Source of the DNA: Sphingopyxis macrogoltabida
GTDB taxonomy: Bacteria > Pseudomonadota > Alphaproteobacteria > Sphingomonadales > Sphingomonadaceae
Length of the DNA stretch: 64,000 nucleotides
NCBI RefSeq assembly: GCF_001314325.1
Contig: NZ_CP009429.1
Span: forward strand, 2,852,501-2,916,500
Reading direction: 5' to 3'
Shown here: piece after piece, positions 1-64,000 of the stretch
Numbering within the stretch: the stretch's first letter is position 1
Layout of the letters: each line of letters opens with the position of its first letter
The notes under the pieces: model-generated
Seen by the model: only the letters and a program-made list of their open reading frames with translations
Told to the model about the DNA's origin: nothing
The model's database searches: none
Translations under genes and position numbers: made by a program

Positions 1-1119
1 ATGGAGGCCGACGTTGATGGCCTGATCGGCGCGGGTCGCCACGAACGCAGCAGCGAGCGCGCGACCTGGCGCAACGGCTATCGCGACCGTTCGCTGGATA
101 CCCGGGTAGGCACGCTGAACCTGAAAATCCCCAAGCTGCGTGCTGGGTCCTACTTTCCGGGCTTCCTTGAGCCCCGCAAGATGGTCGAGAAAGCGCTGGT
201 TGCGGTGATCCAGGAAGCGTGGATCGGCGGGGTCAGCACCCGGCGGGTCGATGAACTCGTCCAGGCCATGGGCATGACCGGCATCTCCAAGTCCACCGTC
301 TCCAAGCTTTGCAAGGACATTGACGAGCGCGTCCATGCCTTTCTGAAACGCCCGCTCACCGGCGAATGGCCGTATCTCTGGCTCGATGCCACCTATCTCA
401 AGGTACGCGAAGGCGGGCGGATCATCAGCGTTGCCGCAATAATCGCCATGGCCGTCAACACCGAGGGCCGGCGCGAGATCGTCGGCCTGCATATCGGCCC
501 CTCGGAAGCGGAGGTCTTCTGGTCCGACTTCCTGAAGGACCTTGTTCGGCGCGGTCTTACCGGCGTGAAGCTGGTCATCTCCGATGCTCACGAGGGCCTC
601 AAGGGCGCGATCACCCGCGTCATGGGCGCCACCTGGCAGCGCTGCCGGGTGCACTTCATGCGCAATGCCCTGTCCTATGTGCCCAAGGGCCAGAACACTG
701 TCGTCGCCGCCGCGATCCGCCAGGTCTTCCTGCAGCCCGATCAGAAAAGCGCAACGCAGGTCTGGCGACAGGTCGCCGACCAGTTGCGCACCCGTTGGCC
801 CAAGCTCGGCGCCTGCATGGACGAGGCCGAAACCGACGTGCTCGCCTACACCGGCTTTCCCACCCAGCACCGCACGAAGTTACACTCAACCAATCCGCTC
901 GAGCGGCTCAACAAGGAGGTCAAGCGCCGCGCCGACGTCGTCGGAATCTTCCCGAACGAAGACAGCATCATCCGCCTCGTCGGGGCTGTGCTGATGGAGC
1001 AGAACGACGAGTGGCAGCTCCAGCACCGATACATGCAGATCGAAGGCATGGCCGAACTCAACCAACCCATGATCGAGGAGGAAAATCAGCCCCTACACAT
1101 CACCGCCAAAGCCGCCTGA
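1..1119 (+). CDS. IS256-family transposase, 5' end outside window
   Basis: This is a mutator-type DDE transposase that moves an insertion sequence. The catalytic triad is visible: Asp129 in WLDATYLK, Asp195 in VISDAHEG and Glu301 in NPLERLNKE. The RCRVHFMRN motif typical of IS256 transposases lies between the second Asp and the Glu. Family members run about 400 residues and 372 are seen here, so roughly 30 N-terminal residues probably lie left of position 1 and the ATG at position 1 is likely internal. The gene ends about 50 bases before the right inverted repeat of the element. No frameshift is visible, so the transposase may still be active. Confidence 0.93.
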   Translation: MEADVDGLIGAGRHERSSERATWRNGYRDRSLDTRVGTLNLKIPKLRAGSYFPGFLEPRKMVEKALVAVIQEAWIGGVSTRRVDELVQAMGMTGISKSTVSKLCKDIDERVHAFLKRPLTGEWPYLWLDATYLKVREGGRIISVAAIIAMAVNTEGRREIVGLHIGPSEAEVFWSDFLKDLVRRGLTGVKLVISDAHEGLKGAITRVMGATWQRCRVHFMRNALSYVPKGQNTVVAAAIRQVFLQPDQKSATQVWRQVADQLRTRWPKLGACMDEAETDVLAYTGFPTQHRTKLHSTNPLERLNKEVKRRADVVGIFPNEDSIIRLVGAVLMEQNDEWQLQHRYMQIEGMAELNQPMIEEENQPLHITAKAA

Positions 1120-1169
1120 CGATGGCCCACGGCCACAGCCGAAATTACACCACCTTGACGGACGCGACC
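1..1169 (+). mobile_element. IS256-family insertion sequence, right part
   Basis: The element holds the transposase and ends in a right terminal repeat at about 1140-1169 (key part ACACCACCTTGACGGACGCG), typical of IS256-family ends. The left end is outside the window. It sits inside the integrase gene that starts at 1487 on the minus strand: the integrase reading frame becomes IS sequence at about 1169. The target duplication cannot be checked without the left end. Confidence 0.8.
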
Positions 1170-1487
1170 GACGGTGCCGACACCCTTCGATCCCTTCCTC
1201 TTAGCTCCCGGCTTTCTGGCGATGCTTTTGCCTTGCTCAACATCGACGAGTAGGTCCCGCGCCTTCCGACGGGCGTGTGCAAGAGTGAAATTCGGGCCAT
1301 GCCGCCCGATAGTCACGTTCAACCATTTACCTTGGACGCGCTTACGCAAGATATAAGTCTTGGTGCCGCTCGCTCCCATTCGGAGCCGCAGACCGGTCAC
1401 GATGCCATCCGCGACCTCAATCTGCCCGCTTGCAGGCGCTTTCAATCCTGCGATCCGAGCATCTGTCAAACCAACCTTGTTCGCCAT
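1170..1487 (-). pseudogene. P4-type tyrosine integrase, N-terminal fragment cut by the IS
   Basis: The fragment starts MANKVGLTDARIAGLKAP and carries the Arm-DNA-binding (DUF4102) domain of P4-like integrases, including GLRLRMGASGTKTYILRKR and VTIGRHGP. After about 105 residues it runs into IS256 sequence and the catalytic domain is missing; the rest presumably lies left of the IS, outside the window. The intact gene would integrate a genomic island at a tRNA 3' end, and a tRNA-Lys-like att sequence lies about 130 bases upstream. The insertion should immobilise the island unless another integrase acts in trans. Confidence 0.85.
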
Positions 1488-1581
1488 ATGATCCTGCTAC
1501 CTTAGGTAGCTTTTTGTAGTGGATACTGGTGAACATTTCAAGAACAATGCGGACTATGAATCGCAGATTTCCGCCGTTTTT

Positions 1582-1663
1582 GGACGCATGCGGAAGCGTA
1601 AGGACCCTCTGATTTCAGCTCTTAATCAGCGGGTCCTAGGTTCGAGCCCTAGTGCGTCCACCA
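1582..1663 (+). other. Attachment site: tRNA-Lys(CTT) 3' end copy
   Basis: Positions 1619-1663 read as the 3' part of a tRNA-Lys: anticodon loop CTCTTAA, T arm CTAGG-TTCGAGC-CCTAG, acceptor strand TGCGTCC and ACCA. The 5' half does not form a normal D arm and the 5' side of the anticodon stem does not pair correctly, so this is not a functional tRNA. It is best read as the duplicated end left by an integrase using tRNA-Lys as target. Oddly, GGACGCA at 1582-1588 pairs perfectly with TGCGTCC, and a 13-bp hairpin (one mismatch) at 1602-1635 replaces the missing arms. Confidence 0.65.
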
Positions 1664-2159
1664 TTTCCTTGAAATCATTAGGAAATTTTTGCAGGCCTAT
1701 ACCCTGATCGCAATTGCGCTCGAATTAGGTCGGAAAACTCTGCACAAACCACAAATCCATCGCCGCGAAATCAGCCGTTTTTCAATGCTGTAGCACTTCG
1801 TATTTGCAAACGAGTTAGTAGGTCCGAATTGCCTATCCTTGGATGCTGCTGCTCATTTTGGCGACAAATTTGTCGGCCGATCAGGCAACCCGATCATGCA
1901 GGTGATCGATAGGACGGGTCTCTATCGATCAGAAATGGCCGGTATCTTGATCGATAGGCGCACTCGCTATCGATCATGAAGTGTATCCGGTAATGGCCGG
2001 CAAGCGAACGCCTCCCCCCGATCAAGCGCGGTCTGTCCGTCCTGCAATGGCCGATCGTTGACCGGCAGGTTTCGGGTGACGAGGCGGAAAATGCCGCCTC
2101 TCGTTGCAACAGATCAATTAGATTGCCAGGCTTTATGCAACCCCCCGGGAAACAGGGCT
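1664..2159. other. Gene-free interval with paired dyads
   Basis: I see no convincing gene here. It lies between the att copy and the 3' end of the GHKL-nuclease gene. Its only clear structure is the repeat array at 1904-2054. The early part (1664-1860) is AT-richer than its surroundings, as is common beside an integration junction. Confidence 0.6.
1904..2054. repeat. Tandem 27-bp dyads with ATGGCCGG repeats
   Basis: Two copies of GATCGATAG-N9-CTATCGATC lie at 1904-1930 and 1949-1975, 45 bp apart. They are interleaved with ATGGCCGG at 1935 and 1993 and a third, degenerate copy (ATGGCCGA) at 2047. Arms of 9 bp around a fixed 9-base centre, repeated on the same helical face, look like a protein-binding operator or iteron-like array. 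Hairpin folding in RNA is also possible. The bound protein is unknown. Confidence 0.6.
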
Positions 2160-4178
2160 CTAGTCGGCGCTGAAGTAGCTCTTCCCGCTGATCCCGGCGC
2201 GATCAAAGAAGGCCTGATTGCGTCCGCGTGCGTCTCCCAGCAGCGTATCCCAGCCGACAAGTTCGATCGAGCCGTGGAAGCCGTCCCGAGGCTGATAAAC
2301 GCGTCCCCGTCCGTCCGCAGTCCGCTGCCAGGTGTAGGTCCAGTCATCGAGCTTGCCGACAATGTCGGCTACCACAAAGCAGTGAAACACGGTGAGGTGA
2401 TCGAGCTTGATTGGGCGGCCCTTCACATCTGTCATGGTGCCCGACTGCAGCCGACGGACATAGCGTTCAACCTGCAGCTGGGGGTTCTCATCGTCTGCAT
2501 AGCTGGTCCGCCCGGGACGCTTGAACTCAATCAAAAGAACCTTCGACGGTTCCTCGACTTGGCGAAGGCCATGAACGTAGTCGAAGATGAGCACATCGGG
2601 CCGCTCATCGCTGTCGGTGGCGGCAGACAAGACGCTGAATTCCACGTCGGAGCTGAAATACTGCGCGAAGGTTAGACGCTCATCGACGATCCAAAGGTCG
2701 TGAGAACTCGCCGGCGCAACCTTCTTCGTCCCGTCTTCCAGCGTGTTCACACGCAGCGGACAGATGAAGGAATGCAGCACGTCCTCGCGCTGGTAGGAGC
2801 TGTCGCGCGTATCGTCGCGGACCTTCTCCATCAATATTTCGATGAAATCGAGAACCACCTTTCGGCGGATGATGTATTCTGCGAGGCTTCGCTGCTCGGC
2901 ATCCTCAATTGCTCGGCCGGCCTCGCTCACTGCCGTGGCGAAAGAATCCACAGTGACGGCGCCATCCTTCAAACGAGTGAGGACGGACCTGATCTTCTCG
3001 GCCTGGCGCTGGTCACGCCTGAAGCGCTCCCGCGACAGATGCCCGTAGATTGCGTCATCATTTAGCTCGCCAGAAGGCAGCTTCGCCTGCAACTCGTCAG
3101 TGCTTCCGAAGGCCACCGATGGATAGGACTGCGTGATCTCTTGGATGATTCCTCGTTGCTCTCCGCTCAGCTTGGCGAGCGGCTCCTCAAGGAAGCGCTC
3201 GATCTCAACAGTGCAGACGTCGTTGATGATGCGGTCGAGGATTAAATCCTCGAACATGAATGCCGTCCGCTCCTGATTCACGTTCTGGTCAAGGAAATCA
3301 CCTGTGAGGATCGCATGGAACACTCGGTCCTCACCCGGACCGAAGTATTTCAGCCCTAGCTTTCCATCGATGCTTTGCGAATGGACGGTCCGGTCATGCG
3401 CGATAAAGTGGACGAAATGCGATCCTTTTAGGTCAGCGCTCGCCACCTTATCACATTCCATCAGGGTAAGAAGCAGCTTGCCATACTCTTCGGTGACCAG
3501 CTCGATCCCCGCCTCCTTGCGATGCACGATCTTGTCGATGTCGCCGGGATAGTGGCGCGTCTCGTCACCGACATAGACCGTAACTGCCGGGCACCTTCCG
3601 CCGATGAACGTCGGCAGGAAGTGGGAGGTCAGATGCTGAAAAACGAAGCTGTCACGCCCGGGAAAGCGGGTTTGGTAGCCGTTGTCGCGCAAGCCCTCGA
3701 ATCGGACGTGGAAAGACGTCCCCGCATCTGCCGTGGCGGAGGCCTCGACATAGCCTTCGATCTGGTCGTCGTTCGCCAAACGGAACCTAAAACTTCGGCT
3801 CGTTAAACGGTCATCATCCTGAAAAACTGTCCTCACATCAATCTTTTGGAAGCAGTCCAGCCACAACAGGCGACCGACGCCCTTACCGCCGATGCCGAGC
3901 TTGTTGTCAGTGTCCGTCGTCGTGAAGGCGTCCCAGTTGCGGTCGTCGAGGCCAAGCCCATTATCCTCGACCGTCGCCCATACACCCTCCTTCTTGCGAT
4001 TGGTGTTTACGGTCACGAATACACGTCCCTCGGTTGTCACTGACTCGCCGAACTTGTTCTGCACCGAGTGGATGGCGTTGCTGATCGCCTCGAATAGCGG
4101 CTGCATCGCAGCCGCGACTGAGGTCGGCTTCGGCAGCCGGTCGATGCGCTTCACAAGATTCGGACGGAGGGATGTCAC
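2160..4178 (-). CDS. GHKL ATPase fused to RecB-like PD-(D/E)XK nuclease
   Basis: The 672-residue protein starts at a GTG. Its N-terminal quarter is a GHKL (Hsp90/MutL/MORC-like) ATPase: N box with Glu30 and Asn34 (FEAISNAIHS), G1 box DNGLGL at 72-77, and glycine-rich lid GIGGKGVGR at 95-103. The middle is a long helical region without a recognised motif. The C-terminal part carries a PD-(D/E)XK nuclease signature: Asp528 in DVLIFD, Glu551-x-Lys553 in LIEFKRP, then Q569-x3-Y573 as in RecB/Cas4 nucleases. The expected job is ATP-driven clamping on DNA coupled to cleavage. It stands alone, insulated upstream by a terminator, beside an integration site, which is the usual setting of defence genes. 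The activity and defence role are inferred. Confidence 0.8.
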   Translation of the reverse strand: MTSLRPNLVKRIDRLPKPTSVAAAMQPLFEAISNAIHSVQNKFGESVTTEGRVFVTVNTNRKKEGVWATVEDNGLGLDDRNWDAFTTTDTDNKLGIGGKGVGRLLWLDCFQKIDVRTVFQDDDRLTSRSFRFRLANDDQIEGYVEASATADAGTSFHVRFEGLRDNGYQTRFPGRDSFVFQHLTSHFLPTFIGGRCPAVTVYVGDETRHYPGDIDKIVHRKEAGIELVTEEYGKLLLTLMECDKVASADLKGSHFVHFIAHDRTVHSQSIDGKLGLKYFGPGEDRVFHAILTGDFLDQNVNQERTAFMFEDLILDRIINDVCTVEIERFLEEPLAKLSGEQRGIIQEITQSYPSVAFGSTDELQAKLPSGELNDDAIYGHLSRERFRRDQRQAEKIRSVLTRLKDGAVTVDSFATAVSEAGRAIEDAEQRSLAEYIIRRKVVLDFIEILMEKVRDDTRDSSYQREDVLHSFICPLRVNTLEDGTKKVAPASSHDLWIVDERLTFAQYFSSDVEFSVLSAATDSDERPDVLIFDYVHGLRQVEEPSKVLLIEFKRPGRTSYADDENPQLQVERYVRRLQSGTMTDVKGRPIKLDHLTVFHCFVVADIVGKLDDWTYTWQRTADGRGRVYQPRDGFHGSIELVGWDTLLGDARGRNQAFFDRAGISGKSYFSAD

Positions 4179-4763
4179 GCGCCTAGAACAACGTAGAACC
4201 CTGTGGAAGTCAATGCGGCGGGGTGTAGCGAACTGCCATGCTCACCCCCACCCCGCTACGCTCCACCGTCTTCTATCGTCTCAGAGTTCGGCTCCTGACA
4301 CCGCTCCCAACGCCGCAATACGTATGGCCGCTTTCAGGATCATCATTCACAACGCTGAATGACTACGATCGGGCGCATTACCGACGCAAAAAAGGCGGCC
4401 CGAAAGGCCGCCAAGTTTGTGATGAAGGAGCTCCTCCATCGGGTCGCGACGCGCTGATACAAGAGGGAGATCAAGCCGCCCAATTATCGACCAACGGGAA
4501 CGCGATTGTTTCCCGCTGATGCTGCTTTGCAACACACTGTATCTTTTGAAACTTGTCCCGCTATACGCAGCGCAATCAGGTGTTATTCTGCCCAACGACA
4601 ATCAGAGATGTCATCACGCGGAATGCCTGCTATCAGGCGGTGCGTCCCGAGAGGATGAAGTAGCCGTTCAACGAGCATGGCGCATCGAAGACGAGAAAAG
4701 GGATCGTCCCCTACATGCCTTCCTCACCTTCACGCGCAGATCCGTCCGAGTTCGACATCGACA
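4179..4763. other. Interval without a convincing gene
   Basis: Apart from the leftward terminator at 4394-4412 I find no coding region I can support. Short open frames exist on both strands but lack family features or ribosome sites. The minus-strand stretch 4413-4600 just upstream of the terminator could specify a small RNA; there is no direct evidence for it. Confidence 0.45.
4394..4412 (-). terminator. Rho-independent terminator facing left
   Basis: GGCGGCC pairs with GGCCGCC around a CGAAA-type loop. On the minus strand the stem is followed by a run of six T. It would stop leftward transcription about 215 bases before the GHKL-nuclease start. No leftward gene is evident upstream, so it either ends an unseen small RNA or is left from a lost gene. 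Confidence 0.7.
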
Positions 4764-5132
4764 ATGACAGTTAGCAAGCGGCCTGCAGGTACATTCCGGC
4801 GATTTATCCATCGACACATGCTCCGTTTCGACGAGCGCGCCTGTCGCTCATTACGGTTCCCGCCCGATTATATGCTGCCCGACGACGATACGGGACGGCG
4901 ACTGCGGGAGCTGCTGGAACGTCTGGCATCCGGGAAAGTCACAGCCTTCTATGACAATGGCCTGCGCGTGCCCCGATCCATCTTTCATTCGCGGTCCGCC
5001 GGTCTGCTCTTCTCAGAGGAGGCCCGTTCCCGCCTGCTCGTGATCACGCCGTATTTTTTCTGCAGCGGCCGCGAGATTTCGGTGAACGCTGGGGAATTCA
5101 AAGCGCCTTGGGGTGGGTTTTCGGACCGATAA
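4764..5132 (+). CDS. Small protein of unknown function
   Basis: A 122-residue product starting MTVSKRPAGTFRRF. It is basic at the N terminus (many Arg/His), with a LRELLERLASG helix in the middle and an aromatic C-terminal half (LLVITPYFFCSGREISV). I recognise no family. The start is chosen at the ATG after an in-frame upstream extension of low-complexity character. It lies between two gene-poor stretches, so it may be a decayed or horizontally acquired gene. The coding call itself is uncertain. Confidence 0.35.
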   Translation: MTVSKRPAGTFRRFIHRHMLRFDERACRSLRFPPDYMLPDDDTGRRLRELLERLASGKVTAFYDNGLRVPRSIFHSRSAGLLFSEEARSRLLVITPYFFCSGREISVNAGEFKAPWGGFSDR

Positions 5133-5528
5133 AGAGCGCCGCGAGCCGACTGTAGTAGACCTTCTCGTCCGGCTGGACGCGCTCGCGCGCCCGCGACAAA
5201 GTTAAACTCCCCCGCCCGGATCCTGTCAGCGCGCCCGAGCGCGGCGCACGGCGCGAAACCAGGCTTCGAGAAGAAGATTCAATCTGGACCAATCTCTCCC
5301 GGCGCGCTTGCCCTTCCGTTACGGCGGACTATGCTGATCCTCGCATCGGGTGTGAGAAGCGCGGTGCCGGGGATTGAGACACCCGCTTGACGTTCAAGGA
5401 TTTTTGCCATCCCGCCGGGTGGCCGCGACGCATGTCCAAGCCTTCGGGCCAAAGGTTGCGGCCTCGTCGTCAAGCGAGACTCAACACCCGGCTACCCGCC
5501 GTCTCCTTCCGGGCTGGAAGGCAGACTT
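5133..5528. other. Gene-free interval upstream of the sigma-factor operon
   Basis: No gene seen. The right end must hold the promoter of the plus-strand sigma/anti-sigma/receptor/isopeptidase operon. I could not identify a specific promoter motif with confidence. Confidence 0.5.
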
Positions 5529-6107
5529 ATGGATTTTGACAACGACGACGATCGCCGCCCCGGACTGAGCTCAGCAGACGCGGTGCCGCCCGGAGACTGG
5601 GAAGGGTTTGGCCGGGCCGCCCGGACCGAGGCGATCCTCGCCGAGCAGCGCCCTCGCCTTGCCGGTTTCTTCCGTCGCAATGCGCATCCGCAGGATGTTG
5701 CCGATCTCGTCCAGGAAAGCTTTCGGCGTTTCTTCAGCGCCAAGGGCTATTTCCACATTGGCGACAAGCCCGGCGCCTATCTCGCGCAGACAGCGCGAAC
5801 GCTCCTTCAGGAAAGAGCGCGGTCGGGTGCCCGGCGCCAGAGTTCGGCACATCACAGTTTCGAGGAAGAGGATGTCGCGGGCCCCGATCCCCATCAGGCT
5901 CTCGAGGCGCGCGACCTGCTGCGACGCGCCGAGGAAGCGCTCGCCGACCTCGATTCCACCACACGGGATGTATTCCTTATGCACCGCGTCGAAAATCTCA
6001 GCTATTCTGAAATAGCTCGAATCAAAGGCATAAGGGTGAAGCGCGTGGAAAAGCTCATCAGCAAGGCCGTGACCGCAATACGCAAGGCGCGAGACAAGCA
6101 AAGGTGA
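5529..6107 (+). CDS. ECF RNA polymerase sigma factor, FecI-like
   Basis: A 192-residue extracytoplasmic-function sigma factor. Region 2 is seen at about 38-105 (QDVADLVQESFRRFF, then the helix with GDKPGAYLAQTARTLL). Region 4 is at about 140-190 (LDSTTRDVFLMHRVENLSYSEIARIKGI, then KRVEKLISKAVTAIR). It should direct transcription of the receptor operon when released by the FecR-like protein whose GTG start overlaps its stop codon (GTGA). FecI/FecR/TonB-receptor trios beside lasso genes are a known arrangement in sphingomonads and caulobacters, where they are thought to respond to the lasso peptide itself. Confidence 0.93.
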   Translation: MDFDNDDDRRPGLSSADAVPPGDWEGFGRAARTEAILAEQRPRLAGFFRRNAHPQDVADLVQESFRRFFSAKGYFHIGDKPGAYLAQTARTLLQERARSGARRQSSAHHSFEEEDVAGPDPHQALEARDLLRRAEEALADLDSTTRDVFLMHRVENLSYSEIARIKGIRVKRVEKLISKAVTAIRKARDKQR

Positions 6108-7012
6108 CGCAGCAACAGCAGGAGGCGGACGATTGGGTCGCCCTGATGCATGGCCCCGATGCCGAGACGCATCGCGAAGCGTTCGAGGCGTGGCGCAGCG
6201 AACCTAGGAACGCCGCGGCCTATGCCCGTTCGGCCGAGGCTTATGCCGTTGGATCCAGCATGTCGCCGGCGCGCGTCGAGGCGATGGCGCGCGCGAACGA
6301 GGAGAAGCGCGCCAAAACGCGCTGGGGCCTCGCTACGGCCGCGGCGCTGGTCCTGGTCGCCGGGGGAGCGCTCTATGTGCAGTCGCTAAGCGACGAAACG
6401 CGGCTGGCCCAGTCGCCGAATGCCAGCGAGGAGCGCGAGCTCGCCGATGGCACCAAGGTCATACTGACCAGCGGCGCCAAAATCGAAACCCGGTTCACCC
6501 CGGAGCGCCGCCTCGTCATTCTCACCAGCGGCGCCGCGCGTTTCGAGGTGGCGCACGACGCGTCGCGCCCCTTTACGGTCATCGCTGGCCGCTCGGAAAC
6601 GACCGCACTCGGCACGGTTTTCGAAGTCGATCTGCGTAAGGGCGCCCCGCGTATTCGCCTGGTACAAGGCCTCGTCGAAGTCCGGTCGAACAGTGGCGGA
6701 GCCGTGCTCCGGCTCGAGCCCGGCCAGAGCGCCGACGTGCCGGCGGAGGGTCCGAAGATGGCGGGCATGATGGCGAGCCCGGTTCCGACAAAACTGCTCG
6801 CCGCGGACAATCTTCCGCTCAGATCGGTACTCGATGGCGCGAACAAGCTGAACGCGAAGCCGATCCGCCTCGCCGATGCGGCGCTGGCAAATCTGCCCGT
6901 CTCGGGGCGCTTCGATCTCGCGGACAGCGGAGCCCTCGCGCGCAAGCTCGGCACCGCCTTCGGGCTGGCGGTCGACGAACGGGCGGACGAAATCATCCTC
7001 GCCAAAAAATAA
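6104..7012 (+). CDS. FecR-family anti-sigma factor
   Basis: A 302-residue inner-membrane regulator. The N-terminal cytoplasmic domain (DUF4880 type: ADDWVALMHG, FEAWRSEPRNAAAYARS) would bind the sigma factor. One membrane segment follows at about 74-95 (TAAALVLVAGGALYV). A periplasmic FecR domain comes next (ELADGTKVILTSGAKIETRF, RSETTALGTVFEVDL). The C-terminal STN-like part would contact the signalling domain of the TonB receptor encoded next. The start is a GTG overlapping the sigma-factor stop by 4 bases, implying translational coupling. Confidence 0.93.
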   Translation: MTQQQQEADDWVALMHGPDAETHREAFEAWRSEPRNAAAYARSAEAYAVGSSMSPARVEAMARANEEKRAKTRWGLATAAALVLVAGGALYVQSLSDETRLAQSPNASEERELADGTKVILTSGAKIETRFTPERRLVILTSGAARFEVAHDASRPFTVIAGRSETTALGTVFEVDLRKGAPRIRLVQGLVEVRSNSGGAVLRLEPGQSADVPAEGPKMAGMMASPVPTKLLAADNLPLRSVLDGANKLNAKPIRLADAALANLPVSGRFDLADSGALARKLGTAFGLAVDERADEIILAKK

Positions 7013-7094
7013 TTCGCGTCGGCCGGGGAAATTTCCATCCCCCGGCATTTTGCCCCCCCGGACGGCCATCACGGCCGCAACCGGGAGGGTAAGA

Positions 7095-10028
7095 ATGCGA
7101 AGGAAATATCTGGCCGCGATGCTGGCCTCGACCGCGGCGCCGGCCGTACTCTACGCGCCTATGGCGCAGGCACAAACCGACCAGCGGAGCTACGACATTG
7201 CTCCACAGCGGCTCAGCGATGCGCTGCGCAAATATTCGGAAGTGTCGGGCCGCGAGGTGATTCATTCGGGTAACCTGACCGAAGGCAAGCGCAGCGGCCG
7301 AGCACAAGGCCGCCTCACCCCCGACGCCGCCCTCACCCGCCTGCTTTCCGGCACCGGCCTGATCGCCGAAGTCGTCGATGGGGCGCTCGTGATCCGCGAG
7401 GGAAACGGCGATGCGGGGGCGGACCTCGCTTCGATTGACGCGGACGGCGATGCGATCATCGTCACGGGCTCGCGCATCCGCGGCGCCGGGCCGATCGGCT
7501 CGCCGGTCGTTACCCTCGATCGTGCCGCGATCGAGAAGGCCGGCTATGGCACGGTCCAGCAGATGCTTCAGTCGTTGCCGCAAGCCTTTGGCGGTGGACC
7601 CAACGAGACGGTCTCGGGAACGACGACGCGCAACGGCGGCGGCAATGACAGCAGCGCCGGATCGAGCATCAACCTGCGCGGGCTCGGAACCTCTTCCACG
7701 CTCGTGCTGATCGATGGCGCCCGGCCAGCCATCGGCGGGATCGGCGGCGTCTTCGCCGACATTTCGCTGATCCCGGTCAATGCGATCGACCGGGTCGAGG
7801 TGCTCACCGATGGCGCCTCGGCCATCTACGGCGCGGACGCCGTCGCGGGCGTGGTCAATATCCGGATGCGCACTCGCTTCGAAGGCGCCGAGACGCTGGT
7901 GCGGGCGGGAACGGCGGATGGCGACATGGGTGAAATCCAGGTCGGCCAGGTTTTTGGCAAGCACTGGGGCGGTGGACGCCTCGTCCTCGCCTATCAGTTT
8001 TCCGACCGCAGCGCCCTCCCCGGCTCAAAGCGCGATTTCTTCACCGAGGACCTACGGCCGTTCGGCGGACCGGATTATCGATCGCTCTATGCTGCACCGG
8101 GGACAATCACCGCGGCCAACGGCCAGCGCTTCGGCATCCCGCAAGGACAGGATGGCCGCGCACTCGCCGCGTCGGCGCTGCTCCCCGGGGTCCAGAACAA
8201 GCGCGACCAGCGGCAAGCGAGCGATATTCTTCCTCACCAGCGCACGCATAGCCTCTACGCGGCAGGCGAGATCGCGATCACTGATGGTCTTACGCTCCGC
8301 GCCAATATTCTCGCTGCCCAACGTCGCTTCAGGAAGGTGGCCAAGAGCGACTATCTGCAGGCCGCGCGAGTGCCGGTAACCAACCCATTCTATGTCGATC
8401 CGATTGGCACCAATCAGCCAGTGACGGTCACCTACAGCTATGTGAATGACCTCGGTCCGCAGATCGACACCGGCAAGTCGCGTGGTCTTACGGCCTCGGC
8501 GGGACTGGAACAGGAGGTCGGCCGATGGCGCATTCAGCTGGGCGGCGCGTTCGGCACACAGAAGAGCACGCTCGACCGCCTCAATGTCCCCAACCGCGCA
8601 CGATTGGCGGCTGCGCTGGCCGACACCGACCCTGCGACGGCCTTCAATATCTTCGGCAATGGCACCGCCAACAACCCGGCGACTGTCGACCGCATCCGCG
8701 GCAGCTTTTCCTCGGTCGACGATTTCGAGAGCTGGTCCGCCGCGCTCCGCGCCGATGGACCGTTGCTGCGGCTGCCCGGCGGCGATGTGCGCCTCGCGAT
8801 CGGCGCGGAGTATCGACGCGAGCGCTATGATACGGTGTCGATCAATGACATCAGCGCACTCGCGCCCTCGATCGACGATTTCGAATATTTTCCTGGGCCG
8901 CGCCATGTCCGCTCGACCTATGCGGAGCTTCTGGTGCCAATATTCGGACCGGACAATGCAGTTCCCGGTTTCCGGCGCCTCGACCTCACGCTGGCCGGAC
9001 GCCTCGAGGATTACAGCGATGTCGGCCGGACCGCGAACCCGAAATTCGGTGTTCGCTGGGAGCCTGTTGCCGGCATCGCACTCCGCGGCAGCTATGGCAC
9101 ATCCTTCCGCGCCCCGGCATTCGACGAGCTCGTCGGCCCCGCGATCTCGCTGTACACGGCGGAGCAGGTGCCCGATCCGGCTTCGCCGACCGGCGTATCG
9201 ACGGTGCTGGCATTGTTCGGCTATGCGCCCGGCATCGGCCCCGAGAAGGCAACGACCTGGACAGCCGGGTTCGACGTCGCGCCGCCTTCCATCCCTGGGC
9301 TCAAGGCCACGCTTACCTATTATGAGGTCGATTATAAGGGGCGGATCGGGACGGCGAGCGAGGATTATACCCGCTTCCTCGCCAACCGAGACCTGTTCGC
9401 AGGCGTGATCCAGGACAACCCTCCGCTCGCTCTGGTCCAGAGCTATTTCGATGCGCCGACCTTCTTCAACGTCGTAGGTGCGGCGCCGACCGACATCGTC
9501 GCCATTCTCGACGGCCAGATCCGCAACCTTTCGCGCGAGCAGCAGAAGGGGCTCGACTTCGACCTCGGCTACGCGCCCGAATTCGCCGGCGGCACGCTGG
9601 AATTCGGCTTGGGGGGAACGCATATCTTCTCGATCCGACGCCAGCTCACGCCCGGGGCACCGGCGGTCGATGTCGTCGGAACCTATGCCAATCCGGCCCA
9701 ATGGCGTCTTCGCGGTCGCCTCGGCTGGTCGAAGGACGGCTTTTCCGTCGGCGGTTTCGTCAACTATATCGACGGTTACTGGAATCAGACCGCGAACCCC
9801 GTGCAACGCGTTCCCTCGTGGACGACGGTCGATCTGAATGTCAGCCAGAAAATCGGCGGCGACGATAATGGTCGCGGTTTGTCGCTGGGCCTCAGTGTCC
9901 TCAATCTGTTCGACAAGGATCCACCGCTCGTCTTCAACCGGAGCAATACCTCGGCGCTCGCCTACGATCCTGAAAAGGCGAGCCCGATCGGCCGCTCGAT
10001 GGCGATCCAGGCGGTCATTCGGTGGTAG
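7095..10028 (+). CDS. TonB-dependent receptor with STN signalling domain
   Basis: A 977-residue outer-membrane transporter. Residues 1-27 are a signal peptide ending AQAQ. Residues 28-100 form an STN domain (YDIAPQRLSDALRKYSEVSGREV), which signals to FecR. A TonB-box-like DAIIVTGSRI stretch, the plug domain (INLRGLGTSSTLVLIDG, IDRVEVLTDGASAIYGADAVAGVVNI) and a 22-strand barrel end in an aromatic-rich terminus (IQAVIRW). The ATG at 7095 is chosen because GGGAGGGTAAG precedes it. From the context it probably imports the lasso peptide for cleavage by the isopeptidase encoded next. The isopeptidase start overlaps the receptor stop. Confidence 0.95.
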   Translation: MRRKYLAAMLASTAAPAVLYAPMAQAQTDQRSYDIAPQRLSDALRKYSEVSGREVIHSGNLTEGKRSGRAQGRLTPDAALTRLLSGTGLIAEVVDGALVIREGNGDAGADLASIDADGDAIIVTGSRIRGAGPIGSPVVTLDRAAIEKAGYGTVQQMLQSLPQAFGGGPNETVSGTTTRNGGGNDSSAGSSINLRGLGTSSTLVLIDGARPAIGGIGGVFADISLIPVNAIDRVEVLTDGASAIYGADAVAGVVNIRMRTRFEGAETLVRAGTADGDMGEIQVGQVFGKHWGGGRLVLAYQFSDRSALPGSKRDFFTEDLRPFGGPDYRSLYAAPGTITAANGQRFGIPQGQDGRALAASALLPGVQNKRDQRQASDILPHQRTHSLYAAGEIAITDGLTLRANILAAQRRFRKVAKSDYLQAARVPVTNPFYVDPIGTNQPVTVTYSYVNDLGPQIDTGKSRGLTASAGLEQEVGRWRIQLGGAFGTQKSTLDRLNVPNRARLAAALADTDPATAFNIFGNGTANNPATVDRIRGSFSSVDDFESWSAALRADGPLLRLPGGDVRLAIGAEYRRERYDTVSINDISALAPSIDDFEYFPGPRHVRSTYAELLVPIFGPDNAVPGFRRLDLTLAGRLEDYSDVGRTANPKFGVRWEPVAGIALRGSYGTSFRAPAFDELVGPAISLYTAEQVPDPASPTGVSTVLALFGYAPGIGPEKATTWTAGFDVAPPSIPGLKATLTYYEVDYKGRIGTASEDYTRFLANRDLFAGVIQDNPPLALVQSYFDAPTFFNVVGAAPTDIVAILDGQIRNLSREQQKGLDFDLGYAPEFAGGTLEFGLGGTHIFSIRRQLTPGAPAVDVVGTYANPAQWRLRGRLGWSKDGFSVGGFVNYIDGYWNQTANPVQRVPSWTTVDLNVSQKIGGDDNGRGLSLGLSVLNLFDKDPPLVFNRSNTSALAYDPEKASPIGRSMAIQAVIRW

Positions 10029-11995
10029 GGCGGTACGCCCTGTCGCTCGCCCTGCTGGCCGCGGCGTCGCCTGCGGCCAGCCAGGTGACGCCGCGCGAGA
10101 TCGCCGAGATCGCCGATATCTCGGGGCTGGCAGCTTCTCCTGATGGAAGATGGCTCGCCTATCGCGTCGAACGACCTTCTACAGCAGACAACCGGATCGA
10201 CGCCGAATGGTTCATCGTCGCCGCCGACGGCAGGACAAGCCCCCGTTCGCTGGGGCAGCTGGGCACCGCGCTATCTAATGACGCGGGCAGCATTCTTCCC
10301 GGCGAAATCGGCTGGACGCCGGACAGCCGTTCGATCGTCGTCCGTGCGCTGGTCGACGAGCGGGTCGGCCTCTGGAGAAGCGCTATCGACGGCTCTGGCT
10401 TTTCCCCAGCGATTGTCGCCGATGGCGATGTCGAGAATTTCGCGCTTCTTCCCGACGGCACGCTGGTCGTCAGGCAGCTCCCCTCGCGCGCAGAAACGAT
10501 GCGCGCCGAGGAGCGTGAACGCGAGGCCGGAATTTTGGTCGATGGCCGCACCGACCTTGCCGCTCCCCTCTTCCGGGGCGGGATCGTGAACGGTCGCCAC
10601 GCGACCCAGCGTTTCACCGGCGACTGGTTCAACCGCGCACCCCTCCTCGGCGAGCGCCCACCTATCCTGCGAACATGGAAGTTAGACACAGGCGAGGAGC
10701 GCCCGCTGTCCAAGGGAGAAATTTCGGCGCTGGCCGATCGACCGACCCTGGAACTTCCTGCCGCTCCGGCTGCCGCCCTCGAGGCTGCTGGCGCGTGCAT
10801 CGCAGGTCCGGCATGCGCCGACGCCACGCTACGCCTCTCCTCGTGGATCGGGGCCCTGGGTGGCAGGATCGTAATGGCCCTCCGGGACGGCGCCTATCGG
10901 CAGACGCTTTATATTTGGTCGCCAGAGACCGGCAATGTCCGGAAATTGGCGTCCGGCGAAGGCTTGCTCGCGGGCAACCGGCTGGAAAGCACAGCCTGCG
11001 CTCCCGTCCCGGACGCCGTTTTCTGTGTCGAAGCCGCACCCTCGATCGCCCCTCGCCTCGTTCGCATCGGCTTCAACGGGCGCAAGACGATCATCGCATC
11101 ACCCAATGGTTATCCTGGCGACGACGGGCTCCTTGCCGAAACCGTCGCTTGGCAGGTGAGCGGCAGCCGTGCGTCGGGCATACTTATCCGCCCGAAGATC
11201 CCCGGACGGCTGCCGCTCTTCGTCACCTATTATCGATGCGCGGGCTATCCGCGCGGCGGACTGGGGGATGAATGGCCACTGCGCGCACTTGCCGCCAGCG
11301 GAATTGCGGCGCTCTGCATCAACGCGCTCCCGGGCGGCGCGAAGGCGGAAGATCGATACGGGCTCGCGATGGCCGCGGTTCGTGCAGCGATCGACGAGCT
11401 CGATCGCCGGGGGATCGCCGATCGCAATCGCGTCGGAATGGGCGGTCTCAGCTTCGGGAGCGAAGTGACGATGTGGATCGCGACCCATAGCGACATGCTC
11501 CGCGCGGCCTCGATCGCCTCGCTGCAGATGGGTCCCGCCTATTATTGGTTCAACGCGCGGCCCGGGCGCGAGATGTTCACCGCGAATCTTGAGCAATACT
11601 TCGGCGTCGGGTCACCCGATGATGATCCCGACGGGTGGCGGCGAATGTCTGCTGCGTCGAATCTCGACAAGCTCGAAGCGCCCCTGTTGTTACAGCTTCC
11701 AGAACATGAGGCACGGCAGACCATCGAACTGATTTCGAAGGTCGCGACTGCCGAGATCGGCGAGACACACATTTTCCCGCTCGCGCCGCATATCAAGGTG
11801 GAGCCTCGACAGAGGCTGGCAGCCTACAACCGCAATCTCGACTGGTTTCGCTACTGGCTGAAGGACGAGAGCGACCCCGATCCCAAAAAGGCAGCGCAGT
11901 ATCAGCGCTGGGCCGCCATCCGTGCCGCACGCGACGCACTCTCCAGCGAACGGAGCCAACGTTCGATATCCGCAATCTCGAGCAACCGGAAGTAA
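10022..11995 (+). CDS. atxE: Lasso peptide isopeptidase, S9 prolyl-oligopeptidase fold
   Basis: A 657-residue serine hydrolase that cuts the isopeptide bond of lasso peptides and turns the knot into a linear chain. The N-terminal half is propeller-like (ISGLAASPDGRWLAYRV). The C-terminal half is an alpha/beta hydrolase with the nucleophile in GGLSFGS (Ser477) and a candidate His in LAPHIKVEP. I could not place the acidic residue of the triad with certainty. A hydrophobic N terminus ending in ASQ suggests export. The start is a GTG overlapping the receptor stop. The last 94 bases overlap the 3' end of the convergent cyclase gene. Clusters with this enzyme typically lack the ABC transporter, as here. 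Confidence 0.9.
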   Translation: MVGRYALSLALLAAASPAASQVTPREIAEIADISGLAASPDGRWLAYRVERPSTADNRIDAEWFIVAADGRTSPRSLGQLGTALSNDAGSILPGEIGWTPDSRSIVVRALVDERVGLWRSAIDGSGFSPAIVADGDVENFALLPDGTLVVRQLPSRAETMRAEEREREAGILVDGRTDLAAPLFRGGIVNGRHATQRFTGDWFNRAPLLGERPPILRTWKLDTGEERPLSKGEISALADRPTLELPAAPAAALEAAGACIAGPACADATLRLSSWIGALGGRIVMALRDGAYRQTLYIWSPETGNVRKLASGEGLLAGNRLESTACAPVPDAVFCVEAAPSIAPRLVRIGFNGRKTIIASPNGYPGDDGLLAETVAWQVSGSRASGILIRPKIPGRLPLFVTYYRCAGYPRGGLGDEWPLRALAASGIAALCINALPGGAKAEDRYGLAMAAVRAAIDELDRRGIADRNRVGMGGLSFGSEVTMWIATHSDMLRAASIASLQMGPAYYWFNARPGREMFTANLEQYFGVGSPDDDPDGWRRMSAASNLDKLEAPLLLQLPEHEARQTIELISKVATAEIGETHIFPLAPHIKVEPRQRLAAYNRNLDWFRYWLKDESDPDPKKAAQYQRWAAIRAARDALSSERSQRSISAISSNRK

Positions 11996-13599
11996 TCGTG
12001 ATCGCCAGAGATGCCGTCGCGGGCAAGATAGGCTTCAATTGCGGCGCGGTTGAGAAAACCGAGTGCGGCCAGTCGGCCGTCGAGCAACAGGCCGCGAAGT
12101 GCGGGCCGCTGCCGCAAATAGGCAGCGCTGCAGGCGCTCTCGAGCCGTCCCTTGCCCTTGCGCCATATGATCGACGCCGGCAGGCGCCGCGCAAAGGCCT
12201 GCCGCGCAATCGCCCGGTCGCGCCCGCCGGTGAACCATGTCCAGCTCGGAATAGAGAGGCATAGTTCGACGACGGGCTGCGATAGCAGCGGGGCAATGAC
12301 GTCGCGGCCTGTCCAGCGCTCGGGTCGATCGAGAAAGTCGAGGATCCGGCGGATCGCCGCGACATGCTTGCGCTTCCCGCGCGGCGTGATCTCAGGGGCA
12401 TCGTCCCAAGGATGGGGAAGCGGCTGCTCTGGCATCGCCTCGTTCCGACAGAATTGCGTTTCACGCACCCAAGGGGATCGCGGACCGTCGCGCCATGCAC
12501 GCCACGAAAGCCGCGCCGCCTGCCAGAGGGTTGCCTCGCTTGCTTGGGCAACATTTCGGAGCGCAGCAAAACTCGTCCCGGATACGCCGCACGCCTGCAA
12601 CGCGTCGATGACCGGGGCAACCGACGTGTCGAAGTCGAAGACATTGTCGCCTCCGATTCCTCCGAAAATCGCAACTGACCTGGCGCCCACGGCTTGTTCA
12701 AACGCGAGATCGAGCCCGCCAAGCACGCCATAGGCTCCGGGACGCGGGCGCACGGTGTTCGGCATCCCGACCAGATCGATCGTTGCTTCGTCGTTGAGCA
12801 CTTCGAGCAGTTCACGACCGAATTGCGCGGAAACTGCAGCCGCGAAGCCGCGCTCGTCTCCGTCTGCGGCCGCAGTGGCAAAATTGATCGCGGAAAAGTC
12901 CGCGCCTGCGGCGTCGAGCGCCGCCGCGACGATGGAGGAGTCGAGGCCCCCGGAAAGTTCCAGCAGGATTTCGGGCCGACCCGCGCACCAAGCCCGTGTG
13001 CAGTCGATGATCACCGCCTCCAACTGCCGCGCAAGGTCATCGACGGAAACTGCCGGCTGGGGAGCGATGTAATTCCAGGGCGACCATGCCTCGGTCGTCG
13101 TGGCCGATGTGCCTGTCCAACCAAGCCGGCTGCCTGAGAGCAACTCGTTCAAACCCGAGACGCCGGTGCGCTCGGTGCGCAGATTGGGATAGGCGAGACT
13201 GTTCCCGACAAACGCTTCGTCAACCGCAAGACCGCATCCGAGCTCGGAGAGGATCTCCAGGCTCGTCGAGCAGAGAACCCCCTCGTCTTGCCTGGTCCAG
13301 TAGAGCGGCAACCCGGTCAGCGGCGCTCTCTCGATCGTCGCGGAACGGCCCGAGGCGCCGAAAGCGAGGTAATTTCCCCAACCTTCATCCGGACGGCCGG
13401 GACCGGATCCGCAGGGGGCAAAGCAATCGCCTACCACGATCGAGCCGTCTTCCAGACTCCGGCTGGGCAGGTCCGGCGAGCAATAGAGATGCAACGACCC
13501 GCCTTCATGGAGCGGCGCGAGACCGCAGCGTCTCGCTACGCCCGCAGCCCTGCCGCGGCTTGCCGGCGCTCCTAGCGCAGCGAGAATGTGGCGCCTCAT
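11902..13599 (-). CDS. atxC: Lasso cyclase, asparagine-synthetase-like (C protein)
   Basis: A 565-residue ATP-dependent macrolactam synthetase. It would adenylate the side-chain carboxylate of core residue 8 and join it to the freed Gly1 amine. It has a degenerate glutaminase-like N-terminal domain and an Asn-synthase domain with the pyrophosphate loop SGGLDSS at 216-222. A lysine-bearing segment IIWRKGKGRLES lies further on. The start at 13599 is chosen because it overlaps the B stop in ATGA; an in-frame extension upstream is not needed. The 3' end is antisense to the isopeptidase end. Confidence 0.92.
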   Translation of the reverse strand: MRRHILAALGAPASRGRAAGVARRCGLAPLHEGGSLHLYCSPDLPSRSLEDGSIVVGDCFAPCGSGPGRPDEGWGNYLAFGASGRSATIERAPLTGLPLYWTRQDEGVLCSTSLEILSELGCGLAVDEAFVGNSLAYPNLRTERTGVSGLNELLSGSRLGWTGTSATTTEAWSPWNYIAPQPAVSVDDLARQLEAVIIDCTRAWCAGRPEILLELSGGLDSSIVAAALDAAGADFSAINFATAAADGDERGFAAAVSAQFGRELLEVLNDEATIDLVGMPNTVRPRPGAYGVLGGLDLAFEQAVGARSVAIFGGIGGDNVFDFDTSVAPVIDALQACGVSGTSFAALRNVAQASEATLWQAARLSWRAWRDGPRSPWVRETQFCRNEAMPEQPLPHPWDDAPEITPRGKRKHVAAIRRILDFLDRPERWTGRDVIAPLLSQPVVELCLSIPSWTWFTGGRDRAIARQAFARRLPASIIWRKGKGRLESACSAAYLRQRPALRGLLLDGRLAALGFLNRAAIEAYLARDGISGDHDYFRLLEIADIERWLRSLESASRAARMAAQR

Positions 13600-14252
13600 C
13601 CGACCGTCAATATGGGAGTGAAGTTTCGGGCTTCGGCGGCGGTTCCTGTCAATATGGCTCGCTCCGTCTGTAGCCAGCAATGCGCGTTGAAGGGATTGAG
13701 CCTGACTCCGAAGACGAGGGTCGCGGCGACACCCTCACGAAGAAGAAGCCAGTCGAGCGCGAGGGCATCGACCAGGCAGCGCGGCGCGACGGGAATCAGC
13801 CAGCGGCTCGCGGCAAACCCCGCGGCCAGATCCTCGGCTTTGCTCTGCTTCCCGGCTCCCGCCCTGTCCGCCTTGGCGGCGGCAAGATATTCTGCAGTCC
13901 GCGCAAGCCGGGCGGGCCGCATTGCGAGGCGCGCCCAGATCAAGCCCCGCGCCGCCGCGAAGGCCGTGCCCCATCCGGAGCCGGACCGGGCGGAGCAGGC
14001 CGAGAGATCTTCCTCAGGGACGATGATCTCCGTTGCCCTGATCGCCCTCCCGCCATTCCCGGCGACGATCAAACCGCTGCCGGCGAGCCGCGTCATTGCG
14101 CGTTGATCGCCGGTCGCGCCAGAGCGCAAGCGATCGAATGTCACGCGGTCCTCGCCGCGAAGCGCGAGGTAGCGGTCGCGACGCAGGTCCAGAAACAGCA
14201 GTTCTCCGCCCACTTCGCAGAAGCCCGTGCCGGATGCCAATCGCCATTCCAT
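13596..14252 (-). CDS. atxB: Lasso leader peptidase with fused RRE (B protein)
   Basis: A 218-residue maturation protein. Residues about 1-85 resemble the PqqD-like RiPP recognition element (LLFLDLRRDRYLALRGED), which binds the leader. Residues about 100-218 are the transglutaminase-like cysteine peptidase, with Cys159 in APRCLVDALALDWLLLREG and His191 in LNPFNAHCWLQ. It removes the leader after the Thr-Ala site. A fused rather than split B protein is the usual proteobacterial form. The stop overlaps the cyclase start by 4 bases. Confidence 0.92.
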   Translation of the reverse strand: MEWRLASGTGFCEVGGELLFLDLRRDRYLALRGEDRVTFDRLRSGATGDQRAMTRLAGSGLIVAGNGGRAIRATEIIVPEEDLSACSARSGSGWGTAFAAARGLIWARLAMRPARLARTAEYLAAAKADRAGAGKQSKAEDLAAGFAASRWLIPVAPRCLVDALALDWLLLREGVAATLVFGVRLNPFNAHCWLQTERAILTGTAAEARNFTPILTVG

Positions 14253-14305
14253 ATCGGTGCACGAGCTACCTCCGGGAGTGGCGCTTGCCGCTCCCGGACG
14301 CAGGC

Positions 14306-14434
14306 TCAGTCCTGGGCAAGACCGGGGCGGGTCATGCGGCCGCCGGATTCGAGCGGCAGTCCGAAATCGCCGGCCGTGTCGCCGCTGACTGTGCCGAGTT
14401 CGACGAGATCGTCCGTTTGCAGTTCGCGTTCCAT
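14306..14434 (-). CDS. Lasso peptide precursor, second copy
   Basis: A 42-residue precursor starting MERELQTDDLVELG. The leader ends SGDTA, with the conserved Thr at position -2. The predicted 21-residue core begins GDFGLPLE and ends RPGLAQD. Gly1 and Glu8 give an 8-residue macrolactam ring. The tail is SGGRMT then RPGLAQD, and the bulky residues able to lock the thread are probably Arg or Met. The gene lies 53 bases upstream of B and 69 bases downstream of the first precursor. It shares the leader motif and the ESGG and GL-x-QD core motifs with that paralogue. The ribosome site is weak (AAGGA). Confidence 0.88.
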   Translation of the reverse strand: MERELQTDDLVELGTVSGDTAGDFGLPLESGGRMTRPGLAQD

Positions 14435-14503
14435 AATCGCATCCTTGTGTGAAGCTTGAAGAGCGAGGCCGGGAGCCGGCAACACCGACCCCCGGCGCCC
14501 GGA

Positions 14504-14626
14504 TCAGTCCTGGGTCAGGCCGAGCGGCTGATATTTGCCGCCGGATTCGATTCCGACCCGGTCTTCGCCCGCCGTGTCGACGCTGACGCTGCCGAGCTCG
14601 ACGATGTCATTGGTTTCACGATCCAT
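14504..14626 (-). CDS. Lasso peptide precursor, first copy
   Basis: A 40-residue precursor starting MDRETNDIVELG. The leader ends SVDTA, with Thr at -2. The predicted 21-residue core begins GEDRVGIE and ends QPLGLTQD. Gly1 and Glu8 are placed for an 8-membered ring. The tail carries SGGKY, with Lys/Tyr as candidate plugs. A good ribosome site (AAAGGAGA) precedes the ATG. The core end resembles the GL-x-x-D ending of known caulonodin-type lasso peptides. It is the first processed gene of the minus-strand biosynthetic run A-A-B-C. Confidence 0.9.
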   Translation of the reverse strand: MDRETNDIVELGSVSVDTAGEDRVGIESGGKYQPLGLTQD

Positions 14627-14689
14627 GATCGCTCTCCTTTGCCATGCTGCCGCGGAATTGCGGCACTACCAAAGCTACGCCGCTGATTT

Positions 14690-14733
14690 CAGATAGGAAT
14701 TTTATAATTTTCGAATATGCCGAATATTATCTG
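14690..14733. promoter_or_regulatory. AT-rich dyad between gntR and the precursor genes
   Basis: CAGATA (14690-14695) and TATCTG (14728-14733) are inverted around a very AT-rich centre (TTTTATAATTTTCGAATATG). The block lies 64-107 bases upstream of the first precursor start and includes the gntR stop codon. It is the likely promoter/operator of the precursor genes, perhaps bound by the GntR-type protein. This is inference from position and symmetry. Confidence 0.4.
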
Positions 14734-15347
14734 AGTGGCTCGGTCCGGGGCTTGAGCTCGGCAACGATCCGCCCCGCCTGCGCGACACGGCGACGATGGA
14801 AGCTTGTGATTTTGCTCCGCAATCCGGTCCAGCGGCCGAAGCGATAATCCTCTTCCATTGCCGCCAGTAGCTCGCGGGATGCCGGGTCGATGCGCGCTTC
14901 TGCTGCACGGAAGATCTGACTTCGCTCGATATTAGCGATGAGCGCGTAGCGAAGCTCGCGATTCTGCGCGCCGATCGCGATCGTGCGAAACAGCGACTCG
15001 ACCGCTTCCATGTAGCCGGCGTGCCCGGGCAGCTCGAAAAGACCGCCGGTCATCGGGTGCGGCGTCCTTCCCTTCAGCGCGTGGGAGAGCAACAAGCCTC
15101 CCCACCCGTAGAGATCGCAGAGATCGGCCTCGGCCAGTGAAGGCTGGCGAAACCCTTCCTGATGCCAGCTCTCCACGATGCGCTCGCCCGAAAGCCGGTG
15201 GAGCGCATCACGTACCGGGGTCGCGCTCGCATCGAGTGTCTTGGCGAGCTGCGTCGGATCGAGCCGCGTCCCCGGCGGATATTGCCCTGAGATGATCCGC
15301 GCCTTGAGGTCGAGATAAACCCGCTCCATCGTTGCGCCCGGGCTCAT
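14727..15347 (-). CDS. GntR-family transcriptional regulator
   Basis: A 206-residue regulator. The N-terminal winged helix is seen at about 5-75: VYLDLKARIISGQYPPGTRLD, then TLDASATPVRDALHRLSGE, the classic GntR recognition region. The C-terminal part is helical and short for an FCD ligand domain. Start at 15347: its ATG overlaps the stop of the dioxygenase gene (ATGA). It sits immediately before the precursor genes and probably controls them or itself. The ligand is unknown. Confidence 0.85.
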   Translation of the reverse strand: MSPGATMERVYLDLKARIISGQYPPGTRLDPTQLAKTLDASATPVRDALHRLSGERIVESWHQEGFRQPSLAEADLCDLYGWGGLLLSHALKGRTPHPMTGGLFELPGHAGYMEAVESLFRTIAIGAQNRELRYALIANIERSQIFRAAEARIDPASRELLAAMEEDYRFGRWTGLRSKITSFHRRRVAQAGRIVAELKPRTEPLR

Positions 15348-16237
15348 GATACTACCGCCCCGCCGCTCTCGCGCTGTCCCGCAACAAACTCCTCGAGCAG
15401 CGCATTCTGGTCGGGCCGAAGCGCATCGACCGCGGCGATCGGGTCTTCGGGATAGCCGCCGAACAGGAGCGATGGGCATTGGCCCTCGAAGTTGCCAAGG
15501 TTGGGCCGATGCTGCGTGTAGCCGACGAGCGCGGCAACCTCGGGCGGGAAATCGCATGCGATGTAGGGCGGATATGCCAACCACTGATTCTCGTATGGCT
15601 TCAGCCAGCCGAGACAGTAGCTGACGATAATCGCGCGGCGAACAGCATCGCTCCGGTTCGCGCCCGCCCCATGCAGGGTCGAGCCCAGGAAAATGATCGC
15701 GTCGCCCGGTTCGGCGATCGCAGCGACCGGCGGCTCGGGCGGCTGCTCGATGAGCGCCTCCTCGCCATGACTGCCGGGCCAGATGAGCGTCGCACCATTC
15801 TCGATTGTGAAAGGCGTGAGCGGCCACATGACGTTCACCAGATATTCGACCTCGCCGGTCACGCCCTGCCACATCTCCTGGTCGCGGTGCGGGAATTGGG
15901 CGAGCGCGCCGGGGTGGAGTTCGATCGCCTGGGTCAGGTTGAGTTGCATGCGCTCGCACCAGGGAAGGAGCGCCTCCTCTGCCGCAGCGAGAACGGCAGG
16001 ATGCATCACCAGCTCGGCGGAGCGCGGCGCACGCAGCAGCAGGCGCCCGAACCGTTTCGTTCGCTCGCCATAGAAGCCGCCCTCGCAAAAGGGCGCGGCG
16101 TGAAAACGCGCGTCGAGATCGCGATCGATCGCCATCATCGCGTCGGGCGCCATAGCGCCGCGGAGGATCGCAAAGCCCCGCTCGTTGAGATCGGCCAGCG
16201 GGGATGCAACGACTTTGGAATGCCTGGTCATGGTCAT
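15344..16237 (-). CDS. Phytanoyl-CoA dioxygenase (PhyH) family Fe(II)/2OG oxygenase
   Basis: A 297-residue protein with the double-stranded beta-helix iron-binding pattern: His-x-Asp in FPHRDQEMW, a distal His in STLHGAGAN and a 2-oxoglutarate-binding Arg in VRRAIIVSY. It begins 5 bases after the luxI stop with its own GAGGA site and overlaps gntR. PhyH enzymes hydroxylate small molecules, and some act on peptides. Its place in the lasso operon makes it a candidate tailoring enzyme for the peptide. The alternative is a role in making or altering the homoserine-lactone signal. Confidence 0.85.
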   Translation of the reverse strand: MTMTRHSKVVASPLADLNERGFAILRGAMAPDAMMAIDRDLDARFHAAPFCEGGFYGERTKRFGRLLLRAPRSAELVMHPAVLAAAEEALLPWCERMQLNLTQAIELHPGALAQFPHRDQEMWQGVTGEVEYLVNVMWPLTPFTIENGATLIWPGSHGEEALIEQPPEPPVAAIAEPGDAIIFLGSTLHGAGANRSDAVRRAIIVSYCLGWLKPYENQWLAYPPYIACDFPPEVAALVGYTQHRPNLGNFEGQCPSLLFGGYPEDPIAAVDALRPDQNALLEEFVAGQRESGGAVVS

Positions 16238-16242
16238 TGTCC

Positions 16243-16851
16243 TCAGGCCGCCGCGGCGGCAGGCGCCGCCACCGACCGGATTCCTGCGGCCGCGAGCCGC
16301 CCCAATGTCTGCGCATCGATATCGATCCGCAGGGCGACCAGCGCTCCTTCGCCCGCGCCCTGCGGGGCACCGAGCATCCGGCAGTCCCAGCCGAAGGTCT
16401 GGATCTTGCGGAACCAGCCGAGCTCGGCGACCCCGACATAGGCGGAGATCCCGTTCGACAGCGCGAAGTCGACGAGCCCAATGAGGAGCGCGTCGCGCGC
16501 CTCGCGCCGCATCGCAGCGCCGATGTCCGGCGACAGGCAGAAGCGGGTGATCTCGAGGATATCGTCGCCCTCGGGCATCTCGCCATCGACGAGCGCCGGA
16601 TAGAGGCTGCCGAGCAGCGATGGCCTCGTCGTCATAAGGAGCCGCGCCGAGGCGCGGTGCGCATTGTCGCGTCCGGCGACGAGGAGATAGGTCGCGTAAG
16701 CGTCATCGAACTGGTCGAGCTCGAATCGCCCTGCGAGAACGGGCACGTCCCATTTCAGAAGATCGATGAAGACGCGTTTACGCGCCTCGAACATCGAACG
16801 GAGCACCGCATGTTCGCGGGCACGGTTGGTCTGGTCGACGACTAATAGCAT
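16243..16851 (-). CDS. Acyl-homoserine-lactone synthase, LuxI family
   Basis: A 202-residue synthase that makes an acyl-homoserine-lactone from S-adenosylmethionine and an acyl carrier. Family features: the RKRVFIDLLKWDVP segment, the FDDAYATYLLV block with acidic and aromatic residues, ASARLL, EITRFCLSP and a YVGVAELGWFRKIQTFGW C-terminal region. The ATG at 16851 follows GGAGAGA; a longer in-frame extension to 16995 lacks family similarity. It is followed at 5 bases by the PhyH gene. The cognate luxR lies upstream in the same direction. Confidence 0.92.
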   Translation of the reverse strand: MLLVVDQTNRAREHAVLRSMFEARKRVFIDLLKWDVPVLAGRFELDQFDDAYATYLLVAGRDNAHRASARLLMTTRPSLLGSLYPALVDGEMPEGDDILEITRFCLSPDIGAAMRREARDALLIGLVDFALSNGISAYVGVAELGWFRKIQTFGWDCRMLGAPQGAGEGALVALRIDIDAQTLGRLAAAGIRSVAAPAAAAA

Positions 16852-17031
16852 GGTGTCTCTCCGGATCAGGGTGAAAGAGACAGACCAATTGAACCGCATT
16901 TCGGAGCGGCGCCATATCAAGAAATGGGGGTGTCGCAGTCGCGGCGCACGGAGCTCGGCGCAGTGCTCGGCGCGCGGCAAAGCCGCGGCCTGCAAAATCT
17001 GGATTCCCTACGTGAAGGCTTCGCGAAGGCT

Positions 17032-17772
17032 CTAACGGCCAGCAATATCGGTGAAACTGATCGTTCCGTCCCAGAGCGCCCGAATGGCGAGTACTGTTCT
17101 GCTCGGCGCGTCGTAGCGGCCGCGGGCATTGCGGAGATGCTCGACGACGGTCCCGGGACGGAGCGCGAGAATCTGCCCGATCGCCCAGTCGGATTTACCG
17201 CGCGCCGCCCAGATGACGATGTCGCGCTGGCGGTCGGTGAGCCGCGGACGGTTCGCCTCGGGGACAGGGCCCGCAATCTGGCGCGCAGCCTCGAACGCGA
17301 AGGGTCCGAACATGCCGGCAAAGGGAAGATCGCGAACCGTCGGCCCGCCGCGGTGCCAGGCAAAGGATACCGAGCCGTGCGCTTCGCCTGGCACGTGTGA
17401 GGGAATTGTAAGTCCATCGCGGATGCCGTGCCGGCGCGCTTCGCCAAGCACGAGATCATCGCCCGCGCGAACCGGCGTCCAGCGCGGCGCCTCTTGCCAC
17501 AGAAAGGCGGCGCTCGTGCGCTGGCTGGCGCGGTGAATGGGATCGGAGGGACCGAGGCGCTGCTCGTCGAAGCGCCTTGCCCAGCTATCAGGATAATTGT
17601 GAACGCGTATTCCCTGTCGGGGCGACAGCAGGAAATCGACATGGTGGCTAAGCGCAAAATAGTCGCAGCCCAGACGCGCGGCGGCAGCACCCATGAGGTC
17701 GAGCAGGCCCGCCTCGGTCCTTACCGTCATCACGTCGATCGCGAGCTCGCTCGCGGCGTCGAGAATGAACAT
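17032..17772 (-). CDS. LuxR-family quorum-sensing regulator
   Basis: A 246-residue regulator. The N-terminal autoinducer-binding domain is seen at about 10-160: CDYFALSHHVDF, NYPDSWARRFDEQRLGPSDPI, GISI-like GIRDGLTIPSHVPGEAHGSVSFAW. A GerE-type helix-turn-helix follows at about 180-240 (RLTDRQRDIVIWAARGKSDWAIGQIL, then TVVEHLRNARGRYDA). The ATG at 17772 places the expected N terminus. It precedes luxI by 180 bases in the same direction and should sense its product. Targets are unproven; the co-directional lasso genes are the obvious candidates. Confidence 0.9.
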   Translation of the reverse strand: MFILDAASELAIDVMTVRTEAGLLDLMGAAAARLGCDYFALSHHVDFLLSPRQGIRVHNYPDSWARRFDEQRLGPSDPIHRASQRTSAAFLWQEAPRWTPVRAGDDLVLGEARRHGIRDGLTIPSHVPGEAHGSVSFAWHRGGPTVRDLPFAGMFGPFAFEAARQIAGPVPEANRPRLTDRQRDIVIWAARGKSDWAIGQILALRPGTVVEHLRNARGRYDAPSRTVLAIRALWDGTISFTDIAGR

Positions 17773-17935
17773 TATGATCCATGACAATGCCGGTGAACGT
17801 CGCCAAGCCGAACATCTGGCACTGTTCCTTCGCCAAGAGCCCGCCGGCGGCGCCCACTCAATTAGGCACCGGCGAAGCGATGACATCACCGCTGGTCAAA
17901 GTGATCGGATGCACGTGAAAATGTGTAAGCGACGG

Positions 17936-17952
17936 ATATATTGCAAATATAT
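17936..17952. promoter_or_regulatory. Perfect 17-bp dyad upstream of luxR
   Basis: ATATATT-GCA-AATATAT has perfect 7-bp arms. It lies about 165 bases upstream of the luxR start and just past the stop of the DUF2493 gene, in the most AT-rich stretch of the interval. It could be part of the luxR promoter or an operator. It does not match a textbook lux box. Confidence 0.35.
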
Positions 17953-18009
17953 TCCGCAGAAACATCCAAATTGAGGATAGTTTTGGCGGCGCGCCCGCCA
18001 CGCATGCGC

Positions 18010-18942
18010 TCAGCCCGGTTTGCCGCGATGGTCCCACACCGGGATCCCGAGCTTCTTCGCCTTGTCGACAAGATTGTCCTGAATGCCCGTGCCTGCAAAC
18101 ACGATGACGCCCGCAGGGAAGGCTTCCAGCATCGCGTCGTTGCGCTTGAACGGTGCCGCCTTCTTGTGTTTTGCCCAGTCCGGGCGGAATGCGACCTGCG
18201 GCACGCTTCGGCTTTCCGCCCAGCAGGCCGCGGCACGTTCGGCGCCGGTCGGCGTCGCGCCGTGGAGCAGCACCATGTCGCTGTGCCGCGCACGCACCCG
18301 GTCGAGGACATCCCAGATCTTCCGGTGATCGCCTCGGTCGGCACCGCCGGTGAAGGCGATGCGCGTACCTTCGGGAAGCAGTGCGGCTGCCTTCGCGCGA
18401 AGTCTCGCGTCGAGAAAGTCCCGGCTGTCGATCAGCGCGGACGTCATGGCCTTTTGATTGCTTCGTGACCCCGTGCGCGGCAACCATGCCTTGCGCAACA
18501 GCAGACGGAATTGGTCGGCGGCGGCCTCGCGGAAAAATTCCATCGCGTCGCGCCGCTCGATAAGCGAGATGCCCTCGCGCGTTGCCCGCTCGAGTTCGAG
18601 CGAGCGGATCTCGCTGCCATCCTGCTCGCGTTGGAGCCGTCGCTGGGTCTGTTCATTGTCGTCGAGCTGCCGCTCGACCCGCTCGCCGGCACGGTGGAAG
18701 ATATTGACGAGATTCCAGAGAAGGTCGTCGAGATCGGGCTCGATCCGGGTCTCCACGAGACACCCCGCTAGCGCATCGAACATGTCGGCGATTGCACCCC
18801 TGGCAAGATGCGCATCGGGGAGCGGTCTCGGGTCGGGCTCATCCTCGAAGGGCCGATGACCGAAGAGCTGCATTTCCTGAAGCAGATAGGCCGTCGTTCC
18901 GGGTTCGGCTGGATGGTCGTGAGGGGTGGCGTCGCCGTGCAT
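18010..18942 (-). CDS. DUF2493 (YspA/SLOG-type nucleotide-binding) protein
   Basis: A 310-residue protein. The N-terminal 150 residues are helical (LERATREGISLIERRDAMEFF). The C-terminal part, about 190-310, is a DUF2493 Rossmann-like domain: TRIAFTGGADRGDHRKIWDVLDRV, MVLLHGATPTGAERAAACWA, PDWAKHKKAAPFKRNDAML, VIVFAGTGIQDNLVDKAKKLGIPV. The GGADRGD and HGAxPTGAE motifs are the predicted nucleotide-binding sites. Such genes recur on sphingomonad plasmids and integrative elements beside toprim, strawberry-notch and parB genes, as here. The function is unknown; SLOG proteins may sense nucleotides. Confidence 0.8.
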   Translation of the reverse strand: MHGDATPHDHPAEPGTTAYLLQEMQLFGHRPFEDEPDPRPLPDAHLARGAIADMFDALAGCLVETRIEPDLDDLLWNLVNIFHRAGERVERQLDDNEQTQRRLQREQDGSEIRSLELERATREGISLIERRDAMEFFREAAADQFRLLLRKAWLPRTGSRSNQKAMTSALIDSRDFLDARLRAKAAALLPEGTRIAFTGGADRGDHRKIWDVLDRVRARHSDMVLLHGATPTGAERAAACWAESRSVPQVAFRPDWAKHKKAAPFKRNDAMLEAFPAGVIVFAGTGIQDNLVDKAKKLGIPVWDHRGKPG

Positions 18943-19251
18943 GATGGATCTCCGTCTGATTGTGCCGCGCCTCGCGCGGCCTTCGTGGCGACGGCCCGCG
19001 GCATGCGGGGTGGGCCCGCATCGCGGCAGGCCGCGACCGGAGCGCAGCGGAGGATGGCGGGCGCGCGGCTATTTTGTTTCGCGATGCAAAGGGGCCGCGA
19101 GGCCCCGGCGGAAAATAGCCGCGCGACCGCCATTGCGGTCCCGCTCCGCCTGCCGCAGTCGCCCTCTAACGAAGGCCGGGCGCGCGCCCGGCAGCGGGTG
19201 GCATACGCGACCGCCTGCCGCCCCCTGTCCCTTCCGGCCAGTCCAAGGCGA
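18943..19251. other. 309-base untranslated interval with strong secondary structure
   Basis: No gene supported. It separates toprim from DUF2493 in the leftward run and holds the nested hairpin at 19062-19125, plus further GC-rich short palindromes. It may be a 5' leader or a processing/termination region. Confidence 0.5.
19062..19125. repeat. Nested inverted repeat (14-bp arms enclosing a GCGA hairpin)
   Basis: CGCGCGGCTATTTT (19062-19075) is perfectly inverted at 19112-19125. Inside it, GGGGCC-GCGA-GGCCCC (19091-19106) forms a second perfect hairpin with a stable GNRA-type loop. The structure can fold in either RNA strand or as a cruciform. It lies upstream of the DUF2493 gene. Confidence 0.65.
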
Positions 19252-20283
19252 TCAGAGAAGCTTCAATCGATCGGAAGGAACAAGCTGGCTGCGAAGCGAG
19301 GCCGCCAACGCGGCGCGGCCCACGGTCCTGAGGTCGCCGTTGAAGTCGCCATGCCGGGGTTCGAGCGGCCAAACGTCGATGCCGCATCGTGACGCGCGCT
19401 CGCTGAGCGTCGACAGCGCAGCGTCGCCGGCGGGATCATCGTCGCGCGCGACATAGAGCCGCTTCAGCATATCGGGAAACGTGATGGCGGCAAGATGCGC
19501 GCCCGAGAGCCCCGAGATCATCGGGAGGGCCGGCATGACCTGACGCAAGGACAGGATGGTCTCAATGCCCTCGCCTGCCGCCATGACCGTTCCCGACGCC
19601 CCGAAACGGACGCCATTGCCGAGGAGATGCCCGATAGCGCGTCGCGGATAGGCGATCGGCGCCTTGTCGGCGCTTTCGGGGTCGAGCCAGGTCCGATGGA
19701 CGCCCATGACCGTCCCGGCGAGGTCGGTCACCGCCGCGATCATCGCCGGCCACGCCGGTCGCCCTCCGGGTGCATCGTCGATCGAGGCCCGGTAGAAGCA
19801 ATGCGGATGAAAGCGCAGCGGATAATCCGGAAGGAGCTCGGTGATCGATCGTCCCACAAGATAGGCCTCACCGAGACTGGCCTTCAATGGCTTGGTCGCC
19901 GCCAGCAGCCGCCGCGCCGACTCCGGTGACCCGGTGGGAGCTTTTGTGGGTGCGGGGTTTCGCGGTGCCTCGGGCGGCGGCGGCATGCTTAGAAACCGCC
20001 GTGCTTCCTCGAGGGTCTCACGAAATGCCGTATGGCCGCAGCTCGCGGCGATGACGTCGAGGAGATCGCCATGATCGCCGCTCGCAGCGTCGGTCCATTT
20101 CCCGGGGGCGCCGCCATTGGCACTGGAAGCAAGCCGCACATAGAGGCTTCGCCCCGGAGAATTGCTGATGTCGCCGACCATCCAGTAATGGCCTTCGCGG
20201 CGCCCGTTGGAGAGATAACGACGGCACACCGCCTCGGCATTCTCCCCGAGACGGCGCGCAACTTCGGATGCTGGACTGGACAT
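19252..20283 (-). CDS. Toprim-domain protein of mobile elements (primase-like)
   Basis: A 343-residue protein. The first 90 residues resemble a zinc-less primase N-terminal region (EAVCRRYLSNGRREGHYWMVGD, WTDAASGDHGDLLDVIA). A toprim fold follows in the C-terminal half, with Glu in MAAGEGIETILSLRQ and the Asp pair in LYVARDDDPAGDAA. It probably binds DNA and metal in plasmid or element replication. Start at 20283 (MSSPASEVARRLG); upstream in-frame sequence overlaps the strawberry-notch gene and is not similar to the family. Confidence 0.82.
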   Translation of the reverse strand: MSSPASEVARRLGENAEAVCRRYLSNGRREGHYWMVGDISNSPGRSLYVRLASSANGGAPGKWTDAASGDHGDLLDVIAASCGHTAFRETLEEARRFLSMPPPPEAPRNPAPTKAPTGSPESARRLLAATKPLKASLGEAYLVGRSITELLPDYPLRFHPHCFYRASIDDAPGGRPAWPAMIAAVTDLAGTVMGVHRTWLDPESADKAPIAYPRRAIGHLLGNGVRFGASGTVMAAGEGIETILSLRQVMPALPMISGLSGAHLAAITFPDMLKRLYVARDDDPAGDAALSTLSERASRCGIDVWPLEPRHGDFNGDLRTVGRAALAASLRSQLVPSDRLKLL

Positions 20284-20294
20284 GCGGGGCTCCT

Positions 20295-22089
20295 TCAGGC
20301 GGCCTTGCGATCGGCGACCCGCACAATCGGAAACCGATCGACGAGCGCAGCGAACACATCGGCGCCAGCAGCCCCTGCCGGCACGTAGAGCCTCAGTTTC
20401 CACGAGACGATCTCGGAGATCAAGCCCATAGCCTTCAGCCGCTCGACGCCGAGATCGTTGAAGCCCGTAAGCTCGACGCGCCAGTCGTTCATCGCGCGCA
20501 CCCGACGGACTATTTGCCCCTCCGCGAGCGACAGCACGACGTCGCCCGACTGCACCATGCGCCAGGCGTCGGCGACCGGCAGCTTTGCCGGCGCCTCGCC
20601 TGTCACGGCTGCGGCCCATGCCGGAGAGACCTTGCGACCGATCAGCCGCTCGCCCGCATCGGTCTGCAGCCGGTAGACTCGCGTGGACTCCTTCGGCAGC
20701 CGCTTCCAGATCGGCAGCAACAGGCCCGCGACCATGTGCAGCGTCGAATGCTCAAACTCGGGAAGCTCGCCGAGTTCCTTCGTCCACGCCGCAGCGAAAC
20801 TGTCCTCGGAACACTTCTCCCAATTCGTGCCCTCATAATCGTCGGCGAGCATATGCAGTCGCTCGAGCGGCCGCTGCAGACGGATGCGCCGATGCACCGC
20901 GCCATCGTCATCGATGATGCTGCGCGCTCGCGACTTCATTGCTGCCCGGCAAGATCGGCTGTTCAAGACGAGAACGCCCATGCCCGTGGCCGCGACCTCT
21001 AGGGCATCGGCAAGGCTGATCGGAGACACCCGGTCCTTGCGCTGGATCGTGAGGAGCTGGGTCACCGCGCCGGTTCCGGGATGGGTGTAAATCGTCTCGC
21101 GTGCGGCGACCGTGAAGCTTTCGGCACGCAGCGTTTCGAGACCCATCTCATATGTCCCAGACGCGATTGCCCCCTCGATCCGCTGCGACAACAGACCCTC
21201 GAACACCTCGAACAGGATGTTCTGCAGGTCGATCTTCAGCGCGAGCATGCGGTTAAGGAAGGTGGTGATCGGCGGAAGCTCATCTTTGAGACCGCCATCG
21301 TCGAGGAGCGAGAGTCCCGTCGCCGCTTCGAATGTGAGCAGCGAGCAGCCATCGACCTTGCCGTCGGCGAGCAGGCCGTAGAGCTGACGGAGCGCATCGC
21401 GGGCATAGTGCGATTCCAGATTGTCGAGCGGACGGAACATATTCTGCCCGCCGGTCTGCCGCTGCCCGCGCGTGATTGCACCCAGCGTGTCGAGCCGCCG
21501 CGCGATCGTCGAGATGAACCTCTTTTGCGCCTTCACATCGGTCGAGACGGGACGGAAGAGCGGGGGCTGCTTCTGGTTGGTGCGATTGGTGCGCCCGAAG
21601 CCCTGGATCGCGGTGTCGGCCTTCCAGCCCGCCTCGAGCAGATAATGGATGCGCCGCCGCTGGTTCTTCACGCCAAGATCGGCATGATAGGATCGCCCGG
21701 TCCCGCCGGCTTCAGAGAAGATGAGGATGCGCTTCTCGTCATCCATGAAAGCATGCGTCTCGCCGAGGTTCGCGCTGCCCGGACGGTTCTGCACCGCGAA
21801 GCGCACCGGCTCCCCTTCCCCGCCGACGGGCACGATCCGCCGCGATCGCCCCGTGACCTCAGCAACCTGTTCGGTCCCGAAATGCTGCACGATCTGGTCG
21901 AGCGCACCCGGAACTGGGGGCAGCGATGCGAGCTTTTCGATCATGGCGTCGCGGTGGCGAGCGGCCTCGCGGTTGACGACCGGGTTGCCATCGCCATCGA
22001 ACACCGGCCGCGACGACAGATTGCCGTCGCTGTCCTCGCAAGGCTCATAGAGCTGCACGGGAAAGCTGTGCGCCAGATAGTCGAGGACA
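20295..22089 (-). pseudogene. Strawberry-notch-like protein, C-terminal half (split by RIT element)
   Basis: This is about 598 residues of the C-terminal part of a strawberry-notch-like (SNO) methylase-helicase: helicase C-terminal motifs (HAFMDDEKRILIFSEAGGTGRSYHAD, WKADTAIQGFGRTNRTNQ) followed by the SNO C domain. The other half lies at 25808-28372, and the break falls after the codons for EYV. The left inverted repeat of the RIT element adds an ATG and 20 residues in frame, so the half can be read as one frame from 22157. Whether that chimera is made or useful is unknown. Confidence 0.88.
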
Positions 22090-22174
22090 TATTCTTTGCA
22101 GTCGCAGTTTATGTCGAGCGTGGCGGCGGTAGGCGCAGGTTTCCTTCGGTTTTCCATGATTTCACTCCAGATAA
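22090..22174 (+). repeat. Left terminal inverted repeat of the RIT element
   Basis: 85 bases, identical to the inverse of 25702-25786. It starts TATTCTTTGCAGTCGCAG and ends CACTCCAGATAA. Read outward (minus strand) it contains GGAGTG then an ATG and 20 codons open into the flanking gene. Confidence 0.95.
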
Positions 22175-22205
22175 TATGAGTGCCAGGGGGTTGTCCGGAG
22201 ACGGG

Positions 22206-23210
22206 CTAGGCCCGCCTTCGAACGTCGGTGAGCATCGTGATCAGGGCATCGGATGGCGGCTTGAAGCGCCCGGGCTTGATGGCAGGAGCGCCGTGCGCCG
22301 CGAGAATCTGCAGCTTCTCCTCGGGATCGGCGCGCAAATAGGTCTCGGTGCTCTGGATGCTGGCATGGCCGAGCCACAATGCGACTTTGCGAATGTCCCC
22401 TGTCGCCGCGAGCGTGTGCATTGCGCAGGAGTGGCGCAGCACGTGCGGTGTTACGCGCTTGCCAAGGATCGACGGCTGCTTCTCTGCCGCGCGCTTGACG
22501 TGCTCCGCCAAACGGAACGCAAATCCGTCGCGGGTCATGGGTTGCCCGCTGGCATTGAGGAATATCTCGGCAGCTTGCGCATCGGGGCGGATCGCAAGCC
22601 ACGCGCGCAATGCGAACTGAGTCTCCTTCCAGAGCGGGAGGACCCGTTCACGCCGTCCCTTGCCCATGATGTGCACGGTGGACAGGAAGCGGTCCGGGAA
22701 ATCGCGCAGTTGTAGCGTTACGAGTTCCGACACCCTCAGCCCGCCAGCATAGGCCAGATGCAGCATTGCGCGATCGCGGGTGCCAAGGCGTGTCCGGGGA
22801 TCCGGGGCGTCGAGCAAAGCCTTGATCTCTGCCCGGTCGAGGTAGTCGATCAGCGCCTTGTCGGTCTTCTTGGTAGGGATCGATCTGACGCGAAGGGCCT
22901 GATCCAGGCAGGCCGGAATACGATACTCGATGTAGCGGAAGAAGGACCGGATCGCGGCGAGCCTGCCATTGCGGGTCCGAACACAGCTGCCGCGACCGTT
23001 CTCGACATGGTCAAGGAAGGCCATGATCATGTCGGTGCCGAGATCCTCGATCTCGAGATCGGTCGGCCGACGCTTCAGCCGATCGGCAGCGAACTGGACC
23101 AGGAGGACAAAGCAGTTGGCATAGGTCTTCACCGTGTGCGGACTGACAGCACGTTCGCGCGGCAGATGTTCACGCAGGTAGATCGAGAGGTGCGGAGCGA
23201 GTGCCGTCAT
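22206..23210 (-). CDS. ritC: RIT tyrosine recombinase C
   Basis: A 334-residue phage-integrase-family recombinase, third of the trio. The SAM-like core-binding domain occupies about 1-100. Catalytic residues visible: Arg in GGLRVSEL, His-x-x-Arg in HVLRHSCAMH, His in LGHASIQST and the nucleophile Tyr in TETYLRAD. The start at 23210 overlaps the ritB stop (ATGA); the longer in-frame start at 23288 would lie inside ritB. It acts with A and B to move the element. The division of labour among the three is not established. Confidence 0.9.
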   Translation of the reverse strand: MTALAPHLSIYLREHLPRERAVSPHTVKTYANCFVLLVQFAADRLKRRPTDLEIEDLGTDMIMAFLDHVENGRGSCVRTRNGRLAAIRSFFRYIEYRIPACLDQALRVRSIPTKKTDKALIDYLDRAEIKALLDAPDPRTRLGTRDRAMLHLAYAGGLRVSELVTLQLRDFPDRFLSTVHIMGKGRRERVLPLWKETQFALRAWLAIRPDAQAAEIFLNASGQPMTRDGFAFRLAEHVKRAAEKQPSILGKRVTPHVLRHSCAMHTLAATGDIRKVALWLGHASIQSTETYLRADPEEKLQILAAHGAPAIKPGRFKPPSDALITMLTDVRRRA

Positions 23211-24139
23211 GCCGCTTCTCCCCGGTAAAGTTGCTCGCTGGCGACAGCGATATCGCGCAGCAGCACCGGAGTGGCCTCGAGATACCAATAGGTGTTGGCG
23301 ACCGACGCATGCCCCAGATATACGCTGAGTCCGGCCATGTGGTGTGCGATGGCTTCCCTGTCGCGCGGACAGGACTCAAGGGAACGCACGGCGAAAGTGT
23401 GCCGCAGGTCGTGTAACCGCATCCCGGCCGTTCCGGTCGGTCCGCGGTATCCGAGCTGCCGGGCCAGCCTGACGAACACCACGTGGGCGCGCACCTTGTG
23501 TGGTGCTCTCCCCCGAATGGTCACGAACAGGTCATTGCCCGTGGCGCCAAGCCTTGCTCGGGTGGCGAGATATGCTTCGAGCGCCTGACGGGTCGATGGC
23601 TGCAAGGTAATCAGCCGCTGCTTGCCGAACTTGCCGTTGCGGACGATCAGGCCATCCTCGACCAGATCGTTGCATTGAAGAGCGAGGGCCTCGGAAATCC
23701 GGAGACCTGTCGCCGCCAGCAGGCCGAACAGATAATGATACGTGTACGGGCTGATCGTGCCTTGGGGCGCAACGTCCAATACCGCGGTCATGATCGCCCG
23801 GACCTGTTCCGGTTCGATGATGGTCGGGGTCGGGCGTGGCCGCTTGCCCCGACCGAAGACGCCCGCAGGCGGAACCTCGTGAGCTGGATCTTCAGCATGA
23901 GCGAAAAGGCTGAAGTTACGTACGGCGTCGAACCTATGGCGGGCCACGTTCTGCGAGCTTGCCGTGTGGCACCAGTCGTAAATGCGCTGCACTTGGGTGT
24001 GCCGGTCACCGGCGCGGCCGGCGAAATCGGCGTATTGGCGCAGCAAGCGTTCCTGTTCGGAGAACTTCCGTCCCAAGCTGCGATGGAGCGAGACGTATCT
24101 GGAAATGTGCATGTTCAGCATGACGGTTCTCCCGGCCAT
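23207..24139 (-). CDS. ritB: RIT tyrosine recombinase B
   Basis: A 310-residue recombinase, second of the trio. Catalytic motifs: Arg in TGLRISEALALQ, His-x-x-Arg in HDLRHTFAVRS, His in LGHASVANTY and Tyr in the same segment (NTYWYLE). The first ATG is used here; a second at 24121 (MLNMHISRYV) would give a shorter overlap with ritA and is equally possible. It is translated in an overlapping frame with both neighbours. Confidence 0.9.
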   Translation of the reverse strand: MAGRTVMLNMHISRYVSLHRSLGRKFSEQERLLRQYADFAGRAGDRHTQVQRIYDWCHTASSQNVARHRFDAVRNFSLFAHAEDPAHEVPPAGVFGRGKRPRPTPTIIEPEQVRAIMTAVLDVAPQGTISPYTYHYLFGLLAATGLRISEALALQCNDLVEDGLIVRNGKFGKQRLITLQPSTRQALEAYLATRARLGATGNDLFVTIRGRAPHKVRAHVVFVRLARQLGYRGPTGTAGMRLHDLRHTFAVRSLESCPRDREAIAHHMAGLSVYLGHASVANTYWYLEATPVLLRDIAVASEQLYRGEAA

Positions 24140-25662
24140 GGCTGCGCGATCTTCATGAGCATCGGCAGATCGACCTTGGCGTAGATGGCAGTGGTCTCAG
24201 GCGAGCTGTGACGCAGGATGGTCCCAACGGACTCCAGGCCTGCGCCCGCGCGCAGCAGGTTGGTGGCAAGCGAATGCCGGAATATGTGCGACCCGGTCGA
24301 CACTCCTTCGATCCCACCGCGGTCGCGCGTTCGAGCGACGATGCCCGCGATCTCGGCGGACGAGCGGAATGGCCGAAACGGTGCTTGTGCACGCAGGAAC
24401 AGATGCTCTTCGGCGGCCTCCGGGCGGGCTGCCGCAAGATATGCCAAGATCGCGTCGCCGACATCCTGCGGCAATGGCAGACGGTCCGGTCGACGCGTCT
24501 TGCCCTTGACCGTCAGGTGGCCGGACCGCCAGTCGATGTCGTCGAGACGCATGTCCTGAACATCGGCAGCCCTCAGGCCGAGCCTGGCGAGCAGGAGAAT
24601 GATGGCCTTGTCCCGGACTTCTACCGGACGATCTGTCGGGCAGGCCGCAATGATCCTCTCGATCGTTGCCGGGTCGACGTGGCGCGGCAGCGTCGAAAGG
24701 CGGTAGCGCTGCACTGATGGAACTGCATGCAACAATGCAGGCCGGCACTCGCCACGCACGACCAGAAACCGGATGTAGCTCCTCATTATCGTGACGAGCA
24801 GCGATGCCGAGCCCGGCGTCTCCTTGCTTCGTCGTTGAAATGCGCTCCTGAGTCCGGCGGCATCCCATTGCGAAGGCTCGCCCAGCATCGGCATGAGCCG
24901 TCTGATATCGGTCCGGTAGCGCCGGATCGTCTCATCGGTGACGCCGCGATGTTGCTTGAGCCACGTGAGGTAAGCCGACATGTGCGGGTCATCGTCAGCC
25001 ACCGGTTCAACCGATGGGATGACACCGCGGCCTCGCAGGAACTCGACGAAGTGCCGTGCGCATCGCCGCCGCCGCTTCGTGCCCGTGGCGACCAGCTTGC
25101 CGCGCTTGCGCCATACCGGGCATCGGCAATCATGCGCAGCGTACTGGTCGATGATCGTGTCGTCGATATCGATCCATTGGCGTCGCGTAATGCGAAGCCA
25201 GGCCATGAAATGCTCGGCCTCGGACCGATAGGCCTGCGCGGGTCCCTCGGCGAGTTGCAGGCGATCGATCGCATCGGAATAGTCAGCGAGGTGCCGTGGC
25301 AGATCGTCGATCCCGTCGTCGACTTCGACGTAGCCTTGATCTTCCAGGAACCGGACGAAGCGCCTGACCCTTGCTGCTTGGTCAGCCTTGTAGTGCGCTT
25401 GCTGCGCCGAATACCGGTGGCACCGACACCGATGCTTCTCGAACCGCCGGACAGCCCGATCGTCAATCGTGCGGATCGCGATCTCGTGCAGGTCCAGCCA
25501 ATGCAGGAAATGGCGGACCGCCGCGCCATACAGAACCGCACAGCCTGACCTCTCGTCGAGCGACAGAGAGGAGAGAAATGCGGCGAGAAGAGTGCCGTGA
25601 CTGGGCGAATCTTCGACCCGGAGCGGGGCAGTCCGAAACGGCAGTGATGATCGTGTTCGCAT
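24115..25662 (-). CDS. ritA: RIT tyrosine recombinase A
   Basis: A 515-residue recombinase, first and largest of the trio. The long N-terminal half has two Cys/His-rich segments (EKHRCRCHRY and YAAHDCRCPVWRKRGK) suggesting metal- or DNA-binding extensions. The C-terminal catalytic domain shows Arg in LGLRAADVQDM, His-x-x-Arg in HIFRHSLATN, His in LRHSSPETT and Tyr in AIYAKVDL. It is transcribed from inside the right inverted repeat outward to the left. Its end overlaps ritB. Confidence 0.9.
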   Translation of the reverse strand: MRTRSSLPFRTAPLRVEDSPSHGTLLAAFLSSLSLDERSGCAVLYGAAVRHFLHWLDLHEIAIRTIDDRAVRRFEKHRCRCHRYSAQQAHYKADQAARVRRFVRFLEDQGYVEVDDGIDDLPRHLADYSDAIDRLQLAEGPAQAYRSEAEHFMAWLRITRRQWIDIDDTIIDQYAAHDCRCPVWRKRGKLVATGTKRRRRCARHFVEFLRGRGVIPSVEPVADDDPHMSAYLTWLKQHRGVTDETIRRYRTDIRRLMPMLGEPSQWDAAGLRSAFQRRSKETPGSASLLVTIMRSYIRFLVVRGECRPALLHAVPSVQRYRLSTLPRHVDPATIERIIAACPTDRPVEVRDKAIILLLARLGLRAADVQDMRLDDIDWRSGHLTVKGKTRRPDRLPLPQDVGDAILAYLAAARPEAAEEHLFLRAQAPFRPFRSSAEIAGIVARTRDRGGIEGVSTGSHIFRHSLATNLLRAGAGLESVGTILRHSSPETTAIYAKVDLPMLMKIAQPWPGEPSC

Positions 25663-25701
25663 GTTGGCTCCTTCGACTTGCTGAGGTCGACGGAACCGTA
25701 G

Positions 25702-25786
25702 TTATCTGGAGTGAAATCATGGAAAACCGAAGGAAACCTGCGCCTACCGCCGCCACGCTCGACATAAACTGCGACTGCAAAGAATA
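25702..25786 (-). repeat. Right terminal inverted repeat of the RIT element
   Basis: A perfect inverted copy of 22090-22174. Read on the plus strand it also has GGAGTG then ATG (25720) and an outward frame. At this end that frame closes on a TAA after about two dozen codons, because the extra palindromic bases follow. Confidence 0.95.
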
Positions 25787-25819
25787 CGTGTAATGTTGAG
25801 CTCAACATTACACATATTC
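25782..25819. repeat. 38-bp near-palindrome at the right RIT junction
   Basis: Two 19-base arms, starting GAATACGTGTAATG on the left and ending CATTACACATATTC on the right, pair with a single mismatch. The central 26 bases (25788-25813) are perfectly symmetric. It joins the element's GAATA core, about 25 extra bases and the host ACATATTC, and may be the recombination core or a residue of strand exchange. Confidence 0.85.
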
Positions 25820-28372
25820 GCGCGGCGTGATGTCGACCGACACGTCGCCCCACTCCTCGGTCGGGATCTCGGCGAGCCGCCGCTCCTGCAAGGCCTCGCC
25901 GGTCGAGACGATCTGCACCACCGCCGCATTGCCGGCATCGAGGTCGGCAGTGATGCTCGCGATCGTCGCCGGCGTCTGCATCGCGGTGATGAGATGGTTG
26001 AAGAAGCGCTGCTTCGTGCTCTCGAACGCCGAACGCGCCGCCGATTTCGCCTGCGTGTTGAGCGTCCCGTGGAGACTGCTCGTCACCCCGGACGCCTCCA
26101 TCGCGGCATCCAAATTGTTGTGGATGACCTGGAAAGCGCCGGCATAGCTGTCGTAGATCCGGCGCTGCTCATCGGTCAGCGCATGTTCGAGCAGCTCATA
26201 TTCGACGCCGTCGAATGAGAGCGAGCGGGCCGCGTAGAGACCGAGCGCCTTCAAGTCGCGCGCGAGCACTTCCATCGCGGCGACCCCGCCGTCCTCGATC
26301 GCCGCGACGAACTCGCTCCGCGTCGCGAACGGGAAATCGCTGCCGCCCCAAAGACCGAGCCGCTGCGCATAGGCGAGGTTCTGCACGGTGGTCGCGCCGG
26401 TTGCCGAGACATAAACGATGCGCGCATCGGGGAGTGCGTGCTGCAGCCTCAGTCCGGCACGCCCCTGCTGCGATGGCTTCTGGTCGCCCCGATCGCCCTT
26501 CCCGCCGGCGGCATTCGCCATCGCATGGGCTTCATCGAAGATAATCACCCCGTCGAAGTCGGGTCCCAGCCATTCGACGATCTGGTCGACGCGGCTGGCC
26601 CTGCCTTCACGCCCCTGGCTCCGCAGCGTTGCATAGGTGGTGAAGAGAATGCCCTCGGGGAGCTTGATAGGATTTCCCTGCCGATAGCGCGACAGCGGCG
26701 TCACGAGGAGTCGCTCTTGCCCCAGCGCCGACCAGTCGCGCTGTGCGTCTTCGAGCAGGCGGTCGGAAATCGACAGCCACACGGCGCGCTTCCGACCCTT
26801 GAGCATATTGTCGAGGATGATCCCAGCAACCTGCCGACCTTTGCCCGCACCAGTGCCGTCACCGAGGAACCAGCCGCGGCGGAAGCGGACGGCGGCCTCA
26901 TTGTCCTCGCTCGCGGCAGTGACCATGTCCCACGTCTCGTCGACCGTCCACGCGCCCGAGAGATGCCCGGCATGGGCTTCGCCCGCATAAATGATCGATT
27001 CCAGCTGCGCGTCTGACAGCACGCCGTCGGCGATCAGATGCTCGGGAAGATGCGGTCGATAGGATGGCTTCGGCGGCGCGACCGACGCCATCGCGGCGGA
27101 TTGCACGAGCGCGGTCGGATGCGGTTTCGACGACGGAATTGCGAGCGACTGCAGCGCGTAGGGCTCGTAGATCGCCTCGGCGAGTTGGCCTTCGGGCGCC
27201 TGCCAGTCGCGAGATTCATAACCGAGTTCGGGCGCCGCGACCGGGGCCGCAGACGACGAAAGCGTCCGGGCCGCGCCGTTCCCGGCCTGCACCAGAGCTC
27301 CGGTAGTAGCCGCGACACCCTCACGGGCCGGCGCCTCCGGAGGTGCCGGAGGCGTCCGGGGCGGCACATCCGCACGGACCCATTGGAGCAAGGCCCCAAG
27401 GTCGCCCGCCTCACCGCGCGACGGCGCGATCGCCGAAGCATCTGCGGCAGGCATCTTATCGATCACGAGGAGGCGCGTGCTCGTCGTCGTGCCATGCTTC
27501 GCATAGACTTTGCCGGCGATCGCCGCCGAGAACAGGATCGTCCCCAGCGCCTGCAGCCGCACGAACGCATCGCGCCATGCGGGCGCGTCGGGCGAGCAGT
27601 TCGCGCTAACGATCGCGACCAGGCGGCCGCCGTCCTGCAGCCGCGACAGTGCCGAGCCGATATGCCGGAGAGCGGCATCGCGCATCGTCCGCTCGACCTT
27701 GGCAACCGCCGAAAAGGGCGGGTTCATGAGGATGACGCTCGGACGAACGGCAGGAGCCAGCCTGTCGTCGATCGACGCGGCGTCGTGACGTGTCACGGCC
27801 GAGGGCGCGAACAGCAGATCGAGAAGATCGGCGCGGCACTCGCCCAGCTCGTTGAGCGCGAGGCGCGCGCCAGCGAGCTCGGCGTGAATGGCGAGCATGC
27901 CGGTCCCGGCCGACGGCTCGAGGACGGTGTCGTCCGGCTGGATCGAGGCGGCGTGGGCGGCAACGAAGGCTAATGGCAGGGGCGTCGAGAATTGCTGCAT
28001 CGCCTGACTCTCGGAGGAGCGGCGCGTGTGCGTCGGAATGCGGCCCGCGAGACGCTGCCACATCGCGAGCTGTGCGATCGCGGAGAGCTTGCGAACCGCG
28101 GGCGTGGCGCCGTAGCGCCGGAGCAGGAGGATCTGTGCGACCTCGCACGCGTCATAGGCGGCTTTCCAGTCCCACGCGCCCTCGGCGTCGCTTGCGCCGA
28201 AGGCACCGGCCATAGCCGCGCGCAGCGCGGCCGTGTCGAAGGGATGGCCCGCTTCGAGCAGAGGAAGGATGGCCTCACCCGCCGCAAGCAGCTGCGCTGC
28301 AAAGGGGCTGGAGGGAACGGGCGCGGAATGGAGCGCCGCGGCTGACGCCGCGCGCGAAGGGAGGCTTTGCAT
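25808..28372 (-). pseudogene. Strawberry-notch-like protein, N-terminal half: methylase plus helicase
   Basis: 854 residues. About 100-330 is a SAM-dependent methyltransferase fold (VLEPSAGTGMLAIHAELAG; catalytic-type NPPF in ILMNPPFSAVAK). After a Pro/Ala-rich linker, a superfamily 2 helicase/ATPase follows: Walker A GDGTGAGKGRQV and DEAH in VIIFDEAHAMANAAGG. It ends at REYV-stop, where the TAA is supplied by the inserted RIT element. The lost C-terminal half is at 20295-22089. Intact relatives of about 1450 residues are common on mobile elements of sphingomonads and may modify or remodel element DNA. The N-terminal half could still have methylase activity. Confidence 0.88.
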
Positions 28373-28464
28373 GTCGGGAATTCCTCGGGAGAGCGGGCAG
28401 GAACAAGCCGCCGGCCGCTCTCTCTCGGACCCGGTGGCTCATCCCTTCCCGGCCCGTCTCTCCT

Positions 28465-29109
28465 CTATCCGAACCGCTCCCCTTGTTCGGTGAAGCTGTA
28501 GCCGTTGGCGATAATCGCCTCGTCGACCACCGCGTCGGAGCTCAGATAGTCGCTCTCGTCCTCGAGCTTGCCGTAGAGCCAGCGGGCGAGGTCGCGCAGC
28601 GCCTCGCTGAGGTCGTCCTCCGCGGTCGCGGTCATATCCTGATACCCGAGGCTGTCCCGCTGGACGCCGATTTCCATACTATACTCATGATAGTAGCGGC
28701 CGCGGTGACTGATGCGTGCTCTGAGCTGGAAAAAGTTGGGCCACTGGATCGCCGCCAGTGCATCGGCAATCCGATGGAGTTCAGTATCCTTTGGCGCATA
28801 CGCGCGGATCAATGAGTCGGAACGCTTCGCGTAGCTATAGTCGCCCTCGAAGCAGGCACCGTCCCCCTGGCTCGCGAAGCCCGAGAACCAGATGCAGGGC
28901 TTTCGCCGCGTACCGCCCCCGTGGAGGCGAACAGGCACGGTCGCGAGGTCGACGCCCAGAATCTCGCATATCCGTTCGAAATCCTCATAGACGGCCCAAT
29001 ACCAGTCGTGGTCAAACGCGCCCTGAAGATACCACGCCCGCGCCTTCTCCTTTGCCTCCTCCGACAGTTCCTCGAGGCTGTAGACCGTCGTCTCGATAAT
29101 CTCGGCCAT
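28465..29109 (-). CDS. Conserved mobile-element protein of unknown function
   Basis: A 214-residue acidic, aromatic-rich protein starting MAEIIETTVYSLEELSEEAKEKA. Notable segments are AWYLQGAFDHDWYWAVYEDFERICEILGVDL and CIWFSGFASQGDGACFEGDYSY. I do not recognise a catalytic motif. The ATG follows AGGAGATTGTC. Similar proteins are found near parB and strawberry-notch genes of integrative elements and plasmids. The gene sits just upstream of the split helicase gene in the leftward run; a terminator upstream separates it from the next two genes. Confidence 0.7.
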   Translation of the reverse strand: MAEIIETTVYSLEELSEEAKEKARAWYLQGAFDHDWYWAVYEDFERICEILGVDLATVPVRLHGGGTRRKPCIWFSGFASQGDGACFEGDYSYAKRSDSLIRAYAPKDTELHRIADALAAIQWPNFFQLRARISHRGRYYHEYSMEIGVQRDSLGYQDMTATAEDDLSEALRDLARWLYGKLEDESDYLSSDAVVDEAIIANGYSFTEQGERFG

Positions 29110-29131
29110 GACAATCTCCTGAAAAAGAAAA

Positions 29132-29153
29132 GGCCCGGCGCTGCGGCCGGGCC
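29132..29153 (-). terminator. Rho-independent terminator, leftward
   Basis: GGCCCGGC pairs perfectly with GCCGGGCC around a 6-base loop, followed on the minus strand by TTTTCTTTTTC. It ends the transcript of the two small genes at 29174-30167. Confidence 0.8.
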
Positions 29154-29173
29154 AGGTCGGGACGATGGACGGG

Positions 29174-29683
29174 TCAGGCGTTGGCCAGCTCCTCGGGCCG
29201 CAGTCGGTTCCGAACCTCGTCGAGGAATGAAGCGGTCGACATCGTCTTGATCGCATCGGCGGTGATCAGCGTCGCCATCCCGCCGAAGCCGTCGGGCCGC
29301 ATCTTGGTGCAGGTCCAGGCAGCAACGACCTCCACATCATCGAGCGCATCGCAGCGTTTGATGATGTCCTGGAAGATGCCCTCATAGCCGATCACCGACA
29401 TGTCGAGGGCCAGCTCGCCCTCCGCCGGATCGAGCTTGCGCAGGTGATCCCGGATCGCCGTGACGGCATAGCTGTCTGGGAAGGGATCGACCTCGAGCAG
29501 CTGATGCACCTCGGCAAGGTCGAGATGGAGAAGGTCGTTCACATAGTCCTCCGCGAAGAAATAGACTTCGTCCTCGCCTCCCTCGTGGCTGAACATCCCG
29601 ATCAGGAGACGATGCTCGAGCAAGGTCATCGCGGCGCGCGGGATATCCGGGCGCACGATCGTTGGCGAATGATAGTCAGCCAT
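29174..29683 (-). CDS. Small acidic protein of unknown function
   Basis: 169 residues starting MADYHSPTIVRPDIPRAAM. It is acidic, with EDEVYFFAEDYVNDLLHLDLAEV and a C-terminal FLDEVRNRLRPEEL helix. No recognised domain. Its start overlaps the end of the upstream 163-residue gene by 8 bases, so the two are probably co-translated. A terminator follows. It belongs to the same mobile-element block as the neighbouring parB. Confidence 0.65.
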   Translation of the reverse strand: MADYHSPTIVRPDIPRAAMTLLEHRLLIGMFSHEGGEDEVYFFAEDYVNDLLHLDLAEVHQLLEVDPFPDSYAVTAIRDHLRKLDPAEGELALDMSVIGYEGIFQDIIKRCDALDDVEVVAAWTCTKMRPDGFGGMATLITADAIKTMSTASFLDEVRNRLRPEELANA

Positions 29684-30167
29684 GCGCCGTCTCCTGCCCG
29701 TCCGCCTCGGCGGGAATGTCGGGATCGCCTTCGATGACGAGAGGCGGCACGGTGAACTCGGCCTCGTCGAAATAGCCGAGAATGCCCTCGACGCTGCCGC
29801 GCCGGACCACTTCGTGCCGATCGATCAGGACGCGATCGGATTCGTCGACGATGAAGCTGTCGGGCGTGCCTTCGCCGCGGAAGACGATCCGCTCTGCGCT
29901 CCATTCGGCGAAGAATCCGCCCGCCCAGAATCGGTAAGGCAGGCCATGATCCTGGCAGAAGGTTTCGAGCGGCTCGACCTTTCCCCAGGCGACTTCGTTC
30001 GCAAACAGTTCGAGCGGTTCGCCGACGGTACGGTGCGAAGACTCGAAGGCGGGGCCGTCCCATTCGATGGAAAGGCTCTCGCCCGCGATGACCGCCGCGA
30101 GTGCGAGCCAGGTCTCGGGCGTGAGATGGCCGCCGAGCTTGAACGATATAGAGACGCGGTCAGCCAT
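29676..30167 (-). CDS. Small acidic protein of unknown function
   Basis: 163 residues starting MADRVSISFKLGGHLTPETW. Features include a predicted beta-rich N terminus, SSHRTVGEPLELFANEVAWGK and an acidic tail (EGDPDIPAEADGQE). No family recognised. It is the first gene after the parB terminator and overlaps the 169-residue gene. Confidence 0.65.
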   Translation of the reverse strand: MADRVSISFKLGGHLTPETWLALAAVIAGESLSIEWDGPAFESSHRTVGEPLELFANEVAWGKVEPLETFCQDHGLPYRFWAGGFFAEWSAERIVFRGEGTPDSFIVDESDRVLIDRHEVVRRGSVEGILGYFDEAEFTVPPLVIEGDPDIPAEADGQETAHG

Positions 30168-30250
30168 GATGACCTCCCGCGACGAGGACCGGCATCGCCG
30201 GCGCGTTTGCTTGATTTTCTTTTCGCATCTTCAATCTCCGTGAAAAAGCG

Positions 30251-30276
30251 AAAGCCCGGCGCGATGGCCGGGCTTT
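30251..30276 (-). terminator. Rho-independent terminator after parB
   Basis: AAAGCCCGGC and GCCGGGCTTT form a perfect 10-bp stem around GCGATG. On the minus strand CGCTTTTTC follows. It lies 42 bases past the parB stop and ends that transcript. Confidence 0.85.
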
Positions 30277-30317
30277 CGAGGTGGAAGTTCGCAGGTGCCG
30301 CTATGCGCGGCGGAGAT

Positions 30318-32444
30318 TCATTCGGCGCCGATCGCTTCGGGATCGCCCGCATCCTCACCTCCTTCCTCCGCGAGAAAGGCGGGAAGCTCGTCATCCGCCT
30401 CGTCGTTGGCCGGCGCCGTTGCCTCCGGCGCCGGGATGGCAGCGCTCTCGAGTTCGGGCGTCCGCATCGGCTCGGGGAGCCAGCCAGCGTCTTCGAGCAG
30501 GCGCTCGGCCTCGCGTGCCATGTCGCCCTTCTTCAAATGGTCGATCATTCCGGCAAGATTCTCGCCGCGTGCCTCGGCAACGTCGGCAAGAATCCGCAGC
30601 TTCGGAACGCTGCTCAGATAGCCGTCGGCGGTCGGGCGCCAGCCGGCCTCCACGACATCCAGCCCCACGGCCCGCGCGAGCACATGGCTGTGCGCCAGCC
30701 GCCGGGCGATCCCGTGCGCCGAGACGCGGCCGTCATAGCCCCGGACGATCTCCGCCTGTGCATTGACGCCGAGCGAGGCGCAATGCGCAAGAAGGCTCGC
30801 GCGGTCCTCGTCGCCGAGTTCAAGCAGCCAGTCCCAGACCTCCTTGTCGCTTTTCGGCAGGCGACCACGCCATTCGTCGAGGCGTTCCGCGATCGCCTGC
30901 CCCGGGGCGCAGTGACGCAGACCTGCCGGAGCGTTGGAAAAATGGACCGAGTTGATCGACGTCTGCAGACAGCTTTCGCGGCTGTAACCGTAAAAGCAGG
31001 ACAGGACGAACGCATGGAGCACAGCGATATAGGCCGTCTCCGGGCACTTCGCGAAGGCGTCCTGTAGCGCGAGCGTTCTCCACGCCGTGAGGTCGGACAC
31101 GAGGCGCTCTGACATCGGCTTCAAGGCACCTTCATCGTCCTCGGGCTCGGCCGCAGATTGGCCGGGAGCCGAAGGCGCGGACTTGGAACTGCCGTCGCCG
31201 CCGCCTGCGTCGTTCGCGCCCTCGCCCGTGCCCTGATCGCCCTCCTCCGGCTCGGCTTCGGGTTCATCCTCCGGCTTCACATAGCCGCGCTCGACGCTCA
31301 GCCTCCCGTCGATCCCGATCGAGACGAACGCGCCGGCGATGGCGATCTCGGCGGCATCGAAGACGATCGGGCGGTCGTTGATGCGGCTGATCTCGGCGTC
31401 GATCTCCTCGAGCCGGGTGTGGACCTCGTCGGGAACCTCGTCCGCATCGCTCCATTCGTTGCTCAGCGCTTCGCCCTCCGCTTCGAGGTCCGCGCCGAGC
31501 TTCTCCTCCTCTGCGCTCATCGGCACTTCGTCGCCGGCAAGGACGCGCATGCCGCGCCCCGGATTGAAGACATGCTCGATCGCGGCGTCGATCCATTTCC
31601 AGCCTTCCTCGCCGATCCGCGCCGCTTCGGCTTCGAACTTCTCGGCGACGAGCCGGTCGAGCAGGCCGACGTCGGTGAGCCAGCCGCCGTGATCGACTTC
31701 GAACAGGTCGCGAACGACACTGCCACCCGCCTCGACATAGGCGTCGAGCCCGACGAAGCGGACACGCTTGTCGGATACGCGGACGCTGTTCTCGGTCAGC
31801 CTCTGGCGGATGAGCGAAGCGGACGGCGGGAAGTCGTGCTCGACCATCTCCCAGACCTGAATCTGGCGCTCTTCATCGTCCGTCACCGTGAAGGCCATCA
31901 GGGTCTCGAGCGACATGCCGTCGTCACCATAGATGTCGAGTAGCTTTGGCGAGACGCTCGCCAGCTTGAGGCGCTGCCTGACCACCGCCGGCGTCACGAA
32001 AAAATGTGCGGCAATGTCCTCGACGGCATTCCCCTTGTCGGCGAGCGCCTGCATGCCGCGAAACTGATCGAGCGGGTGCAGATTTACGCGCTCCGAATTC
32101 TCGGCGAGACTGTCCTCTTCGGCCAGGATATCGTCGTTCGCAGCCCGCACCCTGCACGGGATCGGCGCATTGTTGGCGAGCCGCTTCTGCTTCACCAGCA
32201 GTTGGAGCGCGCGGTAGCGTCGCCCGCCCGCCGGCACCTCAAAATCACCGGTAGGGTTGCCCTCGCTATCGAGGATCGGACGGACATTCAGGTTATGCAG
32301 CAACCCGCGCCGTGCGATGCTGTCAGCCAGTTCGGCAACTGACTGGCCGGGCTTGATCCGCCGAACATTTGCGTCCGAAAGCCGCAACCGGTCGAGCGGG
32401 ATGGCCTGCGGTTGATCGAGCGTGATTTTTTGCTTGGAAGCCAT
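30318..32444 (-). CDS. parB: ParB/RepB-family partition-like DNA-binding protein
   Basis: A 708-residue protein, long for ParB. The N-terminal ParB/sulfiredoxin-like CTPase domain covers about 1-120: IPLDRLRLSDANVRRIKPGQSV, VPAGGRRYRALQLLV, and the ENSERVNLHPLDQFRGMQAL region. A helix-turn-helix follows (DIAAHFFVTPAVVRQRLKLASV). The long C-terminal part is acidic with Pro/Gly-rich linkers. Large ParB proteins of this type occur on plasmids and integrative elements without an adjacent ParA, as here. A role in element maintenance or regulation is likely. Confidence 0.88.
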   Translation of the reverse strand: MASKQKITLDQPQAIPLDRLRLSDANVRRIKPGQSVAELADSIARRGLLHNLNVRPILDSEGNPTGDFEVPAGGRRYRALQLLVKQKRLANNAPIPCRVRAANDDILAEEDSLAENSERVNLHPLDQFRGMQALADKGNAVEDIAAHFFVTPAVVRQRLKLASVSPKLLDIYGDDGMSLETLMAFTVTDDEERQIQVWEMVEHDFPPSASLIRQRLTENSVRVSDKRVRFVGLDAYVEAGGSVVRDLFEVDHGGWLTDVGLLDRLVAEKFEAEAARIGEEGWKWIDAAIEHVFNPGRGMRVLAGDEVPMSAEEEKLGADLEAEGEALSNEWSDADEVPDEVHTRLEEIDAEISRINDRPIVFDAAEIAIAGAFVSIGIDGRLSVERGYVKPEDEPEAEPEEGDQGTGEGANDAGGGDGSSKSAPSAPGQSAAEPEDDEGALKPMSERLVSDLTAWRTLALQDAFAKCPETAYIAVLHAFVLSCFYGYSRESCLQTSINSVHFSNAPAGLRHCAPGQAIAERLDEWRGRLPKSDKEVWDWLLELGDEDRASLLAHCASLGVNAQAEIVRGYDGRVSAHGIARRLAHSHVLARAVGLDVVEAGWRPTADGYLSSVPKLRILADVAEARGENLAGMIDHLKKGDMAREAERLLEDAGWLPEPMRTPELESAAIPAPEATAPANDEADDELPAFLAEEGGEDAGDPEAIGAE

Positions 32445-32454
32445 GACTTATCTC

Positions 32455-32501
32455 CGCGACGGCCGACCAAGAGACTCTCTCTCGGCCTTCGAACCGTCGC
32501 G
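32455..32501. promoter_or_regulatory. Dyad upstream of parB
   Basis: CGCGACGG (32455-32462) is inverted at 32494-32501 (CCGTCGCG), with an inner GGCCGA/TCGGCC pair. It lies 11 bases before the parB start, in its leader. It is a candidate autoregulatory operator or leader hairpin; position and symmetry are the only evidence. Confidence 0.4.
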
Positions 32502-32642
32502 AAGCGCCCCTTCCCTCTTGCTCTCACCCGCGCGGTTGGGGGGAGGCAGGGAAGTGAGCTACCGTTCACAACAATGATGCGAACTGCTTTTTGGCCCGCG
32601 ATGATAACCACGTTTCGATGCTTGATAGGGAAAACGGCTCGT

Positions 32643-33869
32643 CTACTCCGCGTCTCCGCCTCCTGTCTGTTCCCCGTCGTCCTCAACAACTTTGCGGCCG
32701 AGGCAATAACTGCCCCACGCACCCATGAGCCTGACACGCTCGCCAGGCTTTTCCGCGGTCCCGAGGTAGGTCGTCCGACGGTAAGCGGCCTGCACTGCAT
32801 CCGGCGTCTTGTGCGCAAGCGCCGCTTCCACAACGGCATCGGGGAAACCCTCGTTCGCCGCCCAATCGGTGAATGTCGACCGGAAGCCGTGGACATGAAA
32901 AGGCTCAGCCATGTCACGAAGGACTTTGAGCAGCGTCATATCGGACATATTCTTCCCACTCGCACCGGGGAAAATCACGTCTGTGTCCGGGAGCCTGAAA
33001 GCATGCGCTTTTGCAATCACTTCCAGCGCGGCATCGGACAGCGGCACGATATGCGACTTGCCACGCTTCATATGATCGGCGGGCACAGTCCATAGCCGCG
33101 CTTCGATGTCGAGTTCGTCCCAAGTCGCCAGACGCACCTCCTGGCTGCGCGCACCGGTCAGGATGAGTAGTTCCAAGGCAAGCCTGCTGTAGGATGGCTT
33201 GCGCTTCAGTGCAGTGATGAAACCGGGCAAAGCCGCATATGGCATAGCCTTGCGATTTTCGGTCTTCTTGAGTTGCCGCGGCAAGCCACGCCCCGCTTTC
33301 AGGCTGCTATTACCTGAGGGAGCCTCGCGTGAACGCCAGCCCTTTGCATGCGCATAATCCAGCACGGTGCAGATCCGGTTGCGCACCTGACGGGCGGTCT
33401 CGGGTATCTCCTGCCAGATCGGCGTGAGCACGTTTATGATGTCAGCCGCGACAATCGCACCGGTCTGCTCGTCGCCCAGTTTCGGGAAGGCATAATTCTC
33501 GAGGCTGGAAAGCCATTGGCGGGCGTAGATCTCGCTCTTCCATCCCGCCTCGTTCTCGGCGTGATATTGCCTCGCCGCCTCGCGAAACGTCACCTTGGCA
33601 GACTCCTCGTCCTTCCGCTCAGCCAATATGTCGCGCCGGTCGACCTTGACCGCCTTGCGAAGCTCGCCGGCCTTCTCGCGGACCTGCGCCAAAGTGAACA
33701 ACTTCGCACTGCCCAGCCCGATGTCCTGACGCTTGCCGTCGCGCTGCAGGCGAAGGGTCCAAGACGCCCCTCCCCGCTTGTCGACCTTCAAAAACAAGCC
33801 GTCACCATCCTGGTACGTGCCCGGATTCGCGAGAGCGGCCTTGACTGCAACCGCCGTGAGTTTGCCCAT
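32643..33869 (-). CDS. int: Prophage tyrosine integrase, P4 type
   Basis: A 408-residue site-specific recombinase. Residues about 1-85 are the Arm-DNA-binding (DUF4102) domain (GDGLFLKVDKRGGASWTLRLQ). The central core-binding domain follows, then the catalytic domain: Arg in LTGARSQEVRLA, His-x-x-Arg in HGFRSTFTDWA, His in ALAHKTPD and Tyr in QAAYRRTTY. The ATG at 33869 is chosen because the longer frame upstream runs through the repeated arm-type sites. Transcribed toward the presumed attachment site. Confidence 0.92.
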   Translation of the reverse strand: MGKLTAVAVKAALANPGTYQDGDGLFLKVDKRGGASWTLRLQRDGKRQDIGLGSAKLFTLAQVREKAGELRKAVKVDRRDILAERKDEESAKVTFREAARQYHAENEAGWKSEIYARQWLSSLENYAFPKLGDEQTGAIVAADIINVLTPIWQEIPETARQVRNRICTVLDYAHAKGWRSREAPSGNSSLKAGRGLPRQLKKTENRKAMPYAALPGFITALKRKPSYSRLALELLILTGARSQEVRLATWDELDIEARLWTVPADHMKRGKSHIVPLSDAALEVIAKAHAFRLPDTDVIFPGASGKNMSDMTLLKVLRDMAEPFHVHGFRSTFTDWAANEGFPDAVVEAALAHKTPDAVQAAYRRTTYLGTAEKPGERVRLMGAWGSYCLGRKVVEDDGEQTGGGDAE

Positions 33870-33874
33870 GGGAA

Positions 33875-33958
33875 TCTTCCCCCACACTTTCTCCCCACAT
33901 TCTGGGGAACACGAGTGTGGGGGAAAGACAATCTTCCCCCACACTTCCCCCACACCAC
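33875..33958. repeat. Integrase arm-type repeats
   Basis: CTTCCCCCACACTT occurs twice in direct orientation (near 33877 and 33932) and once inverted (AGTGTGGGGGAAAG near 33911). A shorter CCCCCACAC lies at about 33947. Repeats of this kind beside an integrase start are typical arm-binding or autoregulatory sites. The att core itself is not recognised here. Confidence 0.55.
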
Positions 33959-34168
33959 GCTCCGGCTGCAGGCAAATTGCCCCGGACGCATGCGGACGAT
34001 GCGTGGATGATACGCTAGGTTTTCTGGGATTTCTAGGGGGTTCGGCGGACACCCTCGGATGGGAGGGTGGTGGACAGGGCTTCCGTCGAATTAGAGCCCA
34101 TAAATGGCGCTTTTATGCGGGTTCTGGCCGGGGGTGATTTTACGATACCCCCACGCCTACCCCCATTT

Positions 34169-34384
34169 TTATTTTTGCTCCATTTCGGGAATCGAACTGT
34201 GGTTCGATTCGGGAAGCGAATTGAGGTAGTCGAGTATCTCCTGTTCGCGCCAGCAGACAACCCCTCCGCCGAGGTCTTGCGACTTCGGGAAGGTGCCCGC
34301 CTTCATGCGTGCATAGATGGTCGACGCGCTGAGCGGCACAAGCTTCATGACCTCCTTGAGGCGGATGCGGCGCTGCGATGTCAT
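34169..34384 (-). CDS. AlpA-family excisionase-like DNA-binding protein
   Basis: 71 residues with a MerR-like winged helix-turn-helix: RIRLKEVMKLVPLSASTIYARMKAGTFPKS, followed by a W-REQEILDYL recognition wing. AlpA/Xis proteins activate integrase or bend DNA in excision, which fits its place before the integrase in the leftward run. Its ATG overlaps the stop of the upstream gene (ATGA). The tail is Ser/Glu-rich. Confidence 0.88.
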   Translation of the reverse strand: MTSQRRIRLKEVMKLVPLSASTIYARMKAGTFPKSQDLGGGVVCWREQEILDYLNSLPESNHSSIPEMEQK

Positions 34385-34608
34385 AGGCCTTCTTTCATCA
34401 GGCGATCCATGGTGGCGAAATTGCGCGGGTAGCCGATCGCGAACAACACGAGATCCACGGCAAGTTCCCGCTGCTGCTCAGTGTGCGCCTTCGGATCGTT
34501 GAACTTGATCGCGCGCTCGCCTGAGGCGTTGCGCACGATCTCGAAAGCAACGCCGGCCTCGGCCATTATGTGCAGCACGCGTCGCGCCATCTTCTCGCCG
34601 CGCTTCAC
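34381..34608 (-). CDS. Small phage protein of unknown function
   Basis: 75 residues from a GTG at 34608 that overlaps the upstream stop (GTGA); an inner ATG at 34590 is the alternative. Sequence includes ARRVLHIMAEAGVAFEIV and HTEQQRELAVDLVLFAIG. No family recognised. Part of the early run of 4-base overlaps. Confidence 0.6.
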   Translation of the reverse strand: MKRGEKMARRVLHIMAEAGVAFEIVRNASGERAIKFNDPKAHTEQQRELAVDLVLFAIGYPRNFATMDRLMKEGL

Positions 34609-34937
34609 TGGGCCTGCTCCTTCGGGATAACCGCGAACCCGAGCTCCCGCAAAGCTTCGACCAAAAAGCCCGCCATCGGGGCGAACGGCTCGCACGGCTC
34701 AACACTGCCGTCGGCATAGTCGTATGTCGCGAGCGCTTGGCTAACCGCTTTGATGTCGGTTGGTATCGGCCCGTCGATGTTCAGCCCCTCAACTGCCGCA
34801 TTGCCGACGATCAGGAAGCCGTTTGCGGCGAGGGCGGAGAGGATGTCGCCTGTGATCGCATTTGCGCTGCCGGGACCGCCAGTCCTGCTGATCGCGACGT
34901 AGACCGCCCCGGATATAATGTCTGCGGCTTTCGTCAT
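34605..34937 (-). CDS. Small phage protein of unknown function
   Basis: 110 residues starting MTKAADIISGAVYVAISR. It contains GDILSALAANGFLIVGNAAVEG and an acidic/aromatic middle. No domain recognised. It overlaps both neighbours by 4 bases within the leftward early operon. Confidence 0.6.
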   Translation of the reverse strand: MTKAADIISGAVYVAISRTGGPGSANAITGDILSALAANGFLIVGNAAVEGLNIDGPIPTDIKAVSQALATYDYADGSVEPCEPFAPMAGFLVEALRELGFAVIPKEQAQ

Positions 34938-35122
34938 AACTGGTTCTCCGCTGTAGCCTCGACCGCTGCGATCGCCGCGCGCCCGACGGTGCGCGCGACC
35001 AGATCGGCGCGCCTCTCAACGAGAGGCTTGAGGGGTCCGGTGCCGACCTCTTCAACGAGGTCGCGCAGAACGGCATAGCCGACCGCGAGCATCCGAAATT
35101 CTTCGATCCTGCACTCGCTCAT
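34934..35122 (-). CDS. Small phage protein of unknown function
   Basis: 62 residues starting MSECRIEEFRMLAVG, helical throughout (VLRDLVEEV, VARTVGRAAIAAVEATAEN). The ATG at 35122 overlaps the upstream stop. No family recognised. Confidence 0.55.
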   Translation of the reverse strand: MSECRIEEFRMLAVGYAVLRDLVEEVGTGPLKPLVERRADLVARTVGRAAIAAVEATAENQL

Positions 35123-35301
35123 CGCGGCGACCTCCCGTCTCGGCAATATCCGCACCAGCCGTTCACGAGCCTGGGCATGTCCTCGCCGCACTTCTCGCAC
35201 TCGCCGGGCACGCCGGCCGGGACCGGCGCGCGCGCGGCGCGCAAACTGTGTGCAAGGTGCTGGTCGGCAAGCTCGGTTGCCATGTCGATGTCATCAGCCA
35301 T
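35119..35301 (-). CDS. DksA/TraR-like zinc-finger protein
   Basis: 60 residues. A short helix (DIDMATELADQHLAHSLRAA) precedes a four-cysteine zinc ribbon, Cys-x2-Cys in CEKCGED and again in CGYCRDGR. This is the layout of short phage and plasmid TraR/DksA-like proteins, which bind RNA polymerase in the secondary channel. The start at 35301 is inside the ATGGC context overlapping the next gene's stop; an ATG two codons earlier is possible. Confidence 0.75.
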   Translation of the reverse strand: MADDIDMATELADQHLAHSLRAARAPVPAGVPGECEKCGEDMPRLVNGWCGYCRDGRSPR

Positions 35302-35567
35302 CAGCATGGCCCCTGAAAGCCATCGGGCTCGAACTCGCCGCACCAGTCATATCCTTGCGTGTATGGATAGCTGGTCGCATTGATCAGACCCGCTGTCTCG
35401 GCGCAGCCTTCATAGCGACGGGTAAAGGCGTACATTGCCCCGTCGAACGTGGGCGCTGACCGGCGGCATTGCCCGATGGGCTCCTCGTCTTCGCTCCGCC
35501 TGCTGTTGGCGTCCTTGAGCGCGTTCCAGAATCGACACGGCGCCGCGCAGCATTCCGAGCCCTTCAT
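35301..35567 (-). CDS. Small cysteine-rich phage protein
   Basis: 88 residues starting MKGSECCAAPCRFWNALKDA. Several Cys (CCAAPC, RRYEGCAETAG, YDWCGEFE) suggest metal binding or disulphides. No family recognised. Its start overlaps the upstream stop by 4 bases. Confidence 0.55.
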   Translation of the reverse strand: MKGSECCAAPCRFWNALKDANSRRSEDEEPIGQCRRSAPTFDGAMYAFTRRYEGCAETAGLINATSYPYTQGYDWCGEFEPDGFQGPC

Positions 35568-36061
35568 TCCGACTTCTCCGGCCAGCAGACGACCCGCGCG
35601 ATTTCTTCGCTGATGATGAACTCGGCGCCGGGGTTCTGCTTCGCGAGGCGCGCCGCCTCCTGATGCGCCTTGAAGAAATTCGGGTGCTGCCGCCGCGGCC
35701 GCGCCGGGTCGGCCTTGTGCAGGATCATCGGCCCCCGCGATCGAGCAGCGGCGTCTTCGTCTGCCCGTGTCGTGTCGATAAGCGTCGTCTTGACCTCGGG
35801 AGGCTGGCCATAGTTGCCCGATCCGTAGACTTCGAAGGGCGGCGGGATGGTGGCGCTCATGTCGTTCTCCTGCTGAGCGGTGGGAGTTTGCTGCGCTGTG
35901 CAGCGAACCTCGGCGGCCGGGGCCGTCGTCGGGCTGTCGTTTCCGCAGACCGGGCAGAATGCGGCGATCATCCGACGCGCGGCTTCCTTGGCCTCCATCG
36001 GCAGTTTGACGACTGACCAGACGTGGCCGCACTCGGGGCACTTGGCGTAGAAGTCGCTCAC
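35564..36061 (-). CDS. Phage protein with two CxxC pairs
   Basis: 165 residues from a GTG at 36061 (GTGA overlap with the gene before). The N terminus is a zinc-ribbon-like module: CPECGHVWSVV and CPVCGNDSP. The C-terminal region, separated by a Thr/Ala/Gln linker, is basic (NFFKAHQEAARLAKQNPGAEF). A nucleic-acid-binding role is possible; the family is not recognised. Confidence 0.6.
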   Translation of the reverse strand: MSDFYAKCPECGHVWSVVKLPMEAKEAARRMIAAFCPVCGNDSPTTAPAAEVRCTAQQTPTAQQENDMSATIPPPFEVYGSGNYGQPPEVKTTLIDTTRADEDAAARSRGPMILHKADPARPRRQHPNFFKAHQEAARLAKQNPGAEFIISEEIARVVCWPEKSE

Positions 36062-36234
36062 GATGGAATGTCCCAGCCGACGATGACCTCGGCCTCGATG
36101 CCTGTGCATTGTTCACCGTCGCGGTCCGCGTGCGGCTTAGGAACCTCCACACCGCCGGGTATTTTATCGCGCCCGATCACGACCGTTTCGACAGCGCGCC
36201 AGCAATGGTCGCAGAGTTTGAGTTCACGCGTCAC
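36058..36234 (-). CDS. Small phage protein with CxxC motif
   Basis: 58 residues from a GTG at 36234 (GTGA overlap): VTRELKLCDHCWRAVETVV, then a Cys later in EQCTGIEAEV. It could bind zinc. A longer frame to 36276 would lie inside the next gene and is less likely. Confidence 0.5.
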   Translation of the reverse strand: MTRELKLCDHCWRAVETVVIGRDKIPGGVEVPKPHADRDGEQCTGIEAEVIVGWDIPS

Positions 36235-36554
36235 GACCGCTGCCCCTTTATCCGAGCCGGAAAAACCGGAGCCCACACAATTGCAGCGCGACCGCTCGCG
36301 TTCGGCCGGCGCTGGCCGCTGTCGCGGACCTTGCCGAGCCGGGACAATTCGGTGAGCCGCGGCCGGATCGAAAGGATCGACAGCCCCAGCTTGCCCGCGA
36401 CTTCATCGGCGGTGAGGCCGTTCGAGCGCTCGACGACCGCCAGCGCGCGGGCGCGAAGCTGCGGCGTTTCCGGCGCGATCTTCGTAGCTGCCGCGCGCGA
36501 GGTGTCCCGATCCTGCGCGCCGGGCGCATGGGGATAGGTGAAGAGGTCCGTCAC
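36231..36554 (-). CDS. Winged-helix DNA-binding phage protein
   Basis: 107 residues. The middle has a MarR-like winged helix: LRARALAVVERSNGLTADEVAGKLGLSILSI then RPRLTELSRLGKVRDSG. The C terminus is basic. It probably regulates the early operon or aids replication. Similar small wing-helix proteins are frequent in alphaproteobacterial prophages. Confidence 0.65.
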   Translation of the reverse strand: MTDLFTYPHAPGAQDRDTSRAAATKIAPETPQLRARALAVVERSNGLTADEVAGKLGLSILSIRPRLTELSRLGKVRDSGQRRPNASGRAAIVWAPVFPARIKGQRS

Positions 36555-36736
36555 CGCTTCGGGTCCAATTCGATGTTCGCGATGGTTCCGTCAGCGGCGT
36601 ATGTGACCTCCGCGCTCATGTCGGGTCGGCTGGACAGATCGATGCCGAAGATGATGAGGCGAGGCGGCACGACGCCCTGATATTCGGCGTCGCTGTGATC
36701 GCAGCCGTGGGGCTGTCCGCAGGCCCGGCAAGTCAT
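36551..36736 (-). CDS. Small phage protein with Cys/His motif
   Basis: 61 residues starting MTCRACGQPHGCDHSDAEY (Cys-x2-Cys, then Cys-x-His). A beta-rich remainder ends ELDPKR. Zinc binding is plausible. It overlaps the ParB-like gene upstream by 4 bases. Confidence 0.55.
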   Translation of the reverse strand: MTCRACGQPHGCDHSDAEYQGVVPPRLIIFGIDLSSRPDMSAEVTYAADGTIANIELDPKR

Positions 36737-37869
36737 GCCGCCACCTGCGCGTCGCTGTAGGCTGCGAGCAAGAAGTCGCGGATATGCTTGTTGCGGTCCG
36801 TTCCGCCCTTGCATTCAGCGATCAGGCTGGCCCAGCCGGGCATATCGAGGGTGCGGACGCCGGCGAGCAGGCGCGCGCGGTCGGGTTGCAACTCGGTGTC
36901 GACCAGTATGGCGCAGATGCCGGTGAAGACGGGGGAGCCGACAACCAGCCGCTCGCCCTTGAACGCCTCGGCCATGATTTCGAGCGCGGTCATTACGACG
37001 CGCTCGCCATGTCGGCGGCGCGCCTTCCCGATCGCGCTGGTGAACGCGACCTCGCCTGGCGCCCATGCGCCCGATCCGGTCTTGCGGCTGACCGTGAAGC
37101 CGACGGCCTCGATCAATCCCTTGATTGCCAGCGCATCCTCGTTGCCGCTGGCTTGCGCGGCGTGGAAGTCGTCGAGCCGGTTCACCGCGCGGCGCGCGCG
37201 GTTCATGGCGACGAACATCTTCGCTTCCTCGGCAACGCTTTCGAAGACGAAGACGCAGCAAGGCAGGAAAGGAATGTCAGTGCGCAGGTTCGACGCGGCA
37301 AGCCGGTGCTGCCCGTCGATGACGTAGAAATAGCCGTCGTCGCGCTTCGAAACGACCAGCGGCAAGCACATGCGCCAGTCCCAATCGTTCGCGATCCTGT
37401 TGATCAGCGCGCGGCTCGGCCCGGTGTCGATAGACCGCTGATAGCTATCGTCGATCCGCAACTCGCCGGGGTTCCGCATCTCGATTGAAGGCGGATTGCC
37501 CTTCGGCGCTGCGAACTTGCGTCCGACCGGCTTGGGCTTCGGCGGGTTCACACGCTTCATCACGAAAGGCTTCTTCGGCGCCGCAGCAGCGGGAGCGGTC
37601 TTCGGGTCCGGCTTTTCGGCCTCTTCCATCTCGGTGATGAACCGGCGCGCATCGTCGGCGTCGGGCCGGGTGTACGCGATACCGTTCCGCTCAAAGACGA
37701 TCGCGCCCTTATGGACACGCGCCCGCAGATCCTCATCCTTGCCGACCTTGGTGCGGATCAGGAACGAGCCGTTCTCGTCCGGCCGCCCGACGGCATGTTT
37801 CAAAAGCCAGTCGGGCCACGCGGTCTTGGGCTGGCCCTTGTTGATGAATGAGGGGATTGTTCCGGTCAT
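36733..37869 (-). CDS. ParB-like DGQHR-domain protein, copy 1
   Basis: 378 residues. The centre, about 135-240, is a ParB/sulfiredoxin-like fold: LRIDDSYQRSIDTGPSRALI, WDWRMCLPLVVSKRDDGYFYVIDGQHRLAA, and MFVAMNRARRAVNRLDDFHA. The IDGQHRL motif is shared with DndB/DGQHR proteins. The N-terminal 90 residues have a small beta domain and a Pro/Ala/Lys linker. It is clearly paralogous to the protein at 41008-42138. Members of this group appear in phage early regions; DNA modification, nuclease or anti-restriction roles are all possible. Confidence 0.75.
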   Translation of the reverse strand: MTGTIPSFINKGQPKTAWPDWLLKHAVGRPDENGSFLIRTKVGKDEDLRARVHKGAIVFERNGIAYTRPDADDARRFITEMEEAEKPDPKTAPAAAAPKKPFVMKRVNPPKPKPVGRKFAAPKGNPPSIEMRNPGELRIDDSYQRSIDTGPSRALINRIANDWDWRMCLPLVVSKRDDGYFYVIDGQHRLAASNLRTDIPFLPCCVFVFESVAEEAKMFVAMNRARRAVNRLDDFHAAQASGNEDALAIKGLIEAVGFTVSRKTGSGAWAPGEVAFTSAIGKARRRHGERVVMTALEIMAEAFKGERLVVGSPVFTGICAILVDTELQPDRARLLAGVRTLDMPGWASLIAECKGGTDRNKHIRDFLLAAYSDAQVAA

Positions 37870-38087
37870 GCTGCCGACTCCGGGCCGGTGTCGGCAGCAA
37901 GCAGCGCCTCAAACTCCTTCTGAAGGCGCCAGACCTCTATCGCCAACTTGCAGCGGTCGGCGCTGCCAGCCATCGTGTCGGCTTCCTCCACGGCAAAATC
38001 GTACATCGCGTGGAGCCGGATGCGGGCGGCGTCGAATGCGGCCCATGCCGCCTCGACCGGAGATTGTTCGTACGCCAGGCGCATCAT
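37866..38087 (-). CDS. Small helical phage protein
   Basis: 73 residues starting MMRLAYEQSPVEAAWAAFDAA, predicted all-helical and acidic. No family recognised. It links the sigma-like gene to the first ParB-like gene by 4-base overlaps. Confidence 0.55.
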   Translation of the reverse strand: MMRLAYEQSPVEAAWAAFDAARIRLHAMYDFAVEEADTMAGSADRCKLAIEVWRLQKEFEALLAADTGPESAA

Positions 38088-38947
38088 AGGGCCTCCTCAA
38101 AAATATGGTCGAATGCTTGGAGTGCGGCCGGATCGATCAGCGTGTCGCCAAGGGTCGTTTCGCTGTCGTCGGACAGGCGCTCGTTCAGGCTCATCGTTTT
38201 GCTGAACCGTGATGCGCCGCAGTCACTAATCGTGCGGTTCATGATTGCGCCGCCAAGCGCCTCCAGTTCATTTTCTGGAATGACGCCTTCCAGCACCGCG
38301 ACGTAAAGATCCGAGATGATATCGGATCGGATGTCATCGGCGAACGCTCTGGGCACTAGCGCGTCAATGCGACCGAACAGCGCATCCTTGACGGATGACG
38401 ACCTGACCACCTGTTGGCGGAGCTTCCCGGCTCGTGACCTTGTCCGAACATGCGGACACTCCGCCAACCACCGTTCCAAGACCGCGCTCGACGTCGAGTA
38501 ATGAGACAGCAGTTGCCGCTTAAACATCGTCGGCGCGACAGCGACAAAATCTTCCGGCGCGCTCCGGCGATTCTTCGGAATTTCTCGCGCAGAAAGCCCA
38601 GTGTCCGCGAGCCAGCGCGCCACGACATCAAGCGATGTGTTAAAGTGCTTTCGGAGGTCCGAGCGCGTCATCCCTTGGCGAACCGTTAGAGCGAAATTTT
38701 CCGGCAGGGCGCGTCGTTCGCGACCTGACTTTGCGGTTGCCGGCAATTCTTGCTTCCCCTTGAGTTCGGCAATGAGCGGGGCAAGCCGATTACGGACAAC
38801 ATTCTTGCTCAGACCAACTTCGCGCCCGATGGCGCGAACGCTCGCGCCCTTAAGAAACATCGAGCGAATGGTAGCCATCGTGCCGGGGCCAACCTTGATA
38901 GGTTTACGCCCGACCGCTGCGGCGGTTGTGTCATTGACGCTCTTCAT
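38084..38947 (-). CDS. Phage DNA-binding protein with sigma-like C terminus
   Basis: 287 residues. The N terminus has a resolvase-type helix-turn-helix (MATIRSMFLKGASVRAIGREVGLSKNVVRNRL). A second similar element follows (GMTRSDLRKHFNTSLDVVARWL) and perhaps a third (FKRQLLSHYSTSSAVLERWL). The last 110 residues resemble a sigma-70 core: AFADDIRSDIISDLYVAVLEG like region 2, and SLNERLSDDSETTLGDTLID, close to the SLDEPIGDD-x-LGDF pattern after region 3. It may redirect RNA polymerase to phage promoters. Inference from local motifs only. The start overlaps the upstream stop. Confidence 0.65.
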   Translation of the reverse strand: MKSVNDTTAAAVGRKPIKVGPGTMATIRSMFLKGASVRAIGREVGLSKNVVRNRLAPLIAELKGKQELPATAKSGRERRALPENFALTVRQGMTRSDLRKHFNTSLDVVARWLADTGLSAREIPKNRRSAPEDFVAVAPTMFKRQLLSHYSTSSAVLERWLAECPHVRTRSRAGKLRQQVVRSSSVKDALFGRIDALVPRAFADDIRSDIISDLYVAVLEGVIPENELEALGGAIMNRTISDCGASRFSKTMSLNERLSDDSETTLGDTLIDPAALQAFDHIFEEAL

Positions 38948-39063
38948 TTCAGCACCTGCGCGGCAAGATCTGCGATCGCGAGGCCAAGCGCGGCGAGCGC
39001 CATGGCCGTGAACAGGATCGCGGCCTCCCAGAGACGGCCGGACGGGTTGCGGGGCGCGCTCAT
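38944..39063 (-). CDS. 39-residue membrane peptide
   Basis: MSAPRNPSGRLWEAA followed by a single hydrophobic helix of about 20 residues (LFTAMALAALGLAIADLAA). It is easy to overlook. It is supported by 4-base overlaps with the genes on both sides (stop of one and start of the next). It may be an early membrane protein or holin-like; there is no direct evidence. Confidence 0.6.
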   Translation of the reverse strand: MSAPRNPSGRLWEAAILFTAMALAALGLAIADLAAQVLK

Positions 39064-39755
39064 GCGGCAAGGAGCCATGCAGGCTCGCCTTCTTCGGATT
39101 GCCCGGGGTCAGTGCACCGGCCGGACGCAATGGCGTCGTCCCGCTTGGCCCTTTGCTCGGGGGATAGCCATGTCATGTGGCGATAGACGGCCGTTTTCGA
39201 CATGCCGGTCTTGGCGCAGATGCTCGCCACCTTCTCGCCAGCAACGAGCATCGCCGGAACTTCCCGATCGCGATTATTCGATTGGAGCCTGTGAAGCTTG
39301 CTGAGGTGCCGCGCCCGCTTCGGCGAGATGCGCTCCATCTCCATCGCCTTGCGCTGTTCGCGCTGCTCGGGCGTCAGGTAGCCTAGATATTTGCGGGCGG
39401 TCTTCGGCGCCATGCCGAACATCTTTTCAATTTCGGAGTACGCCAAGCCCGTCATGATCGCTTCGACCATGACCCGACGCTTCTCGATCTCTTCGGGCGA
39501 GGCCGTGCGAGTATCGGCGCGAGCCTGCAACGCCTTGGTCCGGGTGCGAACGCAGCCCCACTTATGAAAGCGCTCCTTGCCGCAGACGCAGGGCGGCAAC
39601 GTGCCTTGCAGCTTCATGATCGCCACGAAGGGCGCCATGGCTGAGCGCGTCTGTTGGTGGCCGACACCTGTCATCGCGGACAGGTCGCGGTAGCTGTCGA
39701 CGGTCGGCAGCAGCTCGACCATCATCGCCAGAAGCTCCGGGGCAACCTCGGTCAT
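39060..39755 (-). CDS. Phage protein with duplicated helix-turn-helix
   Basis: 231 residues. The first 75 are helical with a CVCGKERFHKWGC metal-site-like segment. Then two similar helix-turn-helix units: YSEIEKMFGMAPKTARKYLGYLTPEQREQRK and VASICAKTGMSKTAVYRHMTWLSPEQRAKRD, each ending in L-x-PEQR-x-(Q/K)R. The duplication suggests binding to a repeated site. The start at 39755 overlaps the ATPase stop (ATGA). Confidence 0.65.
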   Translation of the reverse strand: MTEVAPELLAMMVELLPTVDSYRDLSAMTGVGHQQTRSAMAPFVAIMKLQGTLPPCVCGKERFHKWGCVRTRTKALQARADTRTASPEEIEKRRVMVEAIMTGLAYSEIEKMFGMAPKTARKYLGYLTPEQREQRKAMEMERISPKRARHLSKLHRLQSNNRDREVPAMLVAGEKVASICAKTGMSKTAVYRHMTWLSPEQRAKRDDAIASGRCTDPGQSEEGEPAWLLAA

Positions 39756-41011
39756 TTCGCCCTCCCGTGAAGCGGAACGACGTTGTCGTCTTCGTCCTCG
39801 GCATCGTCGGCGAGCAGGAGGGCTTGCATGTCCTCGGGGCGCATCGCCGGGAGCGGTGTGATGCCCTTCTCCGCCCCGGCCTTGCCCTGCGTCATGCAGG
39901 GGCCGACGGTGACCATCATCGGCCGGCGGGAGATCGCGGGACCGAGGGCGAGGAAGTGGCCCCGGACGAGATTGCGGACGCGCTCGCCGTCCTGCCGGGC
40001 GAGCCCGAGCAGATCGACGGCACGGTTGATGTCGATGTCGAGGAAGGTCCGGCCAAGCAGGAAATTGCTCGCCTCGGCGGCGACATTCTTGTGAAGCTTC
40101 GACAGGCGCTGCGTTGCGATGATGCCCGCGAGGCCGCGCTTGCGGCCCCGGCACATAAGGTTTTGCATCGCCTGCAGGCTGGCCTTGCGGGTGTCGCGAT
40201 CTTCGCCATTGTCGCCGGTCGGCGCGAACAGGTGAGCCTCGTCGACCGCAACGATTGCCGGGTGCCAGTCTTCGGCCGGGGCGTCGAACAAGCCGCCGAG
40301 GAACGCGGCCACGGCATCCATCTGCCCGTCGATATCGAGCCCGTCGAGGTTGAGCACGACGGACCCCCGCGCGCGGCGGGTCCTGCCCGCGATCGACGCG
40401 AGGCGCCCGGTGTTGAAGTCGGCCGCATTGATGACCGTATGGCCGAACGCCTCACCGAAGCTGATGAAATCGCCTTCGGGGTCAATGATGACCTGCTGAA
40501 CGATGCCCGCGCATTCTTCGAGCAGGCGGCGCAACAGGTGCGTCTTGCCGCTGCCGCTGTTGCCCTGAATGAGCAGGCGCGTCGTCAGCAATTCCTCAAG
40601 GTCGACGAAAGCCTTGCCGTCGATGCGGTCGCCGATCTCAAGGGCATTCTCGCCGGCCGGTTGAACCGGCGCGGCAAACGCCTCCTGAGCTTGTGCGGGA
40701 GTGATCAGCCGCGGCTCCGTCACCGAGGGGGATGAGGAAGGCGGCGAGAGCCGCGGCTGATCCGGCGCGGGGGCGTTGCGCCGTGGGGGTTCGATATAGC
40801 GCGCCTCGGCAATCCGCTCGGCGGCGCGCGCGGCGGCGGCGGCCGGGACGTGCTCGCCCAGCCCCTCCTCCTTGCGCCACCAAGCGATATTGTTGACGGA
40901 GGTCGAGCAGGCGTCCGCAATCTCGCGGTCGGTCTGCCCGGCCTCGTACAGGGCGCGCGCCAGCGACTTTTGAACTTCGCCGAAGTGGGAGCCGGTGCGG
41001 TGGAACATCAT
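39752..41011 (-). CDS. HerA/DUF87-like P-loop ATPase with N-terminal HTH
   Basis: 419 residues. A helix-turn-helix at about 18-50 (LYEAGQTDREIADACSTSVNNIAWW) precedes a Pro/Ala linker and a HerA/FtsK-like ATPase: Walker A GNSGSGKTHLLRRL, acidic IDPEGDFISF, Walker B IVAVDEAHLFAP and the sensor-type IIATQRLSKLHKNV. It should be a ring-forming DNA translocase. It sits between the two paralogous DGQHR proteins' genes, one adjacent, in the phage early operon. HerA-type ATPases pair with nucleases in several defence and repair systems. Its role in this phage is unknown. Confidence 0.82.
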   Translation of the reverse strand: MMFHRTGSHFGEVQKSLARALYEAGQTDREIADACSTSVNNIAWWRKEEGLGEHVPAAAAARAAERIAEARYIEPPRRNAPAPDQPRLSPPSSSPSVTEPRLITPAQAQEAFAAPVQPAGENALEIGDRIDGKAFVDLEELLTTRLLIQGNSGSGKTHLLRRLLEECAGIVQQVIIDPEGDFISFGEAFGHTVINAADFNTGRLASIAGRTRRARGSVVLNLDGLDIDGQMDAVAAFLGGLFDAPAEDWHPAIVAVDEAHLFAPTGDNGEDRDTRKASLQAMQNLMCRGRKRGLAGIIATQRLSKLHKNVAAEASNFLLGRTFLDIDINRAVDLLGLARQDGERVRNLVRGHFLALGPAISRRPMMVTVGPCMTQGKAGAEKGITPLPAMRPEDMQALLLADDAEDEDDNVVPLHGRAK

Positions 41012-42138
41012 TCCGACTCCGCCTCGGCATAGGCTTCTTCCATCGCCTTGAGCATGGAGTCGATGCGGTCCTGACCGCTGTCGACGCCTTCGGTCGCCTC
41101 CTTCCAGCCGGGAATGCCGACTTCGGAGAGAACGCTGACCATCAGGTCGGCGTCGATCGGCCGGCCGTCCTTCTCCCTGCTCTGAATGAAGATGCAGAGC
41201 CCGGTGAAAATTGCGCCGCCGCCGGTCAGCACCAGCCCGTCAAAGGCTTGCGCGATCATGGTCAGGGCGCGCGTCGAGATTTCCCGGCCCTGCGAAATGA
41301 GCGCCTTCTTGATGGCCGCGACGAAAATCACCTCGCCCGGTTGCCAATACTGCCACGCCTGATTGCGGCCGACGATCAGGCCCGCGTCGGTGACGACATT
41401 GTGGATCTCGACCGCCTTGGCGTCGCCAGCGACGACAGCGGCGTGGAAGTCGTCGAGCGTGGACATCGCGCGGCGGCTGCGGTTGGCCTGAACGAACAGT
41501 TCGGCCTCTTGCTTCGGGTCGTCGAAATCGAACACCACGACGGGCAGATCGCGAATGTCGCCGCGCAGCTTGGCGCCTTCAAGGCGGTGCTGGCCGTCGA
41601 TGACATAGAGCGAGCCTTCACGGCGCGAGACGATCAGGGGAAGGCACAGACGCCAGTCCCAATTCTCGGCGATCTTGATGATCAGCTTCTTCGACGCCCC
41701 GCCCTCGATCGAGCGCTGATAGGTGTCGTCCACGTTCAACTGGTCGAGCTGAGCGAATTGCGGCGCGGGCGGCGAGCCGATCATCGGCTTGAGCCGAAGC
41801 TGCTTATCACCGGCCCGGCGAGCCTCGCGGCTCTGGCGCTGGATGGCCGGGACCGGCGCGCGGGCCGCCTCGGTCTTCTGCGCCAGTTCGGCGACCGCCT
41901 CGTTGTCGGCGCCGACAGTCGCGGCGAGCTTCGCCTGAACCTCTTTCGGCAGGCAGGCATAGACCTGCCCGTCATAATCGAAGACAGCGAAACCACGTTC
42001 GACCCGCGTTTCGCCATCGCCGCCCGCGATGATGAAGCTACCGTTATCGGCGATTTCGGGCGATGCCATGGCCGCGACAACCCACTCGGGAAGTTCCTTG
42101 CCGACGGCATTGATCCAGATGCGCGAGGGGGCGGTCAC
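41008..42138 (-). CDS. ParB-like DGQHR-domain protein, copy 2
   Basis: 376 residues from a GTG overlapping the upstream stop. The central fold matches copy 1: LNVDDTYQRSIEGGASKKLI, NWDWRLCLPLIVSRREGSLYVIDGQHRLEG, and LFVQANRSRRAMSTLDDFHA. The N-terminal domain again begins with a short aromatic segment (WVVAAMASPEIADNGSFII). Divergence from copy 1 is considerable outside the motifs, so the duplication is not recent. The stop overlaps the HerA-like ATPase start, which suggests the pair act together. Confidence 0.75.
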   Translation of the reverse strand: MTAPSRIWINAVGKELPEWVVAAMASPEIADNGSFIIAGGDGETRVERGFAVFDYDGQVYACLPKEVQAKLAATVGADNEAVAELAQKTEAARAPVPAIQRQSREARRAGDKQLRLKPMIGSPPAPQFAQLDQLNVDDTYQRSIEGGASKKLIIKIAENWDWRLCLPLIVSRREGSLYVIDGQHRLEGAKLRGDIRDLPVVVFDFDDPKQEAELFVQANRSRRAMSTLDDFHAAVVAGDAKAVEIHNVVTDAGLIVGRNQAWQYWQPGEVIFVAAIKKALISQGREISTRALTMIAQAFDGLVLTGGGAIFTGLCIFIQSREKDGRPIDADLMVSVLSEVGIPGWKEATEGVDSGQDRIDSMLKAMEEAYAEAESE

Positions 42139-42485
42139 GGCTGGCCCCCGTTCTGTTCACGGAGCGCAAAAAGGGCGGTGCGAAGCTGGCCGCTTGCGCC
42201 TTCCAGTCGATCCTCTACGAGCCCGGCGAAGACAGTAGCCTTCTCGATCAGATCGCAAAGATAGACCGAGGCATTACCGCCGGCCGGACGAACTTCACGG
42301 AGCGCGTCGTGCGTAAATCGGGCGATGGCATCCAGCAGCGCCTCGACAACCTGAAGATCGCCCAGCGAATTATCGATGAGGTTGGAAATTTGGACCTCTG
42401 CGGCCCGCGCGCGCGCCGCTTCTGCGGCGTCTTCCATGTTGGTAGTGCTGCGGACAATCCGCGGCGGACTTACATCGGCGGCCAT
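42135..42485 (-). CDS. Small helical phage protein, first of the early operon
   Basis: 116 residues starting MAADVSPPRIVRSTTN, helical (AAEVQISNLIDNSLGDLQVVEALLDAIARF). It is first in the leftward early operon and just past the repressor operators. No family recognised. A longer upstream frame exists but crosses the operator region. Confidence 0.55.
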   Translation of the reverse strand: MAADVSPPRIVRSTTNMEDAAEAARARAAEVQISNLIDNSLGDLQVVEALLDAIARFTHDALREVRPAGGNASVYLCDLIEKATVFAGLVEDRLEGASGQLRTALFALREQNGGQP

Positions 42486-42617
42486 GAGCCAACCTCCTGC
42501 TAGTGTGGAGCAGGTGGGATCGGCGGAGGCTGGCCCCGTCTGGTGGCCGAGCGCGTCTTTCCGTGCCTGCATCACCGTCTTCGGCCCGGAGGCGATCAGG
42601 TGATGCAGCACTTATAG

Positions 42618-42664
42618 GGTGTGTTTTACAACACCGTCAACCCCGTTAGGTGTTTTTTAACACT
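42618..42664. promoter_or_regulatory. Two repressor-type operators, left set
   Basis: GGTGTGTTTTACAACACC (42618-42635) and AGGTGTTTTTTAACACT (42648-42664) share the half-site GGTGTT with two sites on the other side of the repressor gene. The left pair stands just past the repressor stop and before the leftward early operon, so it probably controls the early leftward promoter. Confidence 0.65.
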
Positions 42665-42675
42665 CTCTCCCGAAA

Positions 42676-43377
42676 TCAGACCTTTCGGCCGATCCACACG
42701 ACGCGGCCGGCAATGAAAACGTCGTCGGCATCGACTTCCTCCGGCGGGATGGTGGTATTGTCGGACATTATACGGACGCGATTGGGGCCGACGGTGCGCA
42801 GCCGCTTAATCATCGCCGCGCCGTGGACGCTGAGAGCCCAGATTCGATCCTGCATATTGAGGCGGCGCTGCGAGGTGTCGACGATGACCTGATCGCCGTT
42901 GATCATCGTCGGAAACATTGAGTCTCCGTCCCCTTGCGCGACGAACAGCATTTCGGGCGACGCGTGCGTCAAGCTGCGCAAAAACCCGGGGTCGAACAGC
43001 ACCGGCAGCTCGTCCGGATAATCCTCGATATTGCGCCCGGCACCCATCGCATAGCTGATATCGACTTGGCGAAGCGCAATCGCACCGTCGCCTGCGTGCG
43101 CGGAGATAATCGGCGGATGATCCGACTGCACCGCCTGCCGCGCGCTCACTCGGCCGAAGGCGTCGGGCAACAGATCGCCAATCGACAGGCCAAGCACCTT
43201 CGCCAACTTCTCCACAGTGCCGAGCCGTACATCGCCCGTCTTTCCCTGAAGAATGTCGCGCACGACGGTTTCACCTAGCCCGGCGGTTCTCGCGAGCGCC
43301 TTCGGATTCGCGTTGCGCATCTTCATCGCCTGTTCCAGGCGGACGCGCAAAACCTCGATTGCTGTTTCGTTGCTCAT
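42676..43377 (-). CDS. CI-like phage repressor, HTH plus S24 peptidase
   Basis: 233 residues. The N-terminal helix-turn-helix is seen at about 20-65 (NPKALARTAGLGETVVRDILQG, then RLGTVEKLAKVLGLSIGDLL). The C-terminal LexA/S24 domain has the catalytic Ser in QGDGDSMFPTMINGDQV and Lys in GAAMIKRL. It should keep the prophage silent and cleave itself on RecA activation. Operator-like sites flank the gene on both sides. Confidence 0.92.
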   Translation of the reverse strand: MSNETAIEVLRVRLEQAMKMRNANPKALARTAGLGETVVRDILQGKTGDVRLGTVEKLAKVLGLSIGDLLPDAFGRVSARQAVQSDHPPIISAHAGDGAIALRQVDISYAMGAGRNIEDYPDELPVLFDPGFLRSLTHASPEMLFVAQGDGDSMFPTMINGDQVIVDTSQRRLNMQDRIWALSVHGAAMIKRLRTVGPNRVRIMSDNTTIPPEEVDADDVFIAGRVVWIGRKV

Positions 43378-43414
43378 GTCTTCGTGTGCCAAAAAACCGG
43401 CCTCCCCGCCATAC

Positions 43415-43462
43415 GGTGATAAAAAACACCTTCTGCGCTTGAAGGTGTTACGAAAAACACCT
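43415..43462. promoter_or_regulatory. Two repressor-type operators, right set
   Basis: GGTGATAAAAAACACC (43415-43430) and AGGTGTTACGAAAAACACCT (43443-43462) lie between the repressor start and the rightward early genes. The second has perfect 7-bp arms. With the left pair they define a GGTGTT-N(4-6)-AACACC operator. The rightward promoter and the repressor's own promoter presumably overlap here. Confidence 0.7.
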
Positions 43463-43475
43463 ATGAGCAGGGTTA

Positions 43476-43688
43476 ATGACATCCCCTATCCTTGATGAAA
43501 TCGAGCGCTTTCTTGCGCTGACCGGCATGAAGCCGACGCCATTCAGCCTCCGGGTGACCGGGGGCAAGGACCGCCACCTCGTGCGCGCCGCGCGAAACGG
43601 TCGCCAGTTGCGACCTGCGATGCAGGAAAAGGCGCGAAGGTTCATGACGGATTATGCGATGAACGTCGCGCGGGACAGCCGGGCATGA
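43476..43688 (+). CDS. Small phage early protein
   Basis: 70 residues starting MTSPILDEIERFLALTGMKPTPFSLRV, basic (KDRHLVRAARNGRQLRP), with a helix typical of short Cro-like or DNA-binding proteins. It is first on the rightward side, opposite the repressor, where a Cro or Cro-like protein would be expected. No HTH signature is certain. Its stop overlaps the primase start. Confidence 0.6.
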   Translation: MTSPILDEIERFLALTGMKPTPFSLRVTGGKDRHLVRAARNGRQLRPAMQEKARRFMTDYAMNVARDSRA

Positions 43689-44671
43689 TGTCGAAGCGGG
43701 GACGGCTGCCTGAAGCCGAGTTCAACCGGCGGATCGACGAAGCCCTCGGTCGTGTGAATCTGTCAGATGTCGTCCGGCCATATACAGCTCTGAGGCCGCG
43801 CGGCCGGGAATTGGTCGGGCTCTGTCCATTCCACGACGAACGGTCGCCTAGTTTCGAGGTCAACGACGCGAAGGGCACCTATCATTGCTTCGGGTGCGGT
43901 GAGGCCGGGAACGCACTGATCTTCCTGATGAAGAAAGCGGGGCTGACCTTCGGCGCTGCATTCGAAGCGCTCAGCGGCGACAAGTTCCCGACCGTTTCCG
44001 AGGAAGAGCGCGCGCGCCGAAAGGAAGAGGACGCAGCGCAGCGCGCGGCCGCGATCGCAGACGCGAGAATGTTCTGGAACCGGACGCGCCCTTATCGAAA
44101 CAGCGTTGGCGAAACCTATGTGCGGGCTCGCGGCATCACCGCCGAGCTTCCCGCTTCGATCCGCTTCGGTCATGTTCCGCTCGGCCGGGACGATGACGGG
44201 AACTGGCGCGAGCCTATGCCAGCGCTGGTCGGCGCAATCACGATGGGGTCAGACCTTGTTGCGATCCAGCGCATATTCCTGCGCGACGACGGTAGCGACA
44301 AGCGATGGCCAAAGCCGCGCCGGTCGAAGTTCAGTCTCGGCCGGGTAAAGGGCGGCGCCTTGCGCCTCGATCACGGCCTGACCGGCTCCGAGATTGTCAT
44401 CACCGAAGGCCCGGAGGACGGCATGACGCTGATGCAGGAAATGCCCGGCCGCCGTGTCTGGGTGGCGCTCGGCACGGACATGATGCCCGCCATCGAGTTT
44501 CCGCCCGATGTGGATAGCATCCTGATCGCTGGCCAGAATGACAAGGCCGGCCGTGGCGCTGTCGAACGGGCTGGCGAGGCCCTTCTGGCGAGGGGCTATT
44601 CCGTCCGCGAGACCTATCCGGCCCCTGAGTTCAAGGATTGGAACGACCAGCTTCGGGGGATTCGGACATGA
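43685..44671 (+). CDS. Phage DNA primase, CHC2 zinc finger and toprim
   Basis: 328 residues. The N-terminal CHC2 zinc ribbon is CPFHDERSPSFEV, then YHCFGCGEAGNALIF. After a charged linker, the toprim domain has Glu in IVITEGPEDGMTLMQE and a weakened acidic site (ILIAGQNDKAGRGA) where DxD is usual. It is shorter than DnaG and lacks its helicase-interaction domain. It overlaps the helicase gene that follows by 4 bases. Confidence 0.88.
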   Translation: MMSKRGRLPEAEFNRRIDEALGRVNLSDVVRPYTALRPRGRELVGLCPFHDERSPSFEVNDAKGTYHCFGCGEAGNALIFLMKKAGLTFGAAFEALSGDKFPTVSEEERARRKEEDAAQRAAAIADARMFWNRTRPYRNSVGETYVRARGITAELPASIRFGHVPLGRDDDGNWREPMPALVGAITMGSDLVAIQRIFLRDDGSDKRWPKPRRSKFSLGRVKGGALRLDHGLTGSEIVITEGPEDGMTLMQEMPGRRVWVALGTDMMPAIEFPPDVDSILIAGQNDKAGRGAVERAGEALLARGYSVRETYPAPEFKDWNDQLRGIRT

Positions 44672-46101
44672 CTGCGGTGGCCGATCAATTCGAGCGGGCG
44701 GAAAGCATCAATCCGTTGGCCAACCCGGAAGCCGAGGTCCGGTTTCTGAGTGACCTGATCGCCGATAACCGGCTGATCGACCCCGCTGCCGACAGGTTGC
44801 GACCGGTCGATTTTTCGGTGCCTATGCACGGCGCCGTCTTCGGGGTCATGTTACAGCAGGCGGCGGCCCGGACGAATGTCGATGCCGTGACAATCGCTCC
44901 GTTCGTGACGGAGTTCGAGGACTGGCCGAAACTGAGCCGAACCCTCTCCGCGGCTGATCTTAATGCCGGTTCGACAAAGCAAACGAAGGCCTACCTAGAG
45001 CAGATCGTCGAACTGTCTCAGCGCCGCCGGATGGTGCTCGGTCTCAATGAGGTGATCCGGTCTGCAAAGTCGCCGGATATTAGCCCTGACGAGCTTGTCG
45101 TCCAAGCGGATGAAGCTGTTGCGGAAATGGCCGATCAAACGGCCGGTGATGAACAGGCCTCGGCGGGCGAATATGCCCAGCGCGTCATTGACAGCTTCGG
45201 CAAGCCGATCGTCGGGGTTCGTTCCGGCATCAACTCCATAGACAAGGTCGTAGGCATTCTTCGTCCGTCGTGGATCATCGTCGCCGGCGGGCGCCCTGGC
45301 ATGGGCAAGACCGCGATGGTTTCGAGCTATGCAATCGGCGCTGCCCTGCTTGGCCACTCAACACTCTTTTTCAGCTTGGAAATGTCGGCCGACCAGATCA
45401 CGCGGCGGATGCTGTCCGATCTTTGCCACAGCCGGGATTTTAGCGTTCCCTATGAGCAGATTCGCGACGGGACCGTGAAAGGCCGAAACCTAGAAGCGGT
45501 CATTGCAGCAAAAAATCGGCTCGACCAGCTACCAATCGAGATTTGCGACCGCGGCGGCCTGACGCTGGCGATGCTCGGGCGCCGGGTTCGCCGTCACAAG
45601 CGCCGCCTCTCTGCGCAGGGCAAGCGTCTCGAGCTTGTCATCATCGACTATCTGCAACTCATGCAGCCGAGCAGATCGAGCATGTCGCCGTACGAGTCTG
45701 CGACCGAGATCAGTAAAGGGCTCAAGGCACTGGCCAAGGCGGAGAATTTAACCGTCTTCGCTTTGGCACAGCTCAATCGTGACGTCGAAAAGCGGCCCGA
45801 CAAGCGCCCTGCCCAAGGCGACCTGCGCGACAGCGGACAGATCGAGCAGGATGCCGACGTGCTGCTGTTTCTCTACCGCGAGGAATATTACCTCAACCGG
45901 AAAAAGCCCGCCGACGAGTTCGGCCCGAAATTTGAGGACTGGCGCAACGACATGGAGGCGGTGCGCGGTAAGATCGAGTTCCTCGTTCCGAAGCATCGCC
46001 ACGGCCCCGATGGGCAGGCGCTGGGCTTCTTCTTTGGCGAAACCGTCTGCATTCGCGGATCCGATTTCTATTCGGCGGGGGAGGAGCAGGATTATGGCTG
46101 A
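44668..46101 (+). CDS. dnaB: Replicative DNA helicase, DnaB family
   Basis: 477 residues. The N-terminal DnaB domain is at about 15-110 (NPEAEVRFLSDLIADNRLID). The RecA-like C-terminal domain has Walker A GGRPGMGKTAMV, Walker B VIIDYLQLM and the motif-4 region LKALAKAENLTVFALAQLNRDVEKRPDKRP, plus GQIEQDADVLLFLYREEYY. The phage carries its own primase-helicase pair. No intein is seen. The ATG at 44668 is in the overlapping ATGA context. Confidence 0.95.
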   Translation: MTAVADQFERAESINPLANPEAEVRFLSDLIADNRLIDPAADRLRPVDFSVPMHGAVFGVMLQQAAARTNVDAVTIAPFVTEFEDWPKLSRTLSAADLNAGSTKQTKAYLEQIVELSQRRRMVLGLNEVIRSAKSPDISPDELVVQADEAVAEMADQTAGDEQASAGEYAQRVIDSFGKPIVGVRSGINSIDKVVGILRPSWIIVAGGRPGMGKTAMVSSYAIGAALLGHSTLFFSLEMSADQITRRMLSDLCHSRDFSVPYEQIRDGTVKGRNLEAVIAAKNRLDQLPIEICDRGGLTLAMLGRRVRRHKRRLSAQGKRLELVIIDYLQLMQPSRSSMSPYESATEISKGLKALAKAENLTVFALAQLNRDVEKRPDKRPAQGDLRDSGQIEQDADVLLFLYREEYYLNRKKPADEFGPKFEDWRNDMEAVRGKIEFLVPKHRHGPDGQALGFFFGETVCIRGSDFYSAGEEQDYG

Positions 46102-46864
46102 GTTCCCTGCCCTGCCCCTGTTCACCGACGCCTATCTCGGCGACACGACTCATCTGACGACGTTCGAGCACGGCGCGTACTTACTCCTGCTCATCGTTTC
46201 GTGGCGCACGCCGGGCTGCCGCCTGCCCGACGACGATGTTTTACTCGCGCGATACGCTCGAACACCCCTCGGCAAATGGCGCAAGCTGCGCCCGATCCTG
46301 TCGCCGTTTTTCAAGATCAGCGAGGGGCACTGGCATCAGCCTCGGCTTCAAGATGAATTTCAGCTTTTGCAAAGCCGGAAAACCCAACAGAGCGAAGCTG
46401 GTAAGGCCAGCGCCAAGGCTAAAGCATTGAAAAGGCAGCATCGCGGCTCAACGCCCGTTGCCTCACCGTTGCAACGAGACGGCAACGAGACTCCAACCCC
46501 CACACCCACACCCACATCCGTATCTAAAGATACGGGCGCTGGCGCGCCGTCTGACGATCCTTTGAAGACCCTGTTCGACGCAGGGATTGAGCTGTTGACC
46601 GGCACCGGGACGCCCGAAAAGCAGGCGCGTTCGCAAATCGGCAAATGGCGAAAGATGATCGGGGAGGCGGAAACTCTCGCTGCCATCGTTGCCGCTCGAG
46701 ATGCCAATCTCAGTCAGCCCAAAGAATGGATCGAAGCACGGGTGAACAAGATCATGGGGGGCCGGGCTGGCGACGAGGACGAAGAGCGCGCGATCAGTCG
46801 TGCGACGGCCGAGCGGTATCGGCGCATGGGGTTGGCAGGCAGCGGACCGAAAGGGGAAAGATGA
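46094..46864 (+). CDS. DUF1376 phage replication-associated protein
   Basis: 256 residues. The first 100 form a DUF1376 domain (LPLFTDAYLGDTTHLTTFEHGAYLLLLIVSWRT, LPDDDVLLARYARTP), common beside phage replication genes. The middle is a low-complexity Thr-Pro repeat (TPTPTPTPT). The C-terminal helix-rich part (LLTGTGTPEKQARSQIGKWRK) is basic. It may load the helicase, like primosomal DnaT/DnaC functions. The stop overlaps the next start. Confidence 0.82.
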   Translation: MAEFPALPLFTDAYLGDTTHLTTFEHGAYLLLLIVSWRTPGCRLPDDDVLLARYARTPLGKWRKLRPILSPFFKISEGHWHQPRLQDEFQLLQSRKTQQSEAGKASAKAKALKRQHRGSTPVASPLQRDGNETPTPTPTPTSVSKDTGAGAPSDDPLKTLFDAGIELLTGTGTPEKQARSQIGKWRKMIGEAETLAAIVAARDANLSQPKEWIEARVNKIMGGRAGDEDEERAISRATAERYRRMGLAGSGPKGER

Positions 46865-47043
46865 TGAAGGATCACACGCCTTGGCTCGCTCTATGGCCGC
46901 TCGCGACCTTGATGGTTGCCGCTCAAGACAAATCGAGCGCTGACGCTGATGCCGTCATCATGGCGTCGGCCATTGTCGCGGGATGCATAATCCTCGCCGT
47001 CTGGGGACTTTGCAGTCTGATCAAAGGGGCTTTCAATGACTGA
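46861..47043 (+). CDS. Small membrane protein
   Basis: 60 residues starting MMKDHTPWLALW, with two hydrophobic segments (PLATLMVAA and VIMASAIVAGCIILAVWGL). It overlaps the DUF1376 gene by 4 bases and the NusG-like gene by 8. No family recognised. Confidence 0.6.
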   Translation: MMKDHTPWLALWPLATLMVAAQDKSSADADAVIMASAIVAGCIILAVWGLCSLIKGAFND

Positions 47044-47689
47044 ACTATCGTGGTGCATTCTGCGAACCGGCGGCTCGCGGACCCTACCGCTGTGCCGATC
47101 GCTCAACGCGGCCGGGCTGGATGCGTGGACGCCAACTGGCGTTGCCGATCGTCGACGCGGCCGGTCGCGGGCGCGGGTCGAAGCTCCCGCCCCGATCCTC
47201 CCGACGTTTGTGTTCGCTGCCGCCTCCAATATCGAAACGCTGCTGGCGCTATCGTCGTCGCCCATCAATCCTCACCCTTCGTTTTCGGTCTTTCATCATG
47301 AGGGCCGGGTTGCGATCGTTGCCGAAGCCGAGCTTGCCCAGCTCCGTACCGAAGAGGGCCGGATTGCGCTGGTGCGGAAGCGCCGCGAGCGTCACGTCTT
47401 CGCCAAGGGCGCGAAGGTTGCGGTGCCCGACGGCCCCTTTGCCGGACTGACTGGCGTCGTCGAGGACGGCGGGAACGGCAAGTTCACGCTGGTCATGTTT
47501 GGCGAGATGCCCATTCAAATCGCGTCTTTTCTTTTGCGCGCCGAAGATATACAGGAAGGGCCTGCCCCAATGGGCCTCGCCGCACAGGTAGCGGCATTGT
47601 CGGGAAGCGTGGCTGAGCCACCCCCGGCGCCAAACGCAGGAAGCCCCGCTTCCGGCGCTGTGCAACGCAATTCCACAATGTCAGGGTAG
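47036..47689 (+). CDS. Phage NusG/RfaH-like transcription factor
   Basis: 217 residues. The NGN domain is seen at about 1-115 (WCILRTGGSRTLPLCRSLNAAGLDAWTPTG, PILPTFVFAA). A KOW motif follows at about 130-165 (FAKGAKVAVPDGPFAGLTGVVED). The C-terminal tail is Pro/Ala-rich. NusG paralogues modify RNA polymerase elongation, and this one stands just before the late genes, so it may act as an antiterminator for them. The last codons and stop are shared with the following tRNA. Confidence 0.82.
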   Translation: MTELSWCILRTGGSRTLPLCRSLNAAGLDAWTPTGVADRRRGRSRARVEAPAPILPTFVFAAASNIETLLALSSSPINPHPSFSVFHHEGRVAIVAEAELAQLRTEEGRIALVRKRRERHVFAKGAKVAVPDGPFAGLTGVVEDGGNGKFTLVMFGEMPIQIASFLLRAEDIQEGPAPMGLAAQVAALSGSVAEPPPAPNAGSPASGAVQRNSTMSG

Positions 47690-47756
47690 AGCAGTCCGGT
47701 AGCTCGTCACGCTCATAACGTGAAGGTCGCGGGTTCAAATCCCGCCCCTGCCTCCA
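47680..47756 (+). tRNA. tRNA with CAT anticodon (Met or Ile2 type)
   Basis: A full cloverleaf: acceptor GTCAGGG/CCCTGCC (one mismatch, pair 2-71), D arm GAGC-N9-GCTC, anticodon stem TCACG/CGTGA with loop CTCATAA, T arm GCGGG-TTCAAAT-CCCGC, encoded CCA at 47754-47756. The anticodon is CAT (47714-47716). Initiator features are absent, so it is an elongator Met or a lysidine-modified Ile tRNA. Its first bases overlap the end of the NusG-like gene; the stop codon TAG starts at tRNA position 8. Confidence 0.88.
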
Positions 47757-47844
47757 GTTGATCGAGGGTGCGGAGTGCGGTGGGGCCTACCGCTTGATGC
47801 CGTAGCAGGCGCTCCCCCTCGGTCATCCCGTTCGGGAGCAGCCC

Positions 47845-48015
47845 ATGCCCCAGCCCGAAATCGCAACGAAGCTGCAGGACATCGCGCGCGGCGTTCATGA
47901 TGTCGCATTCGACTTCATGGAGCCCGCCCGCGATCGGCGCGACGCCGAGGACCGCATTGCCCGGGTTGAGGATTTGGCGGCACGGTTGAGGGCAACGGTT
48001 CGCGGTCGTGGGTAG
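47845..48015 (+). CDS. Small phage protein of unknown function
   Basis: 56 residues starting MPQPEIATKLQDIARGVHDVAFD, a helical charged peptide ending LRATVRGRG. It is too short to be caught easily. Its stop overlaps the HNH gene's GTG start, which supports it. No family recognised. Confidence 0.5.
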   Translation: MPQPEIATKLQDIARGVHDVAFDFMEPARDRRDAEDRIARVEDLAARLRATVRGRG

Positions 48016-48310
48016 GCCGGCCGGTGGCTATCGATCCGCAGCCAGCAAGTGGTACGGATCGAAGCGATGGAAGGTCCGCCGCCGAGCCCAGCTTACCGCG
48101 CACCCGCTGTGCAAGATGTGCCAGGCCGAAGGTCGAACCACCGCCGCGACGATCGCCGATCACGTCATCCCGCACCGCGGCGACGAAGGCCTGTTCTGGA
48201 ATGGCAAACTCCAGTCGCTCTGCAAGCCGCACCATGACAGCGACAAGGCCCTGATCGAAGCCGGTAAGGCGCCGATCACATACGGAGAAGATGGATGGCC
48301 GATCGGTTAA
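48008..48310 (+). CDS. HNH endonuclease, phage packaging type
   Basis: 100 residues from a GTG. It has a zinc-binding CxxC (CKMCQAEGR), the HNH core IADHVIPHRGD, then WNGKLQSLCKPHHDSDK with the closing Cys-x2-His-His. HNH proteins just before the terminase genes are needed for DNA packaging in HK97-like phages, where they stimulate terminase cleavage. The order HNH, small terminase, large terminase and portal fits. Confidence 0.92.
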   Translation: MGRPAGGYRSAASKWYGSKRWKVRRRAQLTAHPLCKMCQAEGRTTAATIADHVIPHRGDEGLFWNGKLQSLCKPHHDSDKALIEAGKAPITYGEDGWPIG

Positions 48311-48531
48311 AGGTCATGATGAAGCAGAAGTATGACGGCGAGTTGACGCCGCTCCTCTGCACCCCTGATGGCACACCTCTGCCGGGCCAAGTGCGCGTCG
48401 ATATCCGCACCGAGACGGATGAGCCTCCAAGCCTCACGGTCGAGTTCACCAATTTTGAGTTCGCGCTTCCGGATCCTCCCGCGCCGGGAACCGCGATCCT
48501 CCCCGATGGCCTGCCGCGCTACGATGCCTGA
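48295..48531 (+). CDS. Small phage protein of unknown function
   Basis: 78 residues starting MADRLKVMMKQKYDGE, predicted beta-rich (QVRVDIRTETDEPPSLTVEFTNFEF), with a Pro-rich tail. It overlaps the HNH gene by 16 bases and the next gene by 8. No family recognised. Confidence 0.55.
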   Translation: MADRLKVMMKQKYDGELTPLLCTPDGTPLPGQVRVDIRTETDEPPSLTVEFTNFEFALPDPPAPGTAILPDGLPRYDA

Positions 48532-48688
48532 GATGATTTTCTTCGGCGGCACCTGTCTTTTTGTCGGGTTCGTCGTTGGCGCGATCTTCGAGCGGGATGC
48601 TTGGGAAACCGCGTCACGCGTTCGGGGTCAGGCATTGCCTCCGCCCCCGCCGCCCCCCGGTGCGCCGCCCCCGCCGATGCCCAAATAG
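48524..48688 (+). CDS. Small membrane protein with Pro-rich tail
   Basis: 54 residues from the ATG at 48524, or 51 from 48533. The N terminus is one membrane helix (FFGGTCLFVGFVVGAIF); the tail is almost all proline, glycine and alanine. Function unknown; a spanin- or holin-associated role cannot be excluded. Confidence 0.5.
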   Translation: MPEMIFFGGTCLFVGFVVGAIFERDAWETASRVRGQALPPPPPPPGAPPPPMPK

Positions 48689-48697
48689 GAGAACGTG

Positions 48698-48856
48698 ATG
48701 GCCAGTGTGATCCACCGCGTCGACATGAAGCAGGTAAAGATATCGGTGAAGCTGCCGCGCGCCTTCGGGCTCCGCATATGGCTGACTGCCAAGCTTATCC
48801 GCCTCGCCGGTCTGGTGGCGCCGGTAACGATCGAGGTCGAGGTGAGCGATGCTTGA
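48698..48856 (+). CDS. Small phage protein of unknown function
   Basis: 52 residues starting MASVIHRVDMKQVKISVKLP, preceded by AGGAG. A basic amphipathic middle (FGLRIWLTAKLIRLAGLV) ends in an acidic strand. It overlaps the next small gene by 8 bases. Confidence 0.5.
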   Translation: MASVIHRVDMKQVKISVKLPRAFGLRIWLTAKLIRLAGLVAPVTIEVEVSDA

Positions 48857-48989
48857 GCGGATCCGCATCGCGATCCGCGTTGCCACAAGCGCTGACCTGC
48901 CCGACTGGTTTGATGATGGTAGGCTCGCGATCCTCCTTGCCATTGCGTCGGGCCTGCTATCCATCGCCACAATCATTCGAACGGCCTAA
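48849..48989 (+). CDS. Small membrane peptide
   Basis: 46 residues starting MLERIRIAIRVATSADLPDW, ending in one hydrophobic helix (LAILLAIASGLLSIATII). It is the last gene before the terminase upstream region. No family recognised. Confidence 0.5.
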   Translation: MLERIRIAIRVATSADLPDWFDDGRLAILLAIASGLLSIATIIRTA

Positions 48990-48992
48990 AAT

Positions 48993-49134
48993 CACATCGC
49001 AATGTGAGCAAAAGGGGCCGGGGGAGGGTCAAAACTTCCCATTTGGGAGGTTGGCTAGCGCGGTGGGCCCACGGAAAAACCACTAACACAGTTTTTTGCC
49101 CCGATTTCGCACCCTGAGCGCACATTGCAATGTG
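48993..49134. repeat. Paired CACATTGCAATGTG palindromes before terminase
   Basis: CACATCGCAATGTG (48993-49006, one mismatch) and CACATTGCAATGTG (49121-49134, perfect) lie 128 bases apart, each followed by AG. They bracket the only non-coding stretch ahead of the small terminase gene. This is a candidate terminase recognition (pac/cos) site or a late-promoter operator. Confidence 0.5.
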
Positions 49135-49141
49135 AGGCCAT

Positions 49142-49624
49142 ATGGCAAAGACGCCGCGCAGGCAGCGGGTCGATACGACCGCTGCCGCGATCAAGATCAT
49201 GCAGGGGGCGAGCCGCGAGATTGTCCCTCCGGCGCACGTCCCGCTCGACGATTGCGACTGGCCTTTCTGGGAAAGCGTCGTCGCTGAGTTTGCGCGTGCC
49301 GAATGGACCGAGCATCAACTCGAACTAGCCGCTTTCCTCGCGAAGGACATGGCCGACGCCGAGCGCAACCGCCGCGAGATTCGCGTCGAAGGCGAGGTTC
49401 TGACCGCTACCGGCAAGGCGAACCCGCGCTGCAACGTGCTCGTCGCGATCGGCAACCGCATTCTGGCCACCCGCCGCAGCCTGTCGCTTCATGCGCGCGC
49501 GCGAGGCGGCGAGGCCCGCGACGTCGGCAAGCGCAAGGCCGCTGCCAAGGATTTAGAGAATGCAGCAGCCGGCCCCGGCGAAGAGGAAGAAGACGACCTC
49601 ATCGCCCGCCCCACCGCCCACTAA
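49142..49624 (+). CDS. terS: Terminase small subunit, P27-like
   Basis: 160 residues, basic N terminus (MAKTPRRQRVDTT), a helical domain (FWESVVAEFARAEWTEHQLELAAFLAKDMADAERNRREI) and an acidic tail. It matches small terminases in size, charge and position just before the large subunit. It recognises packaging DNA. It overlaps the large subunit by 65 bases. Confidence 0.78.
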   Translation: MAKTPRRQRVDTTAAAIKIMQGASREIVPPAHVPLDDCDWPFWESVVAEFARAEWTEHQLELAAFLAKDMADAERNRREIRVEGEVLTATGKANPRCNVLVAIGNRILATRRSLSLHARARGGEARDVGKRKAAAKDLENAAAGPGEEEEDDLIARPTAH

Positions 49625-51206
49625 CCCGATCGTCTGCGGGCCAGTCCCGAAGCGGCGGGACTGGCGCAAGCTGAAGACGAGGGAACTTACTCGAGCCGAG
49701 CGCAACATGCGCTTTATCGAGATGCACTGCAAAATCCCGGAGGGGCCGAAAGGAACCGTCGGCCAGCCGATCCGGCTCGCGGGGTATCAGGAAGATTTCA
49801 TCTACGCGGTTTATGACAACCACGTACCGACGAAGACCGCCATCCTGTCGATGGCTCGAAAGAATGCGAAGACCGCGACCATCGCCGCGCTCGTCATCGT
49901 CCATATTGCCGGGCCCGAGGCGGTGCAGAACAGCCGCATCAGTTCGGGCGCGCGTTCGAAAAAGCAGGCTGCGGAGGTCTATAACTACGCCTCTAAAATG
50001 GTGGCGACCAGTCCGAAGCTTGGCCCGCTGATCAAGCCGGTACCGAGCGGCAAGAAACTGATCGGCCTCCCGATGAACGTGGAATATGAGGCGCTCGCAG
50101 CCGAAGGCACGACGGCACACGGCGGCTCGCCGATCGTCGCGATCCTCGACGAGGTCGGCCAGGTCAAAGGGCCGAACGACGATTTCTTCGAAGCCATCAT
50201 CACGTCGCAAGGTGCCTATGACGACGCGCTGCTGATCGTCATCTCGACGCAGGCGCCGACCGACGCGGCGATGTTGAGCGTGATGATCGACGATGCCGAG
50301 ACATCGCAGGATCCATCCATCGTCTGCCACGTCTACCGCGCGCCCGACGAATGCGAACTGATGGACGAGACGGCGTGGGCGGCCGCTAACCCTGCAATGG
50401 GGCTGTTCCGGTCGAAGGCCGATGTCGCAAATCAGGCGCGCAAGGCCGTGCGAATGCCGTCAAGCGAAGGCCCGTTTCGCGTTCTTTATCTGAACCAGCG
50501 GGTCAATATGAACTCGCCGTTTGTGTCTGCGGCCATCTGGAAGAAGGGCAATCGGGAACCGAGCCCGTTTGTCGGGCCGGTTTATGGCGGGCTCGATCTC
50601 TCGTCGACCACCGACCTCACCGCCCTCGTCCTGACCAACCGGCAGGCCGACGGGCTGCACGTCCGTCCGTACTTCTGGATGCCGCGCGACACCGTGCTCG
50701 AAGCCAAGAAGCGGGACCGCGCACCCTATGACGTCTGGGTCAAGAAGGGGCTGCTGCGCACGACGCCGGGCAAGGTCATCGATTATGATTTCGTCGCCCG
50801 CGACATCGGCGCCATCTGCGCCGACCTCGATATTGCGATGATCGCTTTCGACCGCTGGCGGATGGACCGGATGAAATCGGCGCTCGAGCGGCAGGAAGTC
50901 GAGTTGCCGCTCGTCGCGTTCGGACAGGGTTTCGCGTCGATGTCGCCCGCGCTCGACGCGCTCGAATCGGATTTGTTGCAGGAACAGCTTTTCCATGGCG
51001 GGCACCCGGTGCTCGCGATGTGTGCGGCGAATGCCGTGGCTGTCGAAGATGCCGCGGAAAACCGCAAGCTCGACAAGGCGAAGGCCACGGGTCGCATCGA
51101 TGGAATGCAGGCGCTCGCCATGGCGGAAGGGGTTGAGACCATGACGGCTGATACCGAAACCTCCACAGACGATTGGCTTGAAAGCCTCCGGGCGAGCGCC
51201 GCGTGA
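49560..51206 (+). CDS. terL: Terminase large subunit
   Basis: 548 residues. The N-terminal ATPase has the deviant Walker A SMARKNAKTATIAAL and Walker B VAILDEVGQVKG. The C-terminal RNase-H-like nuclease has Asp in YGGLDLSSTTDLTAL and a late acidic segment (MIAFDRWRMDRMKSAL). It packages phage DNA into the prohead. This is the HK97-type terminase. The first ATG lies inside terS; a later start would not lose any motif. Confidence 0.92.
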   Translation: MQQPAPAKRKKTTSSPAPPPTNPIVCGPVPKRRDWRKLKTRELTRAERNMRFIEMHCKIPEGPKGTVGQPIRLAGYQEDFIYAVYDNHVPTKTAILSMARKNAKTATIAALVIVHIAGPEAVQNSRISSGARSKKQAAEVYNYASKMVATSPKLGPLIKPVPSGKKLIGLPMNVEYEALAAEGTTAHGGSPIVAILDEVGQVKGPNDDFFEAIITSQGAYDDALLIVISTQAPTDAAMLSVMIDDAETSQDPSIVCHVYRAPDECELMDETAWAAANPAMGLFRSKADVANQARKAVRMPSSEGPFRVLYLNQRVNMNSPFVSAAIWKKGNREPSPFVGPVYGGLDLSSTTDLTALVLTNRQADGLHVRPYFWMPRDTVLEAKKRDRAPYDVWVKKGLLRTTPGKVIDYDFVARDIGAICADLDIAMIAFDRWRMDRMKSALERQEVELPLVAFGQGFASMSPALDALESDLLQEQLFHGGHPVLAMCAANAVAVEDAAENRKLDKAKATGRIDGMQALAMAEGVETMTADTETSTDDWLESLRASAA

Positions 51207-52444
51207 GCATTTGGACGAAGGCCCGAAACTGGCTTCTCACCAGCGTGGGACTGACGGACCCCCGTCTGTATGAGGTCCTGAGCGGCCGCTCGGCCGCGGG
51301 CGAGACGGTGACGAAAGAGTCTGCGTTGGGGCTCTCGGCCACGTGGGCCTGTGTCAATCTTGTGGCCGGCACCATTGGCAGTTTGCCGATCAACGTGTAC
51401 CGACCTGGCGCTGACGGCCTGTCTATCGTTGCGAAGGATCACGCCCTCTATTCATTGCTGCACGACAGCCCGAACGCCGACCAGACGGCCTTGGATTTCT
51501 GGGAGTTCATTGCTGGATCGATCGAGCTCGATGGCAACGGAATCGCGGAGAAGGTCTTCCTCGGCGACAAGCTGGTAGCGCTCAAGGCGCTGCGTGCCGA
51601 TTATGTAGGCCGTCAACGCCTCGCCTCGGGCGCGATCGAGTATCGATGGACCGACGAGGACGGGACGCCTCGCGTCGAAACTGAGAAGAAGGTCCTTCAT
51701 ATCCGAGGCTTTGGTGGCGGGCCGCTCGGTGGATTGGCCACCCTTTCCGTATGCCGCAATGCGTTCGGCTCGGCGCAGGCGACGGATCGAGCCGCGTCCG
51801 CGGTCTTCGGAAATGGCGCGACTCCGTCGGGTATCCTGTCAACCGACAAGCCGCTGAAGGCAGACCAGCGCAAAGAGGCAGAGGACCTCCTCACACAAAA
51901 ATTTGCGGGCGCGTTGAATGCCGGGCGTCCGATGCTCCTCGACAACGGATTGTCGTGGACGCAGCTCAGCATCAACCCCGAAGATGCGCAGATGCTAGAA
52001 AGCCGCAAGTTCAGCGGCGAGGAAATTTGCCGCCTGTTCGGCGTGCCCCCGGCGATGGTCGGCTATGGCGACAAGGCCTCGAATTGGGGCACCGGTAAGG
52101 AGGTCGATGTTCTCGGCTTCCAGAAGTTCAACCTCCGCCGCCGCCTGAAGCGTATCGAGCAGTCGCTGGAGAAGCAGCTACTGACCGCCGCCGATCGCGC
52201 GGCCGGTATCACTATTCGGTTCAACATCGAGGCCCTCTTGCGTGGAGCGAGCGCCGAGCGCTCCTCGTTTTATCAGTCCGGCCTGACCAACGGCTGGCTG
52301 ACGATCAACGAAGTGCGAGCCCTCGAAAACATGCCCCCGGTCGAGGGCGGCGACGTCCCGCGAATGCAGAGCCAGAATGTGCCGATCACCGAGGCCCCAC
52401 AGATTGGCCACAACGGCGGCCCTCGCTTGGAGGAAACAGAATGA
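51203..52444 (+). CDS. Portal protein, HK97 family
   Basis: 413 residues. SALGLSATWACVNLVAGTIGSLPINVY opens the portal fold. The conserved FSGEEICRLFGVPPAMVGYGDKASNWGTGKEVDVL block and the long C-terminal helices (LKRIEQSLEKQLL) are typical. The dodecameric ring forms the DNA entry vertex. The GTG start overlaps terL. Confidence 0.92.
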   Translation: MSIWTKARNWLLTSVGLTDPRLYEVLSGRSAAGETVTKESALGLSATWACVNLVAGTIGSLPINVYRPGADGLSIVAKDHALYSLLHDSPNADQTALDFWEFIAGSIELDGNGIAEKVFLGDKLVALKALRADYVGRQRLASGAIEYRWTDEDGTPRVETEKKVLHIRGFGGGPLGGLATLSVCRNAFGSAQATDRAASAVFGNGATPSGILSTDKPLKADQRKEAEDLLTQKFAGALNAGRPMLLDNGLSWTQLSINPEDAQMLESRKFSGEEICRLFGVPPAMVGYGDKASNWGTGKEVDVLGFQKFNLRRRLKRIEQSLEKQLLTAADRAAGITIRFNIEALLRGASAERSSFYQSGLTNGWLTINEVRALENMPPVEGGDVPRMQSQNVPITEAPQIGHNGGPRLEETE

Positions 52445-53298
52445 GCCTTCGCCCGCTGCCCGATATTCAGATCGCGCCCCCAAAGGCCGATATGAGCTTC
52501 GACCTCGCACCCAAGGCGCTCGCCGCTTGGGAGCCCGTCGCCGCTTCGACCACCGAGGATGACATCATCACCATCTTCGACCCGATCGGGGAGACGTGGG
52601 ACGGCAAAGGCGTTACGGTCAATCAGATCGCCGAAGCGCTGCGGAGCATCGGCGCAAATCCCGTCACGGTTCAGATTAACAGCCCTGGTGGAAATTTCTT
52701 CGACGGGCTCGCTATCTACAATTTGTTCCGCGCGCACGCGGCGATGGTGACCGTCCAAATCATGGGCGTAGCCGCCTCGGCCGCCTCGGTCATCGCAATG
52801 GCTGGTGACGAAATTCAGATTGCGCGCTCCGGGCTCATGATGATCCACAACGCCCAATGGATCGCGGTCGGCGACCGTCATGCGATGATCGAAGCGCATG
52901 ACAGGATGGTTCATTTCGACGAAGCAATGAACTCGCTATATGTCGACCGCACCGGAATCGATGCCGAAGAGATTGGCACGATGATGGACGAAACCACGTT
53001 CATGACCGGCCCAGAAGCGCTGGACAAAGGCTTCGCGACCGGCCTGCTCGAAGCCGATGAGGCGCCCACGAAAGTGCGCGCCACCGCGGATCGCTCGCCG
53101 CTGTACCGGCTTGAAGCCGTGCTCGCGCGTCAGGGGGTTTCCCGGACCGAGCGCCGCAAGCTAATCAAGGAAATTTCGGACGGTATGCCGCGCGCTGCCG
53201 ACGAGAACGCCACGCCGCGCGCTGGTGACCCCGCCGTCGAAGACGGCACCGTTGGGCTGAGCCTCGCGCTGGCCCGGATGAAACTGGCACGGGCATAA
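52441..53298 (+). CDS. Head maturation protease, ClpP-like
   Basis: 285 residues. Serine peptidase of the ClpP fold: NSPGGNFFDGLAIYNLF, the nucleophile region MGVAASAASVIAMAGDE and the His in MMIHNAQWIAVGD. A C-terminal extension may be the self-cleaved tail. It processes the capsid precursor. It overlaps the portal gene by 4 bases. Confidence 0.92.
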   Translation: MSLRPLPDIQIAPPKADMSFDLAPKALAAWEPVAASTTEDDIITIFDPIGETWDGKGVTVNQIAEALRSIGANPVTVQINSPGGNFFDGLAIYNLFRAHAAMVTVQIMGVAASAASVIAMAGDEIQIARSGLMMIHNAQWIAVGDRHAMIEAHDRMVHFDEAMNSLYVDRTGIDAEEIGTMMDETTFMTGPEALDKGFATGLLEADEAPTKVRATADRSPLYRLEAVLARQGVSRTERRKLIKEISDGMPRAADENATPRAGDPAVEDGTVGLSLALARMKLARA

Positions 53299-53315
53299 CG
53301 CCCTAGGAGACTATC

Positions 53316-54635
53316 ATGCGTAAGAAGCACTTTGGCGGCGTCGCTTTGGCGGCGCTCGGCCCGATGACCCCTGCAGAAATCAAGGCTGGGCGTTATATGC
53401 GCGGTCCTGACCACCCCCGCACCGACATGGATACGGCGGCCCTTCTCAAGGAAGTGTCGGCTGAACTGGTCCGCGTCAGCGAGGACTTCACCAAAAAGGC
53501 CGACGAGGCGCTGACCGAAGTCAAGAACGCCGGGAAGCTCGCGGAGGAAACCAAGGCGAACGTCGATGAGCTGGCGACCAAGCAGACCGGTCTGATCGGA
53601 CAGGTCGACGAACTGAAGGCCCAGCTCGGCGAAGTCGAGCAGCAGGTCGTTCGCCGTGGCCCCGAAAACGGCGGCTCTCGTACCCAGAGCGTCGGCGCGC
53701 AGCTCATCAGCGATCCGGATAAGATCAAGGCATTTGCCACGGCCCTTCAGGGCGGGCAGCGCCTCAACGTCCCGATCCAGAACGTGCAGGCGGCGCTCAT
53801 CAGTTCGGGCGTCGGCGAAGGCATCGTCGAGCCGCAGCGCCTGCCGGGCGTCGATCAGATGCCGAAACAGCGCCTGTTCATCCGCGACCTGATCGCACCC
53901 GGCCGTACCGGCTCGCCCGCGATCTTCTGGGTGCAGCAGACTGGATTCGTGAATAACGCTGCGGCTGTCGCGGAAAACACGAAGAAGCCGGAATCGACGA
54001 TCAGCTTCGACAGCAAGATCACGCCGGTTGCGACGATCGCGCACCTGTTCAAGGCGTCGAAGCAAATCCTCGACGACTTCCCGCAGCTTCAGTCGACGGT
54101 CGACGCCGAAATGCGTTACGGACTGAAATTCGCCGAGGAGCAGGAAATCCTGTTCGGCGATGGGACCGGCGTGCATCTGCTCGGCATTGTGCCGCAGGCT
54201 CAGGCTTTCGACCCTGCGTTCACGGTCGACTTCCAGAGTCCGATCGACGATCTCCGCCTTGCGATGTTGCAGTCGCAGCTTGCCCGCCTCCCGGCTGACG
54301 GCTTCGTCCTTCATTTCATCGACTGGGCGAAGATCGAACTGACCAAGGATGCGAACGGCCAGTACATCCTCGCCAACCCGCTCGGTCTCGCTGGTCCGAC
54401 CCTCTGGGGTCTGCCCGTCGTTTCGACCGAGGTGCCGGAATTTGAGGGCGAGTTCCTGACCGGCCCGTTCAAGACCGGCGCGCAGTTGTTTGACCGCGAA
54501 GATGCCAACGTCGTGATCTCGACCGAGAACAACGACGACTTCGAAAAGAACATGATCACCATCCGTTGCGAAGAGCGCGCTGCGCTCGCGGTGAAGCGCC
54601 CCGAGGGTTTCATCACTGGCCCCTTCAGCTCGTAA
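53316..54635 (+). CDS. Major capsid protein, HK97 fold
   Basis: 439 residues. The first about 130 form a charged coiled-coil scaffold domain (SEDFTKKADEALTEVKNAGKLAEE), removed by the protease. The HK97 fold follows: IRDLIAPGRTGSPAIFWVQ, FKASKQILDDFPQLQSTVDAEMRYGLKFAEEQEILFGDGTGVHLLGI. AGGAGACTATC precedes the ATG. It is the most abundant virion protein. Confidence 0.95.
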   Translation: MRKKHFGGVALAALGPMTPAEIKAGRYMRGPDHPRTDMDTAALLKEVSAELVRVSEDFTKKADEALTEVKNAGKLAEETKANVDELATKQTGLIGQVDELKAQLGEVEQQVVRRGPENGGSRTQSVGAQLISDPDKIKAFATALQGGQRLNVPIQNVQAALISSGVGEGIVEPQRLPGVDQMPKQRLFIRDLIAPGRTGSPAIFWVQQTGFVNNAAAVAENTKKPESTISFDSKITPVATIAHLFKASKQILDDFPQLQSTVDAEMRYGLKFAEEQEILFGDGTGVHLLGIVPQAQAFDPAFTVDFQSPIDDLRLAMLQSQLARLPADGFVLHFIDWAKIELTKDANGQYILANPLGLAGPTLWGLPVVSTEVPEFEGEFLTGPFKTGAQLFDREDANVVISTENNDDFEKNMITIRCEERAALAVKRPEGFITGPFSS

Positions 54636-54683
54636 CAGCAGCCGGCCCGGCTTCGTCCGGGCCGGTCACCCAAGGAGGTGACC

Positions 54684-54956
54684 ATGAAGGTCAGAGCATT
54701 GCGGACCATCCGCACCGACGCCGGGAACGTAAAGCGCGGGACAGTTTCCCCCGACCTTAGCGGTCCCGTAGCCAAATCGCTGATCGATCGCGGCCTCGCC
54801 GAAGCGATCGAGGACGAGGCGGATGCCGAGGAAAAAGCACCGAAGCCGCACGTTGCGGCGAAACCCAAGCCCACGGAAAGCGCGGAGGCGAACGCCAAAG
54901 CGCGAAAAACGGACGCCGCGGATGATCCCGCCGCCTCCGATGCGAAAGGAAAATAG
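54684..54956 (+). CDS. Phage head-region protein with KOW-like start
   Basis: 90 residues after a strong AAGGAGGTG site. The N-terminal half is beta-rich (MKVRALRTIRTDAGNVKRGTV). The tail is highly charged Lys/Ala/Glu low complexity. Position between capsid and connector genes fits a decoration or accessory protein. Confidence 0.6.
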   Translation: MKVRALRTIRTDAGNVKRGTVSPDLSGPVAKSLIDRGLAEAIEDEADAEEKAPKPHVAAKPKPTESAEANAKARKTDAADDPAASDAKGK

Positions 54957-54958
54957 TC

Positions 54959-55321
54959 ATGCGCCGTCTCTCTGTTGAAATCACCACCGCTGCCGACGGC
55001 AGCGCCACTGCTTACTCGCCCCGAGTGTCGGGCGCGGTCCATTCGATCGTGTACGAGAAGATCGACTTTGCCGATGGCGTCGACTTCACCGTCACCGCCG
55101 AAAAGACCGGCGAAGGTATCTGGGCCGAGAGCAACGTCAACGCCGCGGCCTCGCGCTACCCGCGCGCCGCGACGCACACGACCGCCGGCGCGGCAGCTCT
55201 CTATGCGTCGGGCGGAACCGCTGTGCTCGACAAGCCCGCGATCGCGAACGACCGTTTCAAGATCGTGATCGCGCAGGGCGGGAATGCCAAAAGCGGCGTT
55301 CTCCACTTCTTGGTCGATTGA
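54959..55321 (+). CDS. Phage head-region protein of unknown function
   Basis: 120 residues starting MRRLSVEITTAADGSAT, beta-rich (VHSIVYEKIDFADGVDFTVTAEK). Related small proteins occur between capsid and connector genes and may decorate the capsid. No family recognised with certainty. Confidence 0.6.
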   Translation: MRRLSVEITTAADGSATAYSPRVSGAVHSIVYEKIDFADGVDFTVTAEKTGEGIWAESNVNAAASRYPRAATHTTAGAAALYASGGTAVLDKPAIANDRFKIVIAQGGNAKSGVLHFLVD

Positions 55322-55323
55322 TC

Positions 55324-55824
55324 ATGGTCGATATCGCGCTCGCGAAACAGCATCTCGAATATGATGACACGGATCGCGACGCGCTGATCGGCCAGTATAT
55401 CGCGGCGGCGGCGGCGTGGGTGGAGGGCTATACTGGCCTTCTGCTCACCCGCCGCGCCGTCACGCGGCGCTTCGCCAGCGCCGCCGCATATGTTGACCTG
55501 CATGTCGGACCGGCGCCGGTGATCGACAGCATCACCTATCAGGATAGCGATCTTGTCGAGACGACGATCGCAGACACAGAATATACTCTCGTCGATGGAC
55601 GGCTCTATCCTGCATCGGCATGGCCCTATGCCCGGTACGGCCTCGTCGCCACCATTACGGCGGGCTTCGAGGACGGAGTACCCGCCGACCTGATCAGCGC
55701 CCAACTCCTGTTGATCGGCCATATGTTCGCCAATCGCGAAACGGTGATCACCGGCACGATCGCGACCGCCCTGCCCCTTGGCGTTGAGGCGCTGTGCCAG
55801 CCGCACCGGTTGGTACTCGTCTGA
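55324..55824 (+). CDS. Head-tail connector, gp6-like
   Basis: 166 residues. The family opening is VDIALAKQHLEYDDTDRDALIGQYIAAAAAWVEGYTG, followed by an SITYQDSDLVETTIADTEYTL region and a DLISAQLLLIGHMFANRE helix. These ring proteins attach below the portal. The ATG at 55324 is used; an in-frame TTG two codons earlier overlaps the previous stop. Confidence 0.85.
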   Translation: MVDIALAKQHLEYDDTDRDALIGQYIAAAAAWVEGYTGLLLTRRAVTRRFASAAAYVDLHVGPAPVIDSITYQDSDLVETTIADTEYTLVDGRLYPASAWPYARYGLVATITAGFEDGVPADLISAQLLLIGHMFANRETVITGTIATALPLGVEALCQPHRLVLV

Positions 55825-56168
55825 TGCAAGCCGGGCGCCGCGACCGGAAGGTTTCGATCCAGCGACAGGGTGCGCCGGTCGATGACGGGTATACGATGAA
55901 GCCGGGTGCCTGGGCAGAGCTTGCGACGCGGAAGGCCCAGATCATCTGGCCGAAGGGCTCCGAACCTTTCGAGCAGGAGGGCATCGTGAGCCAGAAGCCC
56001 GCGACATTCATCCTGCCTTCCGACAGTCTGACCCGGACGATCACGACGCGCGACCGCATCGTTTATGGCGGGCAGGCCTATGACCTGAAAAGCGTCAACG
56101 ACATCGGTCGCAACGAAGGCGTCGAATGCGTCGGCGTCTCGGATCCGGCTCGGCCGTCCGATGTCTAG
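55824..56168 (+). CDS. Head-tail adaptor (stopper-type)
   Basis: 114 residues: MQAGRRDRKVSIQRQGAPVDDGYTMKPGAW opening, then VYGGQAYDLKSVNDIGRNEGVECVG, typical of the SPP1 gp16/phage head-tail adaptor family. It closes the connector. ATGA-type overlaps on both sides. Confidence 0.85.
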   Translation: MQAGRRDRKVSIQRQGAPVDDGYTMKPGAWAELATRKAQIIWPKGSEPFEQEGIVSQKPATFILPSDSLTRTITTRDRIVYGGQAYDLKSVNDIGRNEGVECVGVSDPARPSDV

Positions 56169-56622
56169 TTTCAAATTCGAGGGCGGCAAGGAGCTGGAGG
56201 CCGCCCTAATGAATCTCGGCTCGCGCGTGACGGCGCGCAACGTCGGCCGCCGGGCGCTGACCAAGGCAGCGGAGCCCATCGCCGCAAAGGCGCGGTTGCT
56301 TGCGCCGAAAGATGAGGGCGACCTTGAGCGCTCGATCAAGGTCGGGAAAGCGATCCCGGCCTACCAGCGTGACGGAAACCGAGGGGACTATATCGCAGTC
56401 TTTGTCGGGATCGACGCGAGCGTTGATGAGCGTCTCGTCGTGTACGCCGCCGAGCAGGAGCGCGGCAACCCTGCTCGGAACCTTGAGGCCCAGCCCTACA
56501 TGCGGCCCGCGTGGGACAGCGAGAAAGGCAAGGCGGTCGACCGGATCGCGCCCGAGCTGTGGGATGAGATCACCGCGGCCAACGCGCGCGCGGCGCGCAA
56601 GGCCGAGCGAAAGGCGAAGTGA
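56161..56622 (+). CDS. HK97 gp10-like tail-completion protein
   Basis: 153 residues. FKFEGGKELEAALMNLGSRVTARNVGRRALTKAAEPIAAKARLLAPKDEGDLERSI is characteristic of the gp10 family. It ends in a basic Ala/Arg helix. It joins the tail to the connector. Confidence 0.88.
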   Translation: MSSFKFEGGKELEAALMNLGSRVTARNVGRRALTKAAEPIAAKARLLAPKDEGDLERSIKVGKAIPAYQRDGNRGDYIAVFVGIDASVDERLVVYAAEQERGNPARNLEAQPYMRPAWDSEKGKAVDRIAPELWDEITAANARAARKAERKAK

Positions 56623-57005
56623 TGGAGGAAGCGCTTCGTTCCCGCCTGAAAGCAGCCGGACCGGTCGCCGCTATCGTCGGCACGCGGATCGATTGGGGCC
56701 TCCGGCCTCAGGGCGACCCGTACCCGTCCGTCGTCCTGAAGGTGATCAGCGATCCGATGCCGCAGGATTACAAGGGTTTCATCGCGATGCGCGAGACGCG
56801 CGTTCAGATCGATTGCCTAGCCGATGATCGGCTTACCGCCATCGCGCTTCGCAAAGCCGTCATCACCGCGATCGTCGCGGGCGGCACATATTTCGGCACG
56901 CGCTTCGGCCGTGCCTTCATCGACTCCGTTCGGGATTTGGGAGCGAAGACCGGCACGGAATTTGTCCATCGCGACAGCATCGACGCTCTCATCTGGCATA
57001 ACTGA
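56622..57005 (+). CDS. Tail-completion protein, DUF3168 family
   Basis: 127 residues: MEEALRSRLKAAGPVAAIVGTRIDWGLRPQGDPYPSVVLKVIS, with RVQIDCLADDRLTAIALRKAVITAI. It belongs to the tail terminator group that caps the tail tube. The ATG overlaps the gp10-like stop; a GTG one codon earlier is possible. Confidence 0.85.
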   Translation: MEEALRSRLKAAGPVAAIVGTRIDWGLRPQGDPYPSVVLKVISDPMPQDYKGFIAMRETRVQIDCLADDRLTAIALRKAVITAIVAGGTYFGTRFGRAFIDSVRDLGAKTGTEFVHRDSIDALIWHN

Positions 57006-57021
57006 ACCATAGGAGGCCTAT

Positions 57022-57453
57022 ATGGCTGGAGAAGGTATCGGGTGGGGCACGGAGTTCCACCTGCACAACGGCACGTCCCTCATCGAACTGCTCGGCGTTT
57101 TCAATGTCGGCATTCCCGAAGCGACCTCGGACGACGTCGAGATCACGCATTACAAGTCGCCCGACAAGTACCGCGAGTTCATTCAGGGGCTCAAGGATCG
57201 CGGCGAGTTCGTCGTCGAGATGAACTATGTCGCGGGCAGCGCGACCGACTTGCTGTGCCAGGCGGCGCTGAACGCAGGCGATACCCGCCCGTTCAAGACC
57301 GTCCTTCCCGATGACGCCGGCGATCCGGCGTGGGAGATCGAGGGCACGGCCTATGCGAAGGGCTACGCCCGCAACATCCCAGTCGATGATCGCATGACCG
57401 CGCAGCTCACATTCCGCGTCAGCGGCAACGTCACCGAAGGAGCGCCGGCATGA
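57022..57453 (+). CDS. Major tail tube protein
   Basis: 143 residues. GTEFHLHNGTSLIELLGVFNVGIPEATSDDVEITHYKSPDKYREFIQGLKDRGEF is typical of gpV-like tail tube proteins. An AGGAGG site precedes the ATG. The protein stacks in rings to form the flexible tail tube. Its end overlaps the tail chaperone start. Confidence 0.88.
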   Translation: MAGEGIGWGTEFHLHNGTSLIELLGVFNVGIPEATSDDVEITHYKSPDKYREFIQGLKDRGEFVVEMNYVAGSATDLLCQAALNAGDTRPFKTVLPDDAGDPAWEIEGTAYAKGYARNIPVDDRMTAQLTFRVSGNVTEGAPA

Positions 57454-57830
57454 ACCCGACCGTTAAGCACGTCACCGTGGGCGACAATGCCCTGACCCTG
57501 ACCTTCAACTTCGGGACCATGTGCACCGCTGAAAAGGAACTCGGCAAGCCCTTTCAAAGCTTGTGGGCTACCGGCGAAGGGGCCGTGTCGGGCGTATCTT
57601 TCGATACCATTTCAATTCTGTGGTGGGCGGCCCTTCAGCGCAAACACCGCATGAGCCGCGATGGCGCCAATGCCTTGGTCGATGATGCGGGCATCGAGCA
57701 GGTTTCGACCTGGCTGACCGAAGGCATGGCCGACTATTTCGGGACCAGTTCGAAGGCCGACGGTGAGGCCGATGCCGACCCCGCGCCCGACGAACCGAAG
57801 GCGGGAAACGCCAAACGCAAGAAGGGCTAG
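57450..57830 (+). CDS. Tail assembly chaperone, upstream frame (gpG-like)
   Basis: 126 residues: VTVGDNALTLTFNFGTMCTAEKELGKPFQSL, then ISILWWAALQRKHRMSRDGANALVDDAG and an acidic/basic tail. It is the short form of the chaperone that coats the tape-measure protein during tail assembly. GGGAAAC at 57803-57809 lies in phase for a -1 shift into the following frame, as in the lambda G-T pair. Confidence 0.85.
   Translation: MNPTVKHVTVGDNALTLTFNFGTMCTAEKELGKPFQSLWATGEGAVSGVSFDTISILWWAALQRKHRMSRDGANALVDDAGIEQVSTWLTEGMADYFGTSSKADGEADADPAPDEPKAGNAKRKKG
57803..57809 (+). promoter_or_regulatory. Predicted -1 ribosomal slippery site GGGAAAC
   Basis: The heptamer reads G-GGA-AAC in the upstream frame, the canonical X-XXY-YYZ layout, and differs by one base from lambda GGGAAAG. 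It is 19 bases before the upstream stop. Shifting back one base gives an open frame to 58144. Confidence 0.75.
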
Positions 57831-58144
57831 ATTACTTCGGCCTTCTGGAAAATTGGGTCGCAGCCGGCTTTGCTCCCGGCGAATTTTGGGAGCAGTCGGT
57901 TGCCACCTTCAACGCGGCGATGCGCGGCGCGGTGAAGGGGCGCAAGATCGCGCTTGAGCAGGCGGCGGCGGCGGCATGGTGGGGTAGCTATTTCGACCGC
58001 GAAAACCGGCTCGCGCCGTTCGGGAAGTATCTCAAGAAGATGCGTGGCGGCGGGCTGAACCGCGCCGCCGAAATCGCGTCGGCGTTCAAGGCCATGGAGA
58101 AGTCCGGCCTCAATGTGAAGGTTCGGAAGATCCCGAAGGGGTGA
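57809..58144 (+). CDS. Tail assembly chaperone, frameshifted extension (gpT-like)
   Basis: Read after a -1 shift at GGGAAAC, this adds about 111 residues beginning RQTQEGLDYFGLLENWVAAG, with an aromatic helix (GEFWEQSVATFNAAMRG) and a basic C terminus (KVRKIPKG). There is no good independent start near the front; the first internal ATG is at 57920. The fused protein would be about 231 residues. This is the usual phage strategy for making a small amount of a long chaperone. Confidence 0.78.
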   Translation, partial: RQTQEGLDYFGLLENWVAAGFAPGEFWEQSVATFNAAMRGAVKGRKIALEQAAAAAWWGSYFDRENRLAPFGKYLKKMRGGGLNRAAEIASAFKAMEKSGLNVKVRKIPKG

Positions 58145-58564
58145 TCACCGAAGCCCGTCGCACTCAGAACTGTCAGCCAATTCCGAAACGCGACCTTTCG
58201 TGATCGATACCGCATAGGTCTCCCATCCGGCATATGCGCCGAAGGCATTCTTCCCGTTCGCCTCGAAGCAATAGAGGTCGGGGTGCTTCCATGCCGGCCA
58301 GCGATAGCGAGTAGCTGGTTCATCTCGCAGGTACCGATCCATCAGCGCTCGGATTTGTCCCTGCAAAGTTGCAGGCAGGGGGCGGTCTTTGAAGGCAATT
58401 CCGCGCTGCTGAAAATTCCGGTTTTCTGCGGCCAGTTTGTCAAGGCGCTCCTTATCATCCCTGCAAATCTCGCCAGCTCGCGTCAGTCGGTCGCGAGCCG
58501 CACTACCGGCGGGCGGGCAATCTATTGGCTCAGCAGCCAGCAGGGCAAGAAGTAGAATCGACAT
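58145..58564 (-). CDS. Secreted small protein, minus-strand moron
   Basis: 139 residues with a short signal peptide (MSILLLALLAAEP, Cys nearby in IDCPPAG). The mature part has several Cys and charged helices (RAGEICRDDKERLDKLAAENRNFQQRG) and an aromatic C-terminal half. It is transcribed against all the neighbouring tail genes, as cargo genes in prophages often are. It may act in the host envelope, for example in superinfection exclusion. This is inferred from position and signal peptide only. Confidence 0.6.
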   Translation of the reverse strand: MSILLLALLAAEPIDCPPAGSAARDRLTRAGEICRDDKERLDKLAAENRNFQQRGIAFKDRPLPATLQGQIRALMDRYLRDEPATRYRWPAWKHPDLYCFEANGKNAFGAYAGWETYAVSITKGRVSELADSSECDGLR

Positions 58565-58591
58565 TTGAGCCTCCCCGGAAAGGCCGGGAAG

Positions 58592-58774
58592 TTACTCGGC
58601 GTCGAGACCTTTTTCAACAAGGCGGCGGATTGCCTCGGGCCGATTAGTGTCGCCCGGCTGCGTTGACCGCCAGTCATCGATTCGGCGAAGTAACTTGCGT
58701 TCGATCCGCACCTTCACCGCCTCACTGTCAACAGGAGGCCTGCCCATCTTTTTAGGTCCATTAAGTGTTGACAT
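58592..58774 (-). CDS. Ribbon-helix-helix regulator
   Basis: 60 residues. After a basic start (GPKKMGRPPVDSEAV), the segment VKVRIERKLLRRIDDWRSTQPGDTNRPEAIRRLVEKGLDAE matches a ribbon-helix-helix DNA-binding fold. It lies 27 bases upstream of the secreted-protein gene on the same strand and probably controls it. The promoter region overlaps the rightward TTGACA at 58768. Confidence 0.82.
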   Translation of the reverse strand: MSTLNGPKKMGRPPVDSEAVKVRIERKLLRRIDDWRSTQPGDTNRPEAIRRLVEKGLDAE

Positions 58775-58796
58775 GAATAGTTAATAGACCCATAAA
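58768..58796 (+). promoter_or_regulatory. Candidate sigma-70 promoter after the moron
   Basis: TTGACA (58768-58773) and, 17 bases on, CATAAA (58791-58796) form a fair sigma-70-like pair facing right. It would restore late transcription of the tail genes after the oppositely oriented moron. The -35 half overlaps the start of the RHH gene. Confidence 0.4.
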
Positions 58797-58866
58797 GTCC
58801 GGGCGGCAAGGGAAATTGAGCCTTCCCAAGCCGCCCTAACCATCACCGATCCTTAGGAGATCAATC

Positions 58867-59103
58867 ATGGCTTCTGTTGCCCCTATCACACCGCAAGTTA
58901 ATAAAACATCCGCGCTGAGTGTCGCGCGAGACGTCCAATCATTGCTAAGTCAAGCTGAGGCAGTCCTGACGCTGGCGATCAACGACATCGAGGGCACCGG
59001 TAACGGCGTCAACGCGCTCGGCGCCGTGCGTGGCCTGATCGAGCTGTCGAACACGCAGACGGAAGATATCGAAATGCTTTTGATGCAGGAGGGCCGCGCA
59101 TAA
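58867..59103 (+). CDS. Small phage protein of unknown function
   Basis: 78 residues starting MASVAPITPQVNKTSALSVARDV, mostly helical (LSQAEAVLTLAINDIEG; VRGLIELSNTQTEDIEMLL). AGGAGATCAATC precedes the ATG. No family recognised. Confidence 0.65.
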   Translation: MASVAPITPQVNKTSALSVARDVQSLLSQAEAVLTLAINDIEGTGNGVNALGAVRGLIELSNTQTEDIEMLLMQEGRA

Positions 59104-59693
59104 TGGCCACTGCTGCAACCGCGATCGAGCTTCCGCCGATCCAGATCGAGGCGATCAGCTTTATGCTGATCGGCGACAGTCCACTCATCGTCCATGCGTG
59201 GTCTGAAAAGGCCAAGCGCCAGATGCTTGATAAGCAGATGAAAAAGGCGACCAAGGCCAAGGAGGCTAAGGACCCGCAGGCCGATTACGAGGCCTGTTTC
59301 TATCGCACGGCATCGGGCGGCTATGGCTTCCCGGCTATCGGCGTGAAGGCCGCGATGATTTCGGCTTGCCGGTTCGCCGATTTGAAGATGACCCTCGCGC
59401 GCGGCGCCTTCCATATCGATGCCGAAATGCTCGATGTCATCGGCGAACCCCGGCCCCGCGAAGACATGGTCAGGGTTGGCATGGGCACGGCGGATATTCG
59501 GTATCGTCCTGAGTTCGTCGAATGGCGCATACCGGTCACGATCAAGATCAACGCCAGCGTGATCAGCCCCGAGCAGGTCGCAAATCTTCTCAACATCGCT
59601 GGCTTCGGCGTTGGAATCGGAGAATGGCGTCCTGAGAAGAACGGGCAATATGGCCGCTTTCATGTCGCGTCGAGCGCGGAGGTCGGCTCGTGA
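59103..59693 (+). CDS. Conserved phage protein of unknown function
   Basis: 196 residues. It contains LIGDSPLIVHAWSEKAKRQMLDKQMKKATKAKEAKD, a Lys-rich helix common in a family of phage proteins, then GGYGFPAIGVKAAMISACRFADLKM and an alternating strand region. I know relatives occur in temperate phages but not what they do. It follows the previous gene by one base. Confidence 0.65.
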   Translation: MATAATAIELPPIQIEAISFMLIGDSPLIVHAWSEKAKRQMLDKQMKKATKAKEAKDPQADYEACFYRTASGGYGFPAIGVKAAMISACRFADLKMTLARGAFHIDAEMLDVIGEPRPREDMVRVGMGTADIRYRPEFVEWRIPVTIKINASVISPEQVANLLNIAGFGVGIGEWRPEKNGQYGRFHVASSAEVGS

Positions 59694-60157
59694 CGATGGT
59701 CTATCAGTGGAAGTCCGGGGCCTCGATCAAGCTCGACCCTGAGGTGGCCGGCGCCGTCCTCGAACGGCTTCGCACGACGCACAACGGACGGCTCACCGCC
59801 GAGGCCGTCGTCACCGAAGCCCAACCCCGCACGTCGCCGCTACACGACGCCTTCGAGTGGGATGATCGCAAGGCCGGACGGAAATGGCGCCTCGAACAGG
59901 CCAGTCACATGATCAGGTCGATCGAGGTCATCCGCCTCACGCCGGAGCAGAGCAAGCCAATCCGGGCATTCGTCAGCGTCCTGCGCGACGAGGATCGGTC
60001 CTATACGAGTACCGCCCATGCCCTGTCCGACCCGGAGCTTCGCGCTCAGGTCGTCTCGCAGGCGTGGCGCGATCTGGAAGCGTGGCGGCAGCGTCATGCA
60101 GAGCTGATCGAATTTGCGGCGGTTTTCACCGCAATGGATCAGGCTCGGGGCGCCTAA
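59690..60157 (+). CDS. Phage protein of unknown function
   Basis: 155 residues. The central segment LLHDAFEWDDRKAGRKWR-like (SPLHDAFEWDDRKAGRKWRL) and LEQASHMIRSIEVIRLTPEQSKPIRAFV are recognisable features of a phage protein often next to the 196-residue neighbour. Function unknown. It overlaps the previous gene by 4 bases. A GTG/ATG near 59696 is an equivalent start. Confidence 0.65.
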   Translation: MTMVYQWKSGASIKLDPEVAGAVLERLRTTHNGRLTAEAVVTEAQPRTSPLHDAFEWDDRKAGRKWRLEQASHMIRSIEVIRLTPEQSKPIRAFVSVLRDEDRSYTSTAHALSDPELRAQVVSQAWRDLEAWRQRHAELIEFAAVFTAMDQARGA

Positions 60158-60298
60158 GACCCCGAAACACGGCAGGCAAGGCTGGGTGAGGCAAGGCATG
60201 GCGCGCCCCGGCGTGGACTGGCGCGGCAGGCGAGGCAGGTCATGGCATGGCGACGCGAGGCGCCGGCAGGGCAGTCAACTACCACAGTGCTGACAATC
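60158..60298. repeat. Irregular GGCA/GGCAAGG repeats
   Basis: A run of imperfect short repeats (GGCAGGCAAGG, GGCAAGGCATGG, GGCAGGCGAGGC, GGCATGGC) covers about 100 bases between the coding end and the terminator. Such pentamer- to heptamer-repeat stretches are known between phage tail genes. No gene is seen. Confidence 0.55.
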
Positions 60299-60326
60299 GG
60301 GACGGTCCTTTGGGGCCGTCCCCTTT
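60299..60326 (+). terminator. Strong hairpin before the tape-measure gene
   Basis: GGGACGGTCC pairs with GGGCCGTCCC (one G-T wobble) around TTTG, followed by CTTTGC. The T run is weak, so it may act as an attenuator subject to antitermination rather than a full terminator. Confidence 0.55.
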
Positions 60327-60352
60327 GCACGTTCAGATAATAGGAGGCGCGG

Positions 60353-62731
60353 ATGGCGGAGCTTTTGGGCAGCCTCCTTGTGCGATTGGGCCTCGAATCG
60401 GGCGCATTCAAATCGGGCCTCGACGCCTCGACGAAACAATTCCGACAGGCGCAAAAGCAGTTCGAGAAGATCGGCGCTTCAATGGCCGATGTCGGCCGCA
60501 AAATGACCTTGGGCATCACCCTGCCGATGGCGGCGATGGCCGCGCAGGCAGTGAGGGGCGCGCTCGAGCAACGAGCGGCAATGGGTCAGGTCGAATCAGC
60601 CCTCGCGTCGATGGGCAATGCGTCTGGTAAAACTGCCGACCAGCTCGCCAAAGCAGCCGATGCGATGGAAATGCACAGCCTCTTCGCGGCTGATGAAATT
60701 CTGACGAAAGTTACGGCAAATCTTTTGACATTCGGCAATGTCGCCGGGGAGCAGTTCGACCGGGCGCAACAGGCCGCCATCGATATGGCGACCCGCATGG
60801 GCGGTGACCCGCAGTCGGCCGCGATCATGCTCGGAAAAGCATTGAACTCGCCGATACAGGGCATCACTGCCCTGACCCGCGTCGGTGTCCAGTTCACGGC
60901 GGCGCAGAAGGCGCAGATCGAAGCGTTCACCAAAACCGGACAGGTCGCGCGCGCGCAAGGCATCATTCTCGGAGAGGTCGAGCGCCAGTTTGCGGGCGCA
61001 GCCCAAGCGGCGGCCGATACCCAGCCTTGGCGTCAAGCGCAGGTCGCGATTGATCAGGCCATGGACGCTATCGGCGAAGCGATTCTACCCGTTATTCCGA
61101 AAATAGTCGGTGCCGTAAAATCCGTCGCGGAGGCTTTTCTGAGCCTGTCACCGTCGATGCAAAAAGTCGTCTTCGTGACCGCCGGTGTAGCAGCGGCGTT
61201 CGGCCCGGTAGTGACCGTAGTCGGCCAGTTGACCATAGCGCTCGCTTCGAAACTCGCCCCGGCACTGTTGGCAATGCAAGCGAGGCTCGCGGCGGTTGCG
61301 GCGGCGGAGGTTACAATGGCAGGCGCCTCGGTCGCGTTGGCGACCGCTCTTCGCGGACTGTTGATCGCAACCGGGATTGGGATCGCGATCACCGCTCTAG
61401 CGGGCGGGATATACCTTTTCACTAATCGGACCCGCGAAGCCGTTCCCGCTTCGCACGCGTATAGTCGCGCATTGAGCACCGCAGAGCAGACGGCGAGAGA
61501 TGCCAAGGTGGCATCCGACAACCTGGCAGGAGCGATGGGACGGGAGCGCGAGGCGGCGTTGAAGGCAGCAATGGCGCAGCGCGAACTGGCGGCCCAAAGG
61601 CTACGGGCTGCGCAGACGCGACTCCTTCAAGCTGAAACGGACGCTAGGGCGGCCGTCGCCGAGGCAAAGCGCACGGCGGCGCTCGCCAGCGGCGGCGGCC
61701 CCGGCGAGGGCATACAGGGCCGTGTTTCTTCCAGCCAGGAGAGGTTCAATAATGCGCGCCGGCAAGCTGGACAGGCGGTGTCTGACGCCAAGGCGGCCGA
61801 GGCAGCGGTTATCACCCTGCTCGGTGCCAAAGCGAAACTCGACCGAGACATTGCGGCCGCCACAGCGCCTATCAATTTGCCAACCGTCAATACCGCCAAC
61901 ATTGATGCGGGGACGAAGGCCGTTGAGCGGACCTCAGGTGCGGTCGGTGGGCTAGGAAAAGTAGCAAGCAACCTTCAGGAGATCCTTGACCGGCTTTTTC
62001 CTGCCGAAGCGAAGGCGCGAGAAGCGAATGAAACGCTAGGCGCCCTGAAGCAGGCGCTTGATCGCGGCAAGATCAGTGCGGAACGCTATTCGGACGCCAT
62101 CGCGCAACTCTGGCGCAACTTCCTTGATCAACCCGATGGCTGGCTTGATGTCGACATCGCACCGGTCGACGGCACGAAATCCCTCGAAGAAATCAGCGCC
62201 GACATCTCCGACCGCATGGGCGAGGCGTTCGGCAAAGTAGGCCAACAGGCCGCGGTCATGAAGGTACAGGTCATCGAGAGTGTCGCGCAGATGGTCGAGG
62301 GCGCTCTGAGCGAGTTGGACCGTTTCGTCCGCGGCATTAAGTCCGGAAACTTCTTCGACATCATTGGCGGCATCTTCGGCGCGCTCGACAAATTTGGAAG
62401 CATCTTCACCGGGGGCAAGGGTTTCAGCCTGTTCGGGATGGAGTTTGGGAAAATCTCCGGAGCCCTCGCCGAAGGAGGCCCGGCGATGGCTGGGCGAAGC
62501 TATCTCGTCGGCGAAGAAGGGCCGGAGATTTTCACGCCCCACATCAGCGGCTCGGTCATTCCGAATGATGGCATCGGGCGCGGGGGTGGCATCGCGCAAA
62601 TCGTCCCGTCCCCCTACTTCGACGTGATCGTGAACGGCCACGTCATGCGCGCCGGTCCCGGCATCGCCGAGGCTGGCGCGGCGCGCGCGCACGAACAATC
62701 GGCCTTCGCCAGCAACTGGAAGCTCGCATGA
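60353..62731 (+). CDS. Tail tape-measure protein
   Basis: 792 residues, sized to a medium tail. It opens with a characteristic helical section (LGLESGAFKSGLDASTKQFRQAQKQFEKIGASMADVGRKM). Hydrophobic segments lie at about 265-350 (VVFVTAGVAAAFGPVVTVVG; LLIATGIGIAITALAGGIYLF). Long Ala/Arg coiled coils follow, then a Gly-rich C terminus. It sets tail length and enters the host envelope at injection. Its stop overlaps the next start. Confidence 0.92.
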   Translation: MAELLGSLLVRLGLESGAFKSGLDASTKQFRQAQKQFEKIGASMADVGRKMTLGITLPMAAMAAQAVRGALEQRAAMGQVESALASMGNASGKTADQLAKAADAMEMHSLFAADEILTKVTANLLTFGNVAGEQFDRAQQAAIDMATRMGGDPQSAAIMLGKALNSPIQGITALTRVGVQFTAAQKAQIEAFTKTGQVARAQGIILGEVERQFAGAAQAAADTQPWRQAQVAIDQAMDAIGEAILPVIPKIVGAVKSVAEAFLSLSPSMQKVVFVTAGVAAAFGPVVTVVGQLTIALASKLAPALLAMQARLAAVAAAEVTMAGASVALATALRGLLIATGIGIAITALAGGIYLFTNRTREAVPASHAYSRALSTAEQTARDAKVASDNLAGAMGREREAALKAAMAQRELAAQRLRAAQTRLLQAETDARAAVAEAKRTAALASGGGPGEGIQGRVSSSQERFNNARRQAGQAVSDAKAAEAAVITLLGAKAKLDRDIAAATAPINLPTVNTANIDAGTKAVERTSGAVGGLGKVASNLQEILDRLFPAEAKAREANETLGALKQALDRGKISAERYSDAIAQLWRNFLDQPDGWLDVDIAPVDGTKSLEEISADISDRMGEAFGKVGQQAAVMKVQVIESVAQMVEGALSELDRFVRGIKSGNFFDIIGGIFGALDKFGSIFTGGKGFSLFGMEFGKISGALAEGGPAMAGRSYLVGEEGPEIFTPHISGSVIPNDGIGRGGGIAQIVPSPYFDVIVNGHVMRAGPGIAEAGAARAHEQSAFASNWKLA

Positions 62732-63321
62732 TCGAGCTACCCGATGGCGTCGTCCCGAACGGCTTTTCGCCCGCGCTGATCGACTATGGCGGCATTCTGC
62801 GCCCGCCCACCGGCGGCGCGATCCAGCGCATCAATCGCTTGGGCAATCGCTTCCGCGTGTCGGTGTCGCTGCCGCCGATCCCCAACAAGGAATTGGGCCG
62901 TGTCGTCGTCTCCCGGCTGCTGAAGGCGAAGACCGAAGGCATCCGGATCGAACTGCCGTTGGCAGGTGTGGAACAGGGCTCGCCCGGCGCCCCGCTGGTC
63001 ATGGGCGCTGGACAGGCGGGCGGCAGCATCATCGCGGACGGCTTTCGGCCGGGCTACGGCGTAAGCGAGGGCTTCTGGCTCAACATCGTTACCGGGGGCC
63101 AGTACTATCTCTACAACGCTGCCGCCCCGGTTCAGGCCGACAGCGACGGCGAAGCAACGATCCAGTTGACCCCGCTGCTCCGCAAGTCGCCCGCCGACAA
63201 TGACGTGATCGTCCTGCAAAAGCCGATGATCGAAGGCCTCGTGATCGGTGATGAAATCGGCTGGTCGATCAGCCTCGCGCATCACATCGGTATCAGTTTC
63301 GACATCGAGGAAGCGGCCTGA
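62728..63321 (+). CDS. Phage tail-tip protein (distal tail-like)
   Basis: 197 residues starting MIELPDGVVPNGFSPALIDYGG. GGAIQRINRLGNRFRVSVSLPPI and a beta-rich body (GYGVSEGFWLNIVTGGQYYLYNAA) fit the group of tail proteins encoded straight after the tape measure in sphingomonad siphoviruses. It probably forms part of the distal tail ring. Confidence 0.7.
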   Translation: MIELPDGVVPNGFSPALIDYGGILRPPTGGAIQRINRLGNRFRVSVSLPPIPNKELGRVVVSRLLKAKTEGIRIELPLAGVEQGSPGAPLVMGAGQAGGSIIADGFRPGYGVSEGFWLNIVTGGQYYLYNAAAPVQADSDGEATIQLTPLLRKSPADNDVIVLQKPMIEGLVIGDEIGWSISLAHHIGISFDIEEAA

Positions 63322-63923
63322 TGGATATCCTGACGCTGGCCGGGCTCGTCAAAGTCGAGCTGCCCGATGCGACCCTGCGGCTCTGCGACGGCGCGTTCGT
63401 GAAATGGGACGCCGAGACCTTCGAAAGCCAGGACGAAAAGTTCGGCACGATCGGTTCGCTGGAAACCCCCTCGCAGGGAACGGGCGACGACATCCCGGCA
63501 ATGCGCGCGACATGGCTCCCAACCTCGTCCGCCGCCGCCGCCGACCTGTCGCAGGCGACCTATCAGGGGTGCCGGGTGCGGATGTGGATCGCCGAAGTCG
63601 ATCCGGACACCGCAGCGGTTACTGGAACGCCGAGCCTTGAGTTTGACGGACAGGTCGATTCGACCGACCTCCTGATTGACCGGGGCCAGCGCGATCTCGA
63701 GATGACCATCTCGTCGCGCGCCGCGCGCCTGATGATCATCAACGAGGGCAACAATCTCAGCCCGCGTTGGCATAAGACGCTGTTCCCCGGCGAGACCGGC
63801 GAAGACAATGCCATCGGCGTGTCGGTCGGGGTGGCATGGGGCACGGGGCAGCCTGCGCAGACATCCGGAATATCTTCCGGCGGCAGCGGCGGTGGCGGCC
63901 GGCAATGGGCGGCGCAATTCTGA
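63321..63923 (+). CDS. Phage tail protein, DUF2163-like region
   Basis: 200 residues starting MDILTLAGLVKVELPDATLRLCDGAFVKW. It shows WLPTSSAAAADLSQATYQGCRVRMWIAEVD and VDSTDLLIDRGQRDLEMTISSRAARLM, features seen in tail-tip proteins between the tape measure and the peptidase gene. It ends in a Gly-rich tail. Overlaps on both sides. Confidence 0.65.
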   Translation: MDILTLAGLVKVELPDATLRLCDGAFVKWDAETFESQDEKFGTIGSLETPSQGTGDDIPAMRATWLPTSSAAAADLSQATYQGCRVRMWIAEVDPDTAAVTGTPSLEFDGQVDSTDLLIDRGQRDLEMTISSRAARLMIINEGNNLSPRWHKTLFPGETGEDNAIGVSVGVAWGTGQPAQTSGISSGGSGGGGRQWAAQF

Positions 63924-64000
63924 TGAACCTCGCCGAACGCGCCGCCGCGACCCAGAAAACCTACGACAAGTTCCGGGGCAAATCGTTCGACTGGCACGGC
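63923..64000 (+). CDS. Tail-tip assembly protein, 3' end outside window
   Basis: Only 26 residues are visible (MNLAERAAATQKTYDKF, then RGKSFDWHG). The FDWHG-like segment and its place after the DUF2163-like gene fit the DUF6950 or NlpC/P60-like proteins of siphovirus tail tips. The identity is provisional because the gene is cut at position 64000. Confidence 0.5.
   Translation, partial: MNLAERAAATQKTYDKFRGKSFDWHG

What the first reader, a model, noticed from the sequence alone, without database searches (positions are those of the whole stretch)
14306..17772. Quorum-sensing pair at the head of a lasso peptide array
luxR, luxI, phyH, gntR, two precursors, B and C all run in one direction, with luxI-phyH separated by 5 bases and phyH-gntR and B-C overlapping. 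This layout suggests that density signalling drives lasso production. I know lasso clusters with FecI/FecR control but not a standard LuxI/LuxR coupling. An alternative is that luxR/luxI belong to the mobile-element block on their right and control its transfer.
Basis: partly seen in the sequence, partly recalled or inferred. Interest (0 to 1): 0.75.

Follow-up and report, generated by a model that had tools for sequence, protein, structure and literature searches.

The report
Quorum-sensing front end on lasso clusters
In many sphingomonad bacteria the genes that make and sense a cell-density signal are built onto the front of the genes for a knotted "lasso" peptide, which suggests that these bacteria make the peptide according to crowding; the link is shown by conserved gene order, not yet by experiment.

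Summary
The minus strand carries luxR-luxI-phyH-gntR-A-A-B-C, with 5 bp between luxI and phyH and 4-bp overlaps at phyH/gntR and B/C; FecI-FecR-TonB receptor-AtxE2-type isopeptidase converges on it. In 298 family genomes, 22 of 121 luxI loci are contiguous with lasso B and C, all 22 with luxR, phyH and gntR. A similarity-chosen scan of named genomes gave 56 of 80. Isopeptidase-bearing genomes nearly always carry luxI (40 of 43, against 51 of the other 255). DUF2493/toprim is a secondary companion: 4 of 121 and 21 of 80 loci. How the coupling works is inferred. A conserved lux-box-like palindrome sits before luxI but not before the precursors; the precursors have their own conserved tandem boxes. 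Best model: LuxR-AHL drives luxI-phyH-gntR, and GntR (or read-through) then acts on the precursors; evidence that GntR owns the boxes is weak. GntR before the precursor is in print for isopeptidase clusters, and one antiSMASH "lassopeptide-homoserine lactone" hybrid is tabulated; my paper searches found no description of the conserved coupling. New variant of a known kind.

The parts
17032..17772 (-). luxR: autoinducer-binding transcription factor
   Evidence: PF03472 96.7 bits and PF00196 31.9 bits on the 285-aa ORF 17032-17889; ATG at 17772
16912..16931 (-). lux-box-like palindrome between luxR and luxI (ACCCCCATTTCTTGATATGG)
   Evidence: top hit in the window to a motif learned from 45 non-redundant loci (this one included): 24.5 bits, next best 10.7
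16243..16851 (-). luxI: acyl-homoserine-lactone synthase
   Evidence: PF00765 83.4 bits; R24, F28, W34, D46, D49, R70, E100, R103 invariant in 14 aligned LuxI
15344..16237 (-). phyH: Fe(II)/2-oxoglutarate dioxygenase of the phytanoyl-CoA family; part of the QS module
   Evidence: PF05721 85.7 bits; nearest solved chains are 2OG dioxygenases such as AusE/PrhA; downstream of 87 of 121 luxI, not found in 40 regions fetched around lasso genes or isopeptidases without adjacent luxI
14727..15347 (-). gntR: GntR-type regulator, hinge between the QS module and the lasso genes
   Evidence: PF00392 55.9 bits; 4-bp ATGA overlap with phyH, seen in 59 of 76 loci
14714..14727 (-). upstream tandem box (ATATTCGGCATATT) of the precursor promoter
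   Evidence: 18 bp from the second box in 35 of 42 loci
14692..14709 (-). box AATTATAAAATTCCTATC (consensus ccgTATAAAaTTCgtATa), candidate GntR operator
   Evidence: 24.6 bits; motif log-likelihood 422.7 vs 56-68 in 5 shuffled sets
14648..14665 (-). hairpin TGCCGC-AATTCC-GCGGCA just before the ribosome-binding site of the first precursor
   Evidence: 57 of 68 precursor leaders have a stem of at least 5 pairs; shuffled mean 0.19, max 0.32
14504..14626 (-). first lasso precursor; predicted core GEDRVGIESGGKYQPLGLTQD, ring G1-E8
   Evidence: NF033522 32.2 bits, cut-off 33; sequence
14306..14434 (-). second lasso precursor; predicted core GDFGLPLESGGRMTRPGLAQD, ring G1-E8
   Evidence: NF033522 33.9 bits (scanned as 14306-14437); sequence
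13596..14252 (-). lasso B (leader-peptide processing)
   Evidence: PF13471 71.2 bits, NF033537 74.2 bits
11902..13599 (-). lasso C (macrolactam synthetase, asparagine-synthase fold)
   Evidence: PF00733 86.3 bits
10022..11995 (+). E: AtxE2-family lasso peptide isopeptidase
   Evidence: NF033523 467 bits, cut-off 400; AtxE2 structures 5txc/5txe
6876..10028 (+). TonB-dependent receptor
   Evidence: PF00593, PF07715
6104..7012 (+). FecR-like anti-sigma
   Evidence: PF04773
5532..6107 (+). FecI-like ECF sigma factor
   Evidence: PF08281, PF04542
18010..18942 (-). DUF2493/YAcAr protein, start of the neighbouring mobile block (not part of the module)
   Evidence: PF10686; in the fetched stretch of only 4 of 121 family luxI loci

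Best explanation
It is an isopeptidase-type lasso-peptide cluster with a quorum-sensing module (luxR-luxI-phyH) as its conserved regulatory front end. Shown by sequence: the order and direction, the overlap of phyH with gntR, the palindrome before luxI, the separate tandem boxes before the precursors, and recurrence across sphingomonad genera. Inferred: AHL-bound LuxR activates the luxI promoter and so raises luxI, phyH and gntR together. GntR, made in step with the signal, then acts on the precursor promoter, probably as an activator because the nearer box seems to cover the -35 region; read-through from gntR may add to this. PhyH belongs to the signalling half and may modify the signal or its acyl precursor. 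TonB receptor, FecI/FecR and isopeptidase form a second, uptake-driven arm on the opposite strand. Of these steps the GntR relay is the least secure.
For: 22 of 121 luxI loci in 91 of 298 family genomes are contiguous with lasso B and C, all 22 with luxR, phyH and gntR; 56 of 80 in the named scan, of which 55 show luxR, 52 phyH and 55 gntR in place (the 80 are chosen by similarity and some are the same genomes as). 40 of 43 isopeptidase genomes carry luxI against 51 of 255 others (Fisher p 9e-21; genomes not independent). Of 43 luxI loci with gntR downstream, 29 have B and C in the fetched stretch; of 78 without gntR, one has. Distances correlate between luxI and gntR (r 0.76), phyH (0.71), C (0.52) and E (0.49) in 43-45 loci. 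phyH/gntR ATGA overlap in 59 of 76. Palindrome before luxI: log-likelihood 388 vs 65-68 shuffled. Precursor boxes: 422.7 vs 56-68 shuffled. Box score above 9 in 46 of 51 rows with cassette-type GntR and 2 of 19 with other types, including 4 of 5 clusters whose cassette-type GntR lies elsewhere in the genome (the dividing score was chosen after seeing the rows).
Against: No expression or binding data. The luxI-type palindrome is not enriched at the precursor promoter (42 loci), so direct LuxR control of the precursors is not supported. Of 57 isopeptidase places, 25 have no luxI within 26 kb, and 17 of 31 B-bearing regions without adjacent luxI keep gntR, so the lasso genes can do without the module. 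34 of 121 luxI have neither phyH nor lasso genes seen, and 14 luxI-phyH-gntR loci have no B and C in the stretch. The link between GntR type and box is weak once contiguous loci and duplicates are taken out: Spearman 0.34, p 0.14, 20 rows; the box model was trained on contiguous loci. B/C overlap is kept in only 33 of 78 loci.
Confidence: 0.58

Rival explanations
1. The QS genes belong to the mobile block on their right (DUF2493, toprim, helicase, ParB) and control its transfer, as TraR/TraI do on Ti plasmids (recalled); the lasso genes are only neighbours.
For: DUF2493 is upstream in the same direction in the window, in the second copy in this genome (L063), in L074 and L132, and DUF2493 is in 21 of 80 named loci, 19 of them Sphingopyxis records. 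In the capped list, four more DUF2493 places lie about 9-13 kb from a luxI (G199, G242, G095, G122; by eye). Relatives of this LuxI are on plasmids, 35 of 41 records conjugative.
Against: 18 of 22 lasso-contiguous family loci and 39 of 56 named ones show no DUF2493 in the stretch. Among the DUF2493 places listed I found only those 4 within 5 kb of a luxI, comparing coordinates by eye. L224, the one DUF2493-luxI locus with long downstream sequence and no gntR or lasso genes, has a phyH match over residues 16-120 only.
Confidence: 0.1
2. QS and lasso genes are co-cargo of an accessory island and sit together without regulatory coupling.
For: The cassette lies beside mobile genes in many Sphingopyxis; in 8 loci the QS genes and the lasso cluster are near but separate; the precursor promoter has its own boxes and no lux box.
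Against: Order, strand and the ATGA overlap recur across genera; gntR diverges with luxI (r 0.76); among luxI loci B and C are in the stretch in 29 of 43 with gntR and 1 of 78 without.
Confidence: 0.22
3. LuxR controls the precursors directly or through one long transcript from the luxI promoter; GntR only fine-tunes.
For: No terminator-like site on the minus strand of 13500-18300; genes are co-directional with short gaps; two single loci do rank high for a lux-type match at the precursor (L068, L236, top 1-2% of control windows).
Against: Conserved promoter-like elements directly before the precursors and no lux-box enrichment there over 42 loci.
Confidence: 0.27
4. PhyH is a lasso-tailoring hydroxylase.
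For: It sits inside the cassette; its solved relatives are natural-product 2OG dioxygenases.
Against: phyH follows 87 of 121 luxI, including 43 with no gntR downstream and no B and C in the stretch, and was not found in the 40 regions fetched without adjacent luxI.
Confidence: 0.15

Closest known systems
Isopeptidase-type proteobacterial lasso clusters (astexin, benenodin, sphingopyxin kind; names recalled)
   Same: gntR before the precursor, A-B-C, convergent AtxE2-type isopeptidase, TonB receptor, FecI/FecR; the architecture is described in PMC9266682 (passages)
   Different: luxR-luxI-phyH in front of gntR; 'LuxR' and 'phytanoyl' do not occur in that review
Sphingomonad luxR-luxI-phyH QS loci (Gan 2013, 2015)
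   Same: luxR beside luxI, phyH downstream; an earlier hypothesis that phyH is in a QS-regulated operon is cited there (passages)
   Different: Neither text contains 'lasso' or 'GntR'; topology T of the 2015 paper continues with X (hypothetical) and virB genes
antiSMASH hybrid 'lassopeptide-homoserine lactone' of Sphingomonas sp. So64.6b (PMC9716278)
   Same: Probably the same kind of locus (passages)
   Different: A table row and a sentence for one strain; regulation not discussed in the passages seen
Capistruin of Burkholderia thailandensis
   Same: A lasso cluster influenced by AHL-linked ScmR (PMC6963729, passages)
   Different: The AHL effect described is indirect and repressive; the four-gene cluster described there has no luxI

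Membership tests
Isopeptidase-type lasso peptide cluster | Precursor with leader Thr at -2, core Gly1 and acceptor Glu/Asp at 7-9 | tested here: met
   Both precursors, Glu8; NCBIfam benenodin 33.9 and 32.2 bits, cut-off 33; the residue rule is recalled
Isopeptidase-type lasso peptide cluster | B and C processing enzymes | tested here: met
   NF033537, PF13471, PF00733; against: no NCBIfam lasso cyclase model reaches its cut-off for C (NF033561 73.9 of 300, NF033535 46.7 of 525)
Isopeptidase-type lasso peptide cluster | AtxE2-family isopeptidase, TonB receptor, FecI/FecR | tested here: met
   NF033523 467 bits; PF00593; PF04773; PF08281
Isopeptidase-type lasso peptide cluster | Threaded peptide is made | not testable with these tools
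   Needs mass spectrometry
LuxI/LuxR quorum-sensing pair | LuxI catalytic residues intact | tested here: met
   R24 F28 W34 D46 D49 R70 E100 R103 invariant in 14; the list of residues is recalled, except R24, F28, W34 (PMC3704786)
LuxI/LuxR quorum-sensing pair | Adjacent LuxR with autoinducer-binding and HTH domains | tested here: met
   PF03472, PF00196
LuxI/LuxR quorum-sensing pair | lux box before luxI | tested here: inconclusive
   A conserved 18-20 bp palindrome is there, 42 of 45 loci above 9 bits, but it is unlike the NNCT-N12-AGNN form quoted in PMC7432010 and LuxR binding is untested
LuxI/LuxR quorum-sensing pair | lux box before the lasso precursors (direct control) | tested here: not met
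   No enrichment over control windows in 42 loci
TraR/TraI-type transfer regulator of a mobile element | QS pair stays with the transfer or replication block | tested here: not met
   DUF2493 in the stretch of 4 of 121 luxI and 21 of 80

The most novel reading that the evidence does not exclude
A sphingomonad-wide two-input circuit. Quorum sensing (LuxR-AHL to luxI-phyH-gntR) sets GntR, GntR licenses lasso-peptide synthesis through conserved tandem operators, and a TonB/FecIR/isopeptidase arm reports uptake and destruction of the same peptide. The lasso peptide would then be a density-gated, self-monitored public good or second-tier signal rather than a plain antibiotic.
Probability: 0.32. Interest if true: 0.82.

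Novelty: new variant of a known kind. Interest (0 to 1): 0.68.

Why it matters
Two open questions meet here: what AHL signalling is for in sphingomonads, and when and why isopeptidase-type lasso peptides are made. A conserved QS module joined to gntR gives one testable answer to both, and suggests that silent clusters might be switched on with AHL. It also assigns phyH, long noted beside luxI, to the signalling half rather than the peptide half.

Tried and rejected
Direct LuxR control of the precursors: searched for each locus's own luxI palindrome and for the motif model in 42 precursor promoters; not enriched (mean share of control windows doing as well 0.68 and 0.45). In three of these loci (L264, L290, L293) the script re-found a different 'own box', so those three are weak tests.

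Mobile-block ownership of luxR/luxI: not favoured by the two censuses and the capped DUF2493 list.

Spread beyond sphingomonads: in 385 class genomes (this one and four others of the family among the PF13471 matches) 35 have PF13471 and 59 have PF00765. Besides this genome, six have both, on different contigs each time (by eye); some assemblies are fragmented.

A palindrome before luxR looked like a GntR site, but in 45 loci it recurs only in about six, mostly Sphingopyxis-type. Rfam gave nothing in 5000-20000 at gathering scores.

GntR as owner of the precursor boxes: the first correlation (0.71 over 70 rows; 0.48 over 28 rows outside the training set) included duplicates and three contiguous near-copies; without them it is 0.34, p 0.14, 20 rows, or 0.45, p 0.05 without the broken L131.

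Rows dropped: the luxI tree used 119 of 123 ORFs, four being too short. Two luxI (L167, L181) are split, so 123 ORFs are counted as 121 loci. One of two pieces of the G205 isopeptidase was left out, so 57 of 58 listed places. The strict precursor pattern matched 19 of 22 contiguous gaps; L071, L077 and L140 failed, L077 was found later. Two of 78 contiguous loci had no recognisable LuxI core and 45 of the other 76 are non-redundant; 42 of those 45 had a recognisable first precursor. Motif and hairpin controls used mononucleotide shuffles.
Full report
WHAT IS THERE. The window lies in a 5.7-Mb, three-contig genome. Its luxI is closest to those of Sphingopyxis records (up to 70% identity). On the minus strand one finds, in order, luxR 17032-17772, luxI 16243-16851, phyH 15344-16237, gntR 14727-15347, two precursors, B 13596-14252 and C 11902-13599. 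On the plus strand FecI, FecR, a TonB receptor and an S9 peptidase converge on C. NCBIfam calls the peptidase an Atxe2-family lasso isopeptidase (467 bits, cut-off 400), B a lasso B2 protein, and the precursors benenodin-like (33.9 and 32.2 bits against 33); no lasso cyclase model reaches its cut-off for C. The nearest solved relatives of the peptidase are the AtxE2 structures.

IS LUXI TIED TO THE LASSO GENES? I searched 298 genomes of the family for PF13471, the family of lasso B (134 with a match), and for LuxI (91), then fetched the surroundings of the listed luxI and annotated them with models built from the cassette. Of 121 luxI loci, 22 are contiguous with B and C and all 22 have luxR, phyH and gntR; 8 lie near a lasso cluster; 14 are luxI-phyH-gntR with no B and C in the stretch; 43 have phyH only; 34 have none of these. 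Twelve non-lasso ORF rows have under 6 kb of downstream sequence, so the lasso share is a lower bound. A strict precursor pattern lies between gntR and B in 19 of the 22, and L077 has one further on. This genome holds a second, diverged cassette (L063) and a third luxR-luxI-phyH-gntR without lasso genes in the stretch (L082). The reverse view agrees: of 57 isopeptidase places in 43 genomes, 23 have a luxI within 8 kb (0.36 expected from random placement) and 32 within 26 kb (1.15 expected). Of those 43 genomes 40 have luxI, against 51 of the other 255.

A separate scan with named records gave 80 loci, the best 80 of 300 relatives: 56 contiguous, 2 near, 14 luxI-phyH-gntR, 4 phyH only and 4 none. 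Of the 56, 55 show luxR, 52 phyH and 55 gntR in place. The contiguous ones include Sphingopyxis, Novosphingobium, Sphingomonas, Sphingobium, Sphingosinicella and Stakelama records. In a class-wide sample of 385 genomes I saw no such neighbourhood outside this genome (coordinates compared by eye), so the arrangement looks confined to sphingomonads.

THE MOBILE BLOCK. DUF2493 is in the stretch of 4 of 121 family luxI loci, all lasso-contiguous, and of 21 of 80 named loci, 19 of them Sphingopyxis records. Of these 21, 17 hold B and C, one (L245) holds B without a C call, two end at a contig edge, and L224 keeps only part of phyH and no gntR or lasso gene after it. Four further DUF2493 places in the capped list lie 9-13 kb from a luxI. 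The block is best read as a frequent neighbour or carrier of the cassette, above all in Sphingopyxis.

WHO BELONGS TO WHOM. phyH follows luxI in 87 of 121 loci and was not found in 40 regions fetched without adjacent luxI. gntR sits upstream of B in 17 of 31 such regions that hold a B. The published statement that isopeptidase clusters have a GntR before the precursor (PMC9266682, passages) thus holds for many but not all of these regions, some of which have their GntR elsewhere in the genome. Among luxI loci, B and C are in the stretch in 29 of 43 with gntR and in 1 of 78 without. So the seam is phyH|gntR, and there the genes overlap by ATGA in 59 of 76 loci; the B/C overlap is seen in 33 of 78. 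Distances of luxI correlate with those of luxR (0.83), gntR (0.76), phyH (0.71), C (0.52), E (0.49) and B (0.42), none reached in 500 permutations. This shows co-inheritance but does not remove the species tree. The LuxI tree places lasso-linked LuxI in several parts (at least five changes forced by well-supported branches), so linkage has been gained or lost more than once.

HOW IT MAY WORK. A palindrome of 18-20 bp lies about 80 bp before luxI; a motif learned from 45 non-redundant loci scores 388 against 65-68 in shuffled sets, and 42 of 45 loci score above 9 bits. It is the best hit in the window. It is not enriched at the precursors (42 loci). The precursors have two other boxes, 18 bp apart in 35 of 42 loci, the nearer about 80 bp before the ATG; by my placing of a TANNNT -10 element (by eye) it covers the -35 region. 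Box score above 9 is seen in 46 of 51 rows with cassette-type GntR and in 2 of 19 rows with other types, and the box is kept in 4 of 5 genomes where a cassette-type GntR and the lasso cluster are apart. But outside contiguous loci and without duplicates the correlation is weak (0.34, p 0.14, 20 rows). From this I infer, with reserve, a relay: LuxR-AHL to luxI-phyH-gntR, then GntR to precursors, with read-through possible because no minus-strand terminator was found.

KNOWN OR NEW. Searches of the paper library (listings, with passages of selected papers read) gave no account of this coupling. Gan 2013 and 2015 (passages) describe luxR-luxI-phyH without gntR or lasso. PMC9716278 (passages) tabulates one hybrid lassopeptide-homoserine lactone cluster. 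Hao 2010, cited by Gan 2013 for phyH as QS-regulated, was not held. Subscription papers on individual sphingomonad lasso clusters are mostly outside the library, so their figures may show luxI without comment.

VERDICT. A real, recurrent arrangement, confirmed well beyond one genome. The regulatory claim is plausible and sharply testable but unproved. New variant of a known kind.

Noticed in passing
14648-14665 and 67 further precursor leaders: A short hairpin lies just before the ribosome-binding site of lasso precursors. 57 of 68 leaders have a stem of at least 5 pairs (shuffled mean 0.19, max 0.32), with many different stem sequences, also in clusters without luxI. It may be an RNA element at the 5' end of the message.
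   Followed up: partly
17934-17954: Near-perfect palindrome GAATATATTTGCAATATATCC before luxR, with similar ones about 175-195 bp before luxR in L063, L132, L252, L254 and L271.
   Followed up: partly
22206-25662: Three overlapping tyrosine recombinases in a row, resembling a recombinase-in-trio element (name recalled); related int1/int2 genes occur in L063 and L082 near the other luxI loci of this genome.
   Followed up: no
49560-62731: Prophage genes: terminase large subunit, portal, tape measure.
   Followed up: no
L082: Third luxR-luxI-phyH-gntR of this genome shows no lasso genes within about 6 kb downstream; recombinase genes lie in the same stretch.
   Followed up: partly
L070 and G163:C17:45803: A cassette whose only matching isopeptidase lies about 27 kb from luxI on the same contig, so the E arm can be split off.
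   Followed up: no
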